Positions 1 to 64,000 of a stretch of 64,000 nt of DNA are shown here, one piece after another. Numbering within the stretch: position 1 is the stretch's first letter; each line of letters begins with the position of its first letter. The notes below the pieces were generated by a model, which worked only from the letters and a program-made list of their open reading frames with translations, was not told the origin of the DNA and ran no database searches. A program made the translations under genes and the position numbers. The DNA comes from Streptomyces sp. NBC_01775 (lineage in GTDB: Bacteria > Actinomycetota > Actinomycetes > Streptomycetales > Streptomycetaceae). The stretch is from the NCBI RefSeq assembly GCF_035917675.1, contig NZ_CP109105.1, positions 1-64,000 on the forward strand, in the 5' to 3' direction.

Positions 1-503
1 CTCCGCGCCGCTGAGTCGGGTGTCTGGTGGGCTGCCACCTTCGGTGACGGCGGGGTGGTGCGGTGGTTGGCGGTGTGCGGGTTCAGGCAAAAGACGCGGG
101 CTGGAGGGTGAGGGTTGGCCTTGCCTGTTTGTGCATGTGGTGTGGGGTTTTGGTGGGGAGGGGACTGGTCGGGGGTCCGGTCCCCACCCCCGGTGCGCGG
201 TGCCGGCCTGGACGAACCGGTGGCCGCTCACGCTCCCGTACCGCTACAGTATGTACCCGCCCGACGATGGTCCACAACCCCCGAAACCTGACGACACGTC
301 ACCGGAACCGTTTCCGGATCCCTTGCAGAGAGGTCTACACCACTCAGTGGCTCCGCCACTGGAAAACACCTCAGTCAGGCCCCGGAACAGGGGTCTCAAC
401 GGCCTCAAAAACGCGTAAGAAGCGACTTCTTTGCCAGTGGGTTGCCATCCAGTGCCAAGGGAGACAGGAAAGCGCTGTAGGCGAGCCGTGGAAAGGGAAA
501 CAA
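1..503. other. No gene recognised
   Basis: Overlapping frames on both strands here have no recognisable domain and no convincing ribosome-binding site. The visible structure is a short hairpin (CAGTGG with CCACTG, near 344-360) and a few small dyads. This could be the leader of the small gene at 504, but nothing more can be supported. Confidence 0.5.
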
Positions 504-665
504 ATGGCACACGACAACCTGAACGAGGATTGCGAAAAGAGCATGTATGAGGATGCGCCCTGCTCTTGCGAATTCCGCACCCGCGAATACGACAGCGCCT
601 CTGTACGAGGAGAAGGGCCGAGTTCCTACGACGGTCGAATGGCAGGCCCCTCGCTCGACTGGTAG
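504..665 (+). CDS. Possible small acidic protein (53 aa)
   Basis: Not recognised. GGAAAGGG lies about six bases before the ATG, and the gene at 699 has a nearly identical leader, so both may be read from one message. The product is small and acidic, with cysteines at 10, 20 and 22. Third-position GC is about 65 percent by hand count, low for this DNA, which lowers confidence that it is a conserved gene. Confidence 0.35.
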   Translation: MAHDNLNEDCEKSMYEDAPCSCEFRTREYDSASVRGEGPSSYDGRMAGPSLDW

Positions 666-698
666 CGAATTCCGCAACACGACGGAAGGGAAACAGAA

Positions 699-1364
699 AT
701 GGCGCACCATAAGACGCCCAGCAGTTTGGGGCCCCGTCAGTTAGCTGAGCACCTCGGGATCCCGGAGTGGCAATTCGACCGCGCCCGCCGACTCGACCGG
801 GTGCCGGCGCCCGACCGAGCCCGTGGCCGATGGTCGAGGGCGACCGTCGAGGACATCGCCCCGCGCCTGGACGAGGTTGTCGAAGCGGCCGGCTCGGTGC
901 CGGACATGGGGGCCGTCCGCGCCGCTGAACACCTCACCCAACGCCTCGGGATGGACGTGACGCCAGATGCCGTGGCCGAGCTGGCCCGGCAGGGGCTCCT
1001 GCGCACCGTGGAGCCCTACAAGGGCAACAACGCCTACGACGGCCAGGACCTCGAAGCGCTCACCGACCGCGTGGCCGTCGAACGCGCCGGCCACGACGGC
1101 GAGCAGCTGCTCCGCGACGAGGTAGCCGAACGGCTCGGGGTGCGCGAGGTCGACGTCCAGCACCTCGTCCGGGCCGGCCTCCTCACCCCAGTGCGGTGGG
1201 TCCGCTCCTGGCACCAGCGGCGCAGCGCAGCACCCTGCGTGCCCCTCTACCGCGCCGCAGACCTGACCGCGCTCCAGGAGCGCCACGACATCAACTGGAG
1301 CGCTGTGAGGGCCACACCGCGCGGACAACGCTCACCACCCACCTCTCTGCCCGACGCTGGATGA
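699..1364 (+). CDS. Helix-turn-helix DNA-binding protein (221 aa)
   Basis: The protein contains about three successive winged-helix/MerR-like units, each with the pattern of an adaptor helix, a turn and a recognition helix: PRQLAEHLGIPEWQFDRAR near residue 8, a second near 75-105 and a third (RDEVAERLGVREVDVQHLV) near 140-160. It is probably a sequence-specific regulator or structural DNA-binding protein of the element. The start is supported by GGAAGGG seven bases upstream. No operon partner follows; the next 980 bases are degenerate. The last dozen residues look unlike the rest, so the C-terminus may be slightly altered. No target is inferred. Confidence 0.68.
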   Translation: MAHHKTPSSLGPRQLAEHLGIPEWQFDRARRLDRVPAPDRARGRWSRATVEDIAPRLDEVVEAAGSVPDMGAVRAAEHLTQRLGMDVTPDAVAELARQGLLRTVEPYKGNNAYDGQDLEALTDRVAVERAGHDGEQLLRDEVAERLGVREVDVQHLVRAGLLTPVRWVRSWHQRRSAAPCVPLYRAADLTALQERHDINWSAVRATPRGQRSPPTSLPDAG

Positions 1365-2346
1365 GCAGCCGGCCAGCCCCGACCACAGCGGCCCGAGCAC
1401 ACGCCACAGAGGCATCAAGTCGAACTTCAGCATCATGATCACCTCGTTCACGAAGGCCCGCCACTCCTCAGACTCAGGATCTTGCCGCCGGCGTGCTCCT
1501 TGACGAAAACGATGTCGCGGTCGTCCTGCAACGAAGTCGACGGTGAACTCAACGACCAGATGCGGACCGCCATGCCGGAGAGCCCAAGAAGTAGAGACAG
1601 GGCGCTCCGGCGACGATGAGGTTCAGCGCTGGCTGTACCAGTACCCAAGCGCCAGCAGTGCCCCGTTCCCCAGGAGTTTGACCGCGACGCGGGTCGCTTC
1701 GTCAGCTGCGGTTGCCGCGATTCCACGCAGCCCACGCCCCCTGCCCTGGCGAAGAGGTCCCGGTATCTCCAGCTCGAAGGGCGGCTTGTCCAGCCGATGA
1801 CAGTTACTGCACTGACACTGCGAGCCCGTAGGCTCAGGAGTAGCTCTGATGGTGGCCTCCCAAGGTCATCGTGAGGTGCTTCATGAAGGTGGCCCTCTGT
1901 CTCGCACACAGGGGGCCACCGCCATGTTCAGCAGCAGCCCCGACGGGCCGGGATCATTGTGCTGCACCCCACCGACAGCACGTTGCGCGCAACCCCCCAG
2001 ACTCGAACGAGCATTCGGCACCCTGTACCAGTGCGGCCTTCCAGGAATACGCCACACACGACAACCCCACCAGACACAACCCCGGTCGGCGTAGGGCGAC
2101 GGCGTCTCTCAGACCTTGCCCAAGCAACGACTGCGGCCGATTACCAACTGGGCTCGTGACTACCATGCGCCCCGCAAGGTCCCGGGCCGGAATCGCCACT
2201 CAGGGGGCAGCACCAGGCCCGAGGGCTGGTCAATCTTCAGCAGGATGAAGTACACCAGCCCGAAGGCGATGAACACCGGTGGAAAGCAGCAGCCGGAGAG
2301 CACCGCTGGCTTTCAGGCGTTGATGCTGGCTTTATCGACCACCAGT
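1365..2346. other. Degenerate region with gene scraps
   Basis: No intact gene is visible. On the minus strand near 1400-1560 two frames together resemble the end of a DUF397-type protein. Near 2225-2300, also minus, a hydrophobic stretch (VFIAFGLVYFILLKID) looks like a scrap of a membrane protein. The rest shows nothing I can assign. The stretch ends at the left terminal repeat of the ISL3-type element. Confidence 0.5.
1400..1560 (-). pseudogene. DUF397-like remnant
   Basis: Reading right to left, one frame gives DDRDIVFVKEHAGGKIL and, after a frame change, another gives ESEEWRAFVNEVIMMLKFDL. Joined, they have the order of a DUF397 C-terminal half (a 'VxVRDS...' strand, then 'EWRAFxxxVKxGEFD'). 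DUF397 proteins are small partners of XRE regulators in Streptomyces, and an XRE-TPR remnant lies beyond the IS at 4120-4404. The assignment rests on motif resemblance and a frameshift, so it is weak. Confidence 0.28.
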
Positions 2347-4108
2347 GGTTCTGGCTCAACTTCCGTGACGTGGCCACTCTCTGTCACGCAAATAGGACGC
2401 GTTTGCGAAGAAGTTGGAAGCCTGCCCGTCCGAACATCTGACGCTTGAGCATCTTGATCCGGTTGACATGGCCTTCGACTGCGCCAGAGCTCCAGGGCAA
2501 GGTGAGTCCGGCGATGACGGCGTCGCGATCGCGGTCAATGCCGGCCGCGAGGGTGTGAAGGCTGGGCAGGTTGTCGCTGCGGACGGCGTCGAGCCATTGC
2601 GGGAGACGGTGGCCTTGGCGCTCGGTGAGCATCTCGGCGAAGGACCGAACGTGGCCGGTGAGGGCTTCGAGTTCAGGGCAGTCGGCCAGGACTTCCTTCA
2701 GCCGGGTGTGTTCGGTGTCGGTGAGGGCCTCTGGTCGGCTGAGAATCCACCGGGTGACAGCGCGAGGTGTTGGCGGCTGGGCGGTGACAGGGCGGGGTGA
2801 AGTGCGCTTCTTCCTGATGTAGGCGCTGACGATGCCGTAGCTGCCGTTGTAGCCGAGCAGGATGATCTCCTCCCACAGCGTCCAGGCGTTCGTGCATCCC
2901 TCATCCCAGCGTTTGTCGAGGTAGGGCTTGTACTCGTCAACGGCCGTGGCTCGATTGAACCGGTACTGGCCAGTGAACAGGTCTTCCGGTCTGGCGGCGT
3001 CAGCCAGGCTCTTGACTGTTCGGTGTGTCATATGGAGCTGACAACCGATGGAACGGCGGCTGTGGCCAGCTTCGAGCATTGCGTGGACGGTGACGTGTCT
3101 AGCCCGGATGCGGTTGGCGAACCGCTCACTCTTCCACGGCGAGGCCGGAGTCTCCCCTGACAGCACAGGCTCGTCCGTGTCCTCCTTCCCGACCGATTCG
3201 GGCAGGAGGACGCGCAGACACTGGCGATGGCGGGCGACAGCACGCTCGGCAGCATCACCGAGGTTGCTCCACAAGTGCCACTGGTCAGCGACCTGGATGG
3301 CTTGTGGCGCCCCGGCCCTGGCGCCTTCCGCGAAGAAGGGCGCACGGTCGCGGCATACGACCTCGATCCCGGGACGGGCGGAGAGCCACCCGGCCACGCT
3401 GGACGCCTCCCGGTCGGGCAGCAGGTCCACCGGTCGCCGGGTCTCGACATCGACCAGCACGGTGCCGTACGCATGGCCTTTGCGGGTGGCGTACTCATCG
3501 ACGCCGACCACCCGAGGAGACGGGATATCCGGTTCTGGCAGGGCTTGGACCAGGCGCAGGACCGTGCTTCGGCTGACGGAGATGCCCAGAACCGCGGACA
3601 GTCGGGCACCGGCCCGGCCCGCCAGGGCGAGACCTACCGAAGCGAGCGTGGAGCGCAGCCGCTCGGTGCGCTGGCCGTGCTTCCGGGTCAGGCCGGGTAT
3701 CTGCTCGACGAAGGTCCGGCGCGGACACACCCTGTCCAGACACCGGAAGCGCCGGACGTGCAGGCGGAGTACGACTCTTCGCCCACCGCTCGGGACATCG
3801 GCAGGAAACCGCAGGTAGGAGCTGTGAACCCGAGCCGACGAGATGCCGCACTGCGGGCAGGCGGCGCCCGGCGAAGTGCCTTGCGCGTCAACACGGACTA
3901 TCGCGATATCGACGTCTACCGACAGCACCGCGACGTCCGCGATCGCCGGTAACAACAGCTCCTGCAACCGGAGTACAACTTCTCTCACGGGCGAGACTGT
4001 CAGCCCCACCGCGACGATCACGATCTATTTTCGGTCTGCTTCTCGCGCCACCCGGCAGCCGCCAACCGTCACTCAGAGTTGCCCTTGCACGGAAGTTGAG
4101 CCAGAACC
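2347..4108 (-). mobile_element. ISL3-family insertion sequence, complete
   Basis: The element is 1762 bases long and bounded by a perfect 20-base terminal inverted repeat: GGTTCTGGCTCAACTTCCGT at 2347-2366 and its complement at 4089-4108. One full-length transposase fills it on the minus strand. ISL3 elements usually make 8-base target duplications, but the flanks here (CCACCAGT left, GTGTGACG right) do not match, so the two sides were probably joined by a later deletion or recombination. A TPR-regulator remnant starts just right of the element. Confidence 0.9.
2384..4021 (-). CDS. ISL3-family transposase
   Basis: A 545-residue DDE transposase expected to cut and join the ends of its own element. 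The N-terminal zinc finger is visible (cysteines 55, 58, 94 and 99), followed by a helix-turn-helix region and the DDE domain: first aspartate in VVGVDEYATRKG (D175), second in VADQWHLWSN, and the glutamate in GAVEGHVNRIKMLKRQMFGR near the end. The length fits the longer members of the family and the frame is intact, so the copy may be active. The ATG at 4021 is upstream of the conserved region; a slightly later start is possible. Confidence 0.9.
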   Translation of the reverse strand: MIVAVGLTVSPVREVVLRLQELLLPAIADVAVLSVDVDIAIVRVDAQGTSPGAACPQCGISSARVHSSYLRFPADVPSGGRRVVLRLHVRRFRCLDRVCPRRTFVEQIPGLTRKHGQRTERLRSTLASVGLALAGRAGARLSAVLGISVSRSTVLRLVQALPEPDIPSPRVVGVDEYATRKGHAYGTVLVDVETRRPVDLLPDREASSVAGWLSARPGIEVVCRDRAPFFAEGARAGAPQAIQVADQWHLWSNLGDAAERAVARHRQCLRVLLPESVGKEDTDEPVLSGETPASPWKSERFANRIRARHVTVHAMLEAGHSRRSIGCQLHMTHRTVKSLADAARPEDLFTGQYRFNRATAVDEYKPYLDKRWDEGCTNAWTLWEEIILLGYNGSYGIVSAYIRKKRTSPRPVTAQPPTPRAVTRWILSRPEALTDTEHTRLKEVLADCPELEALTGHVRSFAEMLTERQGHRLPQWLDAVRSDNLPSLHTLAAGIDRDRDAVIAGLTLPWSSGAVEGHVNRIKMLKRQMFGRAGFQLLRKRVLFA

Positions 4109-4119
4109 GTGTGACGTCG

Positions 4120-4404
4120 ATAGAGCCACACGCGCAAGCCAGGACCGTGCCCTTGAGCTCTCCGCTCCGACCAGCAGCATGACGCGCGGCCTGCTGCACA
4201 TCGACGCGGCAGCCTGCTGGCTACGGGAAGGCGACGCCGCGCGGGCCTGTAGCACTGCCACGACGGCGCTTGCCGAATTCCTCTCCGGATGGCGAAAGGG
4301 CCTCACCCCACACCCGCGCAGCCGACCTCTACCGCAGCATCCCTGCCCGGAACCGTCAGGAATCCGCCGCCCGCGACCTGCGCCAAGCACTCGCCAGAGC
4401 CTGA
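4120..4404 (+). pseudogene. C-terminal remnant of an XRE-TPR regulator
   Basis: Frame one reads RALELSAPTSSMTRGLLHID then AAACWLREGDAARACSTATT; after a shift near 4305 another frame continues TRAADLYRSIPARNRQESAA and stops at 4404. This is the usual last TPR segment of Streptomyces helix-turn-helix/TPR regulators (compare the intact example at 47795-49057). The N-terminal DNA-binding half is missing; the fragment begins 12 bases after the right end of the ISL3-type element, so IS-linked deletion is a likely cause. Confidence 0.65.
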
Positions 4405-4419
4405 GACAGAGAGCCTGCG

Positions 4420-4916
4420 CTATCCATCCCGGCGGTCTTCATACTCGGCGGAGGCCGACCAGGTCCGCGGCTTCCGGTCGGGGCGGCATACGTCGCACAC
4501 CCGGGCCGCGCTCATGTCCGCCAGCAGGGCCGGCGCCTTCGCCGCCGTCACCAGCCGCCTCTTCCAGTCGCCCCGGGCCTGCCAGCAGTCCTTCCGGTGC
4601 ACGTACCACTGCGGCGCCTCATTCCGCACACCCCGAGTACGCACCGCCAACCACTGCCGTCCGCACCCTTCGTCGGCACCGCGTCGTAGCGCTCGCCGGG
4701 AATCGGGGTGATGGAGTCTGCCGCCACGGTGATCCGGGTCGGTGCGGCCTTCGCCTCTCTCTGCCGGTCGGCGTGCTCGTAGCGGGTGGGCAGGATGGCC
4801 TCACAGGCGAACCACCCGGCCGTCCGAGGTGCGCTCGCGGGCGGTGACGATGACGTCAAGCTGCTGGCCGTCGGGCAGGGTCGCCCACGGCCCCGCACGG
4901 GCACGCCACCCACTCA
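4420..4916 (-). pseudogene. Frameshifted hypothetical protein with zinc-site-like tail
   Basis: From the ATG at 4916 the protein opens MSGWRARAGPWATLPDGQQL and hits a stop after 38 codons. The continuation is in a second frame (GWFACEAILPTRYEHADRQR) and the end in a third (WYVHRKDCWQARGDWKR, then CDVCRPDRK). Joined, this gives one compact protein of about 160 residues with C and H residues near the end, resembling a family of Streptomyces hypothetical proteins of unknown role. Two frameshifts are needed, so it is called broken unless resequencing removes them. A LexA-like box lies just upstream. Confidence 0.55.
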
Positions 4917-4920
4917 TAGA

Positions 4921-4936
4921 TCGAATCTTAGTTCGA
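4921..4936. promoter_or_regulatory. LexA (SOS)-like operator
   Basis: TCGAATCTTAGTTCGA matches the actinobacterial LexA box TCGAAC-N4-GTTCGA at every fixed base but one. It lies 4 bases before the start codon of the minus-strand gene at 4916 and about 200 bases before the plus-strand gene at 5140. This is a motif match only. Confidence 0.45.
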
Positions 4937-5139
4937 TATTGGTCAAAGTGCCCGGCTGGGTCGATGATGATCCGCCCGACCTGGACTTCGGCGACCGCCG
5001 AGGGCAGCGGCGCGGGTCTCCCCGCTCAGGTGAGGAAAGGGGCCGTCGGGAGGGTAGTGGTTGGCCGTACGAGTCCGCCTCCGAACGCGTTCCCGCATCA
5101 TGGTCCTGAACCGGGAGCGCTCATCAAAGAGAGCCCAGC

Positions 5140-6249
5140 ATGCCGCGATACCTGAAGATCCACGAGATCCGCGCGATGACCTACCTCGAACTCAAGCGCT
5201 GGTGGGAGGTCGACTTCGATGTCCTGGTCTCAACGGCCGTTGCCGAGGCTGACGGTCGCGTCGACTCCACTGTTTCCGAGGCTCTGAACAGCGACGACTG
5301 GATTGAGCAGTGGGCTGACGCCCTGTACGCGGGCGCAGGAGAACTTGCGTCGAGTATCGAGCGCATGGCATTTACCGGTGATCCGCGCTTGACGAAAGTG
5401 AAACGCCGTGGGGGCGTCGTTCTCCAGCGGATGGGACAGGTCAACGGGCTTCTGAAAGCAAGGCGCGCAGATCAGGGCTGGGAGATGCTGGGTGAGCATC
5501 TCAAGGATGCCCGGCTCGCAGCCCTGGCGATCTTGGCCAAGCACTACCGTGAGGAATACTTAGAACTACGAGCACAGGAACTGGCCCGGCGCGGCCTGCC
5601 TTCGGATCATCCGTTCTACCACGTGTCCTACCGTGACGTTTTTGACGCCATCGAGGATGCCGTCACAAAAGGTCTGATCGACGCGCCGTCCGACAGCGGG
5701 AGAATACAGGCTCTGCTGTCCGCGCCGCCGGACGAGCTCACTTCCCTGGCGGCCGGCGACACCACCCACCAGCAGGACCGCTGTGACGAGCTTCGGCACC
5801 CGCTGCTCCTGCGCCGATGGGCCGGAGCCTTGGAACACCTCCGCGACCGGCACTGTGAACTGGCCGGACTTGAGCCAGTGTTCACCACTGAACTCACGTC
5901 TCTCGACATGAAGGCTGTGCGTTCGTTGAAGGAGGAGGACGCCTGGGCGCTCATCAACCGGCGCAGGTTCATCCGTGCCCTGGGCCAGCGGTGGCGCGAG
6001 TGCCAGATGCACGTCCGGCAGCTGGGCCGGGTTGCCGCGCAGCGGAAAGAAGACGTCGCGAAGCCCTGGCATGAGGCGGAGCATGCCGCTCGCCAAGAGC
6101 TGGGCCGTCGATACCCACAGCAGTTGGATCTTCTCATCGCAGGCTTCACCCCCTTCTGCGAGCCTGGGACCACCCGGATCAAAAGAGGAGCTCTGTCGAC
6201 GCATCAACGAGGACTGCTCGTCAATGAGCTCAAAAAGTCTCTGCCGTGA
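5140..6249 (+). CDS. Hypothetical protein, helical (369 aa)
   Basis: Not recognised. It is a soluble, charged, mostly helical-looking protein with no signal peptide or membrane segment. Tryptophan-rich stretches occur early (LELKRWWEVDF) and mid-protein (LLLRRWAGALEHLRDRHCEL), and the C-terminal third is rich in Arg and Glu. Codon use is like real genes but with lower third-position GC than its neighbours, a possible sign of separate origin. The ribosome-binding site is weak (AAGAGAG about 8 bases upstream). The gene stands alone between two remnant regions; no function is inferred. Confidence 0.72.
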   Translation: MPRYLKIHEIRAMTYLELKRWWEVDFDVLVSTAVAEADGRVDSTVSEALNSDDWIEQWADALYAGAGELASSIERMAFTGDPRLTKVKRRGGVVLQRMGQVNGLLKARRADQGWEMLGEHLKDARLAALAILAKHYREEYLELRAQELARRGLPSDHPFYHVSYRDVFDAIEDAVTKGLIDAPSDSGRIQALLSAPPDELTSLAAGDTTHQQDRCDELRHPLLLRRWAGALEHLRDRHCELAGLEPVFTTELTSLDMKAVRSLKEEDAWALINRRRFIRALGQRWRECQMHVRQLGRVAAQRKEDVAKPWHEAEHAARQELGRRYPQQLDLLIAGFTPFCEPGTTRIKRGALSTHQRGLLVNELKKSLP

Positions 6250-6550
6250 TCTATGCCCTTCCCACTGCCCGGCCCAGGACGCCGCCTCGTGCCACCCAGC
6301 AGCGACCGCCGCATCATGCGGCGACTCGCTCCGGCACTTCGGGAGCGCCGGCCCCCCTTGCGCGCCATCGCACAACTTGGCGCGCAGCCCGTGCAGGCAC
6401 GGCTCGGTGAACAGCTTCTGCGACTCGGGCTTCAGCGCAGCCTCGGCACGACCGTACATCCTCAGTGATCGTTGCAGTCGGCTGCGCGTTCACCCAGTGC
6501 TGTCGTTCAGGATCCCCCCGTGTGCGATCCTGCCAGGCCAACGGAGTGGC
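6250..6550. other. No gene recognised
   Basis: Frames run through on both strands but none has a plausible start or a recognisable motif. The stretch separates the hypothetical gene at 5140 from the minus-strand gene ending at 6551. Confidence 0.5.
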
Positions 6551-6982
6551 TCACTGATTTGACAGCGATTGGACCGGTTCTCGGTCCACGGGAGAGTGGG
6601 GGCGCTCGGCGGGTGCTGCGGCGGCGGCCTCCCGTGCCGCGCGGGTGCAGGTGGCGAGGTGGGAGAGAACACTGTTGAGGATCTCGAATCGGTCGCTGGG
6701 GCGGCGGGAGGGCAGGCGCTCGATGGCTTCCTCCGCTGCCTCCTGGACGTGGCGCGTCCAGGAGGCCATGTTCTGGTTCGGGTCGGTGGCGGCGGCACGC
6801 CAGTCGCGCTCGTAGGTGACGAGCCTGCCCGACAGCGTGGCGTCCTGGCGGGCGGCGACGTGCGCCGGGTCCAGACGGAGGGCGGTCAGACGGGTGCGCG
6901 CGCACATCCACGCGCGGGCCGCGCGCACCCCCGCCACGCCCACTAACCCCAGCACACCCGTCACGGTTGTCAGCGTCTCCAT
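6551..6982 (-). CDS. Small membrane-anchored hypothetical protein (143 aa)
   Basis: The start at 6982 is chosen because GGGAGGGG lies five bases before it; the frame is open further upstream but without a binding site. Residues 4-21 (LTTVTGVLGLVGVAGVRA) form a likely membrane anchor or uncleaved signal, followed by a basic and then a helical charged region ending in an Ala-rich tail. No domain was recognised. The IS5-type element begins about 57 bases upstream, so its original promoter may have been lost. Confidence 0.62.
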   Translation of the reverse strand: METLTTVTGVLGLVGVAGVRAARAWMCARTRLTALRLDPAHVAARQDATLSGRLVTYERDWRAAATDPNQNMASWTRHVQEAAEEAIERLPSRRPSDRFEILNSVLSHLATCTRAAREAAAAAPAERPHSPVDREPVQSLSNQ

Positions 6983-7041
6983 CGAATCCCCTCCCGGTTC
7001 GCGGTCTCGGGCACCGCATGTGTGCGGGCACCCGGCCCTTA

Positions 7042-7907
7042 GACCGTGTCCTATGTGGTGAGGCGGATGAGTCGTTTGTAGCAGCACAGGGCGGCTGCGA
7101 GGCCGAGGAAGGCCAGGTAGTTGCCCGGGTCGCATTCGTAGCGGTGGTTGAGGCGTCGGTAGCCGGTCAGCCATGACATGGCGCGTTCAATGACCCATCC
7201 GCGGCGCCCTAACCGCTCGCTGGACTCGATGCCTTTGCGGGCGATGCGGACGCCGATGCGCTTGCCGCGCAGCCATCTGCGCAGGTCTGGCCGGTCGTAG
7301 GCTTTGTCGGCGTGCAGCCGCTGAGGTTTGAAGTACCGGCCTCGATCAGGGTCGTGTCTCGTTTGGTGACCGGCCACCATCGGCTTCAGCCCTTCGCTGT
7401 CGTGGACGTTGGCGGCGGAGACGCCGACGAGGAGGGGCAGTCCGTTCGCGTCCGACAGAACGTGCATCTTCGAACCCGGCTTGCCCCGGTCCACAGGCGA
7501 CGGGCCTGTGTGTTCGCCCCCTTTTTCGCCCTCACGTGGGCGGAGTCGAGAACGACACGGGTGACGTCGATGAGGCCGGCGTCATCGAGCCGGTGCAGCA
7601 CAGTCTCATGTAGCCGGCCCCAGACGCCCGCTCTCGACCAGATCACGAACCGACGATGGGCCGTCGACTTCGATATCCCGAAGCACGGCGGCAACGACCG
7701 CCAGGCACAGCCACTGACCAGTACATAGACGATCGCCGCGAACACCGTCTCATCAGGCGTGTCCTGCGTCCCGCCACCCTGCGGCCGGACTCTCGACGCC
7801 GGGATCAGCGGCTTCGCGACCTCCCACAACCCGTCCGGAACAATCCAACTCCACGTTCCCCGCCCCATACACAGACCAACGTCCGCCTCACCACATAGGA
7901 CACGGTC
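7042..7907 (-). mobile_element. IS5-family (IS427-like) insertion sequence, complete
   Basis: About 866 bases long with perfect terminal inverted repeats of at least 20 bases: GACCGTGTCCTATGTGGTGA from 7042, and the complement ending at 7907. Both ends are flanked by TTA (7039-7041 and 7908-7910), the short T-N-A target duplication typical of this group, so the element moved here as a unit. It carries one transposase in two overlapping frames. The right flank is the remainder of a DUF6349-like gene. Confidence 0.9.
7051..7868 (-). CDS. IS5-family transposase, made by -1 frameshift
   Basis: Two overlapping frames (7868-7386 and 7494-7051) encode one DDE transposase. The first holds the helix-turn-helix and first catalytic Asp (VVLDSAHVRAKKG); the second holds the Asp in ADKAYDRPDLRRW and the Glu in VIERAMSWLTGYRRL. 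The overlap contains AAAAAGGGGG (minus strand, about 7526-7517), a slippery run; a -1 slip there joins the halves as KKGGEHTGPSPVDRGKPGSK, the usual family sequence. Programmed slippage is common in this IS group, so this is probably functional and not a mutation. Confidence 0.88.
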
Positions 7908-7910
7908 TTA

Positions 7911-8230
7911 CTCGCCGCACCAGCGACGACGCCGAGGAGTACCGCGGGGCCTGCCTCGCCTGCACCTGGGAGGACGAGGAGCGCACCGGTCGCACCGCAG
8001 ACCGCGCCGCCGTCGAGGACACCCACGACCACGCGTTTCCCGGGTGGCGCACCCTCCTGCCCCTGCTCGGTCCCGCCGGCCAGGAAAGCGCCCGCGTATG
8101 GGCCCTCGTCCGCGCCCTCTACCCGCCCCGCTGGCTCGACGCCGGAGCCCCCCAGCTCGTGCGCCGTGCCACCGCCAGCCCGCGCTACCGGCTCCACATG
8201 CCCCCACCCGCCCGCACCCGCCCCCCCGTT
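7911..8230 (+). pseudogene. DUF6349-like remnant, cut by the IS
   Basis: Right of the IS5-type element the frame reads EEYRGACLACTWEDEERTGR, then DTHDHAFPGWRTLLPL and ALYPPRWLDAGAPQLVRRAT. The C-x2-C pair, the 'EDxHDHxxPGWR' segment and the 'LYPxxW' end match the C-terminal half of DUF6349 proteins of Streptomyces. The N-terminal half is missing. The frame stays open into the next gene at 8354, so a joined product is possible in principle. Confidence 0.55.
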
Positions 8231-8353
8231 CCCGAGTCCACCTGCCCTCTTCTGAACGCTTTCGCCGGGGCGCGCTCCCAGGCTCGCTGCCCATCAGCGG
8301 CGGGCTGCGCCACGGCGCCGGGGCGGCCCGTCCCGTCACGACCGGAGGACTAC

Positions 8354-9205
8354 ATGCCTGTCTATCTGCCTGAACCGGACCGCCCCGACCACGGGGGGAA
8401 CCGGCTTTCCCTGAACGCACACGTGGGCCGTCCTCGCGACCAGTGCGGGCTGCTCCCGACCAAGTACGTCACGCTGTACGAGAGCATGACCGGCCGTCAG
8501 CGGTGGGGCGGGTACGGGCGGTGCACGATGGAAGGTGCCTGTTCTTCCTGCCCGGTCCAGCGAGAGCACTTGCAGGGAGCCGAACTGGAGTGGCCGCGGG
8601 GGACCCCCGTCCTGCGGGCCCGCTCCGTCCCCCTCCAGCCGGACCCGAGGCATGTCTTCAGCGACCCGGCGGCCGGACACGAACGACTGTTCCTGACACC
8701 CCTGTGGGGTGCTGAACCAGTCATTGTCTCTTTTCGCGAGGTGCGCAACGCTCCTGGGGTCTCGATGGGCCGGGCCTTCGACGAGGGGGAGGCGACCGGC
8801 TTCTGGCTTCTACGTGACCGCCCGGACGCGGAGCAAGCCGCCGTCCATACCAAGGAGTTCGCCTCGCCCACCCGGCACGCCCTGTATGCGCGGCGCGGAG
8901 GCCCGCGCAGCGCCCTGGTCTCCTGCTCGGGCGGCTGCGTGCACGGCTCCATGGCTCTGGCCCGTCTGGCGCTCGACCTCACGGCGCCCGAGCCTCCCGC
9001 GAAGGTACCCGCCCCGCCGGCCTTTCTGCCAGGCGCGCCCGGGGTGTCGACGCAGCACCGATCCGCACGCGAGACCACCGTCACCCGGCACGGCAGCAGC
9101 ATGCGGGTTTCCTGGGCCAAGCCGCGGACCTGGGCCACCGAGGCGGCGCTGACCGCGTTCGTCCTCCGCCTGGTCCTGTATGTGCCCCCGGTACAGGAGG
9201 TGTGA
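8354..9205 (+). CDS. Hypothetical protein with Cys cluster (283 aa)
   Basis: Not recognised. The start is set by GGAGG five bases before the ATG; the frame is open upstream because of the DUF6349 remnant. The N-terminal part has a C-x5-C-x2-C cluster (CTMEGACSSCPV) that could bind metal, and a second small Cys group lies near residue 195-200 (SCSGGCVHGSMALARL). The C-terminus is basic and then hydrophobic. It directly precedes the promoter of the modification cluster, whose -35 overlaps its stop codon, so it may be a neighbour and not a member. Confidence 0.72.
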   Translation: MPVYLPEPDRPDHGGNRLSLNAHVGRPRDQCGLLPTKYVTLYESMTGRQRWGGYGRCTMEGACSSCPVQREHLQGAELEWPRGTPVLRARSVPLQPDPRHVFSDPAAGHERLFLTPLWGAEPVIVSFREVRNAPGVSMGRAFDEGEATGFWLLRDRPDAEQAAVHTKEFASPTRHALYARRGGPRSALVSCSGGCVHGSMALARLALDLTAPEPPAKVPAPPAFLPGAPGVSTQHRSARETTVTRHGSSMRVSWAKPRTWATEAALTAFVLRLVLYVPPVQEV

Positions 9206-9230
9206 CACAACAACCCGCATAGGGTAGAAT
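9202..9230 (+). promoter_or_regulatory. Promoter of the modification cluster
   Basis: GTGACA (9202-9207), a 17-base spacer and TAGAAT (9225-9230) form a housekeeping-type promoter. The -10 region and the following TACTCTCGTCGA are closely repeated before the gene at 14224, suggesting a shared regulator. The -10 sits in an imperfect dyad (GGGTA with TACTC). Confidence 0.62.
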
Positions 9231-9294
9231 TACTCTCGTCGATCTGGCGGCAACCGGACCGACGCCCCAACCCAGCACGTAAGGAAGCAGCTTC

Positions 9295-10284
9295 ATGCAC
9301 GCCAAGCACACCCATTGGACGGTCTCCTACCGCCACCGCTCCGGCGGCACGAAGGTGACCAGCACCAGTCTGAGCACCCCCGATGCCACCCGTCAGCAGT
9401 ACGCCTTTCACAGCGGCCTCGACTGGAACACCGATGTGCGGATCACTGAGCAAGTCATCCGCGAGACCCGCCGCCTGATCTGCCTGTCCGAGCTGCCCGG
9501 CCCCGGCCAGCCAACCCCCGTTCCACAGCTCCCGGACGGCGCCCACGAGGTGAAGCGCCACTACCGGTTCGCCCGCAACGGCCCGGCCGTTCTGCCCACC
9601 GGGGACGACGTCCGCAACCACCACGAGTGGCTGACCAACCATCGCGACGTGGACCCCGCTGAGCTCCGGGCCGTCGAGGTGACCCTGACTCGATACCGCC
9701 GGGAGGTCGCCCTGGACGAACTGCCCGACCTCGCGCCTCCCTCCCGGCCCGAACCGGGAGAGCGCACGGCCTACCTCGCCGCCCGCCTCCCCGTCACCCG
9801 CCGCAACTTGGAATCGGCCGCCATCGCCGTCGGCACCATCGCCACCGAAGGATGGGAGCCCGAGGAGGGCTACGGCTACCCCGGGGAGGGCAAGCACTGG
9901 AAGCTGAAGTGCCTGCTGGAGTGCCAGGGCCCCGGAACCGTATGGGTCGGGGTGCGCTTCTACTCCCACCTGCGCCGCAGGCGTCCCCTGCTCCGGCACG
10001 AGGGGTGCCTGCCCCGGAAGGAGCACGCCGAGCGGATCTCCGCGCTCGCCCGGAATCTCTCGCCCGTGTGCCCGTGCCCGGCGGTCAGCCACCCGACGAC
10101 CCCGGGCGATGTGGACGCTCTGATCACCCGTCTCCTGGACCACGACCGACGTCAGGACGAGCAGGCCAGGTACGTCGTGCGGAGTGAAGTGGCGCGGCTC
10201 ATCGAGCCCTGCCCCGCCGCCCCGGCCCGCGCGACGGCAATCCGCGCGCTTCAGGAGATCCGAGGCCGCGCCCCGCAGAACTAA
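9295..10284 (+). CDS. Hypothetical protein, first gene of modification cluster (329 aa)
   Basis: Not recognised. The N-terminal 45 residues look like a small beta-strand unit (WTVSYRHRSGGTKVTSTSLS), followed by an acidic mixed region and a central segment with Gly and Trp (EGWEPEEGYGYPGEGKHWKL) leading into LLECQGPGTVWVGVRFYSHL. The last third holds a CPCP pair and a helical tail. AAGGAAG lies six bases before the ATG and a promoter 65 bases upstream. It is first in the run that leads to the DpdA-like and Mom-like genes; a role in recognising or preparing the substrate is only a guess. Confidence 0.75.
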   Translation: MHAKHTHWTVSYRHRSGGTKVTSTSLSTPDATRQQYAFHSGLDWNTDVRITEQVIRETRRLICLSELPGPGQPTPVPQLPDGAHEVKRHYRFARNGPAVLPTGDDVRNHHEWLTNHRDVDPAELRAVEVTLTRYRREVALDELPDLAPPSRPEPGERTAYLAARLPVTRRNLESAAIAVGTIATEGWEPEEGYGYPGEGKHWKLKCLLECQGPGTVWVGVRFYSHLRRRRPLLRHEGCLPRKEHAERISALARNLSPVCPCPAVSHPTTPGDVDALITRLLDHDRRQDEQARYVVRSEVARLIEPCPAAPARATAIRALQEIRGRAPQN

Positions 10285-10290
10285 GCACCA

Positions 10291-10323
10291 CCCCCGGGGG
10301 GCGGCCTGCCGCCCCCCCGGGGG
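10291..10323 (+). terminator. GC-rich hairpin between genes
   Basis: A run of C and G (CCCCCGGGGGGCGGC, two bases, GCCG and C7G5) can fold into a stem of about 15 pairs with one bulge, just after the stop codon at 10284. There is no T run. It could be an attenuating terminator or an mRNA-stabilising end. Confidence 0.42.
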
Positions 10324-10369
10324 TCCGCTCCACCTTCCTACCCGTCCGCGCCAGAAAGCGAGACCGAAG

Positions 10370-10846
10370 ATGCCCGAGCCGAACGCCCTGCCGTTCTTCG
10401 CCCAGCTCCGTGACCAGCTCGCCCGCGTCGCCCTGCCGCTGTCCGCCGAGGAATGGCGCCTGAACCCCGGCGGAGGTTTGCTCTCCCAGGGGCCCCTGGC
10501 CACCGGCGCCGAGGCCGAGCGCGTACCCGACGCCACCTGGACGCACACCGACTTCCAGATCTACGACCGCCACGCGCTCATCGCCAGTCTCCCCGTCCCG
10601 CACAGCCCGACCGACGTCGACTCCCCGAAGGAGGCCGCCGAGGCGGTCACCGACTCACGTGCGGCCGTCGCCGCCCTGGTCGCCGCCCCCGACGCCCTGA
10701 AGACGCTGCTCGACGCCGGACTGCCCGAGCTGCTGCACGCTGCCGCCCAGTGGGACCGCGCGAACCACGCCACAGACCACGACCGCGAGACGGCCGCCGT
10801 ACAGCTCGCACGACGGCTCGCCCGCTTCGGCGAAGCCCTCGGCTGA
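10370..10846 (+). CDS. Hypothetical protein in modification cluster (158 aa)
   Basis: Not recognised. A small acidic, Ala-rich, helical protein: an N-terminal part ending in WTHTDFQIYDRHALIASLPV and a C-terminal helical bundle-like part (ELLHAAAQWDRANHATDHDR). The ATG at 10370 follows a purine-rich AGAAAGCGAGA; the frame is open to 10184 but that would overlap the previous gene. It sits between two hairpins in the run of co-oriented genes leading to the DpdA-like gene, so co-expression is likely. Confidence 0.72.
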   Translation: MPEPNALPFFAQLRDQLARVALPLSAEEWRLNPGGGLLSQGPLATGAEAERVPDATWTHTDFQIYDRHALIASLPVPHSPTDVDSPKEAAEAVTDSRAAVAALVAAPDALKTLLDAGLPELLHAAAQWDRANHATDHDRETAAVQLARRLARFGEALG

Positions 10847-10871
10847 ACCACGCGCCACCGCACCACCCGCA

Positions 10872-10899
10872 CCGGCCCCGGACGGCAATCCGGGGCCGG
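10872..10899 (+). terminator. Repeated intergenic hairpin, copy 1
   Basis: CCGGCCCCGGA and TCCGGGGCCGG enclose the loop CGGCAA. The same stem and loop recur at 11784-11809, two intergenic gaps of the same cluster. No T run follows. Confidence 0.5.
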
Positions 10900-10928
10900 C
10901 CCCAACCCTGCTGAACCACAGGACTCCC

Positions 10929-11723
10929 GTGCGCCATCTCCCGCCCCCGCGCTTCTACCTGGGCACGCACCAGCCAAGCTGGCTCCCCCACGTCGCGCAC
11001 CCGTTGTTCGTCTCCTACTCCCGCATCAGGAACCGGCGCCGCCTCGACCGCATCCGCGCACTCGGCCCGTGGGCTTTGGATTCCGGAGCCTTTTCGCAGC
11101 TCGACCGCCACGGCGAATGGACCATCCCGGCAGCCGAGTACGCAGCATCCATCACCAGGTACCACCACGAGATCGGCGGTCTGGAGTGGGCAGCGCCCCA
11201 GGACTGGCCCTGCGAACCACCGGTCACCGCAAAGACGGGACTGACGGTCGAGGAGCACCAGCGCCGCACCGTCGACTCCGTTCTGCAGCTGCGTGCGCTG
11301 GTACCGGCCGTGCGCGTCATCCCGGTCCTCCAGGGGTGGACTCTCGCTTCCTACATGCGGTGCGCCCAGATGTACGCCGACGCAGGGGTCGACCTGGCGG
11401 CCGAGCCCCTCGTGGGCGTCGGGAGCATGTGCCGGCGCCAAAGCTCCATCACCGCAACGGTCATGCTGGACCAGCTGGTCAACCTCAACGGGCCAGAGGC
11501 GCCCCCGCTGCGGCTGCACGCGTTCGGATTCAAGCTCCGCGGCCTGACCCTGGCCACCGGCACCCTCACTTCTGCGGACTCCATGGCCTGGAGCTACGCC
11601 GGTCGGAACGAGCCCGGATGCGGCCCGAGCCACCAGAGCGAGGCTAACTGCCTGCCCTACGCGCTGCGCTGGGGCCAGGACCTCATCGACCAGCTCGCGG
11701 ACGCACACGCAACCCGCCGCTGA
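10929..11723 (+). CDS. DpdA-like TGT-fold protein (DNA deazaguanine transglycosylase candidate)
   Basis: A 264-residue relative of tRNA-guanine transglycosylase of the kind found in actinophages and in 7-deazaguanine DNA-modification systems (DpdA family). Visible landmarks are ALDSGAFSQL (D51, at the position of the DSGGFQ motif of TGT), PVLQGWTLASYMRCAQMY (Q135), the strand-loop EPLVGVGSMCRR (C168), a GFK turn near 202 and SADSMAWSYAGR near 215. It is shorter than bacterial TGT and lacks an obvious zinc domain, as expected for DNA-directed relatives. The inferred reaction is exchange of guanine for a deazaguanine base in DNA. Neighbours are a Mom-like gene and a PP-loop gene. GTG start after AGGA. 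A tRNA substrate cannot be excluded. Confidence 0.82.
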   Translation: MRHLPPPRFYLGTHQPSWLPHVAHPLFVSYSRIRNRRRLDRIRALGPWALDSGAFSQLDRHGEWTIPAAEYAASITRYHHEIGGLEWAAPQDWPCEPPVTAKTGLTVEEHQRRTVDSVLQLRALVPAVRVIPVLQGWTLASYMRCAQMYADAGVDLAAEPLVGVGSMCRRQSSITATVMLDQLVNLNGPEAPPLRLHAFGFKLRGLTLATGTLTSADSMAWSYAGRNEPGCGPSHQSEANCLPYALRWGQDLIDQLADAHATRR

Positions 11724-11783
11724 ACCACCGCCGCAACCCGGAGCGCCCGCCCGCGGAGCCTCCCTTTCTGAACCACAACCCGT

Positions 11784-11809
11784 CGGCCCCGGACGGCAAT
11801 CCGGGGCCG
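11784..11809 (+). terminator. Repeated intergenic hairpin, copy 2
   Basis: CGGCCCCGGA and TCCGGGGCCG around CGGCAA, the same as copy 1 at 10872. It is followed at once by a second perfect palindrome, GGGGCCGATCGGCCCC. It lies between the DpdA-like and Mom-like genes. Confidence 0.5.
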
Positions 11810-11840
11810 ATCGGCCCCAACCCGACCCCCTGGAGGATCC

Positions 11841-12725
11841 ATGTCTTCCGCCCATCAGCTTCCCCTTGGTGATCCTGCGGAGTTCTGCCAGCGCTGGCGG
11901 TACCGACGCCACAGCTGGCTGCGCAGGCGCGAGGGCGGCTTCGACCAGTCCAGCTATCAGGCCAGGATGCTGGATCACGACGTCGCACGGCGCTTCGTGG
12001 CCGAGCACCACTACAGCCGCTCCTGGCCCGCCGTACGGCTGGCCGTCGGCCTGTACGCCACCGACCCGCGGGCCGGGCGTGAGGGCCTGGTCGGCGTGCT
12101 CGCCCTTGGCGTCCCCATGCACCCGGCGGTCCTCACCGGCCCGTTCCCGAATCTCGTCCCGTACCGGGAGAGCCTGGAGCTGTCCCGGCTGGTGCTCCTG
12201 GACCAGGTGCCCGCAAACGGCGAGAGCTGGTTCGTCGCCCACGCCTTCCGCCTGGCCGCGCAGCGGGGAATCCGGGGCATTGTGGCGCACTCCGATCCTC
12301 AGCCCCGCGTCCGGCAGACCCCCAACGGGCCTGAAGATCTCCACCCTGGGCACGTGGGCACGACGTACCAAGCCAGCTCCATGGACTATCTCGGCCGCAC
12401 CCGCAGGCGCCGCCTGACAGTGCTCCCGGACGCCACCGTTCTCCCGGACCGGGCACAGTCGAAGATCCGCGCCGACGAAGCCGGACACCTCGGAGCGGAG
12501 CGCAGACTGGTCGCATTCGGCGCCCGGCCCCGCCGCACGGACGAGGACGGGGCCCGCTGGCTGGCCGAGGCGCTCGAACAGGTCGGCGCGACGGTACTGG
12601 ACCACCACGGCAACCACCGCTACGCCCGGTATATCGGGCCGACGCGAAGGCACGGCCGCAGCCACTCCATCGCTGTCACCGCCTATCCCTTCCCGAAAAA
12701 AAACGAGCCCGGGGGTTCGCGGTGA
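11841..12725 (+). CDS. Mom-like DNA adenine modification protein
   Basis: A 294-residue protein of the Mom-like family seen in actinobacteria and their phages, distantly related to phage Mu Mom, a GNAT-fold enzyme that makes N6-(carbamoylmethyl)adenine in DNA. Landmarks: RYRRHSWLRRREGGFD near the start, AEHHYSRSWPAVRLAVGLY (H57, Y58, S59), the strand LVGVLALGVPMHPAVLTGPF, ESLELSRLVLLD, NGESWFVAHAFRLAAQRG, GHVGTTYQASSMDYLGR and GNHRYARYIG near the end. The ATG follows GGAGG. Its stop overlaps the GTG of the PP-loop gene, so the two are coupled. Near the end is a run of eight A. Which base is modified is inferred from the family only. Confidence 0.78.
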   Translation: MSSAHQLPLGDPAEFCQRWRYRRHSWLRRREGGFDQSSYQARMLDHDVARRFVAEHHYSRSWPAVRLAVGLYATDPRAGREGLVGVLALGVPMHPAVLTGPFPNLVPYRESLELSRLVLLDQVPANGESWFVAHAFRLAAQRGIRGIVAHSDPQPRVRQTPNGPEDLHPGHVGTTYQASSMDYLGRTRRRRLTVLPDATVLPDRAQSKIRADEAGHLGAERRLVAFGARPRRTDEDGARWLAEALEQVGATVLDHHGNHRYARYIGPTRRHGRSHSIAVTAYPFPKKNEPGGSR

Positions 12726-14002
12726 GGCGCGGCCGGAAGACGCTGATCTCCTGGGGCATGGGCGGCGATTCCACCGCTGCGATCACGCGGCTGTGCGCCG
12801 ACCCCACGGCCTACGGCCTGGCCAGCGACATGTCCGATGTGATCGTCGTGGTCGCGATGACCGGGGACGAGTGGGAAATCACGATGGACCTGGCCGAGCG
12901 GCACATCCTGCCGGTGATGCGCCGGCACCGGATCCGGCTGGTCCAAGTCGCGCGGGGCGGTGCACTGGAGGAGGACGGTGTCCGCGTGCTCTCGGACACC
13001 CGTTTCCCCCGTCGGCTGTGGCGCCGAGGTGACCGTGCGCTGTCCGACGAACTCGCCGAGACGGGCACGGTGCCCCAGTACGCCGCCGGTGAGCGTCGGT
13101 GCTCGCTGAAATACAAGGGGTGGGTGATCGACACGTGGGCGCGGGCCGAGCTCGGTGACCGCTCCTACCGCCACCTGATCGGGTACGAGGCGAGCACGCG
13201 GGAGCGGGGCCGGGCCGCGCGGTACGACAGCTTCGCGCACGAGCGGGAGGAGACCTGGTATCCGCTGATCGAATGGGGCTGGGAGCGCAGCCGTGTGCTG
13301 CAGTACCTGGAGGAGGTCTACGGCGTCGCCAACTGGCCCAAGAGCTACTGCGTGCAGTGCCCGTTCCCCGCGGTGGCCGCTTCCAGGGAGGAGCACCTCC
13401 GGCGGTGCCGTGACTATCCCCAGGAAGCGGTGAAGGCGCTGCGGCTGGAGTACACCGCCCGGGCGCTCAATCCCCGCTCCACCCTCTACAGCCGGGGGAC
13501 CACGCTGATCGGTCTGCTCCGTGACGACGGCAACACAGCAGCCCTCGACGTCTTCGGCAGGCTGCTGGACCAGTGCACCTGGTCGGTGTACGCGGTGCGC
13601 CGGGTCTATATGCCCGGCCGGGACTGCCGCCACCGGCATGGGAAGGGATGCACGCGAGTGACGTGCCTGAGTCCGCTGGTGAAGGGACAGGCATGGCGTT
13701 CGGTCCGCTGCGAGTTCACCGGGTCCCGCGCGGAAGCCCTGTCCTGGCTGCGCAGTGAGGCCGCCGAGATGGGCTCCCCGGTCGTGACTGCCGGCGGCAT
13801 CAGCCGGGCGTCATTCCATGAGCTCGGTGAGGAGTACCCGGCCGCCGAAGGGTTCCTCGTGGCTGCTCCGGCAGGGGTCGACAACAAGGAGCGTCCCGGG
13901 TTCTGGGAGCGGTGGGAGCAGGTGACGAGCGGGCTTTGGAAGCCGCTGGCGGCCAGGAAGGCGGGGAGAATGCAGAAGAAGAAGTTGACGACCCGCTCAT
14001 AG
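12722..14002 (+). CDS. PP-loop ATPase (PAPS reductase/DndC-like)
   Basis: A 426-residue protein with an N-terminal PP-loop, ISWGMGGDSTAAI (S10-S17), the ATP-pyrophosphatase motif of PAPS reductases, QueC and DndC. Downstream are EVYGVANWPKSYCVQCPFPA with a C-x2-C pair (C210, C213), a further Cys near residue 126 (GERRCSLKYK) and a CRHRHGKGCTRVTC group near 300, together able to hold a metal or Fe-S site. Such enzymes adenylate a carboxyl, carbonyl or sulfur substrate. Here it could activate a group for the Mom-like or DpdA-like product. GTG start overlaps the previous stop (GTGA). Whether the chemistry adds N, S or another group cannot be read from the sequence. Confidence 0.82.
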   Translation: MRRGRKTLISWGMGGDSTAAITRLCADPTAYGLASDMSDVIVVVAMTGDEWEITMDLAERHILPVMRRHRIRLVQVARGGALEEDGVRVLSDTRFPRRLWRRGDRALSDELAETGTVPQYAAGERRCSLKYKGWVIDTWARAELGDRSYRHLIGYEASTRERGRAARYDSFAHEREETWYPLIEWGWERSRVLQYLEEVYGVANWPKSYCVQCPFPAVAASREEHLRRCRDYPQEAVKALRLEYTARALNPRSTLYSRGTTLIGLLRDDGNTAALDVFGRLLDQCTWSVYAVRRVYMPGRDCRHRHGKGCTRVTCLSPLVKGQAWRSVRCEFTGSRAEALSWLRSEAAEMGSPVVTAGGISRASFHELGEEYPAAEGFLVAAPAGVDNKERPGFWERWEQVTSGLWKPLAARKAGRMQKKKLTTRS

Positions 14003-14014
14003 CGAGGGCATAAT
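13985..14014 (+). promoter_or_regulatory. Promoter of the 14224 regulator gene
   Basis: TTGACG (13985-13990), 18 bases, CATAAT (14009-14014). The -10 is centred in a dyad, GAGGG-CATAATTA-CCCTC (14004-14021), a likely operator. The block through CTCGTCGA matches the promoter at 9225. Confidence 0.65.
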
Positions 14015-14016
14015 TA

Positions 14017-14223
14017 CCCTCGTCGAATTTGCGGGGAGGTGATGGCCGGCGGGAAACACCTCCGAAAGGTGTCGGCCCAGGGCGGCAACCCCGACCGAAC
14101 GTCCCACCGGCCATCTGGTCCCAACCCAAGCAAACCAAGAAGGAAGCCAAGGAACCGCCTCCAGTTTACGGGGTCCCTGGCACCGCACTACCGCGTCACT
14201 CACCAGATCGGGAGATCACAGAC
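14017..14223 (+). promoter_or_regulatory. Long leader with competing hairpins
   Basis: About 200 untranslated bases separate the promoter from the ATG at 14224. GGAGGTG near 14035 can pair with CACCTCC near 14057, and the same CACCT can instead pair with AGGTG just after it, so two folds compete. A 76-codon frame begins at the GGAGG-linked ATG near 14042 and ends inside the regulator gene. Blocks GGCAACC...GACCGA and CCCAACCCA-GCA also occur in the leader before 9295. Confidence 0.4.
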
Positions 14224-14952
14224 ATGGCCAGCACCCCGCAGACCCGGACCCATGAAGGCCGCACCGTCGTGAATCGCGCCTGGATGGCGCAGCGTGCCGG
14301 AGTCAGTGAGGACACCGTCAAGTACTGGTACCGCAGCGCCCGGAAGGAGAGCGTCGGGCCGACGCCGCCGCCGGTCGGGCCGACGATCGACCGGGTCGGC
14401 TACTACGATCAGCTCGACTTCGAGAAATACCTGGAGGACCGGGAGGCCGCGAAGCGGGCCACGGTGACGCCCACCGATCCGGCCCTGTACGAAGGTGACC
14501 CCGACGACCTGGTCGACATCAACACCGCAGCGCGCTTGTTCCACTACACAGACGCGTCGGTGATCCGTGGCTACCGACGTCTGCACCCCGGATACTTCCC
14601 GGAGCCCGCCGGAACCGAAGAGGGCCCCAGCGGCAAGCAGATCCCCGCCTTCCGCCGTGGGGACCTCATCGACTTCGACCGAGGCCGTGACGGGGACAAC
14701 ACCGGGGCCGCCGGTCGGCCCGCCGGTACGCCCAGCGCCACCGCAGGACAGCGCTGGCCCGTGACAGAGCACCGCATCGACGTCGCCCACCAGTACATGA
14801 TCGACCTGGGCGGCTGGAAGCACGGCACCGCAGCCGAACTCGCCCGTCGTGCGGGCGAGCCCGCCAAGTCCTGGGAGCGCGCGGTCAAGGAAGCCCGCCG
14901 CAGGATCGAGCAGCAGAACAACGAGGACCAGCCGCCGTCGGAGAAGGAGTGA
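14224..14952 (+). CDS. Helix-turn-helix DNA-binding protein (242 aa)
   Basis: Two helix-turn-helix units are visible: VVNRAWMAQRAGVSEDTVKY near residues 16-35 and VDINTAARLFHYTDASVIRG near 98-117, each followed by a wing-like turn. A third, HGTAAELARRAGEPAKSWER, lies near 200. The protein resembles the multi-HTH accessory protein at 699 in plan. The ATG at 14224 follows GGGAGAT; the frame is open further up but overlaps the leader. Because this gene and the modification cluster share promoter and operator sequence, it is a candidate regulator of both, including itself. Confidence 0.75.
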   Translation: MASTPQTRTHEGRTVVNRAWMAQRAGVSEDTVKYWYRSARKESVGPTPPPVGPTIDRVGYYDQLDFEKYLEDREAAKRATVTPTDPALYEGDPDDLVDINTAARLFHYTDASVIRGYRRLHPGYFPEPAGTEEGPSGKQIPAFRRGDLIDFDRGRDGDNTGAAGRPAGTPSATAGQRWPVTEHRIDVAHQYMIDLGGWKHGTAAELARRAGEPAKSWERAVKEARRRIEQQNNEDQPPSEKE

Positions 14953-15247
14953 ACAGCGTGCCGGTGACCAAGCTGGTCGAGGAGATCCTGACCGTGATCG
15001 AGGGCGCCACCCCTGAGGAGCCGGTCTGGCTCCAGACGATCTACGACGGGACCGGGCGCGGGCCCGCGTCCGTCGATCCGGCCCCGCCGGGTGGGTGGAG
15101 GCGTACTGGGAGACACCGGAACCAGCCGGCCGTCCCCGCCGCCGCTACTACCGGCTGACCGAACAGGGCGACCAGAGTCTGCGCAGGGTCCGTCAGCCCC
15201 AGTCGCGCCCGTGGTGGCGGTTCAGGACCGGTCCCGCGGCGTCGTAG
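14949..15247 (+). pseudogene. PadR-like winged-helix protein, disrupted
   Basis: The first 40 codons read TKLVEEILTVIEGATPEEPV then WLQTIYDGTGRGPASVDPA, and a second frame continues WVEAYWETPEPAGRPRRRYY then RLTEQGDQSLRRVRQPQ to a stop at 15245-15247. Together they form a PadR-type winged helix, but about eight residues expected between SVDPA and GWVEAY are missing and the frame changes there. A small deletion is the simplest explanation. ATGA-type overlap with the previous gene shows it belonged to the same operon. Confidence 0.6.
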
Positions 15248-15270
15248 GGCGACGTGAAAACGAAGGCCAG

Positions 15271-15316
15271 CAGGTCGTCGCCGCTTACCACCCGCGTGGT
15301 AAGCGGCGACGACCTG
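15271..15316. repeat. 46-base palindrome with GGTAAGC half-sites
   Basis: Two perfect 21-base arms (CAGGTCGTCGCCGCTTACCA plus C, and complement) flank a 4-base centre CCGC. Each arm contains the GCTTACCAC unit that is repeated before the secretion operon (19930-20050). A further GGTAAGC follows at 15364-15370, and TGTGACGGCATCG at 15318-15330 recurs at 20009-20021. Likely an operator or replication site for the gene at 15456. Confidence 0.8.
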
Positions 15317-15455
15317 TTGTGACGGCATCGAGACCGCGAACGGGTGGCCGTGGCGAGCGGCACGGTAAGCGGCGGGGGGTTCGGTCGGGTGAGCGCTGAA
15401 CCGCGCTCTTCCGACCCCGCATTCCCGCGGGATACCGAGAGGGACCCGGATCCTG

Positions 15456-16355
15456 ATGCCCGTTGCTTCCACTTCCCCGCGCCCGCGCACGTCGGGCACG
15501 CCGATGCGCGAGCAGCTTCTCGCCTTCCTCTGCCAGCACCGTGCCGCCGACACGGCGCAGCTGCACCGCATGCTCTACCTCCGGCCCCGGCCCCGGACGG
15601 ACCACATGCGGCGCTGTCTGCGCCAGCTCCAGGAGCAGGGGCTGGTGGAGGCGGCCGTCCGTGCCCATCACCCGTCGGTGTGGGCACTCTCCGACGCCGG
15701 CCGCGCCCTGACCTCCGGCTGGACACATCTGTCCGCGCAACCGCCGCGCCGCGGATCAGGGCTGGCCAGCCAGCGCACCGTGCACACCCTGACCGTCACC
15801 CGCACCTGCCTGGCCTTCCTGGACGACGCGCGCGGACGCGGAGACGAGTTCACACCGCTGGACTGGCGGCCGGAGACGGCGCACCCGCTGCGTGACGGCG
15901 CCGCAGGCGGCGAGCGGACGCTGATCGCGGACGCGCTGATGCGCTACACCCGTACCGGCCAGGCCCGGGGACTGCTGCGGGCCTTCGTTGAGGTCGACCG
16001 GGCGACCGAATCACCGGAACGGCTGGCCGCGAAGGCCATCAGCTATGCGCGGTTCTACCACTCCCGGCCCGCCCCCCGCCGCGGTGCGCAGCCTTCGGGG
16101 ATGTCGTGGCAGCAGACCTATCCCCGCTTCCCCCGTGTGCTGTTCGTGCTCAGCAACGCCGGTGCGCGCGCCCAGGCCCAGCGCATCGCGGATCTTCAGG
16201 CGATGGTGCGCCAGCACCCGCTTGTCGCGTCCCTGGCCGCAGAGGTCGCGCTCGGCGTGGGTGTGCTGGAGGACCTGGAGGAGCTGGGCGCGTCCGCGCC
16301 GGTGTGGACGCCGCTGACCGGATCCGGTGAGCGGCGGAACTGGATGGACCTGTGA
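15456..16355 (+). CDS. Replication-relaxation family protein
   Basis: A 299-residue protein of the replication-relaxation (PF13814) type found on actinobacterial plasmids and integrative elements. An N-terminal winged helix (REQLLAFLCQHRAADTAQLH, then MRRCLRQLQEQGLVEAA and SVWALSDAGRALT) is followed by RTVHTLTVTRTCLAFLDDAR, a core with TLIADALMRYTRTG and AFVEVDRATESPERLAAKAI, and a conserved-looking FPRVLFVLS strand. The family is thought to act in plasmid replication or transfer initiation; its exact activity is not known. The start follows GGGACCCGGATCCTG without a strong binding site. A strong terminator-like hairpin follows. Confidence 0.83.
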   Translation: MPVASTSPRPRTSGTPMREQLLAFLCQHRAADTAQLHRMLYLRPRPRTDHMRRCLRQLQEQGLVEAAVRAHHPSVWALSDAGRALTSGWTHLSAQPPRRGSGLASQRTVHTLTVTRTCLAFLDDARGRGDEFTPLDWRPETAHPLRDGAAGGERTLIADALMRYTRTGQARGLLRAFVEVDRATESPERLAAKAISYARFYHSRPAPRRGAQPSGMSWQQTYPRFPRVLFVLSNAGARAQAQRIADLQAMVRQHPLVASLAAEVALGVGVLEDLEELGASAPVWTPLTGSGERRNWMDL

Positions 16356-16369
16356 CGCCCTGACTTCGC

Positions 16370-16403
16370 CGTCGGTGCCGGGATGGCCCTCCCGGCACCG
16401 ACG
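16370..16403 (+). terminator. Strong hairpin after the replication-relaxation gene
   Basis: CGTCGGTGCCGGG and its exact complement form a 13-pair stem with the 8-base loop ATGGCCCT, 15 bases after the stop codon. It makes a start for the next gene inside it (ATG 16383) unlikely. Confidence 0.72.
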
Positions 16404-16490
16404 AGGCGCCGCCCGACGGCGGCCGTACTTCTTCCTCTTCCACCAGGCGGTCCGCCTCTTGCATGCGCGGAGCACCGCCGGCTCGGAGCG

Positions 16491-17837
16491 ATGATGCCCT
16501 ACGTCCAGGCTGAGAGCCAAGGCTCGATCTGCCCCGCCCCTGTGTCCGCTGCCGCCCCGGCGCGGTTCGAGTTGGTCCGTGACCCGGCGGCACAGGAGGT
16601 GAGTACGACAGCCTCCCGCCGCCTGCGGCGAGGGGAGGATCTGCGCGCAGCCGCACGGTGGATGACTGAGCGCGGGTTCCACCCGGAAGCCGGGCCCGGC
16701 ACGGTGCGCACCGCCGACGACTTCGCCGACCGGATGGGCGCGAGCAGCCAGGGGCATGTGGCCTACGGGCTGCAGCAGATGACCGTCCGGCTGGGCCGCT
16801 CGCGCAGCTGGGTCACCGCCCAGGTTCGCATCCTGCGGGAGCTGGGACTGCTGGCCTGGGTGGAGCACGGCTCGGCCTGGCGGAACGCGCTGCGCACCCG
16901 CTACGGGGAGAACTTCCGGCCCGGCATGGGGTTCGCGAAAACGGCGACGCTCTATGCCCCCTGCGCGCCGCGCGTGTGGGACGAGGCCCATGGACGCCGG
17001 GTGGGCGGGTCCGGGTACACGGCGCGGGTGATCGGGGTGACCGAGCACGGCCGGCGTCTGGCGGTGGAAGAAGCACGGGCCCGTGTGCCCCGCCAGTCCC
17101 GCTGGACCCCTTCTTTTACCCCCGCCCCCACTCACCCCAAGGTGCAGGAGGAGGGAAAGAAGAACTACACGGGGGACATACGGCGGGACAGCGTCGTACG
17201 GCCGAGCGGACGCACCCCCCGTCAAGCGGCGGCCGACGTGGAAATCGCACGCTGGGTCCGCCCCCGGGTCGGCTGGGTGCAGCGCGCCGGGCTGCGGCAG
17301 CTGGCGTTCGGGCTGCGCCCGCTGATCGACAGCGGGCTCGACGGCGAGGACATCGCCGCAACGCTGAGCACCTGGTCCTGGGGATGGGGCGAGTGGCGGC
17401 CCCAGCGCCCGGCCGCCTACATCCTGGCGCGCGCCGCCGGGTACCAGCAGCCCGGGCCGGGCACGGAAGCACAGTTCGCCGCGCAGACCGGAGCGGCCTG
17501 CGTCCGCGGACCGCAGTCACCGTCGGCACGGGCAGCGTGGGAGCTCGCGGTGCGTACCGTCCGGGAGCGGGCCTCCCACCCGGAGCAGGAGCAGCAGGCA
17601 CTGCCCGTCGCGCTGCTCGGGTTCCCGCACAGCGAGCGGCAGTGGCGGAACCAGGAGGAGCAGCAGATCCGGGACGTGATCCTGGCTTCGCTGGAAGAGG
17701 CCGCAGCCGCCTCCCGGGCGCGGCGCCGGGCCGGGAAGGACTTCGGGTGCTGGCTGGCCGAGGTCGAGCGGGAGGAGTTCGGTTCCTGGCGGCGGTCCGG
17801 GACTTCGGGATCGCGGGTGGGGCTCGCGGGGGCGTAG
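16491..17837 (+). CDS. Winged-helix protein, candidate replication initiator (448 aa)
   Basis: The paired ATGs at 16491/16494 are preceded by CGGAG; an earlier ATG lies in the terminator loop. Residues 50-130 contain a winged helix (MTVRLGRSRSWVTAQVRIL then RELGLLAWVEHGSAWR), and a second DNA-binding-like block lies around 255-330 (RRPRVGW-type basic region, LSTWSWGWGEWRPQRPAAYI). The C-terminus is basic and Arg-rich. Its place beside a replication-relaxation gene and GGTAAG repeats fits a plasmid Rep or partner, but no Rep motif was recognised with certainty. GGTAAGT and GGTAAGC sites lie downstream (18075, 18108). Confidence 0.7.
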   Translation: MMPYVQAESQGSICPAPVSAAAPARFELVRDPAAQEVSTTASRRLRRGEDLRAAARWMTERGFHPEAGPGTVRTADDFADRMGASSQGHVAYGLQQMTVRLGRSRSWVTAQVRILRELGLLAWVEHGSAWRNALRTRYGENFRPGMGFAKTATLYAPCAPRVWDEAHGRRVGGSGYTARVIGVTEHGRRLAVEEARARVPRQSRWTPSFTPAPTHPKVQEEGKKNYTGDIRRDSVVRPSGRTPRQAAADVEIARWVRPRVGWVQRAGLRQLAFGLRPLIDSGLDGEDIAATLSTWSWGWGEWRPQRPAAYILARAAGYQQPGPGTEAQFAAQTGAACVRGPQSPSARAAWELAVRTVRERASHPEQEQQALPVALLGFPHSERQWRNQEEQQIRDVILASLEEAAAASRARRRAGKDFGCWLAEVEREEFGSWRRSGTSGSRVGLAGA

Positions 17838-18257
17838 GTGGATACGCCTCTTGCGCAGAGGCGGCACTGAGTGCGGCCAGCTCCGGGGTGCTGTTCATGA
17901 AGATCCGCTCCCAGCGCGAGCCCCTTCCATAGGCCGACCTGGGATGGCCGCCCCCGGCGGCCGGAGTGGCTACACGGTCCGCGTCGACGCGGACGGTCAA
18001 GCAGCTCCTCCGTGTCATACAACCCGCGTCCACAGGCGTCTGATCCGGCGCCCCCGGCGCCCGTCCGAGCTCGCGGTAAGTGCGAGTACGGGATGCTGAC
18101 CTGCGCTGGTAAGCCGGATGTCGCCCGTGACGATGTGGTGAGTGCGGTCGCTCACCGGGGCGGGATCCTGCAAAGGACCAACTACGGCGCCGTTGCATCC
18201 GAGCGGTGATCCCGCAGCCAGTCGACCAGTTGCGAACCGCAAGCGATAACGAGTTGC
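17838..18257. other. Intergenic region with two GGTAAG sites
   Basis: No gene is supported. GGTAAGT (18075) and GGTAAGC (18108-18114) resemble the half-sites of the arrays at 15271 and 19930. A 65-codon frame from GTG 18012 lacks a binding site and is not called. Confidence 0.45.
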
Positions 18258-18629
18258 CTAGACCCATCCCTCGTCGAGGTAGATCGTCCAGGTGTCTCTC
18301 ACTGCCCTGTTCAGTTCAACCAAGGACGCAACGTTCGCGATGACGGCCGGCGCGTCGGAGAGCCGCAACGGCGAGTCCGGGACCCCGTGCCGGGTGTAGG
18401 TCGGCAACTCGCCGCTACAGCCAAAGCCGTGGAGCGGGAGGGGACCACGGTTGAACCATGCGGGGCGGTGTTCCTCGGCCCACGCGGCTGCGGCGTCGAC
18501 GCGGTCCATATGCGCCAGCAGGTGCTCAGGGGCGGGCCCGCCGCTGAACTGCACGAGGAAGCCCTCGGCGTCGACGGCCCACCAGTCCCATGTGAACCCA
18601 GGTCGAGGATGCCGCAGGATCGTCGCCAT
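18258..18629 (-). CDS. Hypothetical protein (123 aa)
   Basis: Not recognised. The protein is tryptophan-rich near its start (FTWDWWAVDAEGFLVQFSGG) and has a central EHRPAWFNRGPLPLHGFGC segment, ending in TWTIYLDEGWV. It looks like a small soluble cytoplasmic protein. ATG 18629 follows a weak GGTGG; a start nine codons earlier is possible. It runs opposite to its neighbours and the IS481-type element is inserted about 60 bases upstream, possibly separating it from its promoter. Confidence 0.58.
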   Translation of the reverse strand: MATILRHPRPGFTWDWWAVDAEGFLVQFSGGPAPEHLLAHMDRVDAAAAWAEEHRPAWFNRGPLPLHGFGCSGELPTYTRHGVPDSPLRLSDAPAVIANVASLVELNRAVRDTWTIYLDEGWV

Positions 18630-18690
18630 GCCGCCACCGTATCTGGGCCGGAACAAGGCTGGTGAAGATGCCCGCAGGAAACGGCCTAGG

Positions 18691-19766
18691 TGTGTTGTCC
18701 CGGGACGTTGGTGACGGGTGACACGCCCGTGGTGGGTGCTTGAACGAGGTGAGGGCCTTCTGGCTCGGTGTGGATTGCGACATCTACCGCCGAGTGCAGG
18801 AGGCCCTCGTGATCCACCGTAACGCCCCGTTGACGCCGACCGGTCGGCTGCGTCTGGCCAGGTGTGTCGTCGAGGACGGCTGGCCGGTACGCAGGGCGGC
18901 CGAGCGCTTCCAGGTCAGCCACACCACCGCCGCCCGCTGGGCCGGCCGCTACCGCCGGCACGGCGAGACGGGCATGTACGACCGCTCCAGCCGCCCTGCC
19001 CGCTGCCCCTGGCAGACACCGCCTCATAAGGAGGCCCGCGTGCTTCGGATGCGGCGCGAGCACCGGATCGGCCCGCTGCGCCTGGCCGCACGGACCGGCG
19101 TCGCCGCCTCCACCGCCCACCGCATCCTCCAACGTCACGACTCGCCCGCCCTGGCCGTCCTCGACCGGGCCACCGGTGAACCCGTCCGCCGCTACGAGCG
19201 CTCCCGCCCCGGCGAGCTGATCCACGTCGACGTCAAGAAACTCGGCCGCATCCCCGACGGCGGCGGCCACAAAGTCCTCGGCCGGGCCGCGGGCAGCCCG
19301 AACAAGGACCGTCGCCACGGCATGGGATACGCCTACCTCCACACCGCGCTCGATGACCACTCCCGCCTGGCCTACACCGAAGACCTGCCCGACGAGACGG
19401 CCCCGACTTGCGCGGACTTCCTCCAACGGGCCACGGCATGGTTCGCCCGACAAGGCGTCACCGTCGAACGTGTCCTGACCGACAACGCCTGGGCCTACAC
19501 CAAGAACACCTGGCGCCAGACCTGCCACGAGCTGGGCATCTCTCCCCGCTGGACGCGACCATGGCGCCCACAGACCAACGGCAAGGTCGAACGCTTCCAC
19601 CGCACCCTGCTCGACGAATGGGCCTACCACCAGCCCTATACCTCAGACGCCCAGCGACAGGCAGCCTTCCCCGACTGGCTGGACTGGTACAACTACCACC
19701 GACCCCACACCGGAATCAGCGGCCACACCCCAGCCAGCCGCATCACCAACCTCCCCGAACAACACA
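18691..19766 (+). mobile_element. IS481-family insertion sequence, complete
   Basis: The element is 1076 bases, with imperfect terminal inverted repeats of about 25 bases starting TGTGTTGT on the left and ending ACAACACA on the right. Both sides carry CCTAGG (18685-18690, 19767-19772), a 6-base duplication that fits the NCTAGN target of IS481. The perfect duplication suggests recent insertion. It separates the presumed replication region from the secretion operon. Confidence 0.92.
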
Positions 19767-19771
19767 CCTAG
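18809..19771 (+). CDS. IS481-family transposase
   Basis: A 320-residue DDE transposase. GTG 18809 is chosen because AGGAGG lies nine bases before it; an earlier start lacks this. Helix-turn-helix units (VVEDGWPVRRAAERFQVSHT, RYRRHGETGMYDRSSRP) precede the rve-like core with LIHVDVKKLGRIPDGGGHK, YLHTALDDHSRLAYTE and VERVLTDNAWAYTKNT, then RPWRPQTNGKVERFHRTLLD and YNYHRPHTGISGHTPASR. The frame is intact. The last codon and the TAG stop lie in the CCTAGG target duplication, outside the IS body, so the target supplies the stop. Confidence 0.93.
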   Translation: MIHRNAPLTPTGRLRLARCVVEDGWPVRRAAERFQVSHTTAARWAGRYRRHGETGMYDRSSRPARCPWQTPPHKEARVLRMRREHRIGPLRLAARTGVAASTAHRILQRHDSPALAVLDRATGEPVRRYERSRPGELIHVDVKKLGRIPDGGGHKVLGRAAGSPNKDRRHGMGYAYLHTALDDHSRLAYTEDLPDETAPTCADFLQRATAWFARQGVTVERVLTDNAWAYTKNTWRQTCHELGISPRWTRPWRPQTNGKVERFHRTLLDEWAYHQPYTSDAQRQAAFPDWLDWYNYHRPHTGISGHTPASRITNLPEQHT

Positions 19772-19772
19772 G

Positions 19773-19929
19773 CCCCGATGGTCTTCAGGAAAGGGGCGTT
19801 TCGCTGTCCTTATGGCCGGGACGGTTTCGAGTCAGGTCGGCCTGGACCGTCGCTGAGCGGGACGCGAGCGTCTCGCCCGCACGTCTCTGACCTGCGGTGG
19901 TAGGTGCACGGGGCGGCTGTGGCGGCTCC
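19773..19929. other. Spacer right of the IS481-type element
   Basis: No gene, promoter or clear repeat seen; joins the IS to the half-site array. Confidence 0.4.
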
Positions 19930-20050
19930 GCTTACCACGGGGCCCGGGCGGCTTACCACGCGCCGGTGGTACTTACCACGCCGCTTACCCCGGGTTTTGT
20001 GATGTGCCTGTGACGGCATCGGGGTGCTGGTGGTAAGCGGGGCGGTAAGC
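19930..20050. repeat. Array of GCTTACC/GGTAAGC half-sites before the secretion operon
   Basis: Six copies: GCTTACCAC at 19930 and 19951, ACTTACCAC at 19971, GCTTACC at 19983, and the inverse GGTAAGC at 20032 and 20044. The 13-mer TGTGACGGCATCG (20009-20021) sits between the two orientations, as it does beside the palindrome at 15271. The array ends 52 bases before the first secretion gene. It is either an operator cluster for a transfer regulator or an iteron set; the sequence does not decide. Confidence 0.65.
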
Positions 20051-20102
20051 GGCCGGGCGAATTCTGTGGGCATCGAAACCGCCTCTTCCACCAGGAGCAC
20101 AG

Positions 20103-21113
20103 ATGCCCACTCCCTTCCGGCGCCGGGAGCGCGATCCGGGGTCCGCTGAACCACCCGCGCAGTCCGTGCGGCCGGTGCGCTACCGCTCGGTGATGCTGTC
20201 TCAGTTGGCGGTGTATGCCGCGCTGGCCGCCGGCCCCGTCGCGCTGCTGGTGTCTTGCGCAGCCGACTCGGCCCCGGTGCGCAGCGCGCCGAAGGCCGCT
20301 GCGCAAAGCACGGTGCGCAGCGCGCCGGATCCGGGCGGCTACGCGGCGCTTTTCGTCGATTGCTGGTTGCGCAGTGCAGGTCAGGAGGGGGATCGCAGCC
20401 GAGCGCTGGAGTCGATGGCGCCCGGGGTGCGGATGCCGGAATGGGGCGACGAGGCCCCCCGGGTGGAGCGGGTCGGCGCGGTGCGCAGTCAGCCGGTGGG
20501 CGCGGGTGGGTGGTCGGTGACGGTCGCCGTGCAGACCTCTTCCCCGGAGCCGCGGTACTTCTCGGTGCCGGTGCGCAGTCAGCAGGCGGGCGGAGGTGCG
20601 CGGTTCACCGTATCGGCGGCCCCGGCGGAAGTGTCCGCCCCGAAGGCCGCGAAGCAGGCGCCGGACCCCTACAGCAAGAGCGTCAATGCCTCTTCTCCTC
20701 TGGCGGGCACGGTCGAGGACTTCCTGTCCTCTTACGTGGGCGGGTCCGGAGGCGCGGAGCGGTATCTGGCGCCGGGGGTGTCGCTGCCCGCGGTCGCCCC
20801 GTCCCCGTATGAGGAGGTGCGGGTGGAGTCGGTCACCGCCGCCTCGGGTGACGGTGAGGGCCGGGTCGGCAAGGACGGGGAGCGCGTCCGGGTGCGCGCC
20901 ATGGTGACGGCGCGGGATGCGGACGGCGGGACGTGGCCGCTGGCGTACGCGCTGCGGCTGGTGGCGCGGGACGGCCGGTGGGAGGTCGGCGCGCTGGAGA
21001 GCGGGCTGGAGCATTCCTCCGGCAAGGGTGCGCAGGCCGCTGCGCAGTCTTCGGGTGTGGTGCGCAAAGCCGCCGCGGTCACGTCCCCCGGTGCGATGCG
21101 GACGGGGTGGTGA
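20103..21113 (+). CDS. VirB8/TcpC-like conjugation protein
   Basis: A 336-residue protein with a 30-residue cytoplasmic lead, one membrane segment (about 31-51, MLSQLAVYAALAAGPVALLV) and two similar extracytoplasmic domains: one from GGYAALFVDCWLRSAGQEGD and one from VEDFLSSYVGGSGGAERYLA. This tandem NTF2-like plan is that of TcpC, the VirB8-type structural component of Gram-positive conjugation channels. CAGGAGCACAG precedes the ATG. It is the first gene of an operon that runs with overlapping stops and starts to 31994, and the repeat array upstream probably controls it. Confidence 0.78.
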   Translation: MPTPFRRRERDPGSAEPPAQSVRPVRYRSVMLSQLAVYAALAAGPVALLVSCAADSAPVRSAPKAAAQSTVRSAPDPGGYAALFVDCWLRSAGQEGDRSRALESMAPGVRMPEWGDEAPRVERVGAVRSQPVGAGGWSVTVAVQTSSPEPRYFSVPVRSQQAGGGARFTVSAAPAEVSAPKAAKQAPDPYSKSVNASSPLAGTVEDFLSSYVGGSGGAERYLAPGVSLPAVAPSPYEEVRVESVTAASGDGEGRVGKDGERVRVRAMVTARDADGGTWPLAYALRLVARDGRWEVGALESGLEHSSGKGAQAAAQSSGVVRKAAAVTSPGAMRTGW

Positions 21114-21454
21114 ACCCCATGCAGGAGTATGTGCAGTTGGCCGGAGAGTTCGAGGACATCGGCGATCACCTGCTGGGCATGGGCACCGGTTGGGCCGAGG
21201 CCACGCTGAAGCTCGCGCTGCTCGTCGTGGTCGTCTACCAGATCTTCAAGAGGTTCAGCCTCAAGGCCGGGATCGGGGCCCTGCTGGGCCTGGTGATCTG
21301 CCTGTCGATCTACAACTCCCGCGAGGACCTGTCCGACGCCTTCAGCACAGAGCTGAACGGCGCGGACTCCCCCAGCACGGTCCAGGTCGAGACCCCCCGA
21401 TCGGCAACAGCGCCGGGCTCCGTGGCTGAGCCCGTGGCGGGGAGGACGGCGTGA
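21110..21454 (+). CDS. Small two-segment membrane protein of the secretion operon
   Basis: 114 residues, GTG start overlapping the previous stop (GTGA). Membrane segments at about 31-46 (ATLKLALLVVVVYQIF) and 51-68 (LKAGIGALLGLVICLSIY), then a short hydrophilic tail with SPSTVQVETP. The size, place between VirB8-like and PrgI-like genes, and topology fit a VirB2/pilin-like or TrbC-like small channel component. No family was recognised with certainty. Confidence 0.72.
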   Translation: MNPMQEYVQLAGEFEDIGDHLLGMGTGWAEATLKLALLVVVVYQIFKRFSLKAGIGALLGLVICLSIYNSREDLSDAFSTELNGADSPSTVQVETPRSATAPGSVAEPVAGRTA

Positions 21455-22059
21455 CGGCCACGGCCGGGCGGGTGAGCCGCTCCTACACCAGGGCGCGCCA
21501 CCTTCCGTGGGTGCTGGGCAAGATCGGGGACTGGACCATCTGGCTGGGCCCGTACAACGCGGCGCAGCTGCTGATCGCCTCCGTGGGTGCCTTCGTTCTG
21601 ATCAAGACGTTCAGCCTCTGGTCGTGGATGGGGCCGGTGCCCGTGGTGGCCTGGGCGGGCGCGGTATGGGCCGCTCGGCGCACGCGGGTGGGCGGCCGGG
21701 TGCCCCTGTATGTGGCGCTGGGTCTGGTGAAGCTCGCGCTCCAGCCGCGCGCGGGCCGTATGGCCGGCCGGCCGGTACGGCCGGCGCGGGCGCGGGTGCT
21801 GCACGGCGGTTTCCACGTCATCGACACCCGCGCTCAAAACACCGGTGGACCTGCGCAGGAGGAGGCGGCCAACGTCGTCCCCGCTCCGCGCGCAGGGCCC
21901 CGGCCGGTCCGCGAGAGCAGGCGGGCTGCTGCCCCTTCGGCGCCCCGGCCCGCTGTGGAAGCGCCTGCCCCGACCGCTTTGCAGCGGCTGATGGCGCAGC
22001 GCGGCGCCGTCGCCTCCCCAACAACTCCCGAAGCCGTAGCGAACGAATGGAGGGCGTGA
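21451..22059 (+). CDS. PrgI/VirB3-like membrane protein
   Basis: 202 residues, GTG start overlapping the previous stop. Paired hydrophobic segments at about 36-75 (LLIASVGAFVLIKTF, VPVVAWAGAVWAA) follow a basic N-terminus, and the second half is a Pro/Ala-rich hydrophilic tail. A small protein with two close membrane segments immediately before the VirB4 ATPase is the usual position of PrgI (VirB3 equivalent) in Gram-positive systems. The stop overlaps the next ATG by one base, so translation is coupled. Confidence 0.72.
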   Translation: MTATAGRVSRSYTRARHLPWVLGKIGDWTIWLGPYNAAQLLIASVGAFVLIKTFSLWSWMGPVPVVAWAGAVWAARRTRVGGRVPLYVALGLVKLALQPRAGRMAGRPVRPARARVLHGGFHVIDTRAQNTGGPAQEEAANVVPAPRAGPRPVRESRRAAAPSAPRPAVEAPAPTALQRLMAQRGAVASPTTPEAVANEWRA

Positions 22060-24713
22060 TGCGGGTCGCGATCCGTCATCTGGTCGACCACCTGATGTGG
22101 TCCGCCGCTGGGCCGGTATGGGCGGTATGGCGCCTGGAGCCGCAAGGCGCCCGCTACATGGGGCGCCAGCAGCGGGACGAACTGCTCAACCGGCTCACCA
22201 CCTTGGTGCGCTCGCTGCCGCGCACCGCACGCCTGTACAGCCTGTGCGCCCAGCTGGATGCGGGCGAGGTCGTCGGACGGATGTTGGAAGGCGTCGACTT
22301 GGAGGAGCGCCCTCATTGGGCGGACATCGCCAGCGCGCAGCTGGATCTGCTCGACGGCCTGGAGATGCACCAGCGCACCTGGTGGCTGACGGTTCCTTTG
22401 GACCAGCCGGGGCGCCGCGCGGACATCTCGGCCGCGCTGGGCGGGGTGTGGGCGGACATCTCGGCGCTGTTGGGCCTGCGTCCCGCTCCGGTGCCGGAAG
22501 AGGAGGTGGACTCCTTCCGTAGCCGGGCGGCGCAGATCGAGGCGGAGATCGCCTCCACGGTCCCGATGCGTCCGGCCCGCCCCGCCGAGATCATCTGGAT
22601 GCACCAGCACGCCGTGCACCGCGGGCTGGAGGAGCCGCTGCTGGTGGAGGCGTCCGCGAGCGAGGCCGGGGGCGGCCGGGTGCTGGGCTCGGTGCTGCGC
22701 ACCCCCAGCTACCAGGACCTGGGACAGGTCCGCGTCCTGGAGGGCGGCGGCCGGGACCAGGACGGCGACAAGCAGCAGCCGGCGCGCGGCAAGAAGCGGC
22801 GCAGGGCGACGCCGTCGCCGGTGCGGCGCACCTGGCTTCAGGTCGAGTCGGCGGCGGGCACCGGCTACCAGGCGCACCTTCCGCTGACCGAGATGCCGCG
22901 CGCGGTCGCAGCCGAGAATGCGGATCTGCTGGCCCGTCTGGAAGAGCTGCCCTTCCCCGTGGACTTCGTGTGCGACCTGAAGATGATCAGCACCGAGGAA
23001 GTCAAGGAGCAGGTCAAGCGGAAGAAGCGCGAGCTGGCCGACCAGGCGGACCAGTACGCGGCGCACACGGCGACCGGCTTGCCCGAGGAGATGCACGACG
23101 CGGCCGATGACTTGGGGGAACTGGACTCCCGGGCCTCTCAGTCGACCGTCGAGGTGGAGGTCCAGGCCGTCACGGTGCTGACGGTGTGGGGCCCGGATCC
23201 GCAGGTGTGCGACAAGCGGGCCGGGATGCTCAGCAAGCGCGTACGGGGCGCCAACTACCGCCTGGCCCGTCCCGCCGGGGAGCAGGAGGAACTGCTGGCC
23301 TTGTCTCTGCCCGGCACGCCCACCCCGCCCAAGACGACGCAGTACGTGCAAAACCAGCTCGGCGAGGACTGGGTATTGGGCGGCGCGCTGGTCGGAGGCG
23401 GCTTCGGAGACGCCCGCGGCCAGATGATCGGTGTCAGCCAGGATGCCGGGACGGTGCGGCCGGTGCTGCTGGACGTCGCGCTGAGCGTGCTGGAGAACTT
23501 CAGCGCCTCCCTCGGCGTCGCCGGCGACCTGGGGGCGGGCAAGTCCGTGCTCCTCAAGCTGATCACCGCCGGGCTGGTGGACCGCGGCAGCCGGGCGATC
23601 GTCATCGACCGCACCCCGGTGCGCGAGTGGGCGCACTTCGCCAGGACCGCGGCGCCGGGCCGCTCTCAGGTGGTCGACGCCGGCCAGGCGCGAATGTCGC
23701 TGGATCCGCTGCGGGTCTTCCCCCCGGCCACCGCCGCCCACTACGCCCTGTCGTATCTGACGCTTCAGCTGGGCATCGGGCCGCTGACCGCGCAGGGCGC
23801 CGTCCTCAAGAGCGCGATCAACATGGCGCAGGCATCGGCGGCGCCGTCGATGGCGGCCGTCATCGCCGCGCTGGAGGACATGGCCGACGAGGGCGCCACC
23901 CGTGGCCAAGAGGCCGCGATGCTCCGCGATCTGCTGACCATGGTCTCCGAAGAGCCGCTGGCCGCCGCGGTCTTCGACCCTGAGCTGCCGCCGATCTCGC
24001 TGAACGCGGACATGGGCGCCGACTGGGTCGTCATCACCACCGCAGGTCTCACGCTGCCGCCCCGCGAAGCGGTGTCCAACCCGGAGCTGATGCGCAGCCA
24101 GCCGACCGAGGCTCTGATCGGCCGGGCGGTGCTGTATCTGCTGGCGGCGCTCGCGCGGCAGGTGGCCTTCGAGGACCCCGAACGGTTCTGCCTGATCACT
24201 TTGGACGAGTGCTACTGGCTCACCTCCAGCGCCGAGGGCCTGGCGCTGGTGCACGAGGTGGTGCACGACGGGCGCAAGCACGGCGCCGGAATGGCCCTGG
24301 GCGGGCACAACGTGGAAGAGCTGGGCAGTGACGGGATCCGGGGCCTGCTGGCCCACCGCTTCCTTGCCCGCACCGCGGATGAGCGTCTTGCCGCGCGGGG
24401 GCTGGAGTTCCTCGGGCTGCCGGGGGACAACGAGACGCTGCTGCGGACGGTGACGAGCGACCTGTCGCCGGCCGGTGATGCCCGCCGGGCCGGGGAGATG
24501 CTGGTGCGCGATCCGCGGATGCGGGTGGGCCGCATGCAGGTGGTCGTACCGCCCGAGCCCCGTATCGAACGCGGCATCTTCACCACCCCCGGCGACCTCT
24601 CGGCCGGGCCCCGGCCCCGCACGGACAACAAAGAGCCGGTCACCGCCCAGCAGGCCCGCGGGCTGCTGGCCGACACCGAACAAGATCCCGAGCCCGCCGG
24701 GGAGTGGCGCTGA
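22059..24713 (+). CDS. VirB4-like conjugation ATPase
   Basis: 884 residues. The Walker A motif is GDLGAGKSVLLKL (G489-S496) and the Walker B is LITLDECYWLTS (D716, E717). The N-terminal 480 residues are the VirB4 N-domain, with a charged insertion around 225-250 (DQDGDKQQPARGKKRR). VirB4 proteins power assembly and substrate handling at the inner face of the channel. The ATG at 22059 overlaps the previous stop. Length and motif order are those of full VirB4, so the copy looks intact. The FtsK-like TraB used by most Streptomyces plasmids is a different family; this gene marks a true type IV-type system. Confidence 0.9.
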   Translation: MRVAIRHLVDHLMWSAAGPVWAVWRLEPQGARYMGRQQRDELLNRLTTLVRSLPRTARLYSLCAQLDAGEVVGRMLEGVDLEERPHWADIASAQLDLLDGLEMHQRTWWLTVPLDQPGRRADISAALGGVWADISALLGLRPAPVPEEEVDSFRSRAAQIEAEIASTVPMRPARPAEIIWMHQHAVHRGLEEPLLVEASASEAGGGRVLGSVLRTPSYQDLGQVRVLEGGGRDQDGDKQQPARGKKRRRATPSPVRRTWLQVESAAGTGYQAHLPLTEMPRAVAAENADLLARLEELPFPVDFVCDLKMISTEEVKEQVKRKKRELADQADQYAAHTATGLPEEMHDAADDLGELDSRASQSTVEVEVQAVTVLTVWGPDPQVCDKRAGMLSKRVRGANYRLARPAGEQEELLALSLPGTPTPPKTTQYVQNQLGEDWVLGGALVGGGFGDARGQMIGVSQDAGTVRPVLLDVALSVLENFSASLGVAGDLGAGKSVLLKLITAGLVDRGSRAIVIDRTPVREWAHFARTAAPGRSQVVDAGQARMSLDPLRVFPPATAAHYALSYLTLQLGIGPLTAQGAVLKSAINMAQASAAPSMAAVIAALEDMADEGATRGQEAAMLRDLLTMVSEEPLAAAVFDPELPPISLNADMGADWVVITTAGLTLPPREAVSNPELMRSQPTEALIGRAVLYLLAALARQVAFEDPERFCLITLDECYWLTSSAEGLALVHEVVHDGRKHGAGMALGGHNVEELGSDGIRGLLAHRFLARTADERLAARGLEFLGLPGDNETLLRTVTSDLSPAGDARRAGEMLVRDPRMRVGRMQVVVPPEPRIERGIFTTPGDLSAGPRPRTDNKEPVTAQQARGLLADTEQDPEPAGEWR

Positions 24714-25141
24714 TGAACAGGATGAACAGCTCGACGTTCACCGCTCCGTGGCGCAGGCCGGCTGCGGCCGTGTGCGTGGCCGTGGTCCTGGCCGCCGCGA
24801 GCCTTCTGGTGTGGCTCGCGGCTGCCGGTGACGGATCCTGGCTGCTGCCGCGCACCGGAAAGGCGTTCACCGCTGAGCACACCGGAGCCCAGCGCTCCCT
24901 GTCGGACGACGCCGGTGACCCGTGTGACCTGGTCGTGGGCCCCGCCCGCAGCCTGTGCCACAAGGACGACGATGCCGCCGGGACCGAAGCGAAGGACACT
25001 CCCGCGCCGGGCTCAGGCTCTGGCTCGGACGAGATGGGCGGCGAGAGCGCGCCCGGCCCGCCTGCGGAGGTGACCGTCCTCGGTCTGAGCGCGCTGGGAC
25101 TGGGCGGCGTGTGGATGCTCGCGCAGAGGAGGCCGCGGTGA
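24713..25141 (+). CDS. Membrane protein with Cys-pair motif
   Basis: 142 residues; the ATG overlaps the VirB4 stop. A membrane segment at about 17-38, an exposed middle with CDLVVGPARSLC (C71, C82), a Gly/Ser linker and a final hydrophobic segment ending in a basic tail (WMLAQRRPR), which looks like a wall-sorting or second membrane anchor without an LPXTG motif. The Cys-pair motif recurs three times in the next protein. Probably an external channel component; no family recognised. Confidence 0.72.
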   Translation: MNRMNSSTFTAPWRRPAAAVCVAVVLAAASLLVWLAAAGDGSWLLPRTGKAFTAEHTGAQRSLSDDAGDPCDLVVGPARSLCHKDDDAAGTEAKDTPAPGSGSGSDEMGGESAPGPPAEVTVLGLSALGLGGVWMLAQRRPR

Positions 25142-27648
25142 AGCGCGGCAGCCGGGCCACGCTGGTCGTGCTCGTCGGGGCGGTGGGCCTCCTGGCCGCC
25201 TCGGCCGCCCCGGCCTCGGCCGGCGAGCGGACGCTGGCTGCCGGGGACGACGGCGGCGGGCTGCTGGCCCCCTGGAATGTGAAGACACCCGAGGGGGAGC
25301 GCCTGGAGGACTACGAGCTGACCGGCGGCGGTGACGGGCTGGGCGACAGCGCCATGCGGTTTCTGCTCAGCGGCGTCTTCGCGCTGGCGCGGACGCTGGT
25401 GGGTGCGTGCTGCTGGCTGGTGGACTGGGCCTACCGCTTCCCCATCGTCGACAAGCTGGCATCGCCCGCCCAGCAGGTATCCGACGCGTACCGGGACCGC
25501 ATAGTCGAGCCCCTCGGGCTCGTACCTCTTTTCCTGGCGTGGGCGTTCGTCTTCGGCCTGGTGCTGGCCATGCGGGGGCGCGTGGGGCAGGGCGCGGGCG
25601 AGATCCTGCTGACCTTGCTGATCTGTGCCATTTCCGCCTCCACGCTGGTGCGCCCCGACTACCTGCTCGGCTACGAAGGGCCCGTCCAGCAAGTCCAGCG
25701 GGCCGCTCTGGAAGGCGCCGTGATCACCTCGAAGGCCGACGGCGAGCCCAAGAAGGAGGACAAGAACGATCCGTGCGCACTGGTGGTGGGCGGCGCCCGC
25801 GAGATCTGCGAGAAGAGCCCGGAGACCGCGAAGCAGAGGCAGCAGACGGCCAGGGCGGCCGAGGAGGCCAAGGCCAAGAAGCGGGCACGCACATGCGAGG
25901 TGGTGGTCGGACCCGCGCGGCAGGCGTGCCTGAACGACAAGCGGCCCCCGGCCGCTGAGGATGTCTCCCGCCCCATCACCCGCACCCTGACCGACGTGCT
26001 CGTGGTGCAGCCGTACCAGCTCCTGCAATGGGGGCGCACCTTCGACAAGGGCAAGGACGGAGCGGACTACAAGGCGTACCGGGCGACCGTCGGCTACCAG
26101 AAGCCGCACAGCGACGACTGCGACATGGTCGCCGGCCCGCTCAAGGAGTACTGCAACTCCAGCGGCGGGAGCGTGGAAAGCGGCGCCCCGCAGCGCAAGA
26201 TCATGAAGCAGCGGGGTGACGAGGGCAAGGTCGCCGCCCATTACAACGAGACCCTGAGCTGGAACCGGGTGTGGGGCGCGGTTCTGGTCCTGCTGGCCGC
26301 GGTCATCTTCGGCCTGCTCATCCTGGCCATGGTGGTCGCCCTGATCGCGGCGCAGTTCGCCGCTGTGGTGGCCGCGGCCATGGGTCTGCTCGCCCTGGCG
26401 TGGGCGGTCTTGCCCGGACCGAACCGGGGAGCGGCGTGGAAGTGGCTGGGTATCTTCGCCGCGGTCTCGGTGACCTTGTTCGGGATCGCTGTGTTCATCC
26501 CCTTCCTGGGGATCGCCTGCAAAGCGGTGCTGACCGGCGGCCAGGAGACGGTGGTCGTGGAGCGTCTCTTCCTCCTCGACGGGATCGCACTGGCCGGGCT
26601 GGTCGGCCACCGGTGGATGCTGAGTCAGGCATCGAGCATGGGCAGCCGGTTCGCCCTGCGGATGCGGTACGCCCGCATCGGCGGCAGCCACCTGATGGGA
26701 GAGCAGGCCGCGGCGACCGGGATGGCGCTCGCTTCCCTGGGCGTGGGCCATGGCGGCGGCGGGGCCTCGGTGTTGGGCGGCGGCATGAGCCTGGGCCGGG
26801 GTCTTTCGGGCCCGCTGGGCGACTTCCAGCAGCGGCGTGCCAAGTTGTCGGCGGGAGTCGCGGCGCTGGCCGACGGCGGAGGAGCTGTCGGACATCCGGG
26901 CGCCTTCCTGGGCCAGGCGCGCGCCGAAGCACGCCGCGCGCTGGCGCCCGTGAGCGTGCCCTTGCAAGCCGCCCGTCACGCGTGGATCGGGAAGCCCCCG
27001 CCCGAAGACGGCCTCGGTGGCGGAAGCCGGGGGCCGGGCGCGGGCGGCCCCGGTGGCCCGGCAGGTCGTGGAGGGCCCGGCCGTTTTGGCGGAGGCGGTG
27101 GTCCCGCAGGCCACGGTCCCGGCGCCGGGCCGCAGGGTGGCGGTGGGGTCCGCACGGTGATCGACGGAAGGACCGGGGAGATCCTCTCGGAGTCCGAGGA
27201 GCAGTCCGGCGGGCCGGCCGAGGAAGAGTACGAGCAGTGGAAGCCGGCCGGACAGCGGTTGCAGGAGCGGATGTCCCGGACACGGGGCGGCCGGGTCGTT
27301 CTGGGGGCGGGCAAGGTGGCCTGGCACTCGACGGTGGGGCTGCCGGCGGCAGTCGAGCGCAGCCGGGGCAAGGGCAGCGAGTACACGCGCCGGGTCAAGC
27401 GGCATGTCGAGCACTACTCCGGCGTCGCCGAGCACTGGCGAAGGGACAGCGGTGCCGGGGCGCGGCGGATGGCGGAGGGCGCCCGCCGGGTGACCGCGCC
27501 GGTCCGCGAGGCCGACCAGTGGCTGGCCAGCCCGGCGCCCCGCCCGCGGCCGGAGCGGCCGAACGTCTACCACTACCGGGACGGCGAGTTCGGCTACCAG
27601 GCCCCTGGCTCCCGGCGGCGGGTCGAAAGGGACGGTGACCACTCGTGA
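25138..27648 (+). CDS. VirB6/TrbL-like polytopic channel protein
   Basis: 836 residues, GTG start overlapping the previous stop. A signal peptide (cut near ASAG, about residue 28) leads into several membrane segments around 80-105, 125-160, 375-425 and 440-490, then a long Gly-rich, charged cytoplasmic C-terminus. Between the early and late membrane blocks lies an exposed region with three Cys-pair motifs: CALVVGGAREIC (213-224), CEVVVGPARQAC (253-264) and CDMVAGPLKEYC (328-339). VirB6-type proteins form the inner membrane pore. The motifs suggest disulfide-held loops on the outer face. Confidence 0.78.
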   Translation: MKRGSRATLVVLVGAVGLLAASAAPASAGERTLAAGDDGGGLLAPWNVKTPEGERLEDYELTGGGDGLGDSAMRFLLSGVFALARTLVGACCWLVDWAYRFPIVDKLASPAQQVSDAYRDRIVEPLGLVPLFLAWAFVFGLVLAMRGRVGQGAGEILLTLLICAISASTLVRPDYLLGYEGPVQQVQRAALEGAVITSKADGEPKKEDKNDPCALVVGGAREICEKSPETAKQRQQTARAAEEAKAKKRARTCEVVVGPARQACLNDKRPPAAEDVSRPITRTLTDVLVVQPYQLLQWGRTFDKGKDGADYKAYRATVGYQKPHSDDCDMVAGPLKEYCNSSGGSVESGAPQRKIMKQRGDEGKVAAHYNETLSWNRVWGAVLVLLAAVIFGLLILAMVVALIAAQFAAVVAAAMGLLALAWAVLPGPNRGAAWKWLGIFAAVSVTLFGIAVFIPFLGIACKAVLTGGQETVVVERLFLLDGIALAGLVGHRWMLSQASSMGSRFALRMRYARIGGSHLMGEQAAATGMALASLGVGHGGGGASVLGGGMSLGRGLSGPLGDFQQRRAKLSAGVAALADGGGAVGHPGAFLGQARAEARRALAPVSVPLQAARHAWIGKPPPEDGLGGGSRGPGAGGPGGPAGRGGPGRFGGGGGPAGHGPGAGPQGGGGVRTVIDGRTGEILSESEEQSGGPAEEEYEQWKPAGQRLQERMSRTRGGRVVLGAGKVAWHSTVGLPAAVERSRGKGSEYTRRVKRHVEHYSGVAEHWRRDSGAGARRMAEGARRVTAPVREADQWLASPAPRPRPERPNVYHYRDGEFGYQAPGSRRRVERDGDHS

Positions 27649-28763
27649 AGCGGCTACGCCGGTGGGGGTGCATGACGGTGCTGGGAGCGCTGGTGTTCGT
27701 GGTGCTTCCGCTGGGCGTCATGGCGGCGGCCTCCCGCCAGAACCCGGACGAGCTCGCGGGGCAGATCGCCGCGGTCTCGGGTGTGCCCGCGCCCATGCTG
27801 GCTGCCTACCAGCAAGCCGCCCTCCAGTTCCATGAGCAGCGGCCCAAGGTCAAAGGGCTGGACTGGGCCATTCTGGCCGGGATCGCGAAGGTGGAGTCCG
27901 GGCACGCCGGCGGTCGACGCATCGGCGGCGACGGCACCTTGGCCGAGCCGATCCTGGGGCCGCGCCTGGTGGGCGATGGCACCGGCGGCAACACCAGCCG
28001 CCACGCCGACACCGACGGTGGCCGCTTCGACGGCGACGCCAGTGTCGAACGGGCGGTCGGCCCTTTCCAGTTCATGCCGGGCACCTGGGCGCACTCGGGC
28101 AAGGACGGCAACGGTGACGGCCGTAAGGACCCCCAGAACATCCACGACGCCGCGCTGTCGGCCGCCTGGTACCTGGGGGGCGACAGCCGGGACCTGTCCA
28201 AGCCCGGCCAGCTGCACGCGGCGCTGATGTCCTACAACCATTCCGAGGCGTACGTGCAGGAAGTGACCGGCTGGATCCGCCGCTACAGGTCCCTGGCCGC
28301 GCGCGCCGGACCGGGGGCGACGGTCAGCGGCGGCGCGGGCAAGGTGATCAAGGCGGCCCGCAAGGAGATCGGCACCCCGTACTCGTGGGGCGGCGGAAGT
28401 ACGCAAGGGCCCAGCCGGGGAGTGTGCTGCTCCCCCGGCGGCAAATCCGGCACGTCCATCACGGGCTACGACTGCTCGGGCCTGACCCAGTACGCGTACG
28501 CGAAGGCCGGGGTGCGGCTGCCCCGACTGGCCTCCGATCAGGCATCGGTGGGCAAGCGCATCCCCCGCTCGAAAGGGGTGGGCGCACTGCGCCCGGGCGA
28601 CCTGGTCTTCTTCGCCTACAACCCGTCCCGGGACTCCACCATTAACCATGTCGGGATCTACCTGGGGGGCGGGGAGATGCTCAACGCCCCCCGCCCGGGA
28701 GCGAAAGTGCGCACCGAGCAGGTGCGGAGTGACGGCTTCGCCGGAGGTGCACGGGTCCTATGA
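27645..28763 (+). CDS. Bifunctional wall hydrolase (lytic transglycosylase + NlpC/P60)
   Basis: 372 residues. After one membrane anchor (about 10-30) comes an SLT-like domain with IAKVESGHAGG (catalytic E84), AVGPFQFMPGTWAHSGKDGN and DAALSAAWYLGG. The second domain is NlpC/P60 with ITGYDCSGLTQYAYAKAG (C277), RPGDLVFFAYN and INHVGIYLGGG (H335). It would open the peptidoglycan so that the channel can cross the wall (VirB1/TcpG role). The GTG overlaps the preceding stop and the end overlaps the next ATG. All catalytic residues expected are present. Confidence 0.9.
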   Translation: MKRLRRWGCMTVLGALVFVVLPLGVMAAASRQNPDELAGQIAAVSGVPAPMLAAYQQAALQFHEQRPKVKGLDWAILAGIAKVESGHAGGRRIGGDGTLAEPILGPRLVGDGTGGNTSRHADTDGGRFDGDASVERAVGPFQFMPGTWAHSGKDGNGDGRKDPQNIHDAALSAAWYLGGDSRDLSKPGQLHAALMSYNHSEAYVQEVTGWIRRYRSLAARAGPGATVSGGAGKVIKAARKEIGTPYSWGGGSTQGPSRGVCCSPGGKSGTSITGYDCSGLTQYAYAKAGVRLPRLASDQASVGKRIPRSKGVGALRPGDLVFFAYNPSRDSTINHVGIYLGGGEMLNAPRPGAKVRTEQVRSDGFAGGARVL

Positions 28764-29422
28764 ACCGCACCGATCCTTCCCCTCCCGGGGCCGGGCGCAG
28801 CCGTGCCCAGGTGGCGAGGCTGCTGGCCGCCGCCCTCGCGCTGGGGCTCCTGGGCATCTTCCTGGTCACCCGGCCCTCCTCGCCCCCGCAGCGGGAGGGT
28901 GGCGCAGAGCACCGCGGCAGCGTCGCGGAACCGAAGCGTGAGAGCGGCGCGGCCCGTGCCACATCGAATCCTTCACCGCGCCCCACTGCTCGCTCCCGCA
29001 TCACCGGCGGCTCCCCGTCCGACGCGCCCGAAGCGTCCGAAGCGTCGGCTCCGGCCGACGGCGGCGGCCCGGGTCCGCTGCCGGTTCCCGGTGAAGGCCC
29101 CAGGGGTGACGCGGCGATTCAGCGGGGGCTCGCCCGCTCCTGGCCGGCCGATCTTTCCCCGCGCGCCGAGAAGCGGGCCGTGCGCTCAGCCTGGCGCGAG
29201 TGGCACTCCGACGTCACCGGCCAAGGGGGTGCTCAGGTTCACCACCGCTTTTCCCAGGTGCGGATGCAGGCGGGGATCGCGCGGCGCGCGAGCGGCGGGC
29301 GGATCCAGGTGCAGCTGGTGTGGGCCGGAACCGACCCCGAGGGCCGGCGCAGGGAAGGCCGCACCGTGCGGCTGCTGGCGCAGCGCCACAACCTCGACCA
29401 CTGGAAGGTGTCGCGTGAGTGA
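28760..29422 (+). CDS. Single-pass secretion-operon protein (220 aa)
   Basis: Not recognised as a named family. One membrane segment at about 19-37 (LAAALALGLLGIFLVT), a disordered Pro/Ser/Ala linker to about 115, and a compact C-terminal domain (SWPADLSPRAEKRAVRSAWR to HNLDHWKVSRE) with mixed strands. The topology, cytoplasm-membrane-linker-external domain, suits an accessory scaffold of the channel. It overlaps both neighbours by a few bases, so it is made together with the wall hydrolase and the coupling ATPase. Confidence 0.7.
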   Translation: MNRTDPSPPGAGRSRAQVARLLAAALALGLLGIFLVTRPSSPPQREGGAEHRGSVAEPKRESGAARATSNPSPRPTARSRITGGSPSDAPEASEASAPADGGGPGPLPVPGEGPRGDAAIQRGLARSWPADLSPRAEKRAVRSAWREWHSDVTGQGGAQVHHRFSQVRMQAGIARRASGGRIQVQLVWAGTDPEGRRREGRTVRLLAQRHNLDHWKVSRE

Positions 29423-31994
29423 CCTGCTGTTCTCCCTGATCGAGGTGTCCGCCTCGACGGCCGCCTGGATCTACCAGCACGCCCTGGCCCTCACCCTGGC
29501 AGCAGCGGTGCTCCTCGCCGGTGCGGAGACGGTCTTGGCCCGCCTGGCCCGCATCGCCATCCGTAAGCGCACCCGCTTCCGGCTGGTGCCCGCCCGGAAT
29601 TTCGACCCCGAGCCCGAGGAGCTGTGGCGCTCTGCGATGCAGTGGAGCACCGCGGCATCCGCCGGCCCGTGGTGGGCGCCGCGCCGGGCCCGCACGCTGC
29701 GCACCTGCCTGCGAGCGGACGGCACCACCAAGCGGGCGCTGGACTTCTACGTGGAAGCACCGTCTGCGGCCCGGCACCTGCTGACCACCAGTGCGATGTC
29801 CGGGATCCAGGTGGAGCCCGCTCCCAAACAGGTGAGCAAGGAGCTGCCCCATGTGGTGCGTGCCGAATTCACGATAAGGGGCCCTCAGGTGGCGCGTCTT
29901 CGGGAGGTGCCGCTGGTGCCGGACCCGCTCCAGCCGCTCGTCGACGCGGTGGGGACGCTGCGCACCGAGCTGGGCGAGAGCGTCGAGCTGTGTGTGGATC
30001 TCCAGCCGGTCCCGCCCTGGCAGTTGCGGCTGCGCCGCGGGCAGCGGATCGCCGAAGCGCGCGCGTTCGCGCGGCGTCAGGCCGAGCGGGATTCGCGGCA
30101 GGCTGCTCTCGCGTCGCTGTCCGAGGACTCCTTCCGTGCCGAGTTCGCCGACTTCATGCACGGCGATGGCGGCCGGCCCCGTCGGCGTGTGGCCCTCCCC
30201 GCCAAGGCCCAGCCGGTCGACCGGGCGAAGACGTTGGGCAAGCTGGCGGAGGGTACCGGCCTGGTGCGCGTGCAGATCCTGGCGCGGTGCACGGCGGCCC
30301 ACGCCGGGCGGGCCGAACAGCGGATGCGGCACATCGGGGCGGCGTTGCAGGTCTTCGCCGGAGACGTCCGGATCACCCAGCGAGGCCGCCAGGTCGGCCC
30401 CTGGCGGCTGGACGCGAACCACAGGTGGCTGCGCTCCGCCTTCGACAGCCGCTGGAGCAGCGGGCTGATGACTGCCTCGCGCTCCGCGTGGCTGCATGCG
30501 ACGGAGATTGCCGGGCTGCTCAAGCCGCCGACGCGGCACTGCCGCATGCCGCTGCGTCAACGCGACCTGCCCGTCTACACCCTGGGTGTGCCGGGGCTGA
30601 TGCCGCACGGCTGGTACCGGGGGCCCGACGGCCGCGAGCGGCTGATCGCCACCCGGCTGGAGGAGACCCTGGTCTCCGTGCGGTCGGGCAAGACCGCCTA
30701 CGGCAAGACCACGCAGGCCCTCACGCAGATGGTGGCGCTCGCGCACGACGGGGCCGGCGCCGGGGGGTTGTTCGTGGACCCGCACGGGGACGCGATGCGG
30801 GATGTCGCCCCGTTCCTGGCGCATCCGCACATCGGCAAACGCCTGTGGTACCTGGATTTGACCGGGACCGGCACCAACCCGCGCATCGGATCCTGGAACA
30901 CGCTGGGGGTCGAGCGAGGTCAGGATCCCGAGCAGGTCGCGCACGCGGTGGTGGACGCCTTCGCGGACGTGCTGGGCTGGGCGGATGCCACCCATCCCCG
31001 GGCGCTGACGCTGATGACGAAGGCCGCCGAGGCCCTGGTGCGCCTCAACACCACGCTCGTGCGGGAGGGCAAGGAGCAGGCGCAGGCCACGCTCTTCCAG
31101 GTGGAGCCGCTGCTGACCGACACGGCATGGCGGCAGAAGGTGCTGGCCGCCGCCGGCCTGGACAAGGAGGCGGTGCGCTGGTGGCGCACCATCTTTCCCA
31201 CGATCCCGCCGGATGCCTACGCCACGGTGCTCAACCCGATCGAGCGCCTGGGCCGCCGCAGCACGGTCCGGGCGTTCCTGGGCCGGCCGACCTCCAGCTA
31301 CCACCTGAGGGAGGCCATGGACGAGGGAAAGCTGGTATGGGTGTGCCCCTCGGCGAGCGGGCCCACCGACCGGCTCGTGCTCTCGCTCCTCTTCCACGAC
31401 CTGTACCGCACCGGTCTCGCACGGCGAGACACCCCGAGCCAGGAGCGGCGGCCCTTCCACACCTTCATCGATGAACTGCTGGCCATCGACGGAGCCGTCG
31501 GGCTGCTGGCCTCGGTGAGCGAGCAGCTGCGCAAGTTCGGCATCCGGCTGCACGGTATGACGCAGCTGTTGCAGCGGCTGAACGGATCCACCCGGCAGTC
31601 GATGCTCCAGAACGCCTCGGTGATCTCGTCGACGGCTGCCTCCTTCGAGGCTGCCACTGTGGTCGCCCGGGAGTGGGACGGGGCCGTGGAGCCTTCGGAC
31701 CTGGCGGCGCTGGATCGCTTCGAGCACTTCATCTCGCTCACCCACCAGGGCCTGCAGGTTGGCCCGCTGCGCATCCGCGGTCCGAGGCCGGAGGAGATTT
31801 TCGCCGATGCCGCCCGCCCCCAGGACGTGGGCCAGTTGCGGCAGGCGGCCGACGCGAATCTCAAGGCGGCGCCAGTGCGGGACGCTCTGGCCGCCGTCGG
31901 AGAGCACACCGCCGCCGTCGCGGACGCGGTGCGGGCCGGGCCCGCGCAGCCGCCCGGCGAGGACGGCAGCACGGTAGAGCCCGAACTGACCTGA
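29415..31994 (+). CDS. VirD4/TraG-like coupling ATPase
   Basis: 859 residues with an N-terminal membrane segment (about 24-44), a Walker A motif SGKTAYGKTTQA (G425-T433), a Walker B GGLFVDPHGD (D455) and a second acidic site TFIDELLAIDG (D686, E687). Coupling proteins bring DNA-protein substrate to the channel. The region between 60 and 400 is long and basic, with no VirB4 N-domain. GTG 29415 overlaps the previous stop. No relaxase gene is visible, so the cargo, DNA or protein, cannot be told from this window. Confidence 0.88.
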   Translation: MSDLLFSLIEVSASTAAWIYQHALALTLAAAVLLAGAETVLARLARIAIRKRTRFRLVPARNFDPEPEELWRSAMQWSTAASAGPWWAPRRARTLRTCLRADGTTKRALDFYVEAPSAARHLLTTSAMSGIQVEPAPKQVSKELPHVVRAEFTIRGPQVARLREVPLVPDPLQPLVDAVGTLRTELGESVELCVDLQPVPPWQLRLRRGQRIAEARAFARRQAERDSRQAALASLSEDSFRAEFADFMHGDGGRPRRRVALPAKAQPVDRAKTLGKLAEGTGLVRVQILARCTAAHAGRAEQRMRHIGAALQVFAGDVRITQRGRQVGPWRLDANHRWLRSAFDSRWSSGLMTASRSAWLHATEIAGLLKPPTRHCRMPLRQRDLPVYTLGVPGLMPHGWYRGPDGRERLIATRLEETLVSVRSGKTAYGKTTQALTQMVALAHDGAGAGGLFVDPHGDAMRDVAPFLAHPHIGKRLWYLDLTGTGTNPRIGSWNTLGVERGQDPEQVAHAVVDAFADVLGWADATHPRALTLMTKAAEALVRLNTTLVREGKEQAQATLFQVEPLLTDTAWRQKVLAAAGLDKEAVRWWRTIFPTIPPDAYATVLNPIERLGRRSTVRAFLGRPTSSYHLREAMDEGKLVWVCPSASGPTDRLVLSLLFHDLYRTGLARRDTPSQERRPFHTFIDELLAIDGAVGLLASVSEQLRKFGIRLHGMTQLLQRLNGSTRQSMLQNASVISSTAASFEAATVVAREWDGAVEPSDLAALDRFEHFISLTHQGLQVGPLRIRGPRPEEIFADAARPQDVGQLRQAADANLKAAPVRDALAAVGEHTAAVADAVRAGPAQPPGEDGSTVEPELT

Positions 31995-32020
31995 AGCCCC
32001 ATCAACCCACCGGAGGAACG
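31995..32020. other. Short gap after the coupling ATPase
   Basis: Twenty-six bases with GGAGGA that serves the small frame at 32021. Confidence 0.4.
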
Positions 32021-32302
32021 ATGCCCATCTCACCACCCGCGCCCGGAAGACAGTGCCTTGCAATCAGTAATCGCAATTGCCGCGATTTGGGAGGCAAGGG
32101 ACCGATGTGCAGCAGGAATATGCCAGTTGGCGGCGCGAGAGGTGGTGACGTCCCCGGTGCGTTGCGTAGCGTGACTCCAGCAACACGGGGTTCGTACCGC
32201 AGACCGCATCACCACAACCGCCGCGGCTACCTGACTGGACCGCTGGCCAGCGCCGTGCTCCGCCGTCGCCGGCGGAGCGCTGCCCTTGGGGAGGCATCGT
32301 GA
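32021..32302 (+). CDS. Possible small coupled protein (93 aa)
   Basis: CCGGAGGAACG precedes ATG 32021, a near-ideal binding site, and the stop overlaps the GTG of the next gene by four bases. Against it, third-position GC is low, the product is basic and low in hydrophobic residues, and a short dyad (AATCGC with GCGATT, about 32069-32087) suggests a regulatory region instead. Either a small real gene or a leader that sets translation of the lipoprotein. Confidence 0.3.
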   Translation: MPISPPAPGRQCLAISNRNCRDLGGKGPMCSRNMPVGGARGGDVPGALRSVTPATRGSYRRPHHHNRRGYLTGPLASAVLRRRRRSAALGEAS

Positions 32303-32919
32303 CACTCAGTCACCCACCGTATGTGCGCCGGTCGTACCGTGCGCTGGGCGCCCTCGCGCTGTCGCTCGCGCTGGCGGGTGGCTCAGCGGCGTGCGCGAAG
32401 GAAAAGAAGTCCGACGACGCCGACGACGTTCCCTCGAAACCGGCGCCCCTCACGCCGGGCGAGAGCGCTGCCTCCGGTAAGAGCGCTGATCCCGACCAGG
32501 CGGCCAAGGAGGAGGCGTTGAAGACCTACGGCGACTTCTGGGACGCCCAGGTCCAAGCGTATGCGAAGGGGTCGATGAAGGGCGCGGGCGTGGAGAAGTA
32601 CGCCTACAAGGACGCTCTGGTGTTCGTCGACAACGGCGTGCGCTCGATGAAGGAGTACGGGACCCGGAAGACGGGCAAGCCCACGCACCGGGCCAAGGTC
32701 TCCAAGCTGACGCCGGAGAAGCCCGGCAAGGCGGCGACGGCCACCATCGTCGACTGCATGGACAGCTCGTCGTGGAAGACCGTCAAGCACGACTCGGGCA
32801 AGGTGGTTCCGCTGCCCTCGGGCCAGCCGAGCCGCTTCACCGTCACCACCAAGGCCGAAGACTGGGGGAAGCGCGGATGGAGGATGCTGGAAGTCACCCC
32901 GTCCCGGAGAACATGCTGA
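32299..32919 (+). CDS. Lipoprotein (206 aa)
   Basis: A lipoprotein signal: basic start, hydrophobic core LGALALSLALAGGS, and SAAC at the cleavage point, followed by an acidic KEKKSDDADD stretch. The mature domain (about 70-200) has a helix with YGDFWDAQVQAYAKGSMKGA and strands with ATATIVDCMDSSSW, an NTF2-like plan. It sits between the secretion and Tad genes with an overlap to the next gene, so it is probably a surface protein of one of the machines. The start is GTG. Confidence 0.75.
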   Translation: MTLSHPPYVRRSYRALGALALSLALAGGSAACAKEKKSDDADDVPSKPAPLTPGESAASGKSADPDQAAKEEALKTYGDFWDAQVQAYAKGSMKGAGVEKYAYKDALVFVDNGVRSMKEYGTRKTGKPTHRAKVSKLTPEKPGKAATATIVDCMDSSSWKTVKHDSGKVVPLPSGQPSRFTVTTKAEDWGKRGWRMLEVTPSRRTC

Positions 32920-33791
32920 GGCGGCGCCTGCTGGCAGGGTGCTGCGCGGCCCTGGCGCTGGCGGGCACGGTGCAGCCGGACGCTCAGGCGCGGACACCTA
33001 CGGCCGGGAAGATGTGCCAGGGCCACGACGCGTTCAACGTGGCGGTGTGCGCCGACACCCCGAGGAAGCCCGCGAGCAGCGACCGGGGCCCTGCTGCGGG
33101 AAAGGCGGGCGGCGGCAAGGCAAAGGCGGGTAAGCCCGCCCCCTGCCAGGTGGAGAAGATCGAGCAGCCGCCGGCCAACAGCGGTGTGTGGGAAGGGCAC
33201 GACCCGAAGAAGGGCAACTTCTACTGGCGCACCTGCGACAAGGACTCGGACGCCGAGACACAGGGCGGGATGTTCTTCGCCGAGGACCCGCCCGGCAAGG
33301 TCACCGTCGACCCGGCGCAACTGGCCCGGCAGGCCATGGATGAGATGACGCTGCTCGGGCCGGAGATCGTCAGCCCGAAGGCGGGCGGCACCTACACGGT
33401 CGGCGTGCCGCTGTGGCTGCGGGCCGGGGCGGGCGAGACCCGCTGGGGGCCCAACACGGCGTCCGCGTCGGCGGGCGATGTGACGGTGACGGCCACGGCG
33501 AAGGTGTCCAAGGTCGTGTGGAAGATGGGCGACGGGAAGAGCGTCACCTGCACCACGCGCGGCGCGGCCTACAAGCGCGGCTACGGGCTGGCCAAGTCGC
33601 CCGATTGCGGCCACACCTACGCCACCACCTCGGCCCGCGCGGCCAAGCAGCGCTTCACCATCACCGCCACCGCGACCTGGAACGTGGAGTGGGAGGTCAC
33701 CGGCGGCGGGGAGAGCGGCGCGCTCGACGAGGTCCGTGACTCCCAGGTGACCGTCCCGGTGGGCGAGGGCCAGGTCGTCGGCAGCAACTGA
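32913..33791 (+). CDS. Secreted protein of the Tad locus (292 aa)
   Basis: ATG 32913 overlaps the previous stop. A signal peptide with LLAGCCAALALAGTVQPDAQA, then a disordered Lys/Gly/Pro part and a beta-rich domain around 150-270 with PLWLRAGAGETRWGPNTASA and KRGYGLAKSPDCGHTYATTS (C near 230). This type of exported protein, sometimes called ATP/GTP-binding by similarity, occurs next to Streptomyces tad genes; no nucleotide motif is present here. Likely a wall or pilus-associated surface protein. Confidence 0.75.
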   Translation: MLRRRLLAGCCAALALAGTVQPDAQARTPTAGKMCQGHDAFNVAVCADTPRKPASSDRGPAAGKAGGGKAKAGKPAPCQVEKIEQPPANSGVWEGHDPKKGNFYWRTCDKDSDAETQGGMFFAEDPPGKVTVDPAQLARQAMDEMTLLGPEIVSPKAGGTYTVGVPLWLRAGAGETRWGPNTASASAGDVTVTATAKVSKVVWKMGDGKSVTCTTRGAAYKRGYGLAKSPDCGHTYATTSARAAKQRFTITATATWNVEWEVTGGGESGALDEVRDSQVTVPVGEGQVVGSN

Positions 33792-33827
33792 ATCGTCAAG
33801 GACGCACATGTGTGAGGGGACAGGACC

Positions 33828-34550
33828 TTGAGCAAGACCACGGCCAGGCCGCCGGAGCACGCCCCCGGCATCCCGGCCCAGACAGCCGGAACGACGTCCG
33901 GGGTGACCGTTCCGAAGGCGTACAAGGCGCGGCGGCGCAGCCCCTGGCTGGCAACGTTGTCCGTGGCGCTGATCGCAGGGTGCGGGCTGGGCTTCGCGCT
34001 CATGCTCAACTCGGCTGGGGACCGTCAGCAGGTGGTCACCGTCGCCCGGGAGGTCCAGGCCGGTGAGAAGCTCACCGCCGGGGATCTGAGCACCACGCAG
34101 GTGGCCGTCGACCAGGGCCTCAAGCCGGTGCCGGCCGACCAGCAGGACGCTCTCGTGGGCCAGCGTGCGGCGGTCGGGCTCAAGGCCGGCTCCCTGCTGT
34201 CCCGCTCGCAGGTATCGCGCACCACGCTGGTGGCCAAGGGCGAGCAGGTGGTGCCGGTCGGCCTCAAGCCAGCCCTGGTGCACGCCTCCGGGCTGGCCCC
34301 CGGCCAGCGGGTGGAGGTCGTGCGCGTCCAGAAGGAGGGGAGCGAGCCCGCCCCGTCCGCGTCCGGGAAGCAGCCCGAGACCGATCAGGAGAGCGTGCCG
34401 GCCCGGGTCATCAAGGTCGGTGACGCCGAGGAGGGCAGCGGTACCCGCGTGGTCGACGTCGCCGTCCTCAAGGACGACGGCCCCAAGGTGCTGGGATGGT
34501 CGGCGAGCGAGACCGCGGCGCTCGCCCTGGACACCCCGGACGGCTCGTAA
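33828..34550 (+). CDS. SAF-domain (CpaB/RcpC-like) protein
   Basis: 240 residues, TTG start after AGGGGACAGGACC. A membrane anchor (about 40-60) precedes an SAF domain: VVTVAREVQAGEKLTAGDLS, DQGLKPVPADQQDALVGQRA and PVGLKPALVHASGL. In Tad systems CpaB/RcpC helps assemble or place the pilus at the cell surface. The stop overlaps the ATG of the next gene by one base. A linker rich in Pro, Ser and Glu follows the domain. Confidence 0.8.
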   Translation: MSKTTARPPEHAPGIPAQTAGTTSGVTVPKAYKARRRSPWLATLSVALIAGCGLGFALMLNSAGDRQQVVTVAREVQAGEKLTAGDLSTTQVAVDQGLKPVPADQQDALVGQRAAVGLKAGSLLSRSQVSRTTLVAKGEQVVPVGLKPALVHASGLAPGQRVEVVRVQKEGSEPAPSASGKQPETDQESVPARVIKVGDAEEGSGTRVVDVAVLKDDGPKVLGWSASETAALALDTPDGS

Positions 34551-35398
34551 TGGCGGTAGTAGCGCTCGCCGGGTGCCCCGGCTCCCCCGGCACCACCACG
34601 ACCATGCTGGCGCTCCAGGCGGCGTGGCCGCTGCCAACGGGCCGCACGCTGATCGCGGCCGAGTGCGACCCCGACGGCGGCACAGTCCTCAGCGGCGCCC
34701 TGCAAGGACGGCTGGGCACCGGGTACGGGCTGGGGAACCTGACCATTCCCGGCCGCCGCGGTGCGCAGGACCTGCATACGGCGTTCTGGAGCGAACTGGT
34801 CGCCCTGGAGGACGAGCAGAACACGCAGCCCCGTCCCGGACGGGCGGTACTGCCCGGCTTCGCGAACCCGCTGAGCGAGGCCCCCGGCTTCGCGCCGGTA
34901 TGGGGGCTGCTGGCCGACCAGTTCGCCGGGATCGAGTCCCATCAGCACGACGTCCTGGTCGACCTGGGCCGCTCGGGAGCCTTCGGCCCCTCAGCTGTGC
35001 TGGCCCGCCGGGCCGATGCGGTCGTACTCATCGCCCGCACCACCCTCCCCTCCTTGCAGGCCGCCGCCGTACGGCTGGAGGGACTACGCGAACAGGTCCG
35101 GCACCTGGGGCTCGTCCTCATCGAGGAGGAACACCCCGCCACCCATGCGCTGGCCGAGCTACGCAAGCAGCGCGGTCTTCAAGTACCGCTGGTGGGGACC
35201 TTGCCCTACGCGCCCAAGCAGGCGCGGTTCTTCTCGCACGGCGCGGCGCCCGAGCGGCGCTTCGAGCGCAGCCGGCTGATGCTCGCTGCCCGCCTGCTGG
35301 CCGAGGCCCTCGTCCAGCAGATGGCCGAGCGCCGGATCCAGCACAGCCGCCGCCTTGAGCAGGTGACCGGAAGGGGGTCGGTCAACCATGCGGGGTAG
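34550..35398 (+). CDS. TadZ/CpaE-like MinD-family protein
   Basis: 282 residues. The N-terminal P-loop is altered: GCPGSPGTTTTML (8-20) has no Lys at the GK[ST] position and no signature Lys, so normal ATP hydrolysis is doubtful. Later landmarks are TLIAAECDPDGG (switch-like), DVLVDLGRSG and VVLIARTTLPSLQAAAVRLE. TadZ localises the pilus ATPase and some members have degenerate nucleotide sites. The gene overlaps TadA, supporting this role over a plasmid ParA. Confidence 0.78.
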   Translation: MAVVALAGCPGSPGTTTTMLALQAAWPLPTGRTLIAAECDPDGGTVLSGALQGRLGTGYGLGNLTIPGRRGAQDLHTAFWSELVALEDEQNTQPRPGRAVLPGFANPLSEAPGFAPVWGLLADQFAGIESHQHDVLVDLGRSGAFGPSAVLARRADAVVLIARTTLPSLQAAAVRLEGLREQVRHLGLVLIEEEHPATHALAELRKQRGLQVPLVGTLPYAPKQARFFSHGAAPERRFERSRLMLAARLLAEALVQQMAERRIQHSRRLEQVTGRGSVNHAG

Positions 35399-36929
35399 GC
35401 CAGTTGACCCGAACGCACCGCTGCGCCGCCCGGCACAGCCCCCGGGCGGGCCGGTGGCGCCACCACCGGCTGTGCAGCCGCCCCCGCCGGCGGGCCCTGC
35501 CCTGGGCGCTTCCCGCGTGCCCGCCGCACGGCCGCAGGCGGACCTGCCCCAGACGCTGGTGCGCGAGGCCGACGCCCAGGAGATCAAGCAGCGCGTCAGC
35601 CAGCACCTCGCTCAGGCCCGGAAAGACCATCCGCACATGACGCGGGCCGACCGGGAACAGCGCTGCCTGGGATGGATCAACGACGAAGTCGCCACGTGGT
35701 ACGGGCGGGTGGCCGCCCAGCGCGGGACGGCTCCCAGCGGCGAGGAGGAGACCGCGCTCGCCCGCTACGTCTTCGACCTCCTCTTCCGCGCAGGCCGCCT
35801 CCAGCCGCTGCTGGATGACCCCCGCTTCGAGAACATCCACATCAACCGGTACGACCAGGTATGGGGCGACCTGGGCAGCGGCGAACTCGTGCGGCTGCCC
35901 CCGGTGGCCGGGTCGGATGAGGAGCTGCGCGAGCTCCTCCAGGACCTGGCCCGCAACACCAGCCACGGCCAGCAGGAGAAGATCTTTTCCCCGGAGGCCA
36001 AACCGGAGCTGGCGCTGCGGCTGGATGACGGCTCCCGCGTCCAGGCGTTCACCGGAGTCACGCCGTGGACGTGCGCGAACATCCGCAAGCACCGCCACCG
36101 GGACGTGACGCTGGAGAACATGGTCAAGCTGGGCCTGCTCGACCGGTCCCTGCAACAGTTCCTGGTCGCGGCCATCCACGCCGAGAAGAACCTGATGATC
36201 TCGGGCAAGGCCGGGTCGGGAAAGACCACGCTGCTGCGGGCGCTGATGCGCGAGTACGACCCGGACGAGCGCATCGCCACGCTGGAGAGCGAGTTCGAGC
36301 TGTTCGCCCACGAGAACGAGCACGCACGCCAGGTCATCGCCCTGGAAGGGCGGGAGGCCACCGGGGAGAGCACCGCTGATGGCCGCGCCGCCGGCGAGTA
36401 CACCCTCCAGGATCTGATCGCCCCCTCACTGCGGATGGGCACCCAGCGCACCGTGGTCGGTGAGGTACGCGGCGCCGAGATCATCGCGATGATGCAGGCC
36501 CTGACCAGCGGTGAGGGCGGCAGCCTCTCGACCATCCACGCGCGCAGCCCCTACGGGGTCTTCGACCGGATCGCCGAGCTGTACGCGCTGTCCAGGGAGA
36601 ACCTGTCGGAGACGCTGGCCTACCGGCAGATCCGTAACGGACTGGACTTCATCGTCCACATCGAAATGATCAACGAGCGGCGCAGCGGCGGCGGACGGCA
36701 CCGCTACATCTCCCACGTTCTGGAGATCACCGGCGGGGAGAGCGCCGACGGGAAACCGGCCACCAACACCCTCTTCGGCCCTGACCAGGAGGCCGGGGAG
36801 GTGCGGGCGGTTCCCCTCATGTCGCCGGCCTGCGAGCTGGACCTGCTGCGCGCGGGCATGCCGCCCGAAGCGCTGGACCGGCCGGCATGGGAAGCTCCGC
36901 TCCCCCTGCGCTGGGGTGGTGCCCGGTGA
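35388..36929 (+). CDS. tadA: TadA/CpaF pilus secretion ATPase
   Basis: 513 residues of the type II/IV secretion ATPase family. Walker A is SGKAGSGKTTLLRAL (G273-T281), the Walker B region is RTVVGEVRGAE (E359), and the His box is SLSTIHARSP (H384). The N-terminal part is Pro-rich (1-50) and then the conserved N1 domain (FENIHINRYDQVWGDLGSGE). It drives assembly of Flp pilin in the membrane. All expected motifs are intact. It overlaps TadZ upstream and TadB downstream. Confidence 0.95.
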   Translation: MRGRPVDPNAPLRRPAQPPGGPVAPPPAVQPPPPAGPALGASRVPAARPQADLPQTLVREADAQEIKQRVSQHLAQARKDHPHMTRADREQRCLGWINDEVATWYGRVAAQRGTAPSGEEETALARYVFDLLFRAGRLQPLLDDPRFENIHINRYDQVWGDLGSGELVRLPPVAGSDEELRELLQDLARNTSHGQQEKIFSPEAKPELALRLDDGSRVQAFTGVTPWTCANIRKHRHRDVTLENMVKLGLLDRSLQQFLVAAIHAEKNLMISGKAGSGKTTLLRALMREYDPDERIATLESEFELFAHENEHARQVIALEGREATGESTADGRAAGEYTLQDLIAPSLRMGTQRTVVGEVRGAEIIAMMQALTSGEGGSLSTIHARSPYGVFDRIAELYALSRENLSETLAYRQIRNGLDFIVHIEMINERRSGGGRHRYISHVLEITGGESADGKPATNTLFGPDQEAGEVRAVPLMSPACELDLLRAGMPPEALDRPAWEAPLPLRWGGAR

Positions 36930-37873
36930 TGTTGTGGGGATTGTTGTACGGGCTCGGTGCCGGCGCGGGACTGATCGGACTGGTCCACGCCGTGTACGGA
37001 ACGAGCCGGCCGGCCCGGCCTGGGCTGCTGCGCCGGTGGCAGGCCGCCCGGCGCACGGGGGCGGCGAGCCAGAACGCGCGGGCGCGCACCCGCGTCCAGC
37101 TGGGCTTGGCCGCAGCCGTGTTCGTGGTGGTGTGGCTGGCCACCGGAGTGTTCGTGCTGGCTGTGGTGGGCGCCTGCGCGCTCGCGGGTATCCCGTGGCT
37201 GCTCGCGCCGATCAAGCAGGCGGCGGTGCGCATCGACCAGTTGGAGGCGCTGGCGGAATGGACGCAGCGCCTGAGCAACGCACTGCGCGTGGGCAAGGGC
37301 CTGCTCCAGGCGATGAAGGACTCCCGCACCGGGTGCCCGGAGCCGATCGCGGGGCCGGTGGCGGACCTGGGTGAGCGGCTGGAGCTGCGGGTGGCACCGG
37401 AGACGGCGCTGCGTGCCTTCGCCGACGACATCGACGATGTGACGGGAGACCGGGTGGCGGCGGCGCTGATTCTCGCGGTGACCTCCGCGGGCCGGGGCCG
37501 CGGGCTGGCTGATTCCCTGGAGTTGTACGCGGTGGCCGTACGCGCGGAAGTCGCCAGCCGCCAGAAGATCGAAGCGCAGCGGAAGAAGTCCCGCACCACG
37601 CTGAAAATTCTGATCTACATCCTGCTGGGAGTGGTGGGCCTCGGCCTGATGATCCCGTCCTACACCGCTCCCTACGCCTCGCTGATGGGCCAGTTGGTCT
37701 TGGCGGTCGTCGCGCTGCTGCTGGCCGCCACGCTGGTGTGGGTCCGTCAGCTGTCGATCCCCTCATCTGCCCCCCGTCTCCTGATCGCGGACCCGCGCAG
37801 CGCCGTGCAGTTGCCCCCGCGCGTGGCCGAGGACGAGCCGGTGGGCGCAGGCGCCGGGGAGGTGCGGGTATGA
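36929..37873 (+). CDS. tadB: TadB-like membrane platform protein
   Basis: 314 residues. Membrane segments near the start (about 3-22), a pair around 68-95 (LAAAVFVVVWLATGVFVLAV), and two near the end (about 237-285), with a cytoplasmic region of about 140 residues between (LEALAEWTQRLSNALRVGKG and VTGDRVAAALILAVTSAGRG). This is the T2SF/TadB plan. A GTG one codon earlier (36926) is equally possible. The stop overlaps the next ATG. Confidence 0.86.
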   Translation: MLWGLLYGLGAGAGLIGLVHAVYGTSRPARPGLLRRWQAARRTGAASQNARARTRVQLGLAAAVFVVVWLATGVFVLAVVGACALAGIPWLLAPIKQAAVRIDQLEALAEWTQRLSNALRVGKGLLQAMKDSRTGCPEPIAGPVADLGERLELRVAPETALRAFADDIDDVTGDRVAAALILAVTSAGRGRGLADSLELYAVAVRAEVASRQKIEAQRKKSRTTLKILIYILLGVVGLGLMIPSYTAPYASLMGQLVLAVVALLLAATLVWVRQLSIPSSAPRLLIADPRSAVQLPPRVAEDEPVGAGAGEVRV

Positions 37874-38757
37874 ACACGAGCGCGCTCGTGCTGGGGTGCG
37901 GCATGGGGTTGGGCCTGGCCCTCCTCGTGCGGGCTCTCATGCCCGCCCGTCCGGGACTGGGGCAGGTTCTTCAGCCCCCGTCCTCCCGCTCGGCGCGGGG
38001 CGCCTCGGGCGGCTATGACCGGGATGAGGTGTGGGGCCAGTGGGTGATGCGGCGCTTGTCGGGCGTGCCGGGCCTCAAGCTCCCTGTGCGGGAGCTGGAA
38101 CTGCTCGGGACGTCCCCGGCCAAGCTGATCCTCAAGAAAGCGGCGCTGGCCGGCATGGGGTTCATGTGGCCGTGGCTCTTCCTGCTTCCCCCGATGCTCG
38201 TCGGCCTGCCAGTGCCGTTCTTCGTGCCCGGTGTCTTCGGTCTGGGGACGGCCGCGCTGGCGTGGATCGTGCCGGACCTGGAGGTGCGGGCGAAGGCCAA
38301 GCGGGCCCGCCGCGAATTCGCCTACGCGATGGCCGCCTACCTGGATTTGATCGCTCTCCAGCGGGGGGCGGACAGCGGACCGACCGAGGCCCTGGCGCGG
38401 ACGGCGAAGGTTGCCGACGGGTGGGCCTTCCGCCGGGTGGATGAGGCGCTGATGCGCGCCCAGGTGGAGAAGATCCCGCCGTGGCAGGCGCTGCGCGAAC
38501 TGACCCGGGAGCTGGATCTTCCGGCGCTGGATGATGTCGCCGACATCATGCGGCAATCCAGCCACGACGGGGCTGCGGTCGCCGACACCCTGCGCAAGCG
38601 CGCAGCGAGCCTGAGCACCCAGTTGCTGGAGGAGCAGACGGCCGAGGCGAACTCGGACAGCGAAAAGATGACGGCCCCGATCTCGGTTGTGGCCGTCCTG
38701 TTGATGTTCTTGATGGGATTCCCGGCCGTCCTGCGGATTTTGACCATCGGCGGCTAG
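37870..38757 (+). CDS. tadC: TadC-like membrane platform protein
   Basis: 295 residues with hydrophobic segments near the N-terminus, at about 95-140 (MGFMWPWLFLLPPMLVG) and at the end (VVAVLLMFLMGFPAVL), and a cytoplasmic T2SF domain (FAYAMAAYLDLIALQRGADS, AQVEKIPPWQALRELTREL). It partners TadB in the inner-membrane platform. ATG overlaps the stop of TadB by four bases. The pilin gene follows after 30 bases. Confidence 0.86.
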   Translation: MNTSALVLGCGMGLGLALLVRALMPARPGLGQVLQPPSSRSARGASGGYDRDEVWGQWVMRRLSGVPGLKLPVRELELLGTSPAKLILKKAALAGMGFMWPWLFLLPPMLVGLPVPFFVPGVFGLGTAALAWIVPDLEVRAKAKRARREFAYAMAAYLDLIALQRGADSGPTEALARTAKVADGWAFRRVDEALMRAQVEKIPPWQALRELTRELDLPALDDVADIMRQSSHDGAAVADTLRKRAASLSTQLLEEQTAEANSDSEKMTAPISVVAVLLMFLMGFPAVLRILTIGG

Positions 38758-38787
38758 GCGCCGCCGGAAAGAGGAGAGGAGTTACAC

Positions 38788-39009
38788 GTGATCAACCGAT
38801 TCGCCGTCAGCGTGACCATGCTGGCATTGGCTTTCACGGACAAGTGGGAGGCGGCACGCGCGGAGATGCAGGACCGCGCGGACGCCGGCGAGATCGCCGT
38901 GTCCACGGTCATCATCTGGGCTGCGGCCATCGGCGGCGCGATCGCCATCGCGGCTACCATCACCGCCGTCATCATGAAGGCCAACGGCAAACTGGAATCG
39001 GTCTTCTGA
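38788..39009 (+). CDS. Small Flp-type pilin candidate
   Basis: 73 residues, GTG start after GAGGAG. A hydrophilic N-terminal part with ARAEMQDRADAGEIAVSTVI, then a hydrophobic helix of about 20 residues (IWAAAIGGAIAIAATITAVI) and a short tail. Cleavage by a prepilin peptidase after Gly in DAGEIAV would leave a mature peptide of about 40 residues. The Glu-Tyr pair of classical Flp pilins is absent. Three TadE/G-like proteins with the same RG-x-x-AV pattern follow directly, so it is the most likely major subunit. Confidence 0.7.
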   Translation: MINRFAVSVTMLALAFTDKWEAARAEMQDRADAGEIAVSTVIIWAAAIGGAIAIAATITAVIMKANGKLESVF

Positions 39010-39011
39010 CC

Positions 39012-39455
39012 ATGCCGGGGGGAAGGTGCAGCGCGTGCCGCCGACGCTCGCTCAAGGCCGCCTTGAGGTCGGACCGGGGCGACATTGCGGTGACCACGGC
39101 GATCGTGCTGCCTTTGATGCTGGTGCTCGCGTGGCTCGGTATCCAGGCGATCACCTGGCACTGGGCTGCGGAGGCCGCGCTGACGGCGGCCCGGGAGGGA
39201 GCGCAGCGCGGCTCGGAGTACCAGGGGTCAGCGGCCGGAGGGGCACGCGAGGCCCAGGACCTGGTCGGGCGGCTGGCAGGAGACAACCTTCGCGGTGCGA
39301 CGGTCTCGACCGCTGGGAGTTCGGCCACGCGTGTGCGCATCGAGGTGTCCGGGCTGGCGCCCTCGTTGGTGCCGGGTATGGACGGCCTGCGGGTGACCCA
39401 GTCGGCTTCCGCACCGGTGGAGCGGTGGACCAAGCAGGGGGAGGCCGGCCAGTGA
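39012..39455 (+). CDS. TadE-like pseudopilin (147 aa)
   Basis: An N-terminal basic stretch, then SDRGDIAVTTAIVLPLMLVL, a single membrane helix, and a periplasm-type domain with AAREGAQRGSEYQGSA and VRIEVSGLAPSLVPGMDG. This is the TadE plan (pilin-like start plus a mixed domain). The RG-D-I-A-V motif matches the pilin before it. It overlaps the next gene by four bases. Confidence 0.75.
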   Translation: MPGGRCSACRRRSLKAALRSDRGDIAVTTAIVLPLMLVLAWLGIQAITWHWAAEAALTAAREGAQRGSEYQGSAAGGAREAQDLVGRLAGDNLRGATVSTAGSSATRVRIEVSGLAPSLVPGMDGLRVTQSASAPVERWTKQGEAGQ

Positions 39456-39913
39456 CAGCGTGGGTGGGCAGCAGGATCGACGCCCTGCGCGGGCGGGGCG
39501 CCGAGCGGGGAAGCGCGGCCGTCGAGGCGGCGATCCTCACTCCGGCCCTGGTGATGCTGGTGTGCCTCGCTCTGGCCGCCGGCCTGATAGTCCGGGCGGG
39601 CAGCGAAGTGGACGCGGCAGCCAAATCAGCATCGCGGGCCGCGTCCATCTCCCGTGATGCCGGGACGGCGAAACAGGCGGCCTTCTCGGCCGCACGGGAG
39701 TCCCTGTCCGGGCAGATCGCCTGCTCCTCGACACAGGTCTCGGCCGACACCTCGGCGCTGAACGTCCCCGTCGGGCAGGTCTCCAAGGTCACCGTCACGG
39801 TGCGCTGCACCGTCGACTACAGCGACCTGCTGCTGCCCGCCCCCGGCTCCAAGACCCTGACAGGCACGTGGACCAGCACCGTCGACCGCTTCCGCCAGCG
39901 GGGGAACTCATGA
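39452..39913 (+). CDS. TadE-like pseudopilin (153 aa)
   Basis: GTG start overlapping the preceding stop. Pattern as before: AERGSAAVEAAILTPALVML, membrane helix, then GSEVDAAAKSASRAASISRD and a beta-rich end with two cysteines (IACSSTQVS, VTVRCTVDYS) that may form a disulfide. Second TadE-like protein, presumed minor pseudopilin. The ATG of the next gene overlaps its stop. Confidence 0.75.
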   Translation: MTAWVGSRIDALRGRGAERGSAAVEAAILTPALVMLVCLALAAGLIVRAGSEVDAAAKSASRAASISRDAGTAKQAAFSAARESLSGQIACSSTQVSADTSALNVPVGQVSKVTVTVRCTVDYSDLLLPAPGSKTLTGTWTSTVDRFRQRGNS

Positions 39914-40359
39914 GCAGGAGGATGCCGCCCGTGCGGGAACAGGGCTGGCTGGAGTGGGGGGATCGGGGCGGGATCCCGGTCTTCGTGGCAGTGATGACCG
40001 CCTCGCTGCTCGCCTTGATGGGTGTGCTGATCGTGGACGGAGGCAGCACGATGCGCGCGGCGGCCAACGCTGACGCCCTGGCCCGCGAGGCGGCCCGGGC
40101 AGGCGGTCAGGCCGTCGACGAGGGCGACGCCGTCGAAGGAAGAGGACTGCGGGTGAAGCCGCCGGCAGCCCGCACAGCCGCCCAGGAGTACCTGCGCTCG
40201 GCGGGAAAGAGCGGCTCGGTGACCGTCTCCGAGGACGGCAAGCACATCCACATCCTCGTCCGCGACACCTACCAGTTCCGCTTCCTTCCCGGGTCCCGGA
40301 CCGTGACCGGCGAGGGCGACGCCACCCTCCTGCATGGGGTAACTGAGCCGGAGAACTAG
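39910..40359 (+). CDS. TadG-like pseudopilin (149 aa)
   Basis: WGDRGGIPVFVAVMTASLLA starts a membrane helix, followed by MRAAANADALAREAARAGGQ and a short domain ending in YQFRFLPGSRTVTGEGDATL. This resembles the TadE/TadG-like (helicase/secretion neighbourhood) proteins of actinobacteria. It ends the pilus genes proper; the LysM-BTAD gene follows after 37 bases without its own strong promoter visible, so it is probably in the same operon. Confidence 0.73.
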   Translation: MSRRMPPVREQGWLEWGDRGGIPVFVAVMTASLLALMGVLIVDGGSTMRAAANADALAREAARAGGQAVDEGDAVEGRGLRVKPPAARTAAQEYLRSAGKSGSVTVSEDGKHIHILVRDTYQFRFLPGSRTVTGEGDATLLHGVTEPEN

Positions 40360-40396
40360 TCTTCCGGCCACCGTCGTTGACGAGAGAGAGCTGCCT

Positions 40397-43300
40397 GTGA
40401 GCACGCGCCGCACCACCAAGGTCCCCACACCCTCGCGCGGGCGCTCCAGTCTGGCCGTGGTGCGGGCGCTGGCGAGTGTGCTGGTCCTGCTGGCCGCGCT
40501 GGTAGGACTGCCGGTGCTGCTGGGCTGGGCCACCCCGCAGGTGTGGGAGGCCAGCCGTTCGGATCTGACGCACCTGCTGGACCGTCAGGACACCGGCGGC
40601 GCACTGCTGATGGTCCTGCTGGCCATCGGGTGGATCGCCTGGGCCCATTTCGCCGTCTCCGTCCTGGTGGAGACCGCCGCCCAGGTACGTGGCCGGGCAG
40701 CGCACCGCCGCCAGCTGCTCGGCCCCAGCCAGCGGCTCGCCGCACTGCTGGTGGGCAGCGTGCTGGTACTGCTGCCCACCAGCAGCGCTCTGGCCACCCC
40801 CGCCCTCGCGACGCCGGCAGCAGCCTCCCCCCATACCGGCCATGCCGACTCCCCCGCCGCCGCGCACGCCCAGCAGGCCAAGGCCAGTGCGGCGGACAGC
40901 TCGCGGACCTACACGGTGCGCGAGATGCGGCCGGCCGAGACGCTCGGCAGCATCGCCGAGCGGGAGCTGGGGTCCTTCGACGCCTGGCACGAGATCGCGG
41001 ACGCCAACGACGGCCGCACGATGACCGACGGGTCCACCTTCGACGCCCGTTTCCTGCGCCCGGGGTGGAAACTGCTCCTGCCCGAGGCGCCGCCCGGCGA
41101 GCACACCGGCGGGCAAGAAGGGATGCGGCCCGCCGCCGCCCACAGCCCCAAGCCCGTTGCCGAGACCGCTGATGGCACCTACACGGTGCGGACCGGCGAC
41201 AACCTCTCGGACATCTCCGAGAAAACCTACGGCGACCCGGGCCGCTACCCGGACATCGCCCGCGCGAACCAGGAGAAGGTGCCCGACCCGGACCTGATCT
41301 ACCCCGGACAGAAGCTGACCCTCCCCGACGCGACCGAGTCTGCACCGCCGGCCGGGAACGGCGGTGAACCAGAGCAGCCGAAGCAGCGGCCGGGCCACGA
41401 GGCCGAGAAGCCGTCCCCGGACCGTGACGGCCCGCAAGCCGATCAGCCCGACCCCGGCAAGAGCGCACCCGCCGACCGGGACACCAAGCCGGACAAGAGC
41501 GAGGACAAGGACGAGCCCAGCAAGGACGACCGGGGCAAGGACCGGCAGGAGGCAGGGCAGCCCGCCCCGCAGCACACCCCGGCCCCGCACGCCTCCGAGA
41601 CGGCCAAGCCCAGCACCGAGCGGCCCGCTCCCGCCTCTCCCCCGCAAACCCCCAAGGCCGGCCCCTCCCAGGATGCGAGCAGCGCCGGTGAGGAGCACTC
41701 CGGTGCCGTGAGCGCGCCGCACATCCTGGGAGCCGGGGCGCTGTTGGCCGCCGGGCTGTGCGGGGCCCTGGGCGTCAAGCGGATCCTCCAGCAGCGGCGC
41801 CGCCGCCCGGGAGAGACCATCGCCATCAAGGAACCGGCCGCGGCCGAGCAGCGCATGACGGCAGCGGGCGAGCCGGGCAGCGTCGAGCGGCTGGATACCG
41901 CCCTGCGGGCCCTGGCCCACCACACCGCTGCCTCCGGCACGGCCCTGCCGCAGCTGCGGGCCGCGCGGGTGACCTCCCGCAGCGTCCAGATCCTCCTCGA
42001 CGACCCCGAACCCGCCGCCCCGCCAGCGCCGTTCGTGCCCGTGTCCGACGGCTGGTGGGAAGCAGGCCCGGACACGGCGCTGCCACCCGGCGAGCAGCTC
42101 GCCATGGTTCCCGCCCCCTACCCCGGGCTCGTCACGGCGGGCTCCGGCGAGAGCGGCGAGCACCTTCTGCTGCATCTGCCGCACGTACGCACTCTGCTGC
42201 TCGACGGCACCCCCCAGCGGGTACGGGAGGTGACCCGGGCCATCGCGCTGGACGCGGCCACGTGCGCCTGGAGCGACCACGCGGAGATCCTCACCGTCGG
42301 GCTCGGTGACGAGTTGCCCACGCTGCTGCCCAAGGGACGGCTGCGGGCGGTGCCGGATGTGGCCGCCGCCACCCGGGACCTGGGAGAGGTCCTGGTCGAA
42401 GCCCACCAGCGCGCGGCCGAGGACGACCCGGACGGGCCCCTGCCGTGGCTTCTGGTCTGCGCCGCACAGGCCGACCCGGACCAGGCGTGGGCGCTCGCCG
42501 ATGCGCTGGCCGCGGCCCGGTCGGCTCCGGTCGCTCTGGTGCTGCCCGCCGAGGGCCTGACATCGGTGTTCCCCGAAGCCGAGCGCCTGGATGCCGGGCA
42601 GGACGGACCACAGGCGTGCACGGTGATCGGCCAGCCGCTGCGCCTCAACCGCGTCACTGACCAGGACTACGCCCAGCTCGTGGACAGCCTGCGCACCACC
42701 GAGGAGCCCGCCCACCCTGCCGAGGCGGAGTGGCAGCACGTTCCCGGCGCCGAGCCGCCCGCCACCGCCCCGCCGCCGGCCCCGCCTGCCCCGCCGTCCG
42801 TGGCTGTCGTACGGGGAGAAGCAGAGACCACCGCAGGAGAGGAGGCCGCTCCCTTCCCGGCCCTGCTCGCTGCGGTGAAGGACCCGGCCCACCTCCCCAA
42901 GACCCCGGCCCCCCGCAGGGACACAGAGCCCGCCATGGCCCTCCTCCACGACGAGGAAGACAGCGGTGCCCAGTTGCCCGGACAGGCCCCGGACGCCGAG
43001 CCGGATGCGCCGGAAGAGGACCCGGACGCACCCGAGATCCGGGTTCTGGGTCCGGTCGAGGTCACCGGTGTCGCCGCCTCGGGGCACGGCTACAAGCTGG
43101 CCGCGCTGGCAGCCTTGATCTATCTGCGCCCGGGGCGCGGCGCCGAGGAACTGTGCGAGGCGATGGACCCCAACCGCGCCTGGTCCAAGGCCACTTTGCA
43201 ATCCCGCGTCAGCGAGCTGCGTGCCCGGCTGGGGACCAGTGCCGACGGCGGGCCCTACCTGCCGCGCGACCGCCAGCGCCTCTACCGCCTCTCCCCGCAG

Positions 43301-43768
43301 GTACGGTGCGACTGGACACGTTTCCAGGCCCTGGCCCGGCGCGGCCTGGCCCAAGGACCCGAGCACGGGCTGCCCGATCTGGAAGCCGCACTCGCTCTCG
43401 TGCGCGGCAGGCCCCTGTCCGGGCCCTCGGGCGCCGACCTGTCCTGGGCCGCGCCCCTCATCCAGGAGATGCTCTCCCGCGTCACCGACGTCGCCCACAC
43501 GATCGCCACCTGGCGGCGCACCGGCCCCCACCCCGATCTGGCCGCCGCCCGGCACGCCGTCATCACCGCGCTCGCCGTCGATGACACAGCAGATGTGCTC
43601 TACCAGGACTGGATGCGGATCGAGGAAGCGAGCGGGAACCGCGCCGGGGTGTACCAGGCAGTCGAACAACTCCAGGCGGTCTGCCGACGCCTGGATGTCG
43701 AGATGCTGCCCGAGACGGAAGCCGTCGTCGACGACATCCTCTCTTCCGCCAAGCGGACCTCGGCATGA
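40397..43768 (+). CDS. Membrane LysM-BTAD regulator (1123 aa)
   Basis: GTG start. Membrane segments at about 19-43, 72-98 and 113-132 are followed by two LysM-like domains (about 171-232, TYTVREMRPAETLGSIAERE; and 260-311, TYTVRTGDNLSDISEKTYGD), a long Pro/Lys/Asp linker, a fourth membrane segment (about 443-463), a cytoplasmic region and a C-terminal winged-helix/BTAD activator domain from about residue 880 (IRVLGPVEVTGVAASGHGYK, then VSELRARLGTSADGGPYLP). LysM binds peptidoglycan and BTAD binds DNA. The protein could sense wall state and regulate nearby genes. This plan is seen next to Streptomyces tad genes, and the long length is intact here. Confidence 0.88.
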   Translation: MSTRRTTKVPTPSRGRSSLAVVRALASVLVLLAALVGLPVLLGWATPQVWEASRSDLTHLLDRQDTGGALLMVLLAIGWIAWAHFAVSVLVETAAQVRGRAAHRRQLLGPSQRLAALLVGSVLVLLPTSSALATPALATPAAASPHTGHADSPAAAHAQQAKASAADSSRTYTVREMRPAETLGSIAERELGSFDAWHEIADANDGRTMTDGSTFDARFLRPGWKLLLPEAPPGEHTGGQEGMRPAAAHSPKPVAETADGTYTVRTGDNLSDISEKTYGDPGRYPDIARANQEKVPDPDLIYPGQKLTLPDATESAPPAGNGGEPEQPKQRPGHEAEKPSPDRDGPQADQPDPGKSAPADRDTKPDKSEDKDEPSKDDRGKDRQEAGQPAPQHTPAPHASETAKPSTERPAPASPPQTPKAGPSQDASSAGEEHSGAVSAPHILGAGALLAAGLCGALGVKRILQQRRRRPGETIAIKEPAAAEQRMTAAGEPGSVERLDTALRALAHHTAASGTALPQLRAARVTSRSVQILLDDPEPAAPPAPFVPVSDGWWEAGPDTALPPGEQLAMVPAPYPGLVTAGSGESGEHLLLHLPHVRTLLLDGTPQRVREVTRAIALDAATCAWSDHAEILTVGLGDELPTLLPKGRLRAVPDVAAATRDLGEVLVEAHQRAAEDDPDGPLPWLLVCAAQADPDQAWALADALAAARSAPVALVLPAEGLTSVFPEAERLDAGQDGPQACTVIGQPLRLNRVTDQDYAQLVDSLRTTEEPAHPAEAEWQHVPGAEPPATAPPPAPPAPPSVAVVRGEAETTAGEEAAPFPALLAAVKDPAHLPKTPAPRRDTEPAMALLHDEEDSGAQLPGQAPDAEPDAPEEDPDAPEIRVLGPVEVTGVAASGHGYKLAALAALIYLRPGRGAEELCEAMDPNRAWSKATLQSRVSELRARLGTSADGGPYLPRDRQRLYRLSPQVRCDWTRFQALARRGLAQGPEHGLPDLEAALALVRGRPLSGPSGADLSWAAPLIQEMLSRVTDVAHTIATWRRTGPHPDLAAARHAVITALAVDDTADVLYQDWMRIEEASGNRAGVYQAVEQLQAVCRRLDVEMLPETEAVVDDILSSAKRTSA

Positions 43769-43859
43769 CGCATACCGTGCCGCCCGCCCTCACTGCCCGA
43801 GGATCTGCCTTCCACCGAAACCGCCGGGCACACAGTTCAACGGTGACTGGAGGTTCCGC

Positions 43860-44795
43860 GTGACGCTTGTGATCAGCCCCGAGGTCACCGAGTACGTCGG
43901 CCAGCAGCACGCGGCCCGACTCCGCACACGAACCACACTCTTCACCTGCACGGATTGCGAGACGCCCGGCGATGTCCGGCACGAGGACGCAGCCGTAGTG
44001 GTCCGGGCGAGCCCGGAGCTGACATCGGTCACGATCGCGCACCAGCGGTGCTCGGCCTCCGAGGTCCGAATGTACGAAGCGGGCAGTCTTCGCCCGTCGG
44101 TCACGGAGCTGATCCCGCGAGCGATCGGCATCCCCTCACCCCGCGGTATCCGGCCCGCGCTCTTGCTCGCATTCGAGGCGGAGGTCACGCTGCTGGGAAG
44201 CGACGGACAAGAGACGAACCCGGTCGGGGAGGCGCTTCAGGCACAAGGGCTGCACCGCCTTCCGTCGCTCGGCAAGGCCCCCGCCCCCAGCCCGGGTTGG
44301 TTGATTCGGGTCGGCCCACGAGACGCGCTCCAGGTCAACGGACCCGACGGCCGCCACCTGGAAGACGGGCAGATGACCGTGCCGGAAGCATGGCGCGCCC
44401 TGGTGGCTCCGAGCGGACACGTGATGCTGCTGATGGGGCAGCTGGACGCGGAGACGCTATGGTCCGCCGCTCCCCAGTTCAGCGCCTTGGGCCGGGCAGT
44501 CTCGGAAGGGCGGCTGCTGGCCGGCTCGTGCCCGTCACCCTGCTGTAGCACCATCCTCTGCGTCGGGTCGAACTGGCGGTGGGGTCCTCAGAATGGCGCG
44601 TGGTGGTCAGTGCAGCGTCGTCGCCGCCGTGGCACGGACCATAGGTGGTGGCGTCCGCGCAAGTTCATCGTTTCTGGACGATTGCCACGGAGAGTTCGTC
44701 GTTCTTGTTGCTTGTCAAGAAGCCTCCCGTTCCCCGGCTCACGACGAGTGGCACCTGGGTGCCTTCTGGGAGTGCCTTGGGACGGCCCGAAGTAA
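43860..44795 (+). CDS. Hypothetical protein, C-terminus probably frameshifted
   Basis: GTG 43860 follows GGAGGTTCC. An N-terminal part with CTDCETPGDVRHEDAAVVVR (Cys pair) and TIAHQRCSASEVRMYE is followed by a beta-rich region to about residue 228. The frame then continues for 80 odd residues, rich in Arg and Trp, into the convergent gene. One base more near 44535 would give a natural end (AGLVPVTLL, stop at 44548). So either a deletion or a sequencing error adds a false tail. Function not recognised. Confidence 0.6.
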   Translation: MTLVISPEVTEYVGQQHAARLRTRTTLFTCTDCETPGDVRHEDAAVVVRASPELTSVTIAHQRCSASEVRMYEAGSLRPSVTELIPRAIGIPSPRGIRPALLLAFEAEVTLLGSDGQETNPVGEALQAQGLHRLPSLGKAPAPSPGWLIRVGPRDALQVNGPDGRHLEDGQMTVPEAWRALVAPSGHVMLLMGQLDAETLWSAAPQFSALGRAVSEGRLLAGSCPSPCCSTILCVGSNWRWGPQNGAWWSVQRRRRRGTDHRWWRPRKFIVSGRLPRRVRRSCCLSRSLPFPGSRRVAPGCLLGVPWDGPK

Positions 44796-46062
44796 GCGGC
44801 ACCGCAACTGCTGTGGACTGTTCTTCGTCCGTGTCCTCGGCGGACGTGCCGCCGTATGCTGTGCCGTCGTCCTGGACGCTCAGGAGGACAAGCTTCTTGG
44901 TGTCGCTGTCTCCCGTAAGACAGATTCCTCGTTTCTCCTTGAGGTCGAAGGCCACCGACCCAGCTACCAGATAGCGCCCGTTGGGAGAGGTGGATGGCGG
45001 GGGTTCCGAGCCGCCGTCCCAGATGTTGCCTTCCGAGTAGCCGTCGTCGGTGCACGTCGTGCGCGCTTCGATGGCACCGGTCTCGGGATCGTGCACGGCG
45101 AAGACGGGATCCGAGCCGTCTCCCCCGAACCCGCTGTCGTCTTCTGTCCAGGAGGCGATCAGATGCTCATCCGTGGCTGCCAGCAGTTCCCCGCTCGTCT
45201 TCCCTCTCGGCGGGTGGTCTTCGCTGAACCAGCGATCTGGCACCCCGAACCCTTTCCCGCCATCCGTGCCTACCACGGGGCCGGCGCTCGTCAGGGCCCG
45301 GACCTTGCTGTCGAAGCACGCGCTGTCGTCGCACTGCTCCAGCAGCTTGTCGGCCTTCTCGTACGGTGTCACCTTGCCGGTCCGGATATTCGCTGCGGCG
45401 GTCTGGCCGCCCCAGGTGACGAGTACGCCGTGGCCGCCGTCACGGACCTCCAGCTCTTCGCTGAGTTTGACGTCGACGGGGACCGTGATCCTGCGCTCGG
45501 GCGTGGCGGCATTGCCTGAGGAGGTAGCCGGGAAGACCGAGAGCTGGACGACTTCCTGGCCGTCGTGCAGCTTGTCCTTGCCCTTCATACCGTGGCTCCA
45601 GACGACGACGTACTCGCGTCCGTCTTCCGTCACCGTAATCACGTCAGGTATCTCTGCCTTCTGGCCGGTGTCCGGATCACCGGCGGCGTTCTCCATCGGG
45701 GTCGGCGGGTTCCACGTCTTGCTGGACCAGCGCAGTCGCCCGGAGTCGAGGGCGCGGTTCTGGAGAACGTAACCATTGGGCCCGGTCAGCAGATAAGCGA
45801 GGGAATCCGACTTCACAGCCACCGTGACGGGTACCGAACCCGCATTGGGGGGACGCCCCTTCAGCGTTTGCTGCCAGCCCTGGGTGCCGTCGTAGTCGCT
45901 GGGCACCGAGAGCTTCTTGAGACGCTCCGGCGGCTGGTCCTGCTTGGCCGCCCCCTTATCGCCAGTACCTCCGCCTGACCCGCCACCATCAGAGGTCCCC
46001 GAGCACCCCACTGCCGCCGCAGCCAGCACTACGACACACGACAGCCATCTCACTCCACGCAC
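44665..46062 (-). CDS. Secreted lipoprotein, beta-propeller-like
   Basis: GTG 46062 is chosen for the GGGGAGGGG before it. Signal LSCVVVLAAAAVGC with a lipobox AVGC, a Gly/Ser linker, and a 430-residue body of repeated strands (SLAYLLTGPNGYVLQNRALD, DVITVTEDGREYVVVWSHGM, EHLIASWTEDDSGFGGDGSD) of the type found in PQQ/WD-like propellers. Two close Cys (EQCDDSACFDSK) may form a disulfide. Outer-surface protein of unknown ligand. It converges with the gene at 43860. Confidence 0.8.
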   Translation of the reverse strand: MRGVRWLSCVVVLAAAAVGCSGTSDGGGSGGGTGDKGAAKQDQPPERLKKLSVPSDYDGTQGWQQTLKGRPPNAGSVPVTVAVKSDSLAYLLTGPNGYVLQNRALDSGRLRWSSKTWNPPTPMENAAGDPDTGQKAEIPDVITVTEDGREYVVVWSHGMKGKDKLHDGQEVVQLSVFPATSSGNAATPERRITVPVDVKLSEELEVRDGGHGVLVTWGGQTAAANIRTGKVTPYEKADKLLEQCDDSACFDSKVRALTSAGPVVGTDGGKGFGVPDRWFSEDHPPRGKTSGELLAATDEHLIASWTEDDSGFGGDGSDPVFAVHDPETGAIEARTTCTDDGYSEGNIWDGGSEPPPSTSPNGRYLVAGSVAFDLKEKRGICLTGDSDTKKLVLLSVQDDGTAYGGTSAEDTDEEQSTAVAVPLTSGRPKALPEGTQVPLVVSRGTGGFLTSNKNDELSVAIVQKR

Positions 46063-46590
46063 CGGCGCCCCTCCCCTGTGGCTGACGTGACCATAACAGC
46101 ACTGAGTGACCGAGCAAACACAGGGCCTGAGACGCAACGGCAGTCACACATGGACCTCGCCTGGCCCACACCGCACGCTCGTGAGCGTGAACGCCCCAGG
46201 CTGCACACGTGAATCAGAAGCCATACCCGCAGGCGCACCAACCGATAGGGGTCGGGCCCAGCGGCCATGATCGGACCGTGCCGCTGAAGCACGACCGCTC
46301 CTCCTTCTTGACCATGCCGTGGACCTTCGGCTGCTCCGAGGCGGCGGGCCGAGAGGAGTGCCTCAGACTCGCCGACGGGTGTTTCCACCGGACGGCTACA
46401 GAACCAGCCGTCCCCGAGTGGCAGCAGCTGCTGTGCGAGAGCGACACCTCACGGCCGCCCGGCTCGACCGGTCCGGACAGGAAGTCGCGTACATCGACAC
46501 GAGCGAGTGGACTCTCCTCTGTTTTCGTGACACATCAAATGATCTTTCCGTTCACCGGTCCCGAGTGACTGATAAACGGAAGGTAGAACC
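46063..46590. other. Divergent intergenic region
   Basis: Holds the regulatory DNA of two genes that point apart (46062 minus, 46591 plus). TTGCTC and TATGGT (minus strand, near 46115-46090) could be a promoter. Two frames around 46209-46594 have no binding site or domain and are not called. Confidence 0.45.
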
Positions 46591-46968
46591 ATGAGGCGTT
46601 CGCGGATCGTCGCGGTCTTGGTCGGTGTACTCCTGGCCGGACTACTGGGAGGGGCCCCCGCAGAGGCGAAATCACGGCTCCACCACAACTGCCGACACAC
46701 GACGTGTCTGGCCGTCTCGACCGACCCGCGCGGGCGCGGGGAGCGCCTCCTCTCGGTGGATATCCGCAAGCCCCGTCAGTCGCGGAGTCACGCGCGGGCC
46801 TGGAGCTACCGGAAGCCAGGCGGTCACGCTCACACCAGCAAGCGCGTCCGTGTCACCAACAATCGCGGTGTAGCCGTCGCGGCCTGGTACGGCGTCGACA
46901 AGCGGGTGCCCAACGGGACATGGGTGTGCGGGAAATTGGGCCGCACGAAGGTGTGCACAAAGATCTGA
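46591..46968 (+). CDS. Small secreted basic protein (125 aa)
   Basis: GGAAGGTAGAACC precedes ATG. Signal peptide with VLVGVLLAGLLGGAPAEAK (cut near AEA). The mature part is basic, with two Cys near the start (NCRHTTCLAV) and two near the end (WVCGKLGRTKVC), which could form two disulfides, and a strand VAVAAWYGVDKRVPNGTWV. It resembles small exported wall-associated or inhibitor-like proteins, but no family is recognised. Confidence 0.7.
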   Translation: MRRSRIVAVLVGVLLAGLLGGAPAEAKSRLHHNCRHTTCLAVSTDPRGRGERLLSVDIRKPRQSRSHARAWSYRKPGGHAHTSKRVRVTNNRGVAVAAWYGVDKRVPNGTWVCGKLGRTKVCTKI

Positions 46969-47301
46969 AGCGACACCCTCAGTGGGGAAATGCCGGTCAG
47001 TCGCCATACGGGTTTCCTTCCGGATCAGTTGGGGCTCTGCGGGAGACGAGATGGCAGGCGTCGCTGTCCCGCAGAAGGCGTCGACCTCGCCCTGGAGGGC
47101 CTAGGCCAGGCGGCTGGAGGCGACAGCGGAGCGGGCGAGGATGCCGTGGAGGCGCCGGACGAAGGTGTCCAGCCGCATCTCCGGGGGGATGGCGAGCACC
47201 GGACGCACGGTGGGACGGTGGCGCTGCATCCCCCAGTGTCCGTGGCGCTGGCACGGTCTCCGGAGCATGAGCTTCGGATCTCTCGCCCATAGCCTCGCTG
47301 T
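46969..47301. other. No gene recognised
   Basis: On the minus strand near 47100-47230 a short piece (MRLDTFVRRLHGILARSAVA) looks protein-like but has no complete context. Otherwise nothing is seen. Confidence 0.4.
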
Positions 47302-47778
47302 CTAGTCTCGGGTGGCGCCTTCGGGCCACACGACGGTTACGGGCACACCGTTTCGCCGGGCGTAGTCGACCGCGTCGGCTGTTCCTCCATACCCGCGGGC
47401 GGGCTTGCCGTCCCATACCGCGAGGAGTTCGTCTGCCAGGCCGATGAGGATCTCGCTGCCGGCTTGGTGGGCTTCTGCGTTGGACTCGGTCAGACCGGTC
47501 TCGTGCACGTCGCTGGCCTGGTGAATGAGCCGGTCGTAGACCGGGTGGTGGGAGGTGGGCAGGCCTTCTCGGTAGGTGCTGGCGGGGATGATGACTTCGA
47601 GGCTTCCACTGTGGCCCAGGACTTCCTCGGCGAACCAGCTGTCGGGACCGTCAGCGATGCAGGAGAGTCCGACGAGCCCCTGCTCAGCACGCCTTCCGAG
47701 CTCGGCTCGAAGAGCTTCGCGGACAAGCCGTGCTGTCCTGTCGGGGAGCCCTCGGTGCCCCGTGATTCCCAGTCGCAT
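47302..47778 (-). CDS. SLOG-like Rossmann nucleotide-binding protein (158 aa)
   Basis: ATG 47778 follows GGAGG. It starts MRLGITGHRGLPDRTARLVR, continues with GLSCIADGPDSWFAEEVLGH and LEVIIPASTYREGL, and ends with LADELLAVWDGKPARGYGGT and VPVTVVWPEGA. The strand-Gly-loop start, the central acidic segment and the 'AVWDGKPxxGxGGTA' segment are as in SLOG/TIR-like Rossmann proteins that bind or process nucleotides. It lies 16 bases after the stop of the XRE-TPR regulator and is probably in its operon. Confidence 0.7.
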   Translation of the reverse strand: MRLGITGHRGLPDRTARLVREALRAELGRRAEQGLVGLSCIADGPDSWFAEEVLGHSGSLEVIIPASTYREGLPTSHHPVYDRLIHQASDVHETGLTESNAEAHQAGSEILIGLADELLAVWDGKPARGYGGTADAVDYARRNGVPVTVVWPEGATRD

Positions 47779-47794
47779 GTCTGCCTCCGCGTGG

Positions 47795-49057
47795 TCATAG
47801 ATAGATGCCGTACAGCTTGTCGTCGAAATCGCGCACGATTTTGGGCGGCGTGGGCGAGGTGTAGGAGCGGCGCAGCGCGCGCGCTCGCTCCACGATGCGC
47901 CCCGAGCGGTAGCGCACGCCGGTTTCCACGGCCTTGGTCGCCAGGGCGAATGCGCCGTCCAGTCGGCCGGATGCGAGATGTGCTGAGGCCAGGTCGAGGA
48001 CGTAGAGGGCCCGCTGCTTGTCGTGGCCTGAGGTGAGCACGGGGGCCGCATCGTCTTGGGACGCGAAAACCCATTCCGGGTGGCCGAGTCGGGCACCGCA
48101 TGCGAGTCGGCTGGCGGCGACCTTGCTGCCCGTGAACGGGAAGACCCAGGGCCAGGGCGGTGTGTCATCGGTGGGGATACGGGTGGCTCTTTCCTCCGCG
48201 CACCTGAGCGCCTGGTCTGCGGCCGGCCGGTCTCCGGCAGCCGCATGTGCGAGGGCCGCGATGGTGAACAGCCACGCATCGGCCACCGCTGGTGGCGTGT
48301 GGCCGAGCTGCCGCCGCGCGGAACGGACGTGCGCCAGACCTTGGGCGGCGTTGCCTGCGTGGGCTTCGAACTGGGCGAGGCTGCCGATCTGGTAGGCCCC
48401 CAGCAGTTTGTTCCCCGAACTGCGTGCTGCGCGAATCGCTGTCCCGTACCAGGTTCGGGCGGAGCCGTAGTCCCCCATGTCCCACGAGAGCCAGCCGGCC
48501 AAGCTGGCTGCCTCACTCGCGGCGGATGCGAGACGAGCACGCTGTGTTCTGTCCTCGGTCTCGCTCGCGACGGTCTGTGCCAGGCGCAGGTGCGCGAGTA
48601 CCGGCTCCGCCAACTGACGCGAGGGCGTGATTGCGTCCATGCGCCGGAAGGCTGTCGTAGCGAGTCGAAGCGCGGCAGCCTGGCCACTCTCGGCAGCTCG
48701 CGCCGATCGGGTGTCGAGTGCTGCGAGCGCGGGCGCGGTGGCCACTGCTGCGGCACCCGCGAAAAAATTGCGCCGTTCCACTTCGGATCCATCCGTGCAT
48801 GTGGCATTGACCGCTACGTGGTCAGCGAGACCCACTAGCCGCGGCGGGATCTCAAGGTGTGTGGCGGCCCGTGCCAGGCGGGTCATGTCGTAGGGGGCTG
48901 CGGCTCCTTGTCCCTCCAACCGAGAGATAGCGGACTGGCTCGTCCCACAGGCTTGTCCGAGCTGTCTCTGGGAGATGCCCGTCTGCTCACGGGCGAGTTG
49001 GATCACGCGCCCGTAGTCACCGACCCGGGACGCCTCCGTGAGGGCTGTCCACTGCAT
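47795..49057 (-). CDS. XRE-family regulator with TPR domain (420 aa)
   Basis: ATG 49057 follows GGGGAGCC. Helix-turn-helix at about 17-45 (VIQLAREQTGISQRQLGQAC, TSQSAISRLEGQG), then a TPR array through about 400 (AGWLSWDMGDYGSARTWYGT, GLAHVRSARRQLGH, LDLASAHLASGRLDGAFALA). Such regulators are common in Streptomyces and may sense peptides or a protein partner. It is divergent from an anti-sigma-type ATPase gene, with direct repeats in the gap. Downstream is the SLOG-like gene. Confidence 0.85.
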   Translation of the reverse strand: MQWTALTEASRVGDYGRVIQLAREQTGISQRQLGQACGTSQSAISRLEGQGAAAPYDMTRLARAATHLEIPPRLVGLADHVAVNATCTDGSEVERRNFFAGAAAVATAPALAALDTRSARAAESGQAAALRLATTAFRRMDAITPSRQLAEPVLAHLRLAQTVASETEDRTQRARLASAASEAASLAGWLSWDMGDYGSARTWYGTAIRAARSSGNKLLGAYQIGSLAQFEAHAGNAAQGLAHVRSARRQLGHTPPAVADAWLFTIAALAHAAAGDRPAADQALRCAEERATRIPTDDTPPWPWVFPFTGSKVAASRLACGARLGHPEWVFASQDDAAPVLTSGHDKQRALYVLDLASAHLASGRLDGAFALATKAVETGVRYRSGRIVERARALRRSYTSPTPPKIVRDFDDKLYGIYL

Positions 49058-49103
49058 TGGCTCCCCTGACCGTTGATACAGGTTGGTCCTCTTCGTCCCA
49101 CCG

Positions 49104-49134
49104 CCGGTATGCATCTGGCGAATACCGGTATGCA
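49104..49134. promoter_or_regulatory. Direct repeats upstream of the XRE-TPR gene
   Basis: CCGGTATGCA occurs at 49104-49113 and 49125-49134, 21 bases apart, two helix turns. Likely operator for the XRE regulator, in the divergent gap. Confidence 0.45.
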
Positions 49135-49289
49135 GGAAACGAGTTGTCCCTGGTCCTCCAAGGATGCCGCGCAGTTGAGTCTGCGTACTACCTGTAATCA
49201 GGGAGGGACCCAGGATGACCAACAAGGAACGCGCTCCCGTCTGCTTCGACCGCGCCAGGCCGACGCCGAACCGAGTCTGAGGCTGGGGC

Positions 49290-49820
49290 GTGAGCATCAT
49301 GGCGAATACGAAGAAGATCACGGACAGACCGTTCAGCTCGTACCTCTTGGAGACCCCACCGTCCGGTCCTTGCAGGAACAAGGGGTACAGGTACGTGAGC
49401 GCCCAATCGTCTGCGATCGGCGCTCCGGCATACACGGAATCGTTGCCCCGTCTCCCGGAGTCCGCCAGTCTCGCCAGGCGGCTGGCCACCCACGCGCTCG
49501 CGGTCTGGCGTCTCGATCTGCTCGCCGAGTCTGCGGAACTCGTGGTGACCGAATTCGTGGCGAACGCCGCTGACCACGCGCGAGGCGCCTTGATCCGGGT
49601 CACGTTCACCAGGCTCACCCCCCAGCGCGTGCGGGTGGCCGTGATCGACATGTCCCGCGCCCTGCCGACGCGCCGGGTCACCAGCCTGGAGGACATAGAC
49701 GGCCGCGGTCTCGCGCTGGTCGAGGCGCTGTCGGCTAAGTGGGGCACCGACCGTTTCGGCTGGGGCAAGCGGGTGTGGTCGGAGCTGGAGGCGCTGGAGG
49801 ACGAGCGCAATGGCACCTGA
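49290..49820 (+). CDS. Anti-sigma-type ATP-binding protein
   Basis: 176 residues with a HATPase_c_2 fold as in RsbW/SpoIIAB kinases: SLARRLATHALAVWRL, ELVVTEFVANAADHA (N-box with E and N), VRVAVIDMSRALPTRR and EDIDGRGLALVEALSAKW (G2). In Streptomyces these small ATPases often act as sigma-factor or regulator partners. The start is GTG 49290 or ATG 49299. It is followed without gaps by a chain of tiny genes. Confidence 0.83.
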   Translation: MSIMANTKKITDRPFSSYLLETPPSGPCRNKGYRYVSAQSSAIGAPAYTESLPRLPESASLARRLATHALAVWRLDLLAESAELVVTEFVANAADHARGALIRVTFTRLTPQRVRVAVIDMSRALPTRRVTSLEDIDGRGLALVEALSAKWGTDRFGWGKRVWSELEALEDERNGT

Positions 49821-49974
49821 TCCGACTGTGCCCCGCACCGTCCGCGCAGCGAGCGTCGAGACCGGTCCGTGCTCACGCTGCGGAGGCCTCCGGCACGTGC
49901 AGCCCCACACCGGTTGGCGGGCCCTGATTTTCGGCCGCTGCACCTGCACCCCCACCCCGACCGAGGACACATGA
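49810..49974 (+). CDS. Small zinc-ribbon-like protein (54 aa)
   Basis: The ATG lies inside the end of the previous gene, 11 bases before its stop, and its own stop overlaps the next ATG. The product has two Cys pairs, CSRCGGLRHV and GRCTCTPTP, with HVQPHTGWRA between, the spacing of a small zinc ribbon. Its small size hides it from simple gene finders. Coupled translation supports it. Confidence 0.58.
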   Translation: MAPDPTVPRTVRAASVETGPCSRCGGLRHVQPHTGWRALIFGRCTCTPTPTEDT

Positions 49975-50327
49975 CCGAGCACCGATACAACCCGCACCGG
50001 TCCCTCATGCGCGTCCTGGCCAGAGCCATGGGCTCCCACGGGAGTGTTCCTCTCGCGCTCCGGTCCGAATTCGTGACCGCCGCGTGGAAATCCACCCCGA
50101 GGCCAGAGCGCGCCCGCATGCTCGCCGACCTGGCCGAAGACTGCCACCCCGATGCCGAACTGACCGCCCTCTACCCACGGCGACTGCGCCGGGAAGCCCG
50201 CGCCCACGCACGCAAGACCCCCGTCAGCCGCTACGAAGTGGACCCCCAAAACCTCCCTGACCTGACAGCTCAGTTGGGCGCAGCCCTGGAACTGGTGGCC
50301 GCCCGATCCCCGGCGGTGGAGCTGTGA
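49971..50327 (+). CDS. Hypothetical protein (118 aa)
   Basis: Not recognised. A small, basic helical protein: RSLMRVLARAMGSHGS, RARMLADLAEDCHPDAELTA, RRLRREARAHARK. ATG overlaps the previous stop (ATGA) and its stop overlaps the next GTG. Possibly a DNA- or protein-binding member of the micro-gene chain. Confidence 0.65.
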   Translation: MTEHRYNPHRSLMRVLARAMGSHGSVPLALRSEFVTAAWKSTPRPERARMLADLAEDCHPDAELTALYPRRLRREARAHARKTPVSRYEVDPQNLPDLTAQLGAALELVAARSPAVEL

Positions 50328-50713
50328 CCCGGGCCGAGGAGCGCGGGTCAGGGACAGGTGACAGCCCACCACGCGCAGGTGACCCTGTACCCCAGGCCAG
50401 CCCACCCCCGCCCCTTCCTCCTCTGCTGCTCGACCTGGCGGAGTGCGTAGGCATCTGGCTGGGACGGCAGTCCTGGTACTCCCTCCGGCGCCTGAACCTG
50501 CGTGCACCGGCCCACCGCCAGGCTCCGGCCTCTCCACTGGCGCACGCCTACCACCGCCTGCCCGAGCACACGCAGGAGCTGGAGACCCACACCGAGGAGG
50601 ACGAGGGCGCGGTCGCCCTGGTGCGCCCCTACCTCCTTGTCCAGCAGCCCCGACGGGCCGAGCTGTTGCCCGGCCCGCGCCAGACCCGGCAAGGAGCAGC
50701 CGACCATGCCTGA
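50324..50713 (+). CDS. Hypothetical protein (129 aa)
   Basis: GTG start overlapping the preceding stop. Pro-rich N-terminus, a hydrophobic helix (PPLLLDLAECVGIWLGRQSW) and a charged region with HTQELETHTEEDEGAVALVR. Not recognised. Low complexity makes it less certain. Confidence 0.55.
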   Translation: MTRAEERGSGTGDSPPRAGDPVPQASPPPPLPPLLLDLAECVGIWLGRQSWYSLRRLNLRAPAHRQAPASPLAHAYHRLPEHTQELETHTEEDEGAVALVRPYLLVQQPRRAELLPGPRQTRQGAADHA

Positions 50714-50969
50714 AGCGACTTCCGTCCAGGCCCTCACCGTCACGGGCACCAGCATCAACACAGGCGACAGCATCAACGTGGGCGGCATCCCGCTGACCGT
50801 GATCGACGTGCGTGATGTGGCCGGCGGACGCAAACGGATCGAGTTCTGCGACGGCAACGTTTTCGTGCTCGGCCGCCACAAGACCATCAACATCGTCCGC
50901 AGCGTGCAGCTCGCCAACGCCCGACCACGCATCGTGCGATGGCCGGGCGAGACCCGACAGCGCCGGTAA
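50706..50969 (+). CDS. Small beta-rich hypothetical protein (87 aa)
   Basis: ATG 50706 overlaps the previous gene by eight bases. The sequence alternates like a beta barrel: VTGTSINTGDSINVGGIPLT, VIDVRDVAGGRKRIEFCDGN, VFVLGRHKTINIVRSV. Likely a compact single-domain protein. Not recognised. Confidence 0.66.
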   Translation: MPEATSVQALTVTGTSINTGDSINVGGIPLTVIDVRDVAGGRKRIEFCDGNVFVLGRHKTINIVRSVQLANARPRIVRWPGETRQRR

Positions 50970-50972
50970 CCC

Positions 50973-51209
50973 GTGGCAACCCCGACACCCGGCCCCGACA
51001 ACGGAGCAGCCCGGCGTACCGAACCGAGGCCCTGTCCGATGTGCGACCAGTACGGACACATGATCCGCGCCGCCGAGAACCGCGACGAGCGGACTCTCGC
51101 GCAGGTGCTCACCAACGGACTGGCTCAGCACCGAGCCAAGCACGCCAGCCAGCCGCGCCGTCTGGAGGCGGTGCCGCAACCCGACAAGGAGGAGGGCGAA
51201 GATGGATGA
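50973..51209 (+). CDS. Small hypothetical protein (78 aa)
   Basis: GTG start three bases after the preceding stop. Has CPMCDQYGHMIRAAENRD, a Cys pair with His that may bind zinc, and a helical tail. Its end overlaps the next ATG. Not recognised. Confidence 0.52.
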   Translation: MATPTPGPDNGAARRTEPRPCPMCDQYGHMIRAAENRDERTLAQVLTNGLAQHRAKHASQPRRLEAVPQPDKEEGEDG

Positions 51210-51681
51210 CCGTCCGATCGGGTCCCCGCCCGGCACCCTGGCCATCATCGCGCACCTGATCGACACCCTGCCCGAGTACGGCAACACCCCGCAGGCCGCC
51301 GCCCGGGACCCCTACCTGCGCGCCCGGTGGGCCGACATGCACCAGCACGAGCGGCGCGCGGCCCTGCTGGAGACAGCCGTTGCAGCCCGCGACCCGGTCG
51401 GCGCCTCGTGGCGCGCCTCAGCCCGCTATGCCCGCCGCCTCCAGCGCCACGCCGCCCGACACCACCGCGACGCCAGCCCGGACCGGCTCAGGGAGAGCAT
51501 GCCCGAGCCACCCAGCCTGCACACGGGTCTGGCCGCGGCCCTGGTCCTGTTCGCGGCCCTGGGCCGCGAACCGCACACCCCGCCACGAACTCCCCCGCCG
51601 CCCGAGTTCTGGACACAGGTCCTCTACCTGACCGTGCTCGGCACGCTGATCGCCCTCCTGGCCCGAGGAGTTACCCGATGA
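51202..51681 (+). CDS. Hypothetical protein with C-terminal membrane helix (159 aa)
   Basis: The N-terminal part (LAIIAHLIDTLPEYGNTPQA, ARYARRLQRHAARHHRD) is helical; the last 25 residues (FWTQVLYLTVLGTLIALLAR) form a membrane helix. Tail-anchored member of the chain. Not recognised. The stop overlaps the next ATG. Confidence 0.62.
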   Translation: MDDRPIGSPPGTLAIIAHLIDTLPEYGNTPQAAARDPYLRARWADMHQHERRAALLETAVAARDPVGASWRASARYARRLQRHAARHHRDASPDRLRESMPEPPSLHTGLAAALVLFAALGREPHTPPRTPPPPEFWTQVLYLTVLGTLIALLARGVTR

Positions 51682-52241
51682 CCACGAAAGGCAGTAAGCC
51701 CCCCGTCCCGCAACGGTTTGGTGACTACGGCTTCACCACCAGGTGCCTGGGCGTCATCGATGACGCCCTGAAACAGCGTGCCAACCCCATGCGCGCGGTC
51801 CTGGAGCCGGCAGCCCTGGGCCAAGTGGCAGGACGTGCTTCCCCAGTCACCCTGCGCCCGGCACGTCCGCCATTCCTCAGCCCGACTCGCGGTCCGGCTC
51901 GGCGCGCACCTCCATTTGGTCTGAGGGCGCGTGGCGACCAGGCTTCCGGCCCAGGACCTGGAGCGGCCGACCGGATAAGGCCGCGCCAGCGTGCGGTGGC
52001 CCATGCCATGTGGCACACGTCGGGCATGTGCGTTCATCATGGCCGCCAAGGGAACCGGTCAGGCAGCGACGGAGTCCTTGAGCGCCCCGTCCAAGTCCTC
52101 CATGGTCTCCTCACGAGTCCAGAGCTGCCGGGATCGGCCTTACGCATTCGCGAAGGGTCAGCGGGGTTCGTGGGTGACCGGCTGACCCTCATCAGTGCTC
52201 AATGCCCGTCCCGTCGAGGTCCTTCCGCAGTGCGCGGTTGA
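51678..52241 (+). CDS. Probably truncated last gene of the chain
   Basis: The first 60 codons (VPQRFGDYGFTTRCLGVIDD) have the same codon style as the chain and an ATGA overlap, but from about residue 70 the sequence becomes low-complexity with no gene-like pattern. It likely lost its natural end by deletion and reads on by chance to 52241, over the end of the GNAT remnant on the other strand. Confidence 0.35.
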   Translation: MTTKGSKPPVPQRFGDYGFTTRCLGVIDDALKQRANPMRAVLEPAALGQVAGRASPVTLRPARPPFLSPTRGPARRAPPFGLRARGDQASGPGPGAADRIRPRQRAVAHAMWHTSGMCVHHGRQGNRSGSDGVLERPVQVLHGLLTSPELPGSALRIREGSAGFVGDRLTLISAQCPSRRGPSAVRG

Positions 52242-52362
52242 TGTCGGGGTTTCGGCCGTCCACGTAGGGCTGGACCGGGACGTATCCGCAGGCGGAGTAG
52301 AACGCGAGGGCAGCGTGGTTGCTGACGCCGGTCTCCAACAGCATCTGTGTCATGCCGAGGCG
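52192..52362 (-). pseudogene. C-terminal remnant of a GNAT acetyltransferase
   Basis: The frame reads LGMTQMLLETGVSNHAALAF, YSACGYVPVQPYVDGRNPDI and ends RALRKDLDG. The 'ETG-x-x-N-x-x-A-x-x-F/Y-Y-x-x-x-G-Y' pattern is the last part of GNAT proteins. The acetyl-CoA-binding part is missing: the frame runs upstream into Arg/Gly-rich sequence. Confidence 0.6.
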
Positions 52363-52775
52363 CGGCGGTCGTCGTGGTCGCGGCGACCGCCACCGGCGCC
52401 CCGGTAGCCGCGATCGCCCCGGTCGCGCGGGGGCCCGCCGTAGCCGCGTTGACCCGCGCCGCCCCGGCCGCGCTGATGACCTCCGCCCCGGCCGTACGGG
52501 CGTCCGCCGCCTCCGGGTCCCTCGGCTCCTGCGGTTCCTCCGGACTGTTCCCGCACGCCGTCGCCCGCCTTTCTCTCGCGTCTGCCGCGTCTGCCATGGC
52601 CATGTCCGTCCGTGGCCATGTCCGTGTCTGCGGCCGTGTCCGTCGCCGGTGTGGGCCGTACGGAAACCGACGATACGGACCTCATCCGGGCCGCGGAAAC
52701 GTCGACCCGGGCGAAGCCGGGGTCGCCGCGTGCCGACGTGGGGGTCGCCGCGTCCACGTTGCCGACGGGACGCTC
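52363..52775. other. Low-complexity Arg/Gly-rich region, no gene supported
   Basis: Minus-strand frames give RGG-like runs (GRGGGHQRGRGGAGQRGY) that resemble the tail of a DEAD-box helicase or are only the outcome of skewed composition. No start signal, domain or conserved motif was seen. Confidence 0.4.
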
Positions 52776-52946
52776 TCAGACCTCCCGCACGGGCACGCCG
52801 GAGGGCGTCCCGGCGGCGACGTAGACGTCGTAGCGGGTCCGCCAGCCCGTCCCGGCGCGATCGCGTGTTGTGACCACGTATCCTCGGCGCGAGGGGGCAT
52901 GGGTGGGCGGAGAGACGTGGACTACGCTCGGCCGCCACGCGGTCAT
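52776..52946 (-). CDS. Possible small protein (56 aa)
   Basis: MTAWRPSVVHVSPPTHAPSR, then GYVVTTRDRAGTGWRTRYDV and YVAAGTPSGVPVREV. The strand-like pattern and Trp/Tyr content look like a genuine small protein, but the ribosome-binding site is poor and several ATGs precede it. Not recognised. Confidence 0.35.
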   Translation of the reverse strand: MTAWRPSVVHVSPPTHAPSRRGYVVTTRDRAGTGWRTRYDVYVAAGTPSGVPVREV

Positions 52947-53044
52947 GGACATGAGGTCCGGCATGGGCATAAGGCATGCGCATGGGCCGTGACGGCAGTC
53001 GGCCGGCACTCTCCTGGGAGAGCGCCACTACGGGGGAGAGGCAG

Positions 53045-53806
53045 TTGCGCAACAGGTGGATCGCAGGAGTTTCCGTCGGGCTCGCGGTGATTTTGGGCGC
53101 GACGGGCTGCGGGAGCGTGCACGGGAAAAAGGCTGGCAAGAAGACGGCGCGGGCCTCCAAGTCGGCCCGAGCGGAAGCGCACAAGTCCCACCGGCAGGGC
53201 AAGCTCCACAAGCCGCACAAGCCCCGCGTGCGGCACAAGTCCCCTGTCGCGGCGCCGCTGTCCGTCGCCGAAGCGCGGAACGCGCTGCTGAACGTGGATG
53301 ACCTGCCCGCGGGCGGGACGGTGGACGAGGAGCACCTGGACGGCCAGTATCACGTGCAGCAGAACCTCTTCGGCATGAAGGCGAAGTCCGCTTCGTGCCG
53401 GTCCTTCATCGACCGGACGAACCGCGCCATCGGCAAGCCCCGGCTCGCGGTCGAGCGGACGCTGAAAGAGAGCAGCACGGGCGACGTCACCGCACGCGTC
53501 GTCGACTACCGCAGCCCCGAGGCCGCCGAGCGGGCCATGAGCCAGCTCCGGAACGTCTCCGGGGAGTGCCCCGCCGGGGTGACCAAGGACGGCGCGAAGG
53601 TCACCTTCGCCCGGTGGTCGACAGCGCGGGCCGGTGACGAGACCGTGGGGAACAAGATGAGTGTGTTCGGCATGCCCTTCGGCGACGTGCTGGTGCGCGT
53701 GGGCGCCGCGACCGTCGAGCTGAACTTCTCCAAGAGCGACGACGCGGCCCTGATCTCACAGCTGACGAACAAGGCGGCGGACCACCTGCGCTCCGCCGCC
53801 CGGTAG
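53045..53806 (+). CDS. Lipoprotein with extracytoplasmic sensor-like domain (253 aa)
   Basis: TTG 53045 follows GGGGGAGAGG, the best binding site. Signal peptide with SVGLAVILGATGC (lipobox), then a Lys/His-rich linker (KSHRQGKLHKPHKPRVRHKS) and a domain with LNVDDLPAGGTVDEEHLD, SCRSFIDRTNRAIGKPRL, SGECPAGVTKD and VRVGAATVELNFSKSD. The plan (Cys pair, 'VDDLPxG' segment) is that of sensor-domain lipoproteins of actinobacteria. A role in wall or metal sensing is a guess. Confidence 0.8.
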   Translation: MRNRWIAGVSVGLAVILGATGCGSVHGKKAGKKTARASKSARAEAHKSHRQGKLHKPHKPRVRHKSPVAAPLSVAEARNALLNVDDLPAGGTVDEEHLDGQYHVQQNLFGMKAKSASCRSFIDRTNRAIGKPRLAVERTLKESSTGDVTARVVDYRSPEAAERAMSQLRNVSGECPAGVTKDGAKVTFARWSTARAGDETVGNKMSVFGMPFGDVLVRVGAATVELNFSKSDDAALISQLTNKAADHLRSAAR

Positions 53807-53869
53807 CGGACCGACGGGCTTTGCCGCCCGGTAGCGGACCGACGGGCTTTGCCGCCCGGTGGCGGACCG
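53795..53869. repeat. 28-base tandem repeat at the lipoprotein gene end
   Basis: Unit 53795-53822 is repeated exactly at 53823-53850, with a third partial copy to 53869 that has one change (TAGC to TGGC). The first copy contains the stop codon. Confidence 0.9.
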
Positions 53870-53912
53870 GCTGCGGTCACCGCGCGAAGGCAGCCGGCCG
53901 CGGCCCCTCCTG

Positions 53913-54449
53913 CTACTTGACCATCCGGAAGCCTTCGTGGCCGAGCCACGCTCTCAGGAACACGCGGTCCGCGACATGGCTGTAGCCGGGGGTGCCGTCC
54001 TCCATGGCGTAGGGCATTTCCAGGAGCCGGCCCGGGAGGGGGGACCGTGGCAGGGGGCTGAGCAGGCCGCCGAAGTCGATCAGGGCGTCGAAGTGTTCGC
54101 CGAGGAAGAGGGCGAGGTGCCCGAGCAGCAGATGGTTGTCCGGGCCCGAGCTGTAGGCGAGCAGGGCCAGTTCGACGGCCGGCGGACGGCCGAGTCCGGG
54201 GAAGCCGCACGCGCGCTCGTCCTCCAGGGACTCCGGGCCGAGGTGGAACGGTCCGACGGCGGCTTCCTCCGGGCCGCGCAGGCGGGGAAGGCCGGCCCGG
54301 TCGAGGGAAGCGGTGCGCAGGACGGAGAAGTCGAACGCGCCGGAGCCATCGCCCTCGGGCCGTATCCCGCAGAAGTCCTCCAGCCACGGCACCGCGTCGA
54401 GCGCGCTCCGCTCCTCCGGCAGCCACAGCCCCACCGACGGCCCGCCCAT
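53913..54449 (-). CDS. DUF6368-like protein (178 aa)
   Basis: ATG 54449 follows GGGAGGGAA. A GLWLPEERSALDAVPWLEDF opening, a central PAVELALLAYSSGPDNHLLL segment and the end FLRAWLGHEGFRMVK resemble DUF6368 proteins of Streptomyces. Frame is open upstream over 18-base repeats, so the longer start is rejected. Function unknown. Confidence 0.68.
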   Translation of the reverse strand: MGGPSVGLWLPEERSALDAVPWLEDFCGIRPEGDGSGAFDFSVLRTASLDRAGLPRLRGPEEAAVGPFHLGPESLEDERACGFPGLGRPPAVELALLAYSSGPDNHLLLGHLALFLGEHFDALIDFGGLLSPLPRSPLPGRLLEMPYAMEDGTPGYSHVADRVFLRAWLGHEGFRMVK

Positions 54450-54462
54450 CGCAGCTTCCCTC

Positions 54463-54516
54463 CCGCTCGTTCCTGGCGAGCCGCTCGTTCCAGGCGGGCC
54501 GCTCGTTCCTGGCGGG
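54463..54516. repeat. 18-base tandem repeat, three copies
   Basis: CCGCTCGTTCCTGGCGAG, CCGCTCGTTCCAGGCGGG and CCGCTCGTTCCTGGCGGG lie end to end, just before the DUF6368-like gene start. If read it would encode a Pro-Gly-Thr-Ser repeat. Possible leader element or slippage. Confidence 0.88.
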
Positions 54517-54534
54517 CCACCCGTGCCCTTCGGC

Positions 54535-55030
54535 TCAACCGGGGTGGATGGTGCCCCTTTGGACCAGCAAGTCTCCCAGCGCCGTGCGCCGGTGCAGGAC
54601 GGCGCGGCCCGCGCGGGCCGTGGTGATGAGGCCCGCGCCACGCAGCGCGGTCGCGTGGGCGGACGCGGTGGCGTTGCTGACGCGCAGGTGGCGGGCCAGC
54701 TCGCTCGTCGTGTGCTCGGCGGTCAGGGCGAGGAGCGCGTTGAGGCGGGTCCGCCCGAGCACGCCGGCCAGCGCGCCCTCCGCCGGGCCGGGCCCGCCCG
54801 CCGTGCTGCGCCCGTCCGGAGTGAGGGGCCCGTCCGGAGTGAGGGGCCCGCCGGGCCCGTCCGGGACGAGGGGCAGGCCGGTGCCTGCCGGATACGTCAG
54901 GTGCAGGGGGTGGCCCGGCCGGTCGGCGACGAGAGGGTGTCCCGTCCAGTGGAAGGTGGGCACGAGCACCGCGCCCCGCCCGTCCAGGGCGATGTCCCGG
55001 TCCACCGGGGCCTCGATCGTCCACACCTCC
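54535..55030 (-). pseudogene. ArsR-family regulator remnant
   Basis: The C-terminal part has a winged helix, LNALLALTAEHTTSELARHL then RVSNATASAHATALRGAGLI and TARAGRAVLHRRTALGDLL, preceded by IEAPVDRDIALDGRGAVLVP. This is the C-terminal end of the large ArsR-type regulators of Streptomyces. The upstream sequence lies in another frame (55031-55398), joined only through a frame change near 55025. Confidence 0.55.
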
Positions 55031-55398
55031 TGTAGGCGTCGCGGAGTCGGGTGGCGGCGGTGTCGAACCGGCGCTGTTCGCGGGCGTCGAGGTCCGGGAG
55101 GCACGCTAGAGGTTCGCCGGCCTGGAAGCGGACGGGAGTTCCCAGCCAGCTGTCCTTGTAGGGGACGGAGAGTTCCTCGGTGCCGTGGGCGAGGGCGAGG
55201 GCTTTGCGCAAGGTGGAGACCACTGCCCCGGCAGGCCCGGAGCGGGTGCGGCCGACCCCGGCGCTGATGTGCCCGGGTCGGGTGCGGAGGTGTTCGGACA
55301 TGTGCTGGAGGGGGACGGTGACGGGCTGGCCGTTGACGCGTGTGCCGGAGGCACAGATGACTGCGCCGTCTCCGTGCTCGCCGATGACATGCCCCTCC
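55031..55398 (-). pseudogene. Fragment of unknown protein
   Basis: A readable frame has GAVVSTLRKALALAHGTEEL, SVPYKDSWLGTPVRFQAGEP and ARLRDAYR-like ends. It could be the N-terminal part of the ArsR-like gene or a piece of another protein. The break with Tn3 sequence is near 55398. Confidence 0.32.
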
Positions 55399-55644
55399 CT
55401 CGTGGACCAGCTCCTTCAGCGTCTGCTCGCCCCCGCGCACCGCCGGGAATACCACCTCCCGCACCTCCTGGTCGGGGGCGCCCAGCGACGCCTCGGCGAT
55501 CGCGAACAGGATGTTCTCCTTGCCCGAGACCCGCTTGAAGGCGTTGATCAGCTCCTTGGTCACCCTCTGCTCGGCGCGGGCGCCAATCCGGTGCACCGTG
55601 GCGATCAGCAGGTCCACCAGCGTGTCGGTGATCAGGATTCTCAT
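55398..55644 (-). pseudogene. Tn3-family transposase fragment
   Basis: LVDLLIATVHRIGARAEQRV, TKELINAFKRVSGKENILFA and REVVFPAVRGGEQTLKELV match an internal region of Tn3-type (DUF4158-containing) transposases. Both ends are missing, so the element is a deleted remnant. Confidence 0.58.
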
Positions 55645-55865
55645 GGCCCGAGAGAATAGGGCGGCCCTGGATTGGGTGGTATTCACGCCATCGGCGGTAC
55701 GCGCTGGGAGTGCGCCGTTGCGCCGACGGCGCTGGTCTCACGCTGATCTGCTTTCTCGTGCCTGGCGTCGTCCTAAGCGCCGAGACGGCATCCCGGAACA
55801 CCGTCCCTGCGTGTGCTCAACAGGGAAGGACTGCCGCCTCCGCTCGCGCGGCCTGGCTGGTCGGC

Positions 55866-55897
55866 TTGACCTTACCCTCAGGGGCAAGGTTTAGGTT
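55866..55897 (+). promoter_or_regulatory. MerR-type promoter of the fusion gene
   Basis: TTGACC (55866) and TAGGTT (55892) are separated by 20 bases, wider than usual, with a dyad between (ACCTTACCC with GGGCAAGGT). This is the classic stretched promoter of MerR activators. The start codon at 55905 would be near the expected start of the RNA, so a leaderless message is likely. Confidence 0.7.
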
Positions 55898-55904
55898 CTG
55901 CGAG

Positions 55905-56870
55905 GTGAGACAGATACGGATCGGCGAGCTGGCCCGCCGGGCGGGCGTCACGACCAAGGCGGTGCGTTACTACGAATCACTGGGCCTGGTGACGCCTGAG
56001 CGGCTGACCAACAGCTACCGGAACTACACCGAGCGTGATGTGCGACTCGTGGGGGAGATCCGAGCGTTGGGCAGGCTCGGCATCCCCGTGGAGCGCACCC
56101 GTCCGTTCCTGGACTGTCTCGCGGTCGGCCATCAGCACGCCGATGACTGCCCGGCTTCGCTGGCCGAGTACCGGGAGGCGATCGACGAGCTCAGCCAGCG
56201 GATCGACGGGCTCACCGCGCGCCGAGCGGCTCTGATCGCGCACCTGAACCGGGCCGCCCACCGCAACAGCCGCATCGCACCGGCCGACGAAGGAGGGGAC
56301 GTGATGAGCGACTACATGAGCCTGCCGACCGACCTGCCCGTGCCCGAGGACGACGGTGCCGCCGATCACCTGCCCGGAACAGTGGTCCCGTCGCTGGCGC
56401 TTGCGAGTACCAGCGGGGAGACGATCCGCCTGGATGGGCTGGGCGCGGGCCGGACCGTGCTCTACATCTACCCGCTTACCGGCCGCCCCGGCACCGACCT
56501 GCCCAAGGGCTGGAAGGCGATCCCGGGAGCGCGCGGCTGCACGCCCGAGGCTTGTGGCTTTCGCGACCACTACCAGGAACTGCTCGACGCCGGAGCGGTG
56601 CGGGTGTTCGGCCTCTCCAGCCAGGACACCGACTACCAGCGCGAGGTCGTCGAGCGGCTTGGCCTGCCGTTCCAGATGCTTTCCGACCCCGGGCGGAATC
56701 TGGCCCGGGCGCTGGACTTGTCCACGTTCACGGTCGAGGGAATGACGCTCTACTCGCGGCTGACGCTGATCGTCCACGACGGGAGGGTCGAGCACGTCTT
56801 CTATCCGGTCTTTCCGCCGAACGAGCACGCCGGGCAGGTGCTGGCATGGCTGCGGGACAACCCGCAGTAG
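55905..56870 (+). CDS. MerR regulator fused to PrxQ-like peroxiredoxin
   Basis: 321 residues in one frame. Residues 1-125: MerR winged helix and dimer coil (IRIGELARRAGVTTKAVRYY, YESLGLVTPERLTNSYRNY; Cys near 69 and 80). Residues 134-321: a thioredoxin-fold peroxiredoxin with GARGCTPEACGFRDHY (C212, C217), a C-x4-C pair as in PrxQ/BCP, and PFQMLSDPGRNLARALDLS. A strong internal site (GGAGGGG, then ATG 56304) could make the peroxiredoxin alone. The promoter is MerR-type, so the protein may sense oxidants and regulate itself. Next is a DapA-family gene. Confidence 0.85.
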   Translation: MRQIRIGELARRAGVTTKAVRYYESLGLVTPERLTNSYRNYTERDVRLVGEIRALGRLGIPVERTRPFLDCLAVGHQHADDCPASLAEYREAIDELSQRIDGLTARRAALIAHLNRAAHRNSRIAPADEGGDVMSDYMSLPTDLPVPEDDGAADHLPGTVVPSLALASTSGETIRLDGLGAGRTVLYIYPLTGRPGTDLPKGWKAIPGARGCTPEACGFRDHYQELLDAGAVRVFGLSSQDTDYQREVVERLGLPFQMLSDPGRNLARALDLSTFTVEGMTLYSRLTLIVHDGRVEHVFYPVFPPNEHAGQVLAWLRDNPQ

Positions 56871-56927
56871 CACCACGCCTCTGCACCAGCACCCCTCGCA
56901 CGTACACACCATCATTGGGAGACCGTC

Positions 56928-57827
56928 ATGTTCACCGGCCTGAGCGCCTTCCCGCTCACCCCGATCCCCGGCGACGGGGGCATCGATGAGAAAGGGCTCG
57001 CGGGTCTGGTCCGCCGGCTGGCTGCCGCAGGCGTCGATTCGATCGGTGCACTGGGCTCCACGGGATCGTATGCCTATCTGACCCGCCAGGAGCGGGCGCG
57101 CGTCGCCCGCATCGCAGTGGAGCACGCCGACGAGGTCCCGGTCATCGTCGGGATCGGGGCGCTGCGCACCCGGCACGTGCTGGAGGCAGCCGAGGACGCG
57201 CAGAATGCCGGGGCTGCCGGGGTGCTGCTGGCGCCGGTGTCGTACCAGCCGCTGACCGACGACGACGTGTTCGGGCTGTACGAGTATGTCACCGCGCACC
57301 TCTCCATTCCTCTGGTGATCTACGACAACCCCGGCACCACCCACTTCGCCTTCACCGACGAGCTGTACGCCCGGCTGGCCCGACTGCCTCGCGTGGCGTC
57401 CATCAAGATCCCTGGGGTCCCCGCTGACCCCGCGGCTGCCCGGGCACGCATCCAGCACCTGCGGCAGATCCTGCCCGAGACGGTGACGGTGGGGGTCAGC
57501 GGCGACGCGGACGCGGCCAGGGGGCTGAGCGCAGGATGCGATGTCTGGTACTCGGTGATCGGCGGCACCTTCCCCGAACCCGCACTCGCCCTCACCCGGG
57601 CCGCACAGTCCGACCAGCCGGAGCGGGCCCAGCAAGAGTCAGAGCGCCTGCAGCCGCTGTGGGACCTCTTCGCCCAGCACGGAGGGTCTTTGCGAGTCGT
57701 CGCGGCAGCAGCCGCGCACCTCGGCCTCACCCCGCCCCGCAACCTCCCGCTGCCGCTGCGCGGTCTCGACACCGAAGACCGCGCTCAAGTCGCCGCAGTG
57801 ATCGAGACGCTGGGCCTCCACGCCTGA
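56928..57827 (+). CDS. DapA-family aldolase/lyase
   Basis: 299 residues of the dihydrodipicolinate synthase/N-acetylneuraminate lyase family, a TIM barrel that forms a Schiff base with a keto acid. K160 in VASIKIPG is the Schiff-base lysine, Y132 is in VIYDNPGTT, and the early loop LGSTGSYAYLTRQER replaces the GTTGE loop of true DapA (E to S), so the substrate may differ from aspartate semialdehyde. ATG follows GGGAGACCGTC. It starts 57 bases after the MerR-peroxiredoxin gene and a terminator follows. Confidence 0.83.
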   Translation: MFTGLSAFPLTPIPGDGGIDEKGLAGLVRRLAAAGVDSIGALGSTGSYAYLTRQERARVARIAVEHADEVPVIVGIGALRTRHVLEAAEDAQNAGAAGVLLAPVSYQPLTDDDVFGLYEYVTAHLSIPLVIYDNPGTTHFAFTDELYARLARLPRVASIKIPGVPADPAAARARIQHLRQILPETVTVGVSGDADAARGLSAGCDVWYSVIGGTFPEPALALTRAAQSDQPERAQQESERLQPLWDLFAQHGGSLRVVAAAAAHLGLTPPRNLPLPLRGLDTEDRAQVAAVIETLGLHA

Positions 57828-57847
57828 CTGAGCTCGTCACAAGCCCG

Positions 57848-57878
57848 CCGCTGCCCTCCCGCCAAGCAAGGGCAGCGG
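57848..57878 (+). terminator. Terminator-like hairpin after the DapA-family gene
   Basis: CCGCTGCCCT and AGGGCAGCGG form a 10-pair stem with an 11-base loop, 20 bases after the stop codon. No T run. Confidence 0.65.
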
Positions 57879-57921
57879 AACCAACCACCCGGAGCCACTG
57901 AGCCCGGAGGACCACTCGGCC

Positions 57922-58640
57922 ATGCGCCAGGCCACCCGCCGCCACAAGGACAACCCGGGCTGGGGCCCGCTCGCCCGCTACGTCATAGCCGCGACCTTGG
58001 CCCGCACATCCGACGGCGGCGCGGTCGTTGCCATCGTGCTGGTGGTCAATACCAGCGGAGATCGGGCTGGCTTGCCGGTGTGCTCGGCGCATGCATCACC
58101 GCACCCCATCTGCTGGGCCCCTTCGTCGCCCGCAGCCTGGACACCGCACGAGACGGCCGCACCGTGATCGCCGCAGCATCCCTCGCTCACGGCACCACCC
58201 TGGCAGCCGCCGTCCTGCTACCCCCACACCCACCCCGCCGTCACCGCCGTCCTCCTGATCATCTCCGGTCTCTTCGGACCTCTGCTCACCGGAGGCATCA
58301 GTAGCCGCCTGCCCGCCATCGCTGGTCACGGACAACGACGCCAACGCCGAGCCCAGGGCTGGGACGTGGCCACCTACGGCATCGGCGGCACCGAAGGCCC
58401 CACCGTCGTCGCCGCCGTCTCCGCCTGGGCCTCCCCCATGACCGCCGCCCTGGTCCTGGCAGCCGGATGCTTCATCGCCGCAGCCGTCATCCGCTTCCTG
58501 CCCTACAGCCCACCCCTGGCCGCAGCAGCAGAGGTCCCCCGCCCCACCCGCACCCTCATAGGCATCCTCACCTCCGGCCCCCTGCGCCGCACGCTATACC
58601 TGACCGTACCCTCGGCCTCTCGGTCGGGGACGAACTACCC
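57922..58640 (+). pseudogene. MFS transporter, frameshifted and truncated
   Basis: Pieces in three frames: ATLARTSDGGAVVAIVLVVN; after a shift near 58065, VLGACITAPHLLGPFVARSL; and after a shift near 58215, LLIISGLFGPLLTGGISSRL, then YGIGGTEGPTVVAAVSAWAS and AALVLAAGCFIAAAVIRFLP. These are the transmembrane helices of an MFS exporter half. The last part is missing; a short foreign C-terminal-like piece (GDELPAQRGKLREHLAL) follows near 58630-58679. Confidence 0.65.
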
Positions 58641-58868
58641 GCCCAGCGCGGCAAACTGCGTGAGCACCTCGCGCTGTAGGTGCACTCAACCAGTCCGGCG
58701 AGCGTCTCTGCTTCGTCGGACCGGCCACCGCTCCTCACGCACCATCTGCCACCGAAGATTCATCCGATGAGGGCCGCGGGTCAAGGCTGGCCCGGGGCGG
58801 GCCGTGGACGTGCCGCTGTACTGGCAGCCATGGACGCTCGACGTCCCGGCGATTACCCCGCGCTGACC

Positions 58869-59707
58869 TCACCCGACCTTCTGCAATGCGCGTTCGCGTC
58901 GCGCGGCCACACTGGAGCCGGACTCCCTGCGCGCCATCCTGCGCAGCACCACCGGCGCCACGAGCAGGCCGAACACCGCCCAGGCGCCCAGCACACCGAC
59001 CGTCTCCAAATGCCGCCACAACTCCCCGATCTCGACGGCCACCGCGTCGGACGGCAGCAGGGCGGAGCGCATGCCCAGGCCGAGCCAGTAGACCGGGAAC
59101 ACCTGGGCGATCCACTGCAGCCACTCCGGCAGCGCGGTGACGGGGTAGAAGATGCCCGAGATCGCGATCGTCCCGAGGACGGGCAGCTGGATCAGCCCCT
59201 GCGAGCGTGCGCTGGTGAACACCGAGCCGAGGATCGCGCCGATCGGCCTAGGTGGCCACCATGCCGAGCGCCACCACCCAGGCAAGGCCCAGCCACGCGT
59301 CCGCACCGAGGTCGAGCCCCTCGATGAGGAACAGCCCGGGGATCAGGAAGATCGCCAGGTCGGCCAGCAGTCCACCGGGAGACCGAGACGACCTTGCCGA
59401 CGAGGTAGCCGACCATACCGTTCGGGGTGGCCTTGGCACGCAGGAGAGTGCCGTCCTCGCGTTCCGCGGTGAGCAGCTGGCCCATGGTGACCATGCCGAA
59501 CGAGGCATTCATGCCCAGGATGCTCGGCAGCGCGAAGGTGCCGAGCAGCAGCCCCGTGCTCCCGAACTCCGCGTCGCGCATGAACCACAGGGAGCCCAGC
59601 ATCAGCAGCGGCCAGAACAGGTGGCTGGACAGCTCCGCTCCGTTGGTGAACGACTGCCGCAACTCGATCATGCCGCGCCTCAGGCCGGCGCGTATCGCAC
59701 AGGTCAT
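58869..59707 (-). pseudogene. ABC-2 type transporter permease, frameshifted
   Basis: The N-terminal part starts at 59707: ELSSHLFWPLLMLGSLWFMR, MGQLLTAEREDGTLLRAKAT. A frameshift near 59370 leads to LLADLAIFLIPGLFLIEGLD and a second near 59250 to PVLGTIAISGIFYPVTALPE, then WLQWIAQVFPVYWLGLGMRS. Together they form the six-helix ABC-2 permease typical of drug exporters. Two frameshifts make it non-functional unless due to sequence error. Confidence 0.7.
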
Positions 59708-59857
59708 CGTGGAGCCTCCGCCTCGTGCACCAGTGCCAGATAGGTCTGCTCCAGCGAGGCGCGTTGGACTTCGAGTTCGCTGATCTCCTCACCGTGCTGC
59801 TGGAAGAGCTGGCGTACGAAGTCGGTCGACTGCCGCATCGACCGGGTGAAGCGCTGC
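59704..59857 (-). pseudogene. ABC transporter ATPase, C-terminal remnant
   Basis: FVRQLFQQHGEEISELEVQR and ASLEQTYLALVHEAEAPR are the end of the ATPase partner of the permease (its stop overlaps the permease start). The nucleotide-binding part was replaced by IS sequence, entered at about 59857. Confidence 0.58.
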
Positions 59858-60078
59858 TCGTGTCTCGTTTGGTGGCCCTGAACCATGGGCTTCAGCCCTT
59901 GGCTGTCGTGAGTGTCCGCCGCGGAGAGGCCAACGAGGAGCGGCAGTCCGTTCGCGTCCGACAGGATGTGCGTCCTGGAACCCGGCTTGCCCCGGTCCTC
60001 GGGGCTCGGACCTGTGTGTTCGTCCCCTATTTAGCGCGCACGTGGGCGGTGTCGAGGACGACGCGGGTGACGTCGACC
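59858..60078 (-). pseudogene. IS5-family transposase fragment
   Basis: Closely resembles the middle of the intact IS5-type element at 7350-7570 (both strands' order preserved: KPMVQGHQTRH, then the Asp-bearing RVVLDTAHVRAK region). A TAA stop replaces the slippery AAAAAGGGGG run, and the rest is missing. Confidence 0.62.
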
Positions 60079-60534
60079 AGGCGTTGTTGGTGCGGTCGGA
60101 GACGAGGCCGGCGATGGCGCGGTAGGTGTCGGGCAGGCGGTCGCGGCGGTGGGTCCAGCGCATCAGTTGTTTCCAGCGTTTGTGGTCGGCGAGGGCGTGT
60201 TCGACGGTGATGCGGTCGAAGGAGTGCCAGTGGCGGTCGCGTTCCCACTGTTCGGCTCTGCCGGGCAGTGCTCCCGGACGCGGTTTTCTGGGTGGTGTGA
60301 TCGCCTGCCCACGGTGGTCGCGGCTGAGGCCCAGGTAGCCGTCGTCCAGGAGGACCTCGACGTCGGGGAAGTGCTGGAAGCAGACGGCGATGCCTTCGTT
60401 GCTGGCGGCCATGGCGTCGTGCATACGTCCAGGTCGCAGGGCGTCGATCCATAATGTGCGGCCGCGCCAGTCGGCGATCACGGTGGCCTTCATGGTGTTC
60501 TGCTTCTTCTTCCCCGACACGAAGCTCTACATCT
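60079..60534 (-). pseudogene. Second DDE transposase fragment
   Basis: KATVIADWRGRTLWIDALRP, GRMHDAMAASNEGIAVCFQH, DVEVLLDDGYLGLSRDHRGQ and VEHALADHKRWKQLMRWTHR are those of DDE_Tnp/IS5-like transposases with a Glu near the end. N- and C-terminal ends are lost; it joins the other fragment near 60079. Confidence 0.6.
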
Positions 60535-60679
60535 GCCCGGAGTCCCCGGCGGATCACCCTCACACATGCCTGATGCAGTGAGCTCCTTCAGTGATCCGCC
60601 CCGGCAGGTCGTCGCTGACGCCTTCGCCCGGGCCGAGGCCCTCGGCCGCCGCCAACACCTCACACTCCAGTGGGCGGGG

Positions 60680-60904
60680 TCAGTCCTCGCGGATGCTGAG
60701 CAGGTCGCCGGGCTGGCAGTCCAGTTCGCGGCAGATCGCGGTGAGGGTGGTGAAGCGGATCGCCTTAGCCCGGTCGTTCTTCAGGACGGAGAGGTTGACC
60801 ACCGACACCCCGACTCTGGCCGCTAGTTCGGACAGGGTCATGCCGCGTTCGGCCAGCAGCCGGTCCAGGTGGGCCTGGACCCGGTGTTCCTCCTCCGGCG
60901 GCAT
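60680..60904 (-). CDS. YozG-like HTH regulator (74 aa)
   Basis: A small XRE-type helix-turn-helix: LDRLLAERGMTLSELAARVG, VSVVNLSVLKNDRAKAIRFT, TLTAICRELDCQPGDLLSIR. Such regulators accompany DUF2975 membrane proteins. The ATG overlaps the stop of the DUF2975 gene (TGATG), so they form a coupled operon. It probably binds the palindrome at 61546. Confidence 0.85.
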   Translation of the reverse strand: MPPEEEHRVQAHLDRLLAERGMTLSELAARVGVSVVNLSVLKNDRAKAIRFTTLTAICRELDCQPGDLLSIRED

Positions 60905-61524
60905 CAGACCAGCCCTTCGGTGTCGGTCCGTAGCTTCGTGCCGCGCCGGAAGACCTCACCCAGAGCCAGGATGAGGAGGGCGAGCAGGACGTATTCACCG
61001 GTGAAGGCAGCCGAGAAGGGGATCTGGTCGGCCATGGGGGTGCCGCTGACCAGCGCCTGCGTGGTGATCGCCAGCAGTATCGGGGAGAAGGTGGCATGCG
61101 CCAGCACCGTGAGCCCCATGACGCTCAGGCGCTGGGTGTTCCTGGGTACGAAGACGTCGCCGCCGCGCAGGGTGCTGGCCATCTGAAGGAGGAGGGCCAG
61201 GATGAGGAGCAGGAGCAGGCTGCCGATGACATTCGGCAGGACGAGCAACAGGCGCTGGCCCAGGTCGGGACTGGCGAAGACGAGGTCGGCCTGGTGAGTG
61301 CCGGTGAGAGTCATACCGTGGCCCGCCACCGGGCCGGCCACGGTGCCCGGTATCCGGGTCGTGGCCTTGGCCTCGACCTCGCGGGTGTCCACCGGGTCGA
61401 TGAGGCCGGCCACTCCGAGGGCCGGGAGCAGCACTCCGAAGACGCCGACCAGCGCAGTGGCCAGGCCCAGAGCTGCCTCCAGCAGTCGGCTGTCGGTCCG
61501 GCTCCACCAAGACTTCGTACCCAT
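60904..61524 (-). CDS. DUF2975 membrane protein (206 aa)
   Basis: Four membrane segments are visible: LLEAALGLATALVGVFGVLL near 15-35, VLPNVIGSLLLLLILALLLQ near 98-118, VMGLTVLAHATFSPILLAIT near 137-158 and VLLALLILALGEVFRRGTK near 182-200, the plan of DUF2975 proteins. The family's function is not established. It is the first gene of the pair with the YozG-like regulator, under the long palindrome. No strong binding site is seen before ATG 61524. Confidence 0.8.
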   Translation of the reverse strand: MGTKSWWSRTDSRLLEAALGLATALVGVFGVLLPALGVAGLIDPVDTREVEAKATTRIPGTVAGPVAGHGMTLTGTHQADLVFASPDLGQRLLLVLPNVIGSLLLLLILALLLQMASTLRGGDVFVPRNTQRLSVMGLTVLAHATFSPILLAITTQALVSGTPMADQIPFSAAFTGEYVLLALLILALGEVFRRGTKLRTDTEGLV

Positions 61525-61545
61525 GATTGTCCTTGCCCTTCGCGG

Positions 61546-61594
61546 CAGCGTACATATCGCTTATCGATAATATCGATAAGCGATATGTACGCTG
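61546..61594. repeat. 49-base perfect palindrome upstream of the DUF2975 operon
   Basis: Two 24-base arms, exact complements, flank a single central A (61570). The arm begins CAGCGTACATATCGCTTATC and continues GATA. It contains nested TATCGATA and TATCGC units. It lies 22 bases before the start codon, so it overlaps the promoter and is a likely operator; it could also extrude as a cruciform. Confidence 0.95.
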
Positions 61595-61803
61595 TCAAGC
61601 TCAGAGGGTTCGTGCCTCTGGGAGGGAAGTGTGAGCTGGGGTAACGCTGGGTCGGGATGTGCCTTGCGCTGTCCCGTCTCCACGTCGAAGGCAAGGGCGT
61701 GGTCATGCGGCCCGAAGCCCCGCCCGCGCAGGGCCATCCGGAAGGCCGCTGCGAAGACCGCCGCCCAGGCGGCATGGCGGTCGGCTCGCGCCGGGAAGTT
61801 GCA

Positions 61804-62395
61804 GTGAGCGAGGTGCGGCCCAGCCGGCGCATGCGGGACCTCGGCGTCGTCCAGCACGACACCGGCCTCCTCGCCGAGCCCGCCGCCCCCTTCGACCTGC
61901 CCGCCGAGCAGGACGCCGCGACGGACGCCCTCGACCAGCTGTCCCAGGCGACGGACCGCATCGCCCAGGCACACGACTTCTCCGGCAAGGGCATGGGACT
62001 CGCGGCCCCACAGATCGGCATCGGCCGCGCAGCCGCGACCGTACGGCCCGCCGAACCCGGGCGCCAGGCCGATCGTGCTCCTCAATCCCCGCATCACCGC
62101 AGCCTGCGACGAAATGGACGAGCAGTAGGAAGGCTGCCCGTCCTTCTTCGACGTCCGCGGCCTGGTGCCCCGCCCGCTGAGGATCACCGTGGAGACCACC
62201 GCGCTCGACGGCGCCACCATCATCACGGTCTACGAGCCGCGGCCTCGCCCGGCTGATCCATCACGAGGTCGAGCACCTCGACGGCCTGCTGTACCTCTCC
62301 CGGATGCGGCCCGGCACCGGACCGATCCCGGTCGAGGTCTACCGGCAGACCAACACCGCCACCGGCCGCGCCTGGGCATACAAGCAGTACCGCCA
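61804..62395 (+). pseudogene. Peptide deformylase, frameshifted with in-frame stop
   Basis: GTG 61804 starts VSEVRPSRRMRDLGVVQHDT; then FSGKGMGLAAPQIGIGRAAA, after a shift IVLLNPRITAACDEMDE, a TAG, EGCPSFFDVRGLVPRPLRIT (EGC-x-S motif), and after another shift ARLIHHEVEHLDGLLYLSRM (HE-x-x-H motif). All three active-site motifs of peptide deformylase are recognisable but no frame joins them. The end is lost at the IS3 remnant. An accessory deformylase copy was probably once functional here. Confidence 0.7.
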
Positions 62396-62890
62396 GGTGC
62401 CGTCGGACTCGCGGTGCACGGACCGTATCCGGGCGGCGAGGGGGGCGTCGGCCGCCTGCCGGGCGGCCCGGTCCGCGGCCGTCCGACGCCAGTAGCAGAA
62501 GCTGGAGCGGGCGATGCCGAGGACGGTGCACAGCCGCTTCACGCCGTAGCGGCGCTGGTGGTCGGCGACGAACTGGAAGCGGTTCACCAGCGCGTCTCCC
62601 CGGCGAAATACTTTGCCGCCTTGCACAGGATCTCGCGTCCCTCCTCCAGCTCGCGGACCTTCTTGCGCAGAGCGGCATTCTCCGCCTCCAACAGCGTCGG
62701 CGGCTCGGTCGGCACCTCCGCTCAGCGCCCCTGCGGCCGGCTCGCGCCGGCTGCCCGCACCCAGTTCCGCAAGGTCTCCGGATTGATTCCCAGATCGGCA
62801 GCGACCTGCCGGATCGTCGTCTCGGACCGCGACTGGTACAGCGCGACCGCGTCCGCCTTGAACTGCGGCGGATAGTTCTTCATGACCACG
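62396..62890 (-). pseudogene. IS3-family transposase remnant
   Basis: OrfA: NYPPQFKADAVALYQSRSET, TIRQVAADLGINPETLRNWV, then an in-frame stop before AEVPTEPPTLLEAENAALRK. OrfB start: RFQFVADHQRRYGVKRLCTV, LGIARSSFCYWRRTAADRAA, then cut at about 62400. The two-gene order is IS3, but it lacks most of OrfB. Confidence 0.65.
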
Positions 62891-63213
62891 AGATCTCCGT
62901 TCTCAGATCCTCAGGATCCAGTGTCTCGCGTGTCAAGGATCAAGGGTCAAGGCCCGACAGCCATAGCCAAAGAAGAAACAGCGGCCTACCAGAACAACAA
63001 TCCGTCATCCCTGCTGATGCCCAACCCCCTGCCACCACACCCCCAACTCACACCGGGGTGAGGGCGCGCAGTTCGTCGACGATGGCCAGCCAGCCCGGTG
63101 AGGCGGACCCGCCAGATGGTTGTCCAGTTCCTCCTCGCGGGAACGGTGAGGGAAGCATTGAGTCGCCGCCCCGCGAGGCTCCCGGAAGCCCCGGGAGGCC
63201 ATCCTCGGGGGGC
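62891..63213. other. No gene recognised
   Basis: Separates the IS3 remnant from the hydrolase. Contains the short tandem TCAAGGATCAAGGGTCAAGG (about 62935-62953) and nothing else that can be supported. Confidence 0.4.
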
Positions 63214-64000
63214 TCAGGCCAGGCCGGTGAGGACGGCGACCAAGTCGCGGGGGTTCTGTGGTCCGAGGTGAGGCGCGTTCACGGAGTGGACGTCGAAACG
63301 GTTGCCGGGGGTGGCCTCGTCGGCTTCTTTGATCATCCGGTTCTGCAGGGGCAGGGGAATCGCCCGGTCCCGGGTGAAGCGGATATAGGTACGCAGGATC
63401 CTGCCCCAGGTCGCCGGCACCCCACGGGCGTCGTCGGTGGAGACTGCGTTCGCCTCGTCCGGCTCGAAGGTGTTGAGGGCGGCCAGGAACGCCGCGTTGT
63501 CGTAGTCCGCCGCCAGCGCGCGCTTGGCCGTGGCGATGAACTCGGGGTCCGCCGACCGCCAGTTGGTGCGGCCGACGCCGATCCGCTCGGGGTCGCCCAC
63601 GCTGGGAATCGTGGGAAGCAGCGTCATCGCCGCCTCGGGCGTGGTGAACCAGTCCAGGACGCTGCGGAGCCGGACGCAGCAGAACGCCGACATGTAGACC
63701 AGCCGGGCGATCAGCTCGGGCATCTGGTTGCCGACCCGGGTGATCGTGGCGCCTCCCATGCTGTGGCCGACGAGGACCACCGGACCCTGCGCCGCGAGGC
63801 GGCGCACGATGCCCGCGACATGGCGGGCGTTGTCGGCCAGAGTTGTCTTGGCCAGTACGGGTGAGGGGGCGTCTGCGAAGGCGTCGAGGTCCTGCGGCGA
63901 CTGGTAGGAGAGCGGGAAGTTCGCCACCGGCCCATGGCCGGGGAGGTCCACTGCCACCGCCCGGTGGCCCGCCAGGGTGAGAGCAGTGACCAACGGGGCG
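63214..64000 (-). CDS. Alpha/beta hydrolase, N-terminus beyond window
   Basis: 259 or more residues; upstream codons run past 64000 and the N-terminal strand and oxyanion loop are missing from view. Present are GHRAVAVDLPGHGPVANFPL, VVLVGHSMGGATITRVGNQM (nucleophile Ser in GHSMG), FEPDEANAVSTDD and a late SVNAPHLGPQNPRDLVAVL (catalytic His in NAPHL). The family hydrolyses esters or lactones; its substrate cannot be told. No clear partner nearby. Confidence 0.8.
   Translation of the reverse strand, partial: APLVTALTLAGHRAVAVDLPGHGPVANFPLSYQSPQDLDAFADAPSPVLAKTTLADNARHVAGIVRRLAAQGPVVLVGHSMGGATITRVGNQMPELIARLVYMSAFCCVRLRSVLDWFTTPEAAMTLLPTIPSVGDPERIGVGRTNWRSADPEFIATAKRALAADYDNAAFLAALNTFEPDEANAVSTDDARGVPATWGRILRTYIRFTRDRAIPLPLQNRMIKEADEATPGNRFDVHSVNAPHLGPQNPRDLVAVLTGLA

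Follow-up and report, generated by a model that had tools for sequence, protein, structure and literature searches.

Most of what is known about DNA hypermodification comes from phages. Two of the enzyme families concerned here are the DpdA transglycosylases and Mom, whose characterised relative acts on DNA and whose donor chemistry is, to our knowledge, little understood. In phages 9g, CAjan and Rosebush, DpdA exchanges a base into DNA and protects against restriction enzymes (PMC6884629). These phages encode FolE, QueD, QueE and QueC (or Gat-QueC). Phage Orion has DpdA only, and its DNA contains no measurable 7-deazaguanine (PMC6884629). According to the part of the description available to us, BREX-related capture (BRC) loci are predicted to pair a TGT-like protein with a GNAT-type protein for DNA marking (PMC12839542). 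PAPS-reductase-like and Mom-like accessory genes occur in Charybdis elements and in Clostridium clostridioforme prophages; the accessible portions of these two papers mention no transglycosylase and describe no linked order or overlap (PMC12324425, PMC11318856).

Here, we describe a window of 64,000 nucleotides, positions 1 to 64,000 of NZ_CP109105.1 (contig C2 of the two contigs in the genome of Streptomyces sp. NBC_01775), in which genes for a DpdA-family protein, a Mom-like protein and a PP-loop protein are adjacent. What is new here is the recurrence of this DpdA-Mom-PP set; among the papers listed by literature searches for the combination, no title or abstract opening describes it. We think it rather likely that the set is a cassette with which conjugative actinobacterial plasmids modify DNA, and that it likely hides the DNA of the element from restriction enzymes.

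Gene layout and comparison with described systems

All five plus-strand open reading frames listed in a sequence-only reading of this DNA are present between 9295 and 14002: g1 (9295 to 10284, 329 aa), g2 (10370 to 10846, 158 aa from its ATG, with a longer GTG frame opening at 10184), dpdA (10929 to 11723, 264 aa), mom (11841 to 12725, 294 aa) and the PP-loop gene (12722 to 14002, 426 aa). The reported 4-base overlap of the last two genes was confirmed as GTGA at 12722 to 12725, which holds the mom stop and the PP-loop start. A 26-nt palindrome lies 5' of dpdA (10873 to 10898), and an identical copy lies inside the dpdA-mom gap (11784 to 11809).

Positions 7906 to 18690 of the window share 99.1% identity with a linear plasmid from Streptomyces sp. 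NBC_01186 (NZ_CP108586.1), rising to 100% from 10370 to 14000. The window's first 7.9 kb diverge from that plasmid; of three proteins scanned from this segment, one is a transposase. Conjugation-type genes are found downstream of the set in the window (VirB4-like match, frame 21357 to 24710).

The DpdA-only mycobacteriophages (for example, Pegunavirus) have a DpdA of the same family, one such hit matching 93% of the window protein at 47% identity, and in Freya no preQ0 genes are annotated within 9 kb of dpdA. No Mom or PP-loop partner is annotated beside DpdA in three such phages, whereas the window set has both. Orion enters this comparison through the genus it shares with the phage of the 47%-identical DpdA rather than through its own DpdA sequence. 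Unlike 9g, CAjan and Rosebush, the plasmid and host studied here gave no QueC or QueE match. The window Mom shares with phage Mu Mom the Pfam Mom family, the H/Y/R/Y residues and a C-terminal PK motif, but its sequence similarity to the Mu protein (PDB 8bv8) is weak (E 0.017), and it adjoins DpdA and a PP-loop enzyme.

The pairing in the window is like that predicted for BRC loci. As far as the available part of their description goes, those loci carry PglZ, DUF6079, HerA and DUF4007; the near-identical plasmid has none of these annotated next to the set, and a DUF4007 query had no match in the 64-kb window. Dnd/Ssp systems (DndC/SspD) share a PP-loop PAPS-reductase-type enzyme with conserved cysteines, but no DndD- or DndE-like gene is annotated nearby, the negative DUF4007 query also covers the SspB partner, and the partners here are Mom and DpdA. 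A PADLOC scan of the five proteins gave no match, a result that bears on Dnd/Ssp as well as on DpdB, DpdC and the restriction genes of the Dpd island, for which the neighbours of the set were judged by their annotation.

Family assignment and conserved residues

The assignments proposed from sequence for the last three genes held up in profile and fold comparisons. DpdA is a TGT-fold transglycosylase of the DpdA family that passes PF23859 (E 9.3e-73, 245 bits, cut-off 27). Its residues D51, D92 and D217, which we take to be the candidate catalytic residues of a TGT fold, are kept in all 28 sequences chosen for comparison, the window protein among them, and the candidate catalytic residues are also kept in Mom-linked DpdA copies. 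The Pfam TGT model does not detect the window DpdA, and we rejected an assignment of the set to QueC or TGT by Pfam.

The Mom-like protein, an acyl- or carbamoyl-type transferase by family, passes PF25680 (E 1.4e-19, 71 bits, cut-off 27.1). H57, Y58, R116, D152 and Y176 are kept in all 25 sequences chosen for comparison, which include the window protein and omit the partial proteins of L010 and L125. They correspond to H48, Y49, R101, D139 and Y149 of Mu Mom, presumably its important residues; the correspondence of D152 to D139 was set by inspection, where the HMMER alignment is gapped.

The PP-loop protein, a member of the PAPS-reductase superfamily, matches phrog_424 "PAPS reductase" (E 1.2e-12) and has the SxGxGxDS loop and the fold of the PP-loop ATP pyrophosphatase superfamily. 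It matches no Pfam family at E 0.1, neither PAPS reductase PF01507 nor QueC, and three relatives match none at 0.01. Compared by sequence with the PDB, its profile gave only marginal rows. In an AlphaFold2 model (pLDDT 92.4), residues 1 to 233 align with PP-loop reductases and thiolases in fold comparison, and residues 234 to 426 have scarcely any fold-match coverage. Foldseek TM-scores of the model are low (0.30/0.41 for NcsA), and a viral fold library returned no match under E 0.001. Exactly three cysteines are near-invariant: C127 (34/35), C210 (35/35) and C213 (35/35), in the order C...CxxC. We take this order and spacing to be closer to APS reductase than to the [4Fe-4S] sulfurtransferases NcsA and TtuA.

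Recurrence and linkage

The core of DpdA, Mom and PP genes recurs, and g1 and g2 are not members of it. The order DpdA-Mom-PP is common to the window and to four Streptomyces relatives (L100, L106, L107 and L124). The Mom-PP pair is also found in Actinokineospora (L098), in S. mexicanus (L125, where both genes are partial) and on a plasmid of S. anthocyanicus (L010). At all eight loci checked, the Mom stop and PP start overlap as NTGA, where starts for unannotated genes were chosen by us and the annotated mom start of L011 is later than the overlap start used. Pairs of cassette genes also occur on chromosomes and in viral-classed contigs. A different PP-loop family, PAPS2, accompanies Mom and DpdA in the viral contigs L220 and L225. 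The single PP protein had no match in viral contigs, and the PP alignment as query found 14 loci.

Among 392 genomes, 11 have both DpdA and Mom, and in 8 of these the genes lie within 6 kb on one strand, although several of the eight have only part of Mom (G025, G203, G370 and G371). Close pairs, always on one strand, are present in 5 of the 9 genomes with both DpdA and PP and in 5 of the 10 with both Mom and PP. These counts use all rows, including weak or fragmentary ones (7/58 DpdA, 10/43 Mom, 8/39 PP and 3/25 Vut). With such rows left out, the weak G203 Mom near DpdA being retained, the proportions are 8/10 for DpdA-Mom, 5/7 for DpdA-PP, 5/9 for Mom-PP and 6/7 for DpdA-YhhQ. Because the underlying profile search scored only its top candidates in each genome (5 to 6 with DpdA and Mom, 4 with PP and 7 with QueC), some loci may have escaped it. 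At least 13 of 59 DpdA plasmid records also carry Mom, as tallied by hand among the matches listed (60 of 98 Mom records compared).

Distances among DpdA proteins agree with those among Mom proteins (Mantel r 0.91, P 1e-4, 10 loci; 0.86 minus a near-duplicate), and Mom and PP distances agree less firmly (r 0.80, P 0.02, 6 loci). Mom-linked DpdAs group together, with 4 label changes versus 12.8 in shuffles. The nearest relatives of the window's DpdA differ from those of its Mom, and its PP is placed away from the PPs that are linked to Mom elsewhere (3 label changes forced), so the window copy is a reshuffled one.

Within 8 kb of PP, we found PAPS2 at 25 of 64 loci, a C5-methyltransferase at 12 and an N6-methylase at 8. 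Mom is lacking within 8 kb of 58 of the 64 PP genes and DpdA near 59, some contigs being shorter than 8 kb. Likewise, Mom is missing within 6 kb of DpdA at 78 of the 80 best viral loci; the enzymes are therefore not obligate partners. A YhhQ-type preQ0 transporter also recurs beside DpdA: at 18 of the 80 best viral loci, in two plasmids, and in 6 of the 7 genomes that contain the two genes.

Precursor supply in the host

The claim that queuosine-pathway genes are absent holds for the strain's own genome with one exception, a solitary QueD-like PTPS gene in the chromosome. Profile searches of this genome gave no QueC, QueE, QueF, TGT or YhhQ (Vut_1) match at E 0.001. Of 14 control genomes, each model found matches in 8 to 14 (QueE over its cut-off in only 1). 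Neither synthesis nor YhhQ import of preQ0 was thus found in plasmid or host, which, like the Orion result, counts against DNA modification by the cassette. Across the genus, QueC at E < 1e-20 is present in 46 of 382 genomes, including 8 of 40 DpdA genomes. The 46 include no member of the group of 10 genomes in which DpdA is linked to Mom or PP (about 1.2 expected, not significant; G371 is absent from the QueC results listed).

Interpretation

We observe family membership, conserved candidate active-site residues, a recurrent order, a translational overlap and non-random co-location. The earlier proposal of DNA modification as the likely role is supported, and the role of the cassette is probably anti-restriction. 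Context favours protection over restriction, as had been proposed: across 24 kb surrounding the set, the near-identical plasmid has no annotated nuclease or restriction partner (many proteins there are hypothetical, and the first 7.9 kb of the window differ), and cassette-type genes in relatives adjoin DNA methyltransferases and conjugation genes. We envisage that DpdA would exchange guanine for another purine-like base, imported or from an unknown route, and that Mom would move an acyl- or carbamoyl-type group onto an exocyclic amine, which the analogy to phage Mu suggests is adenine N6. Using ATP, the PP-loop protein would adenylate a substrate and, perhaps via a three-cysteine [4Fe-4S] site, may transfer sulfur or activate the group or base for DpdA and Mom.

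A tentative extension, possible though on balance doubtful, is that the base is one not yet described. DpdA would then insert a purine from outside the preQ0 pathway; the PP-loop protein, as a three-cysteine [4Fe-4S] thiolase-like enzyme, would either make this purine, for instance a guanine analogue that contains sulfur, or thiolate it in place, and Mom would cap an amine. If true, this would be transglycosylase-based hypermodification on a conjugative plasmid, with DpdA supplied by its own cassette rather than by QueC or YhhQ.

Alternatively, the three genes could be independent DNA modifiers or anti-restriction genes gathered in a plasmid cargo region, each marking its own base: guanine for DpdA, adenine for Mom, and sulfur or nothing for PP. 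Each family occurs more often without the others than with them, partners shuffle (DpdA with the transporter, PP with PAPS2 and a C5-methyltransferase) and the nearest relatives of the window genes differ. The PAPS-reductase-like and Mom-like accessory genes of other mobile elements, in the portions of the papers available, also fit (PMC12324425, PMC11318856). However, the repeated linkage in the same order, the 4-bp overlap at every Mom-PP locus checked and the stable DpdA-Mom pairs argue against this explanation, which we regard as unlikely. Less probable again is that DpdA is idle or conditional here, a salvage enzyme that needs preQ0-type bases from another cell, with only Mom (and PP) otherwise active. 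The missing pathway matches, the adjoining YhhQ-like genes and Orion's lack of measurable 7-deazaguanine (PMC6884629) point in this direction. On the other hand, the candidate catalytic residues are kept in Mom-linked copies too, and salvage in a genome without a transporter match would require a different route.

It is highly improbable that the set targets RNA or protein instead of DNA. A model for such a target exists in anti-phage systems, where the QueC-like proteins Cap9 and QatC have been proposed to deazaguanylate partner proteins. The window DpdA, however, is placed by its score in the DNA-type family and is missed by the Pfam TGT model, the characterised relative of Mom acts on DNA, and PP has no Pfam QueC match.

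A recurring DNA-modification cassette on conjugative actinobacterial plasmids would mean that plasmids use hypermodification too, probably against restriction. The named loci can now be used to ask which base DpdA-only systems put into DNA, and Mom gains a linked partner enzyme, one that might produce or activate its donor.

Promoter-like sites and flanking genes

The single promoter proposed for the set was found as a plus-strand sigma-70-like pattern 5' of g1 (9202 to 9230, scoring 10/12). It is a pattern match only and not the sole one: a second site at 13985 to 14014 falls at the end of the PP-loop gene, which suggests that the following gene may begin its own transcription unit. Two sites of such score were found in 8.5 kb, versus a mean of 0.3 in shuffles. 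The AGGGNANAATTACNCTCGTC element (AGGG...CTCGTC) at 9221 to 9240 overlaps the promoter pattern, and its sole other copy, at 14005 to 14024 on the same strand, lies with the second site before the gene after PP (2 matches in 64 kb versus 0.02 expected).

Neither g1 nor g2 matches a family in Pfam, PHROGs, NCBIfam or PADLOC at E 0.1, and a PDB fold search with the predicted structure of g1 (4 sequences, pLDDT 54) gave no match under E 0.001. The idea of a five-gene unit was rejected because g2 has a match in only one other plasmid record, that of the near-identical plasmid, and g1 recurs only partly. Homologues of g1 are found in 17 plasmid records, with coverage of at least 80% in one. Its N-terminal part, about 145 aa, recurs near some Mom-PP or PP loci, and in L100, L106 and L125 these homologues sit 1.7 to 3 kb past PP.

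Results

DpdA (a TGT-fold transglycosylase, 10929-11723), Mom (11841-12725) and the PP-loop protein PP (12722-14002) form a real, recurring cassette on a conjugative-type Streptomyces plasmid. The function of this cassette is probably DNA modification and its likeliest use is protection from restriction; there is a live chance that its predicted product represents new chemistry.

The window covers the opening 64 kb of one contig, the smaller of the two that make up this 9.34-Mb genome. As the sequence-only reading stated, five genes lie on the plus strand here, and the mom and PP-loop genes overlap as GTGA. Between 7906 and 18690 the window shares 99.1% identity with NZ_CP108586.1, a linear plasmid of 267 kb from Streptomyces sp. 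NBC_01186, in which all five cassette-region proteins are annotated as hypothetical. Downstream, also on the plus strand, are a gene for a replication-relaxation protein (15456-16355) and conjugation-type genes (matches in frames 20049-21110 and 21357-24710); conjugation genes are also annotated in NZ_CP108586.1. Two stretches of the window, 18690-19767, which contains an IS481-type transposase gene, and 54636-59661, had no match in bases 1-66000 of this otherwise near-identical plasmid.

The element AGGGNANAATTACNCTCGTC is present at 9221-9240 and 14005-14024, in each case overlapping a promoter-like site that borders the five-gene set, and these are its only two copies in 64 kb, compared to 0.02 expected; it is perhaps a shared operator. 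Identical 26-nt palindromes, with no further copy in the window, lie on either side of dpdA, one before the gene (10873-10898) and one (11784-11809) inside the 117-base gap between dpdA and mom.

A PP profile scan of one genome per species gave 64 named loci. The order DpdA-Mom-PP occurs in the window, S. canus (L100), Streptomyces sp. MNU76 (L106), GESEQ-4 (L107) and S. megasporus (L124), with L100 and L106 being close kin (88-94% identity). Mom-PP occurs without DpdA directly before it in Actinokineospora (L098), which is outside the window's family, in S. mexicanus (L125), where both genes are partial, and on an S. anthocyanicus plasmid (L010). All eight share an overlap of the mom stop codon with the PP start codon, which reads ATGA or GTGA. 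A four-base overlap of DpdA and mom is seen in L004 and L012 with the annotated genes, and in L011, L058 and L124 with the start codon chosen in this analysis, the annotated start in L011 being later. In plasmids L004, L011 and L003, DpdA (and Mom) is preceded, at a distance of 0.4-9 kb, by DUF4007 (SspB/BrxA-like) and N6-methylase genes.

Among 392 genomes of the genus, DpdA was above the cut-off in 40, Mom was found in 33 (many as fragments) and PP in 29. Counting all listed rows, and per genome having both partners, the two were within 6 kb of each other in 8 of 11 genomes for DpdA-Mom, 5 of 9 for DpdA-PP and 5 of 10 for Mom-PP, compared to approximately 0.4 each expected if both were placed randomly on one 300-kb replicon. 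Every near pair was same-strand, and of the eight genomes with a near DpdA-Mom pair, four matched Mom only in part. Pairwise distances agreed between DpdA and Mom (r 0.91, P 1e-4, ten loci) and between Mom and PP (r 0.80, P 0.02, six loci). Mom-linked rows require 4 label changes on the DpdA tree, compared to 12.8 with shuffled labels; on the PP tree Mom-linkage requires 3, compared to 6.7, and was therefore gained or lost more than once.

Discussion

The majority of PP genes have neighbours other than Mom or DpdA, which counts against a fixed unit: across the 64 loci these were PAPS2, a second, different PAPS-reductase-like family (25), C5-methyltransferase (12), N6-methylase (8), DUF4007 (8), Mom (6) and DpdA (5). 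DpdA, Mom and PP look instead like a kit of exchangeable parts. The nearest relatives of the window DpdA are in L003 (~60% identity) and L124 (~55%), those of Mom in L125, L106, L107 and L100, and PP groups with its counterpart in S. tropicalis (L075), where Mom was not found on the 6.7-kb contig; G293 carries PP on a contig of the same size and Mom on another small contig. L220 and L225, both viral contigs, each combine DpdA and Mom with PAPS2, and thus DpdA and Mom are seen with two different PP-loop families. PP lies most often near PAPS2, and often near a C5-methyltransferase (for example, L092, L093, L097, L099, L112 and L124), possibly as a plasmid or phage modification module of its own.

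In known DpdA systems the substrate is preQ0 and its kin. Models for QueC, QueE, QueF, TGT and the YhhQ-type preQ0 transporter family Vut_1 gave zero matches at E 0.001 in the window's own genome, while each gave matches in 8 to 14 of 14 control genomes. A lone QueD-like gene is present in the host chromosome (G000:C1:4312895-4313251), in a genome without a QueE or QueC match. A YhhQ/Vut_1 gene just before DpdA is a salvage-fed arrangement. Six genomes of the genus have Vut_1 directly in front of DpdA; in four of them DpdA is a single match, and in the other two it is split into two matches. Vut_1 takes the same place in one Embleya and one Nocardia plasmid, under the annotation "queuosine salvage". 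Among the best 80 of 504 viral DpdA loci, 18 have Vut_1 upstream on the same strand within 6 kb and 2 have Mom nearby, one of these a weak match beside a transporter. Such a gene was observed just upstream of DpdA in L030, L027, L041, L008 and L009 and in viral L141, L144, L146 and others. According to the available text of Hutinet et al. 2019 (PMC6884629), YhhQ is encoded by some phages, and 7-deazaguanine was not found in Orion, a DpdA-only phage of Mycobacterium with a host lacking the pathway. Orion belongs to the genus Pegunavirus, as does Freya, whose DpdA is 47% identical to that of the window. Given the Orion result and a host in which no preQ0 source was found, the window DpdA either awaits a scavenged base or uses something else; the obvious candidate for a supplier would be the PP-loop enzyme linked to it.

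No description of the DpdA-Mom-PP combination was found in the accessible open-licence literature. In the available texts, Charybdis elements (PMC12324425) and Clostridium prophages (PMC11318856) have PAPS-reductase-like and Mom-like genes among their accessory genes, in both cases without a transglycosylase. For BRC loci that carry TGT and GNAT, a role in DNA marking has been predicted (PMC12839542). Orphan methyltransferases are among the anti-defence genes found in plasmid leading regions (PMC11541004); the accessible main text of that study does not mention DpdA, transglycosylase or PAPS.

Cassette genes also occur near chromosome ends. In G069, the DpdA-PP pair of L062 lies ~20 kb from either end of the chromosome and is therefore probably in terminal inverted repeats. 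Mom C-terminal fragments on the host chromosome (G000:C1:11341-11556 and 9050036-9050251), ~11 kb from both ends, are placed as if in terminal repeats.
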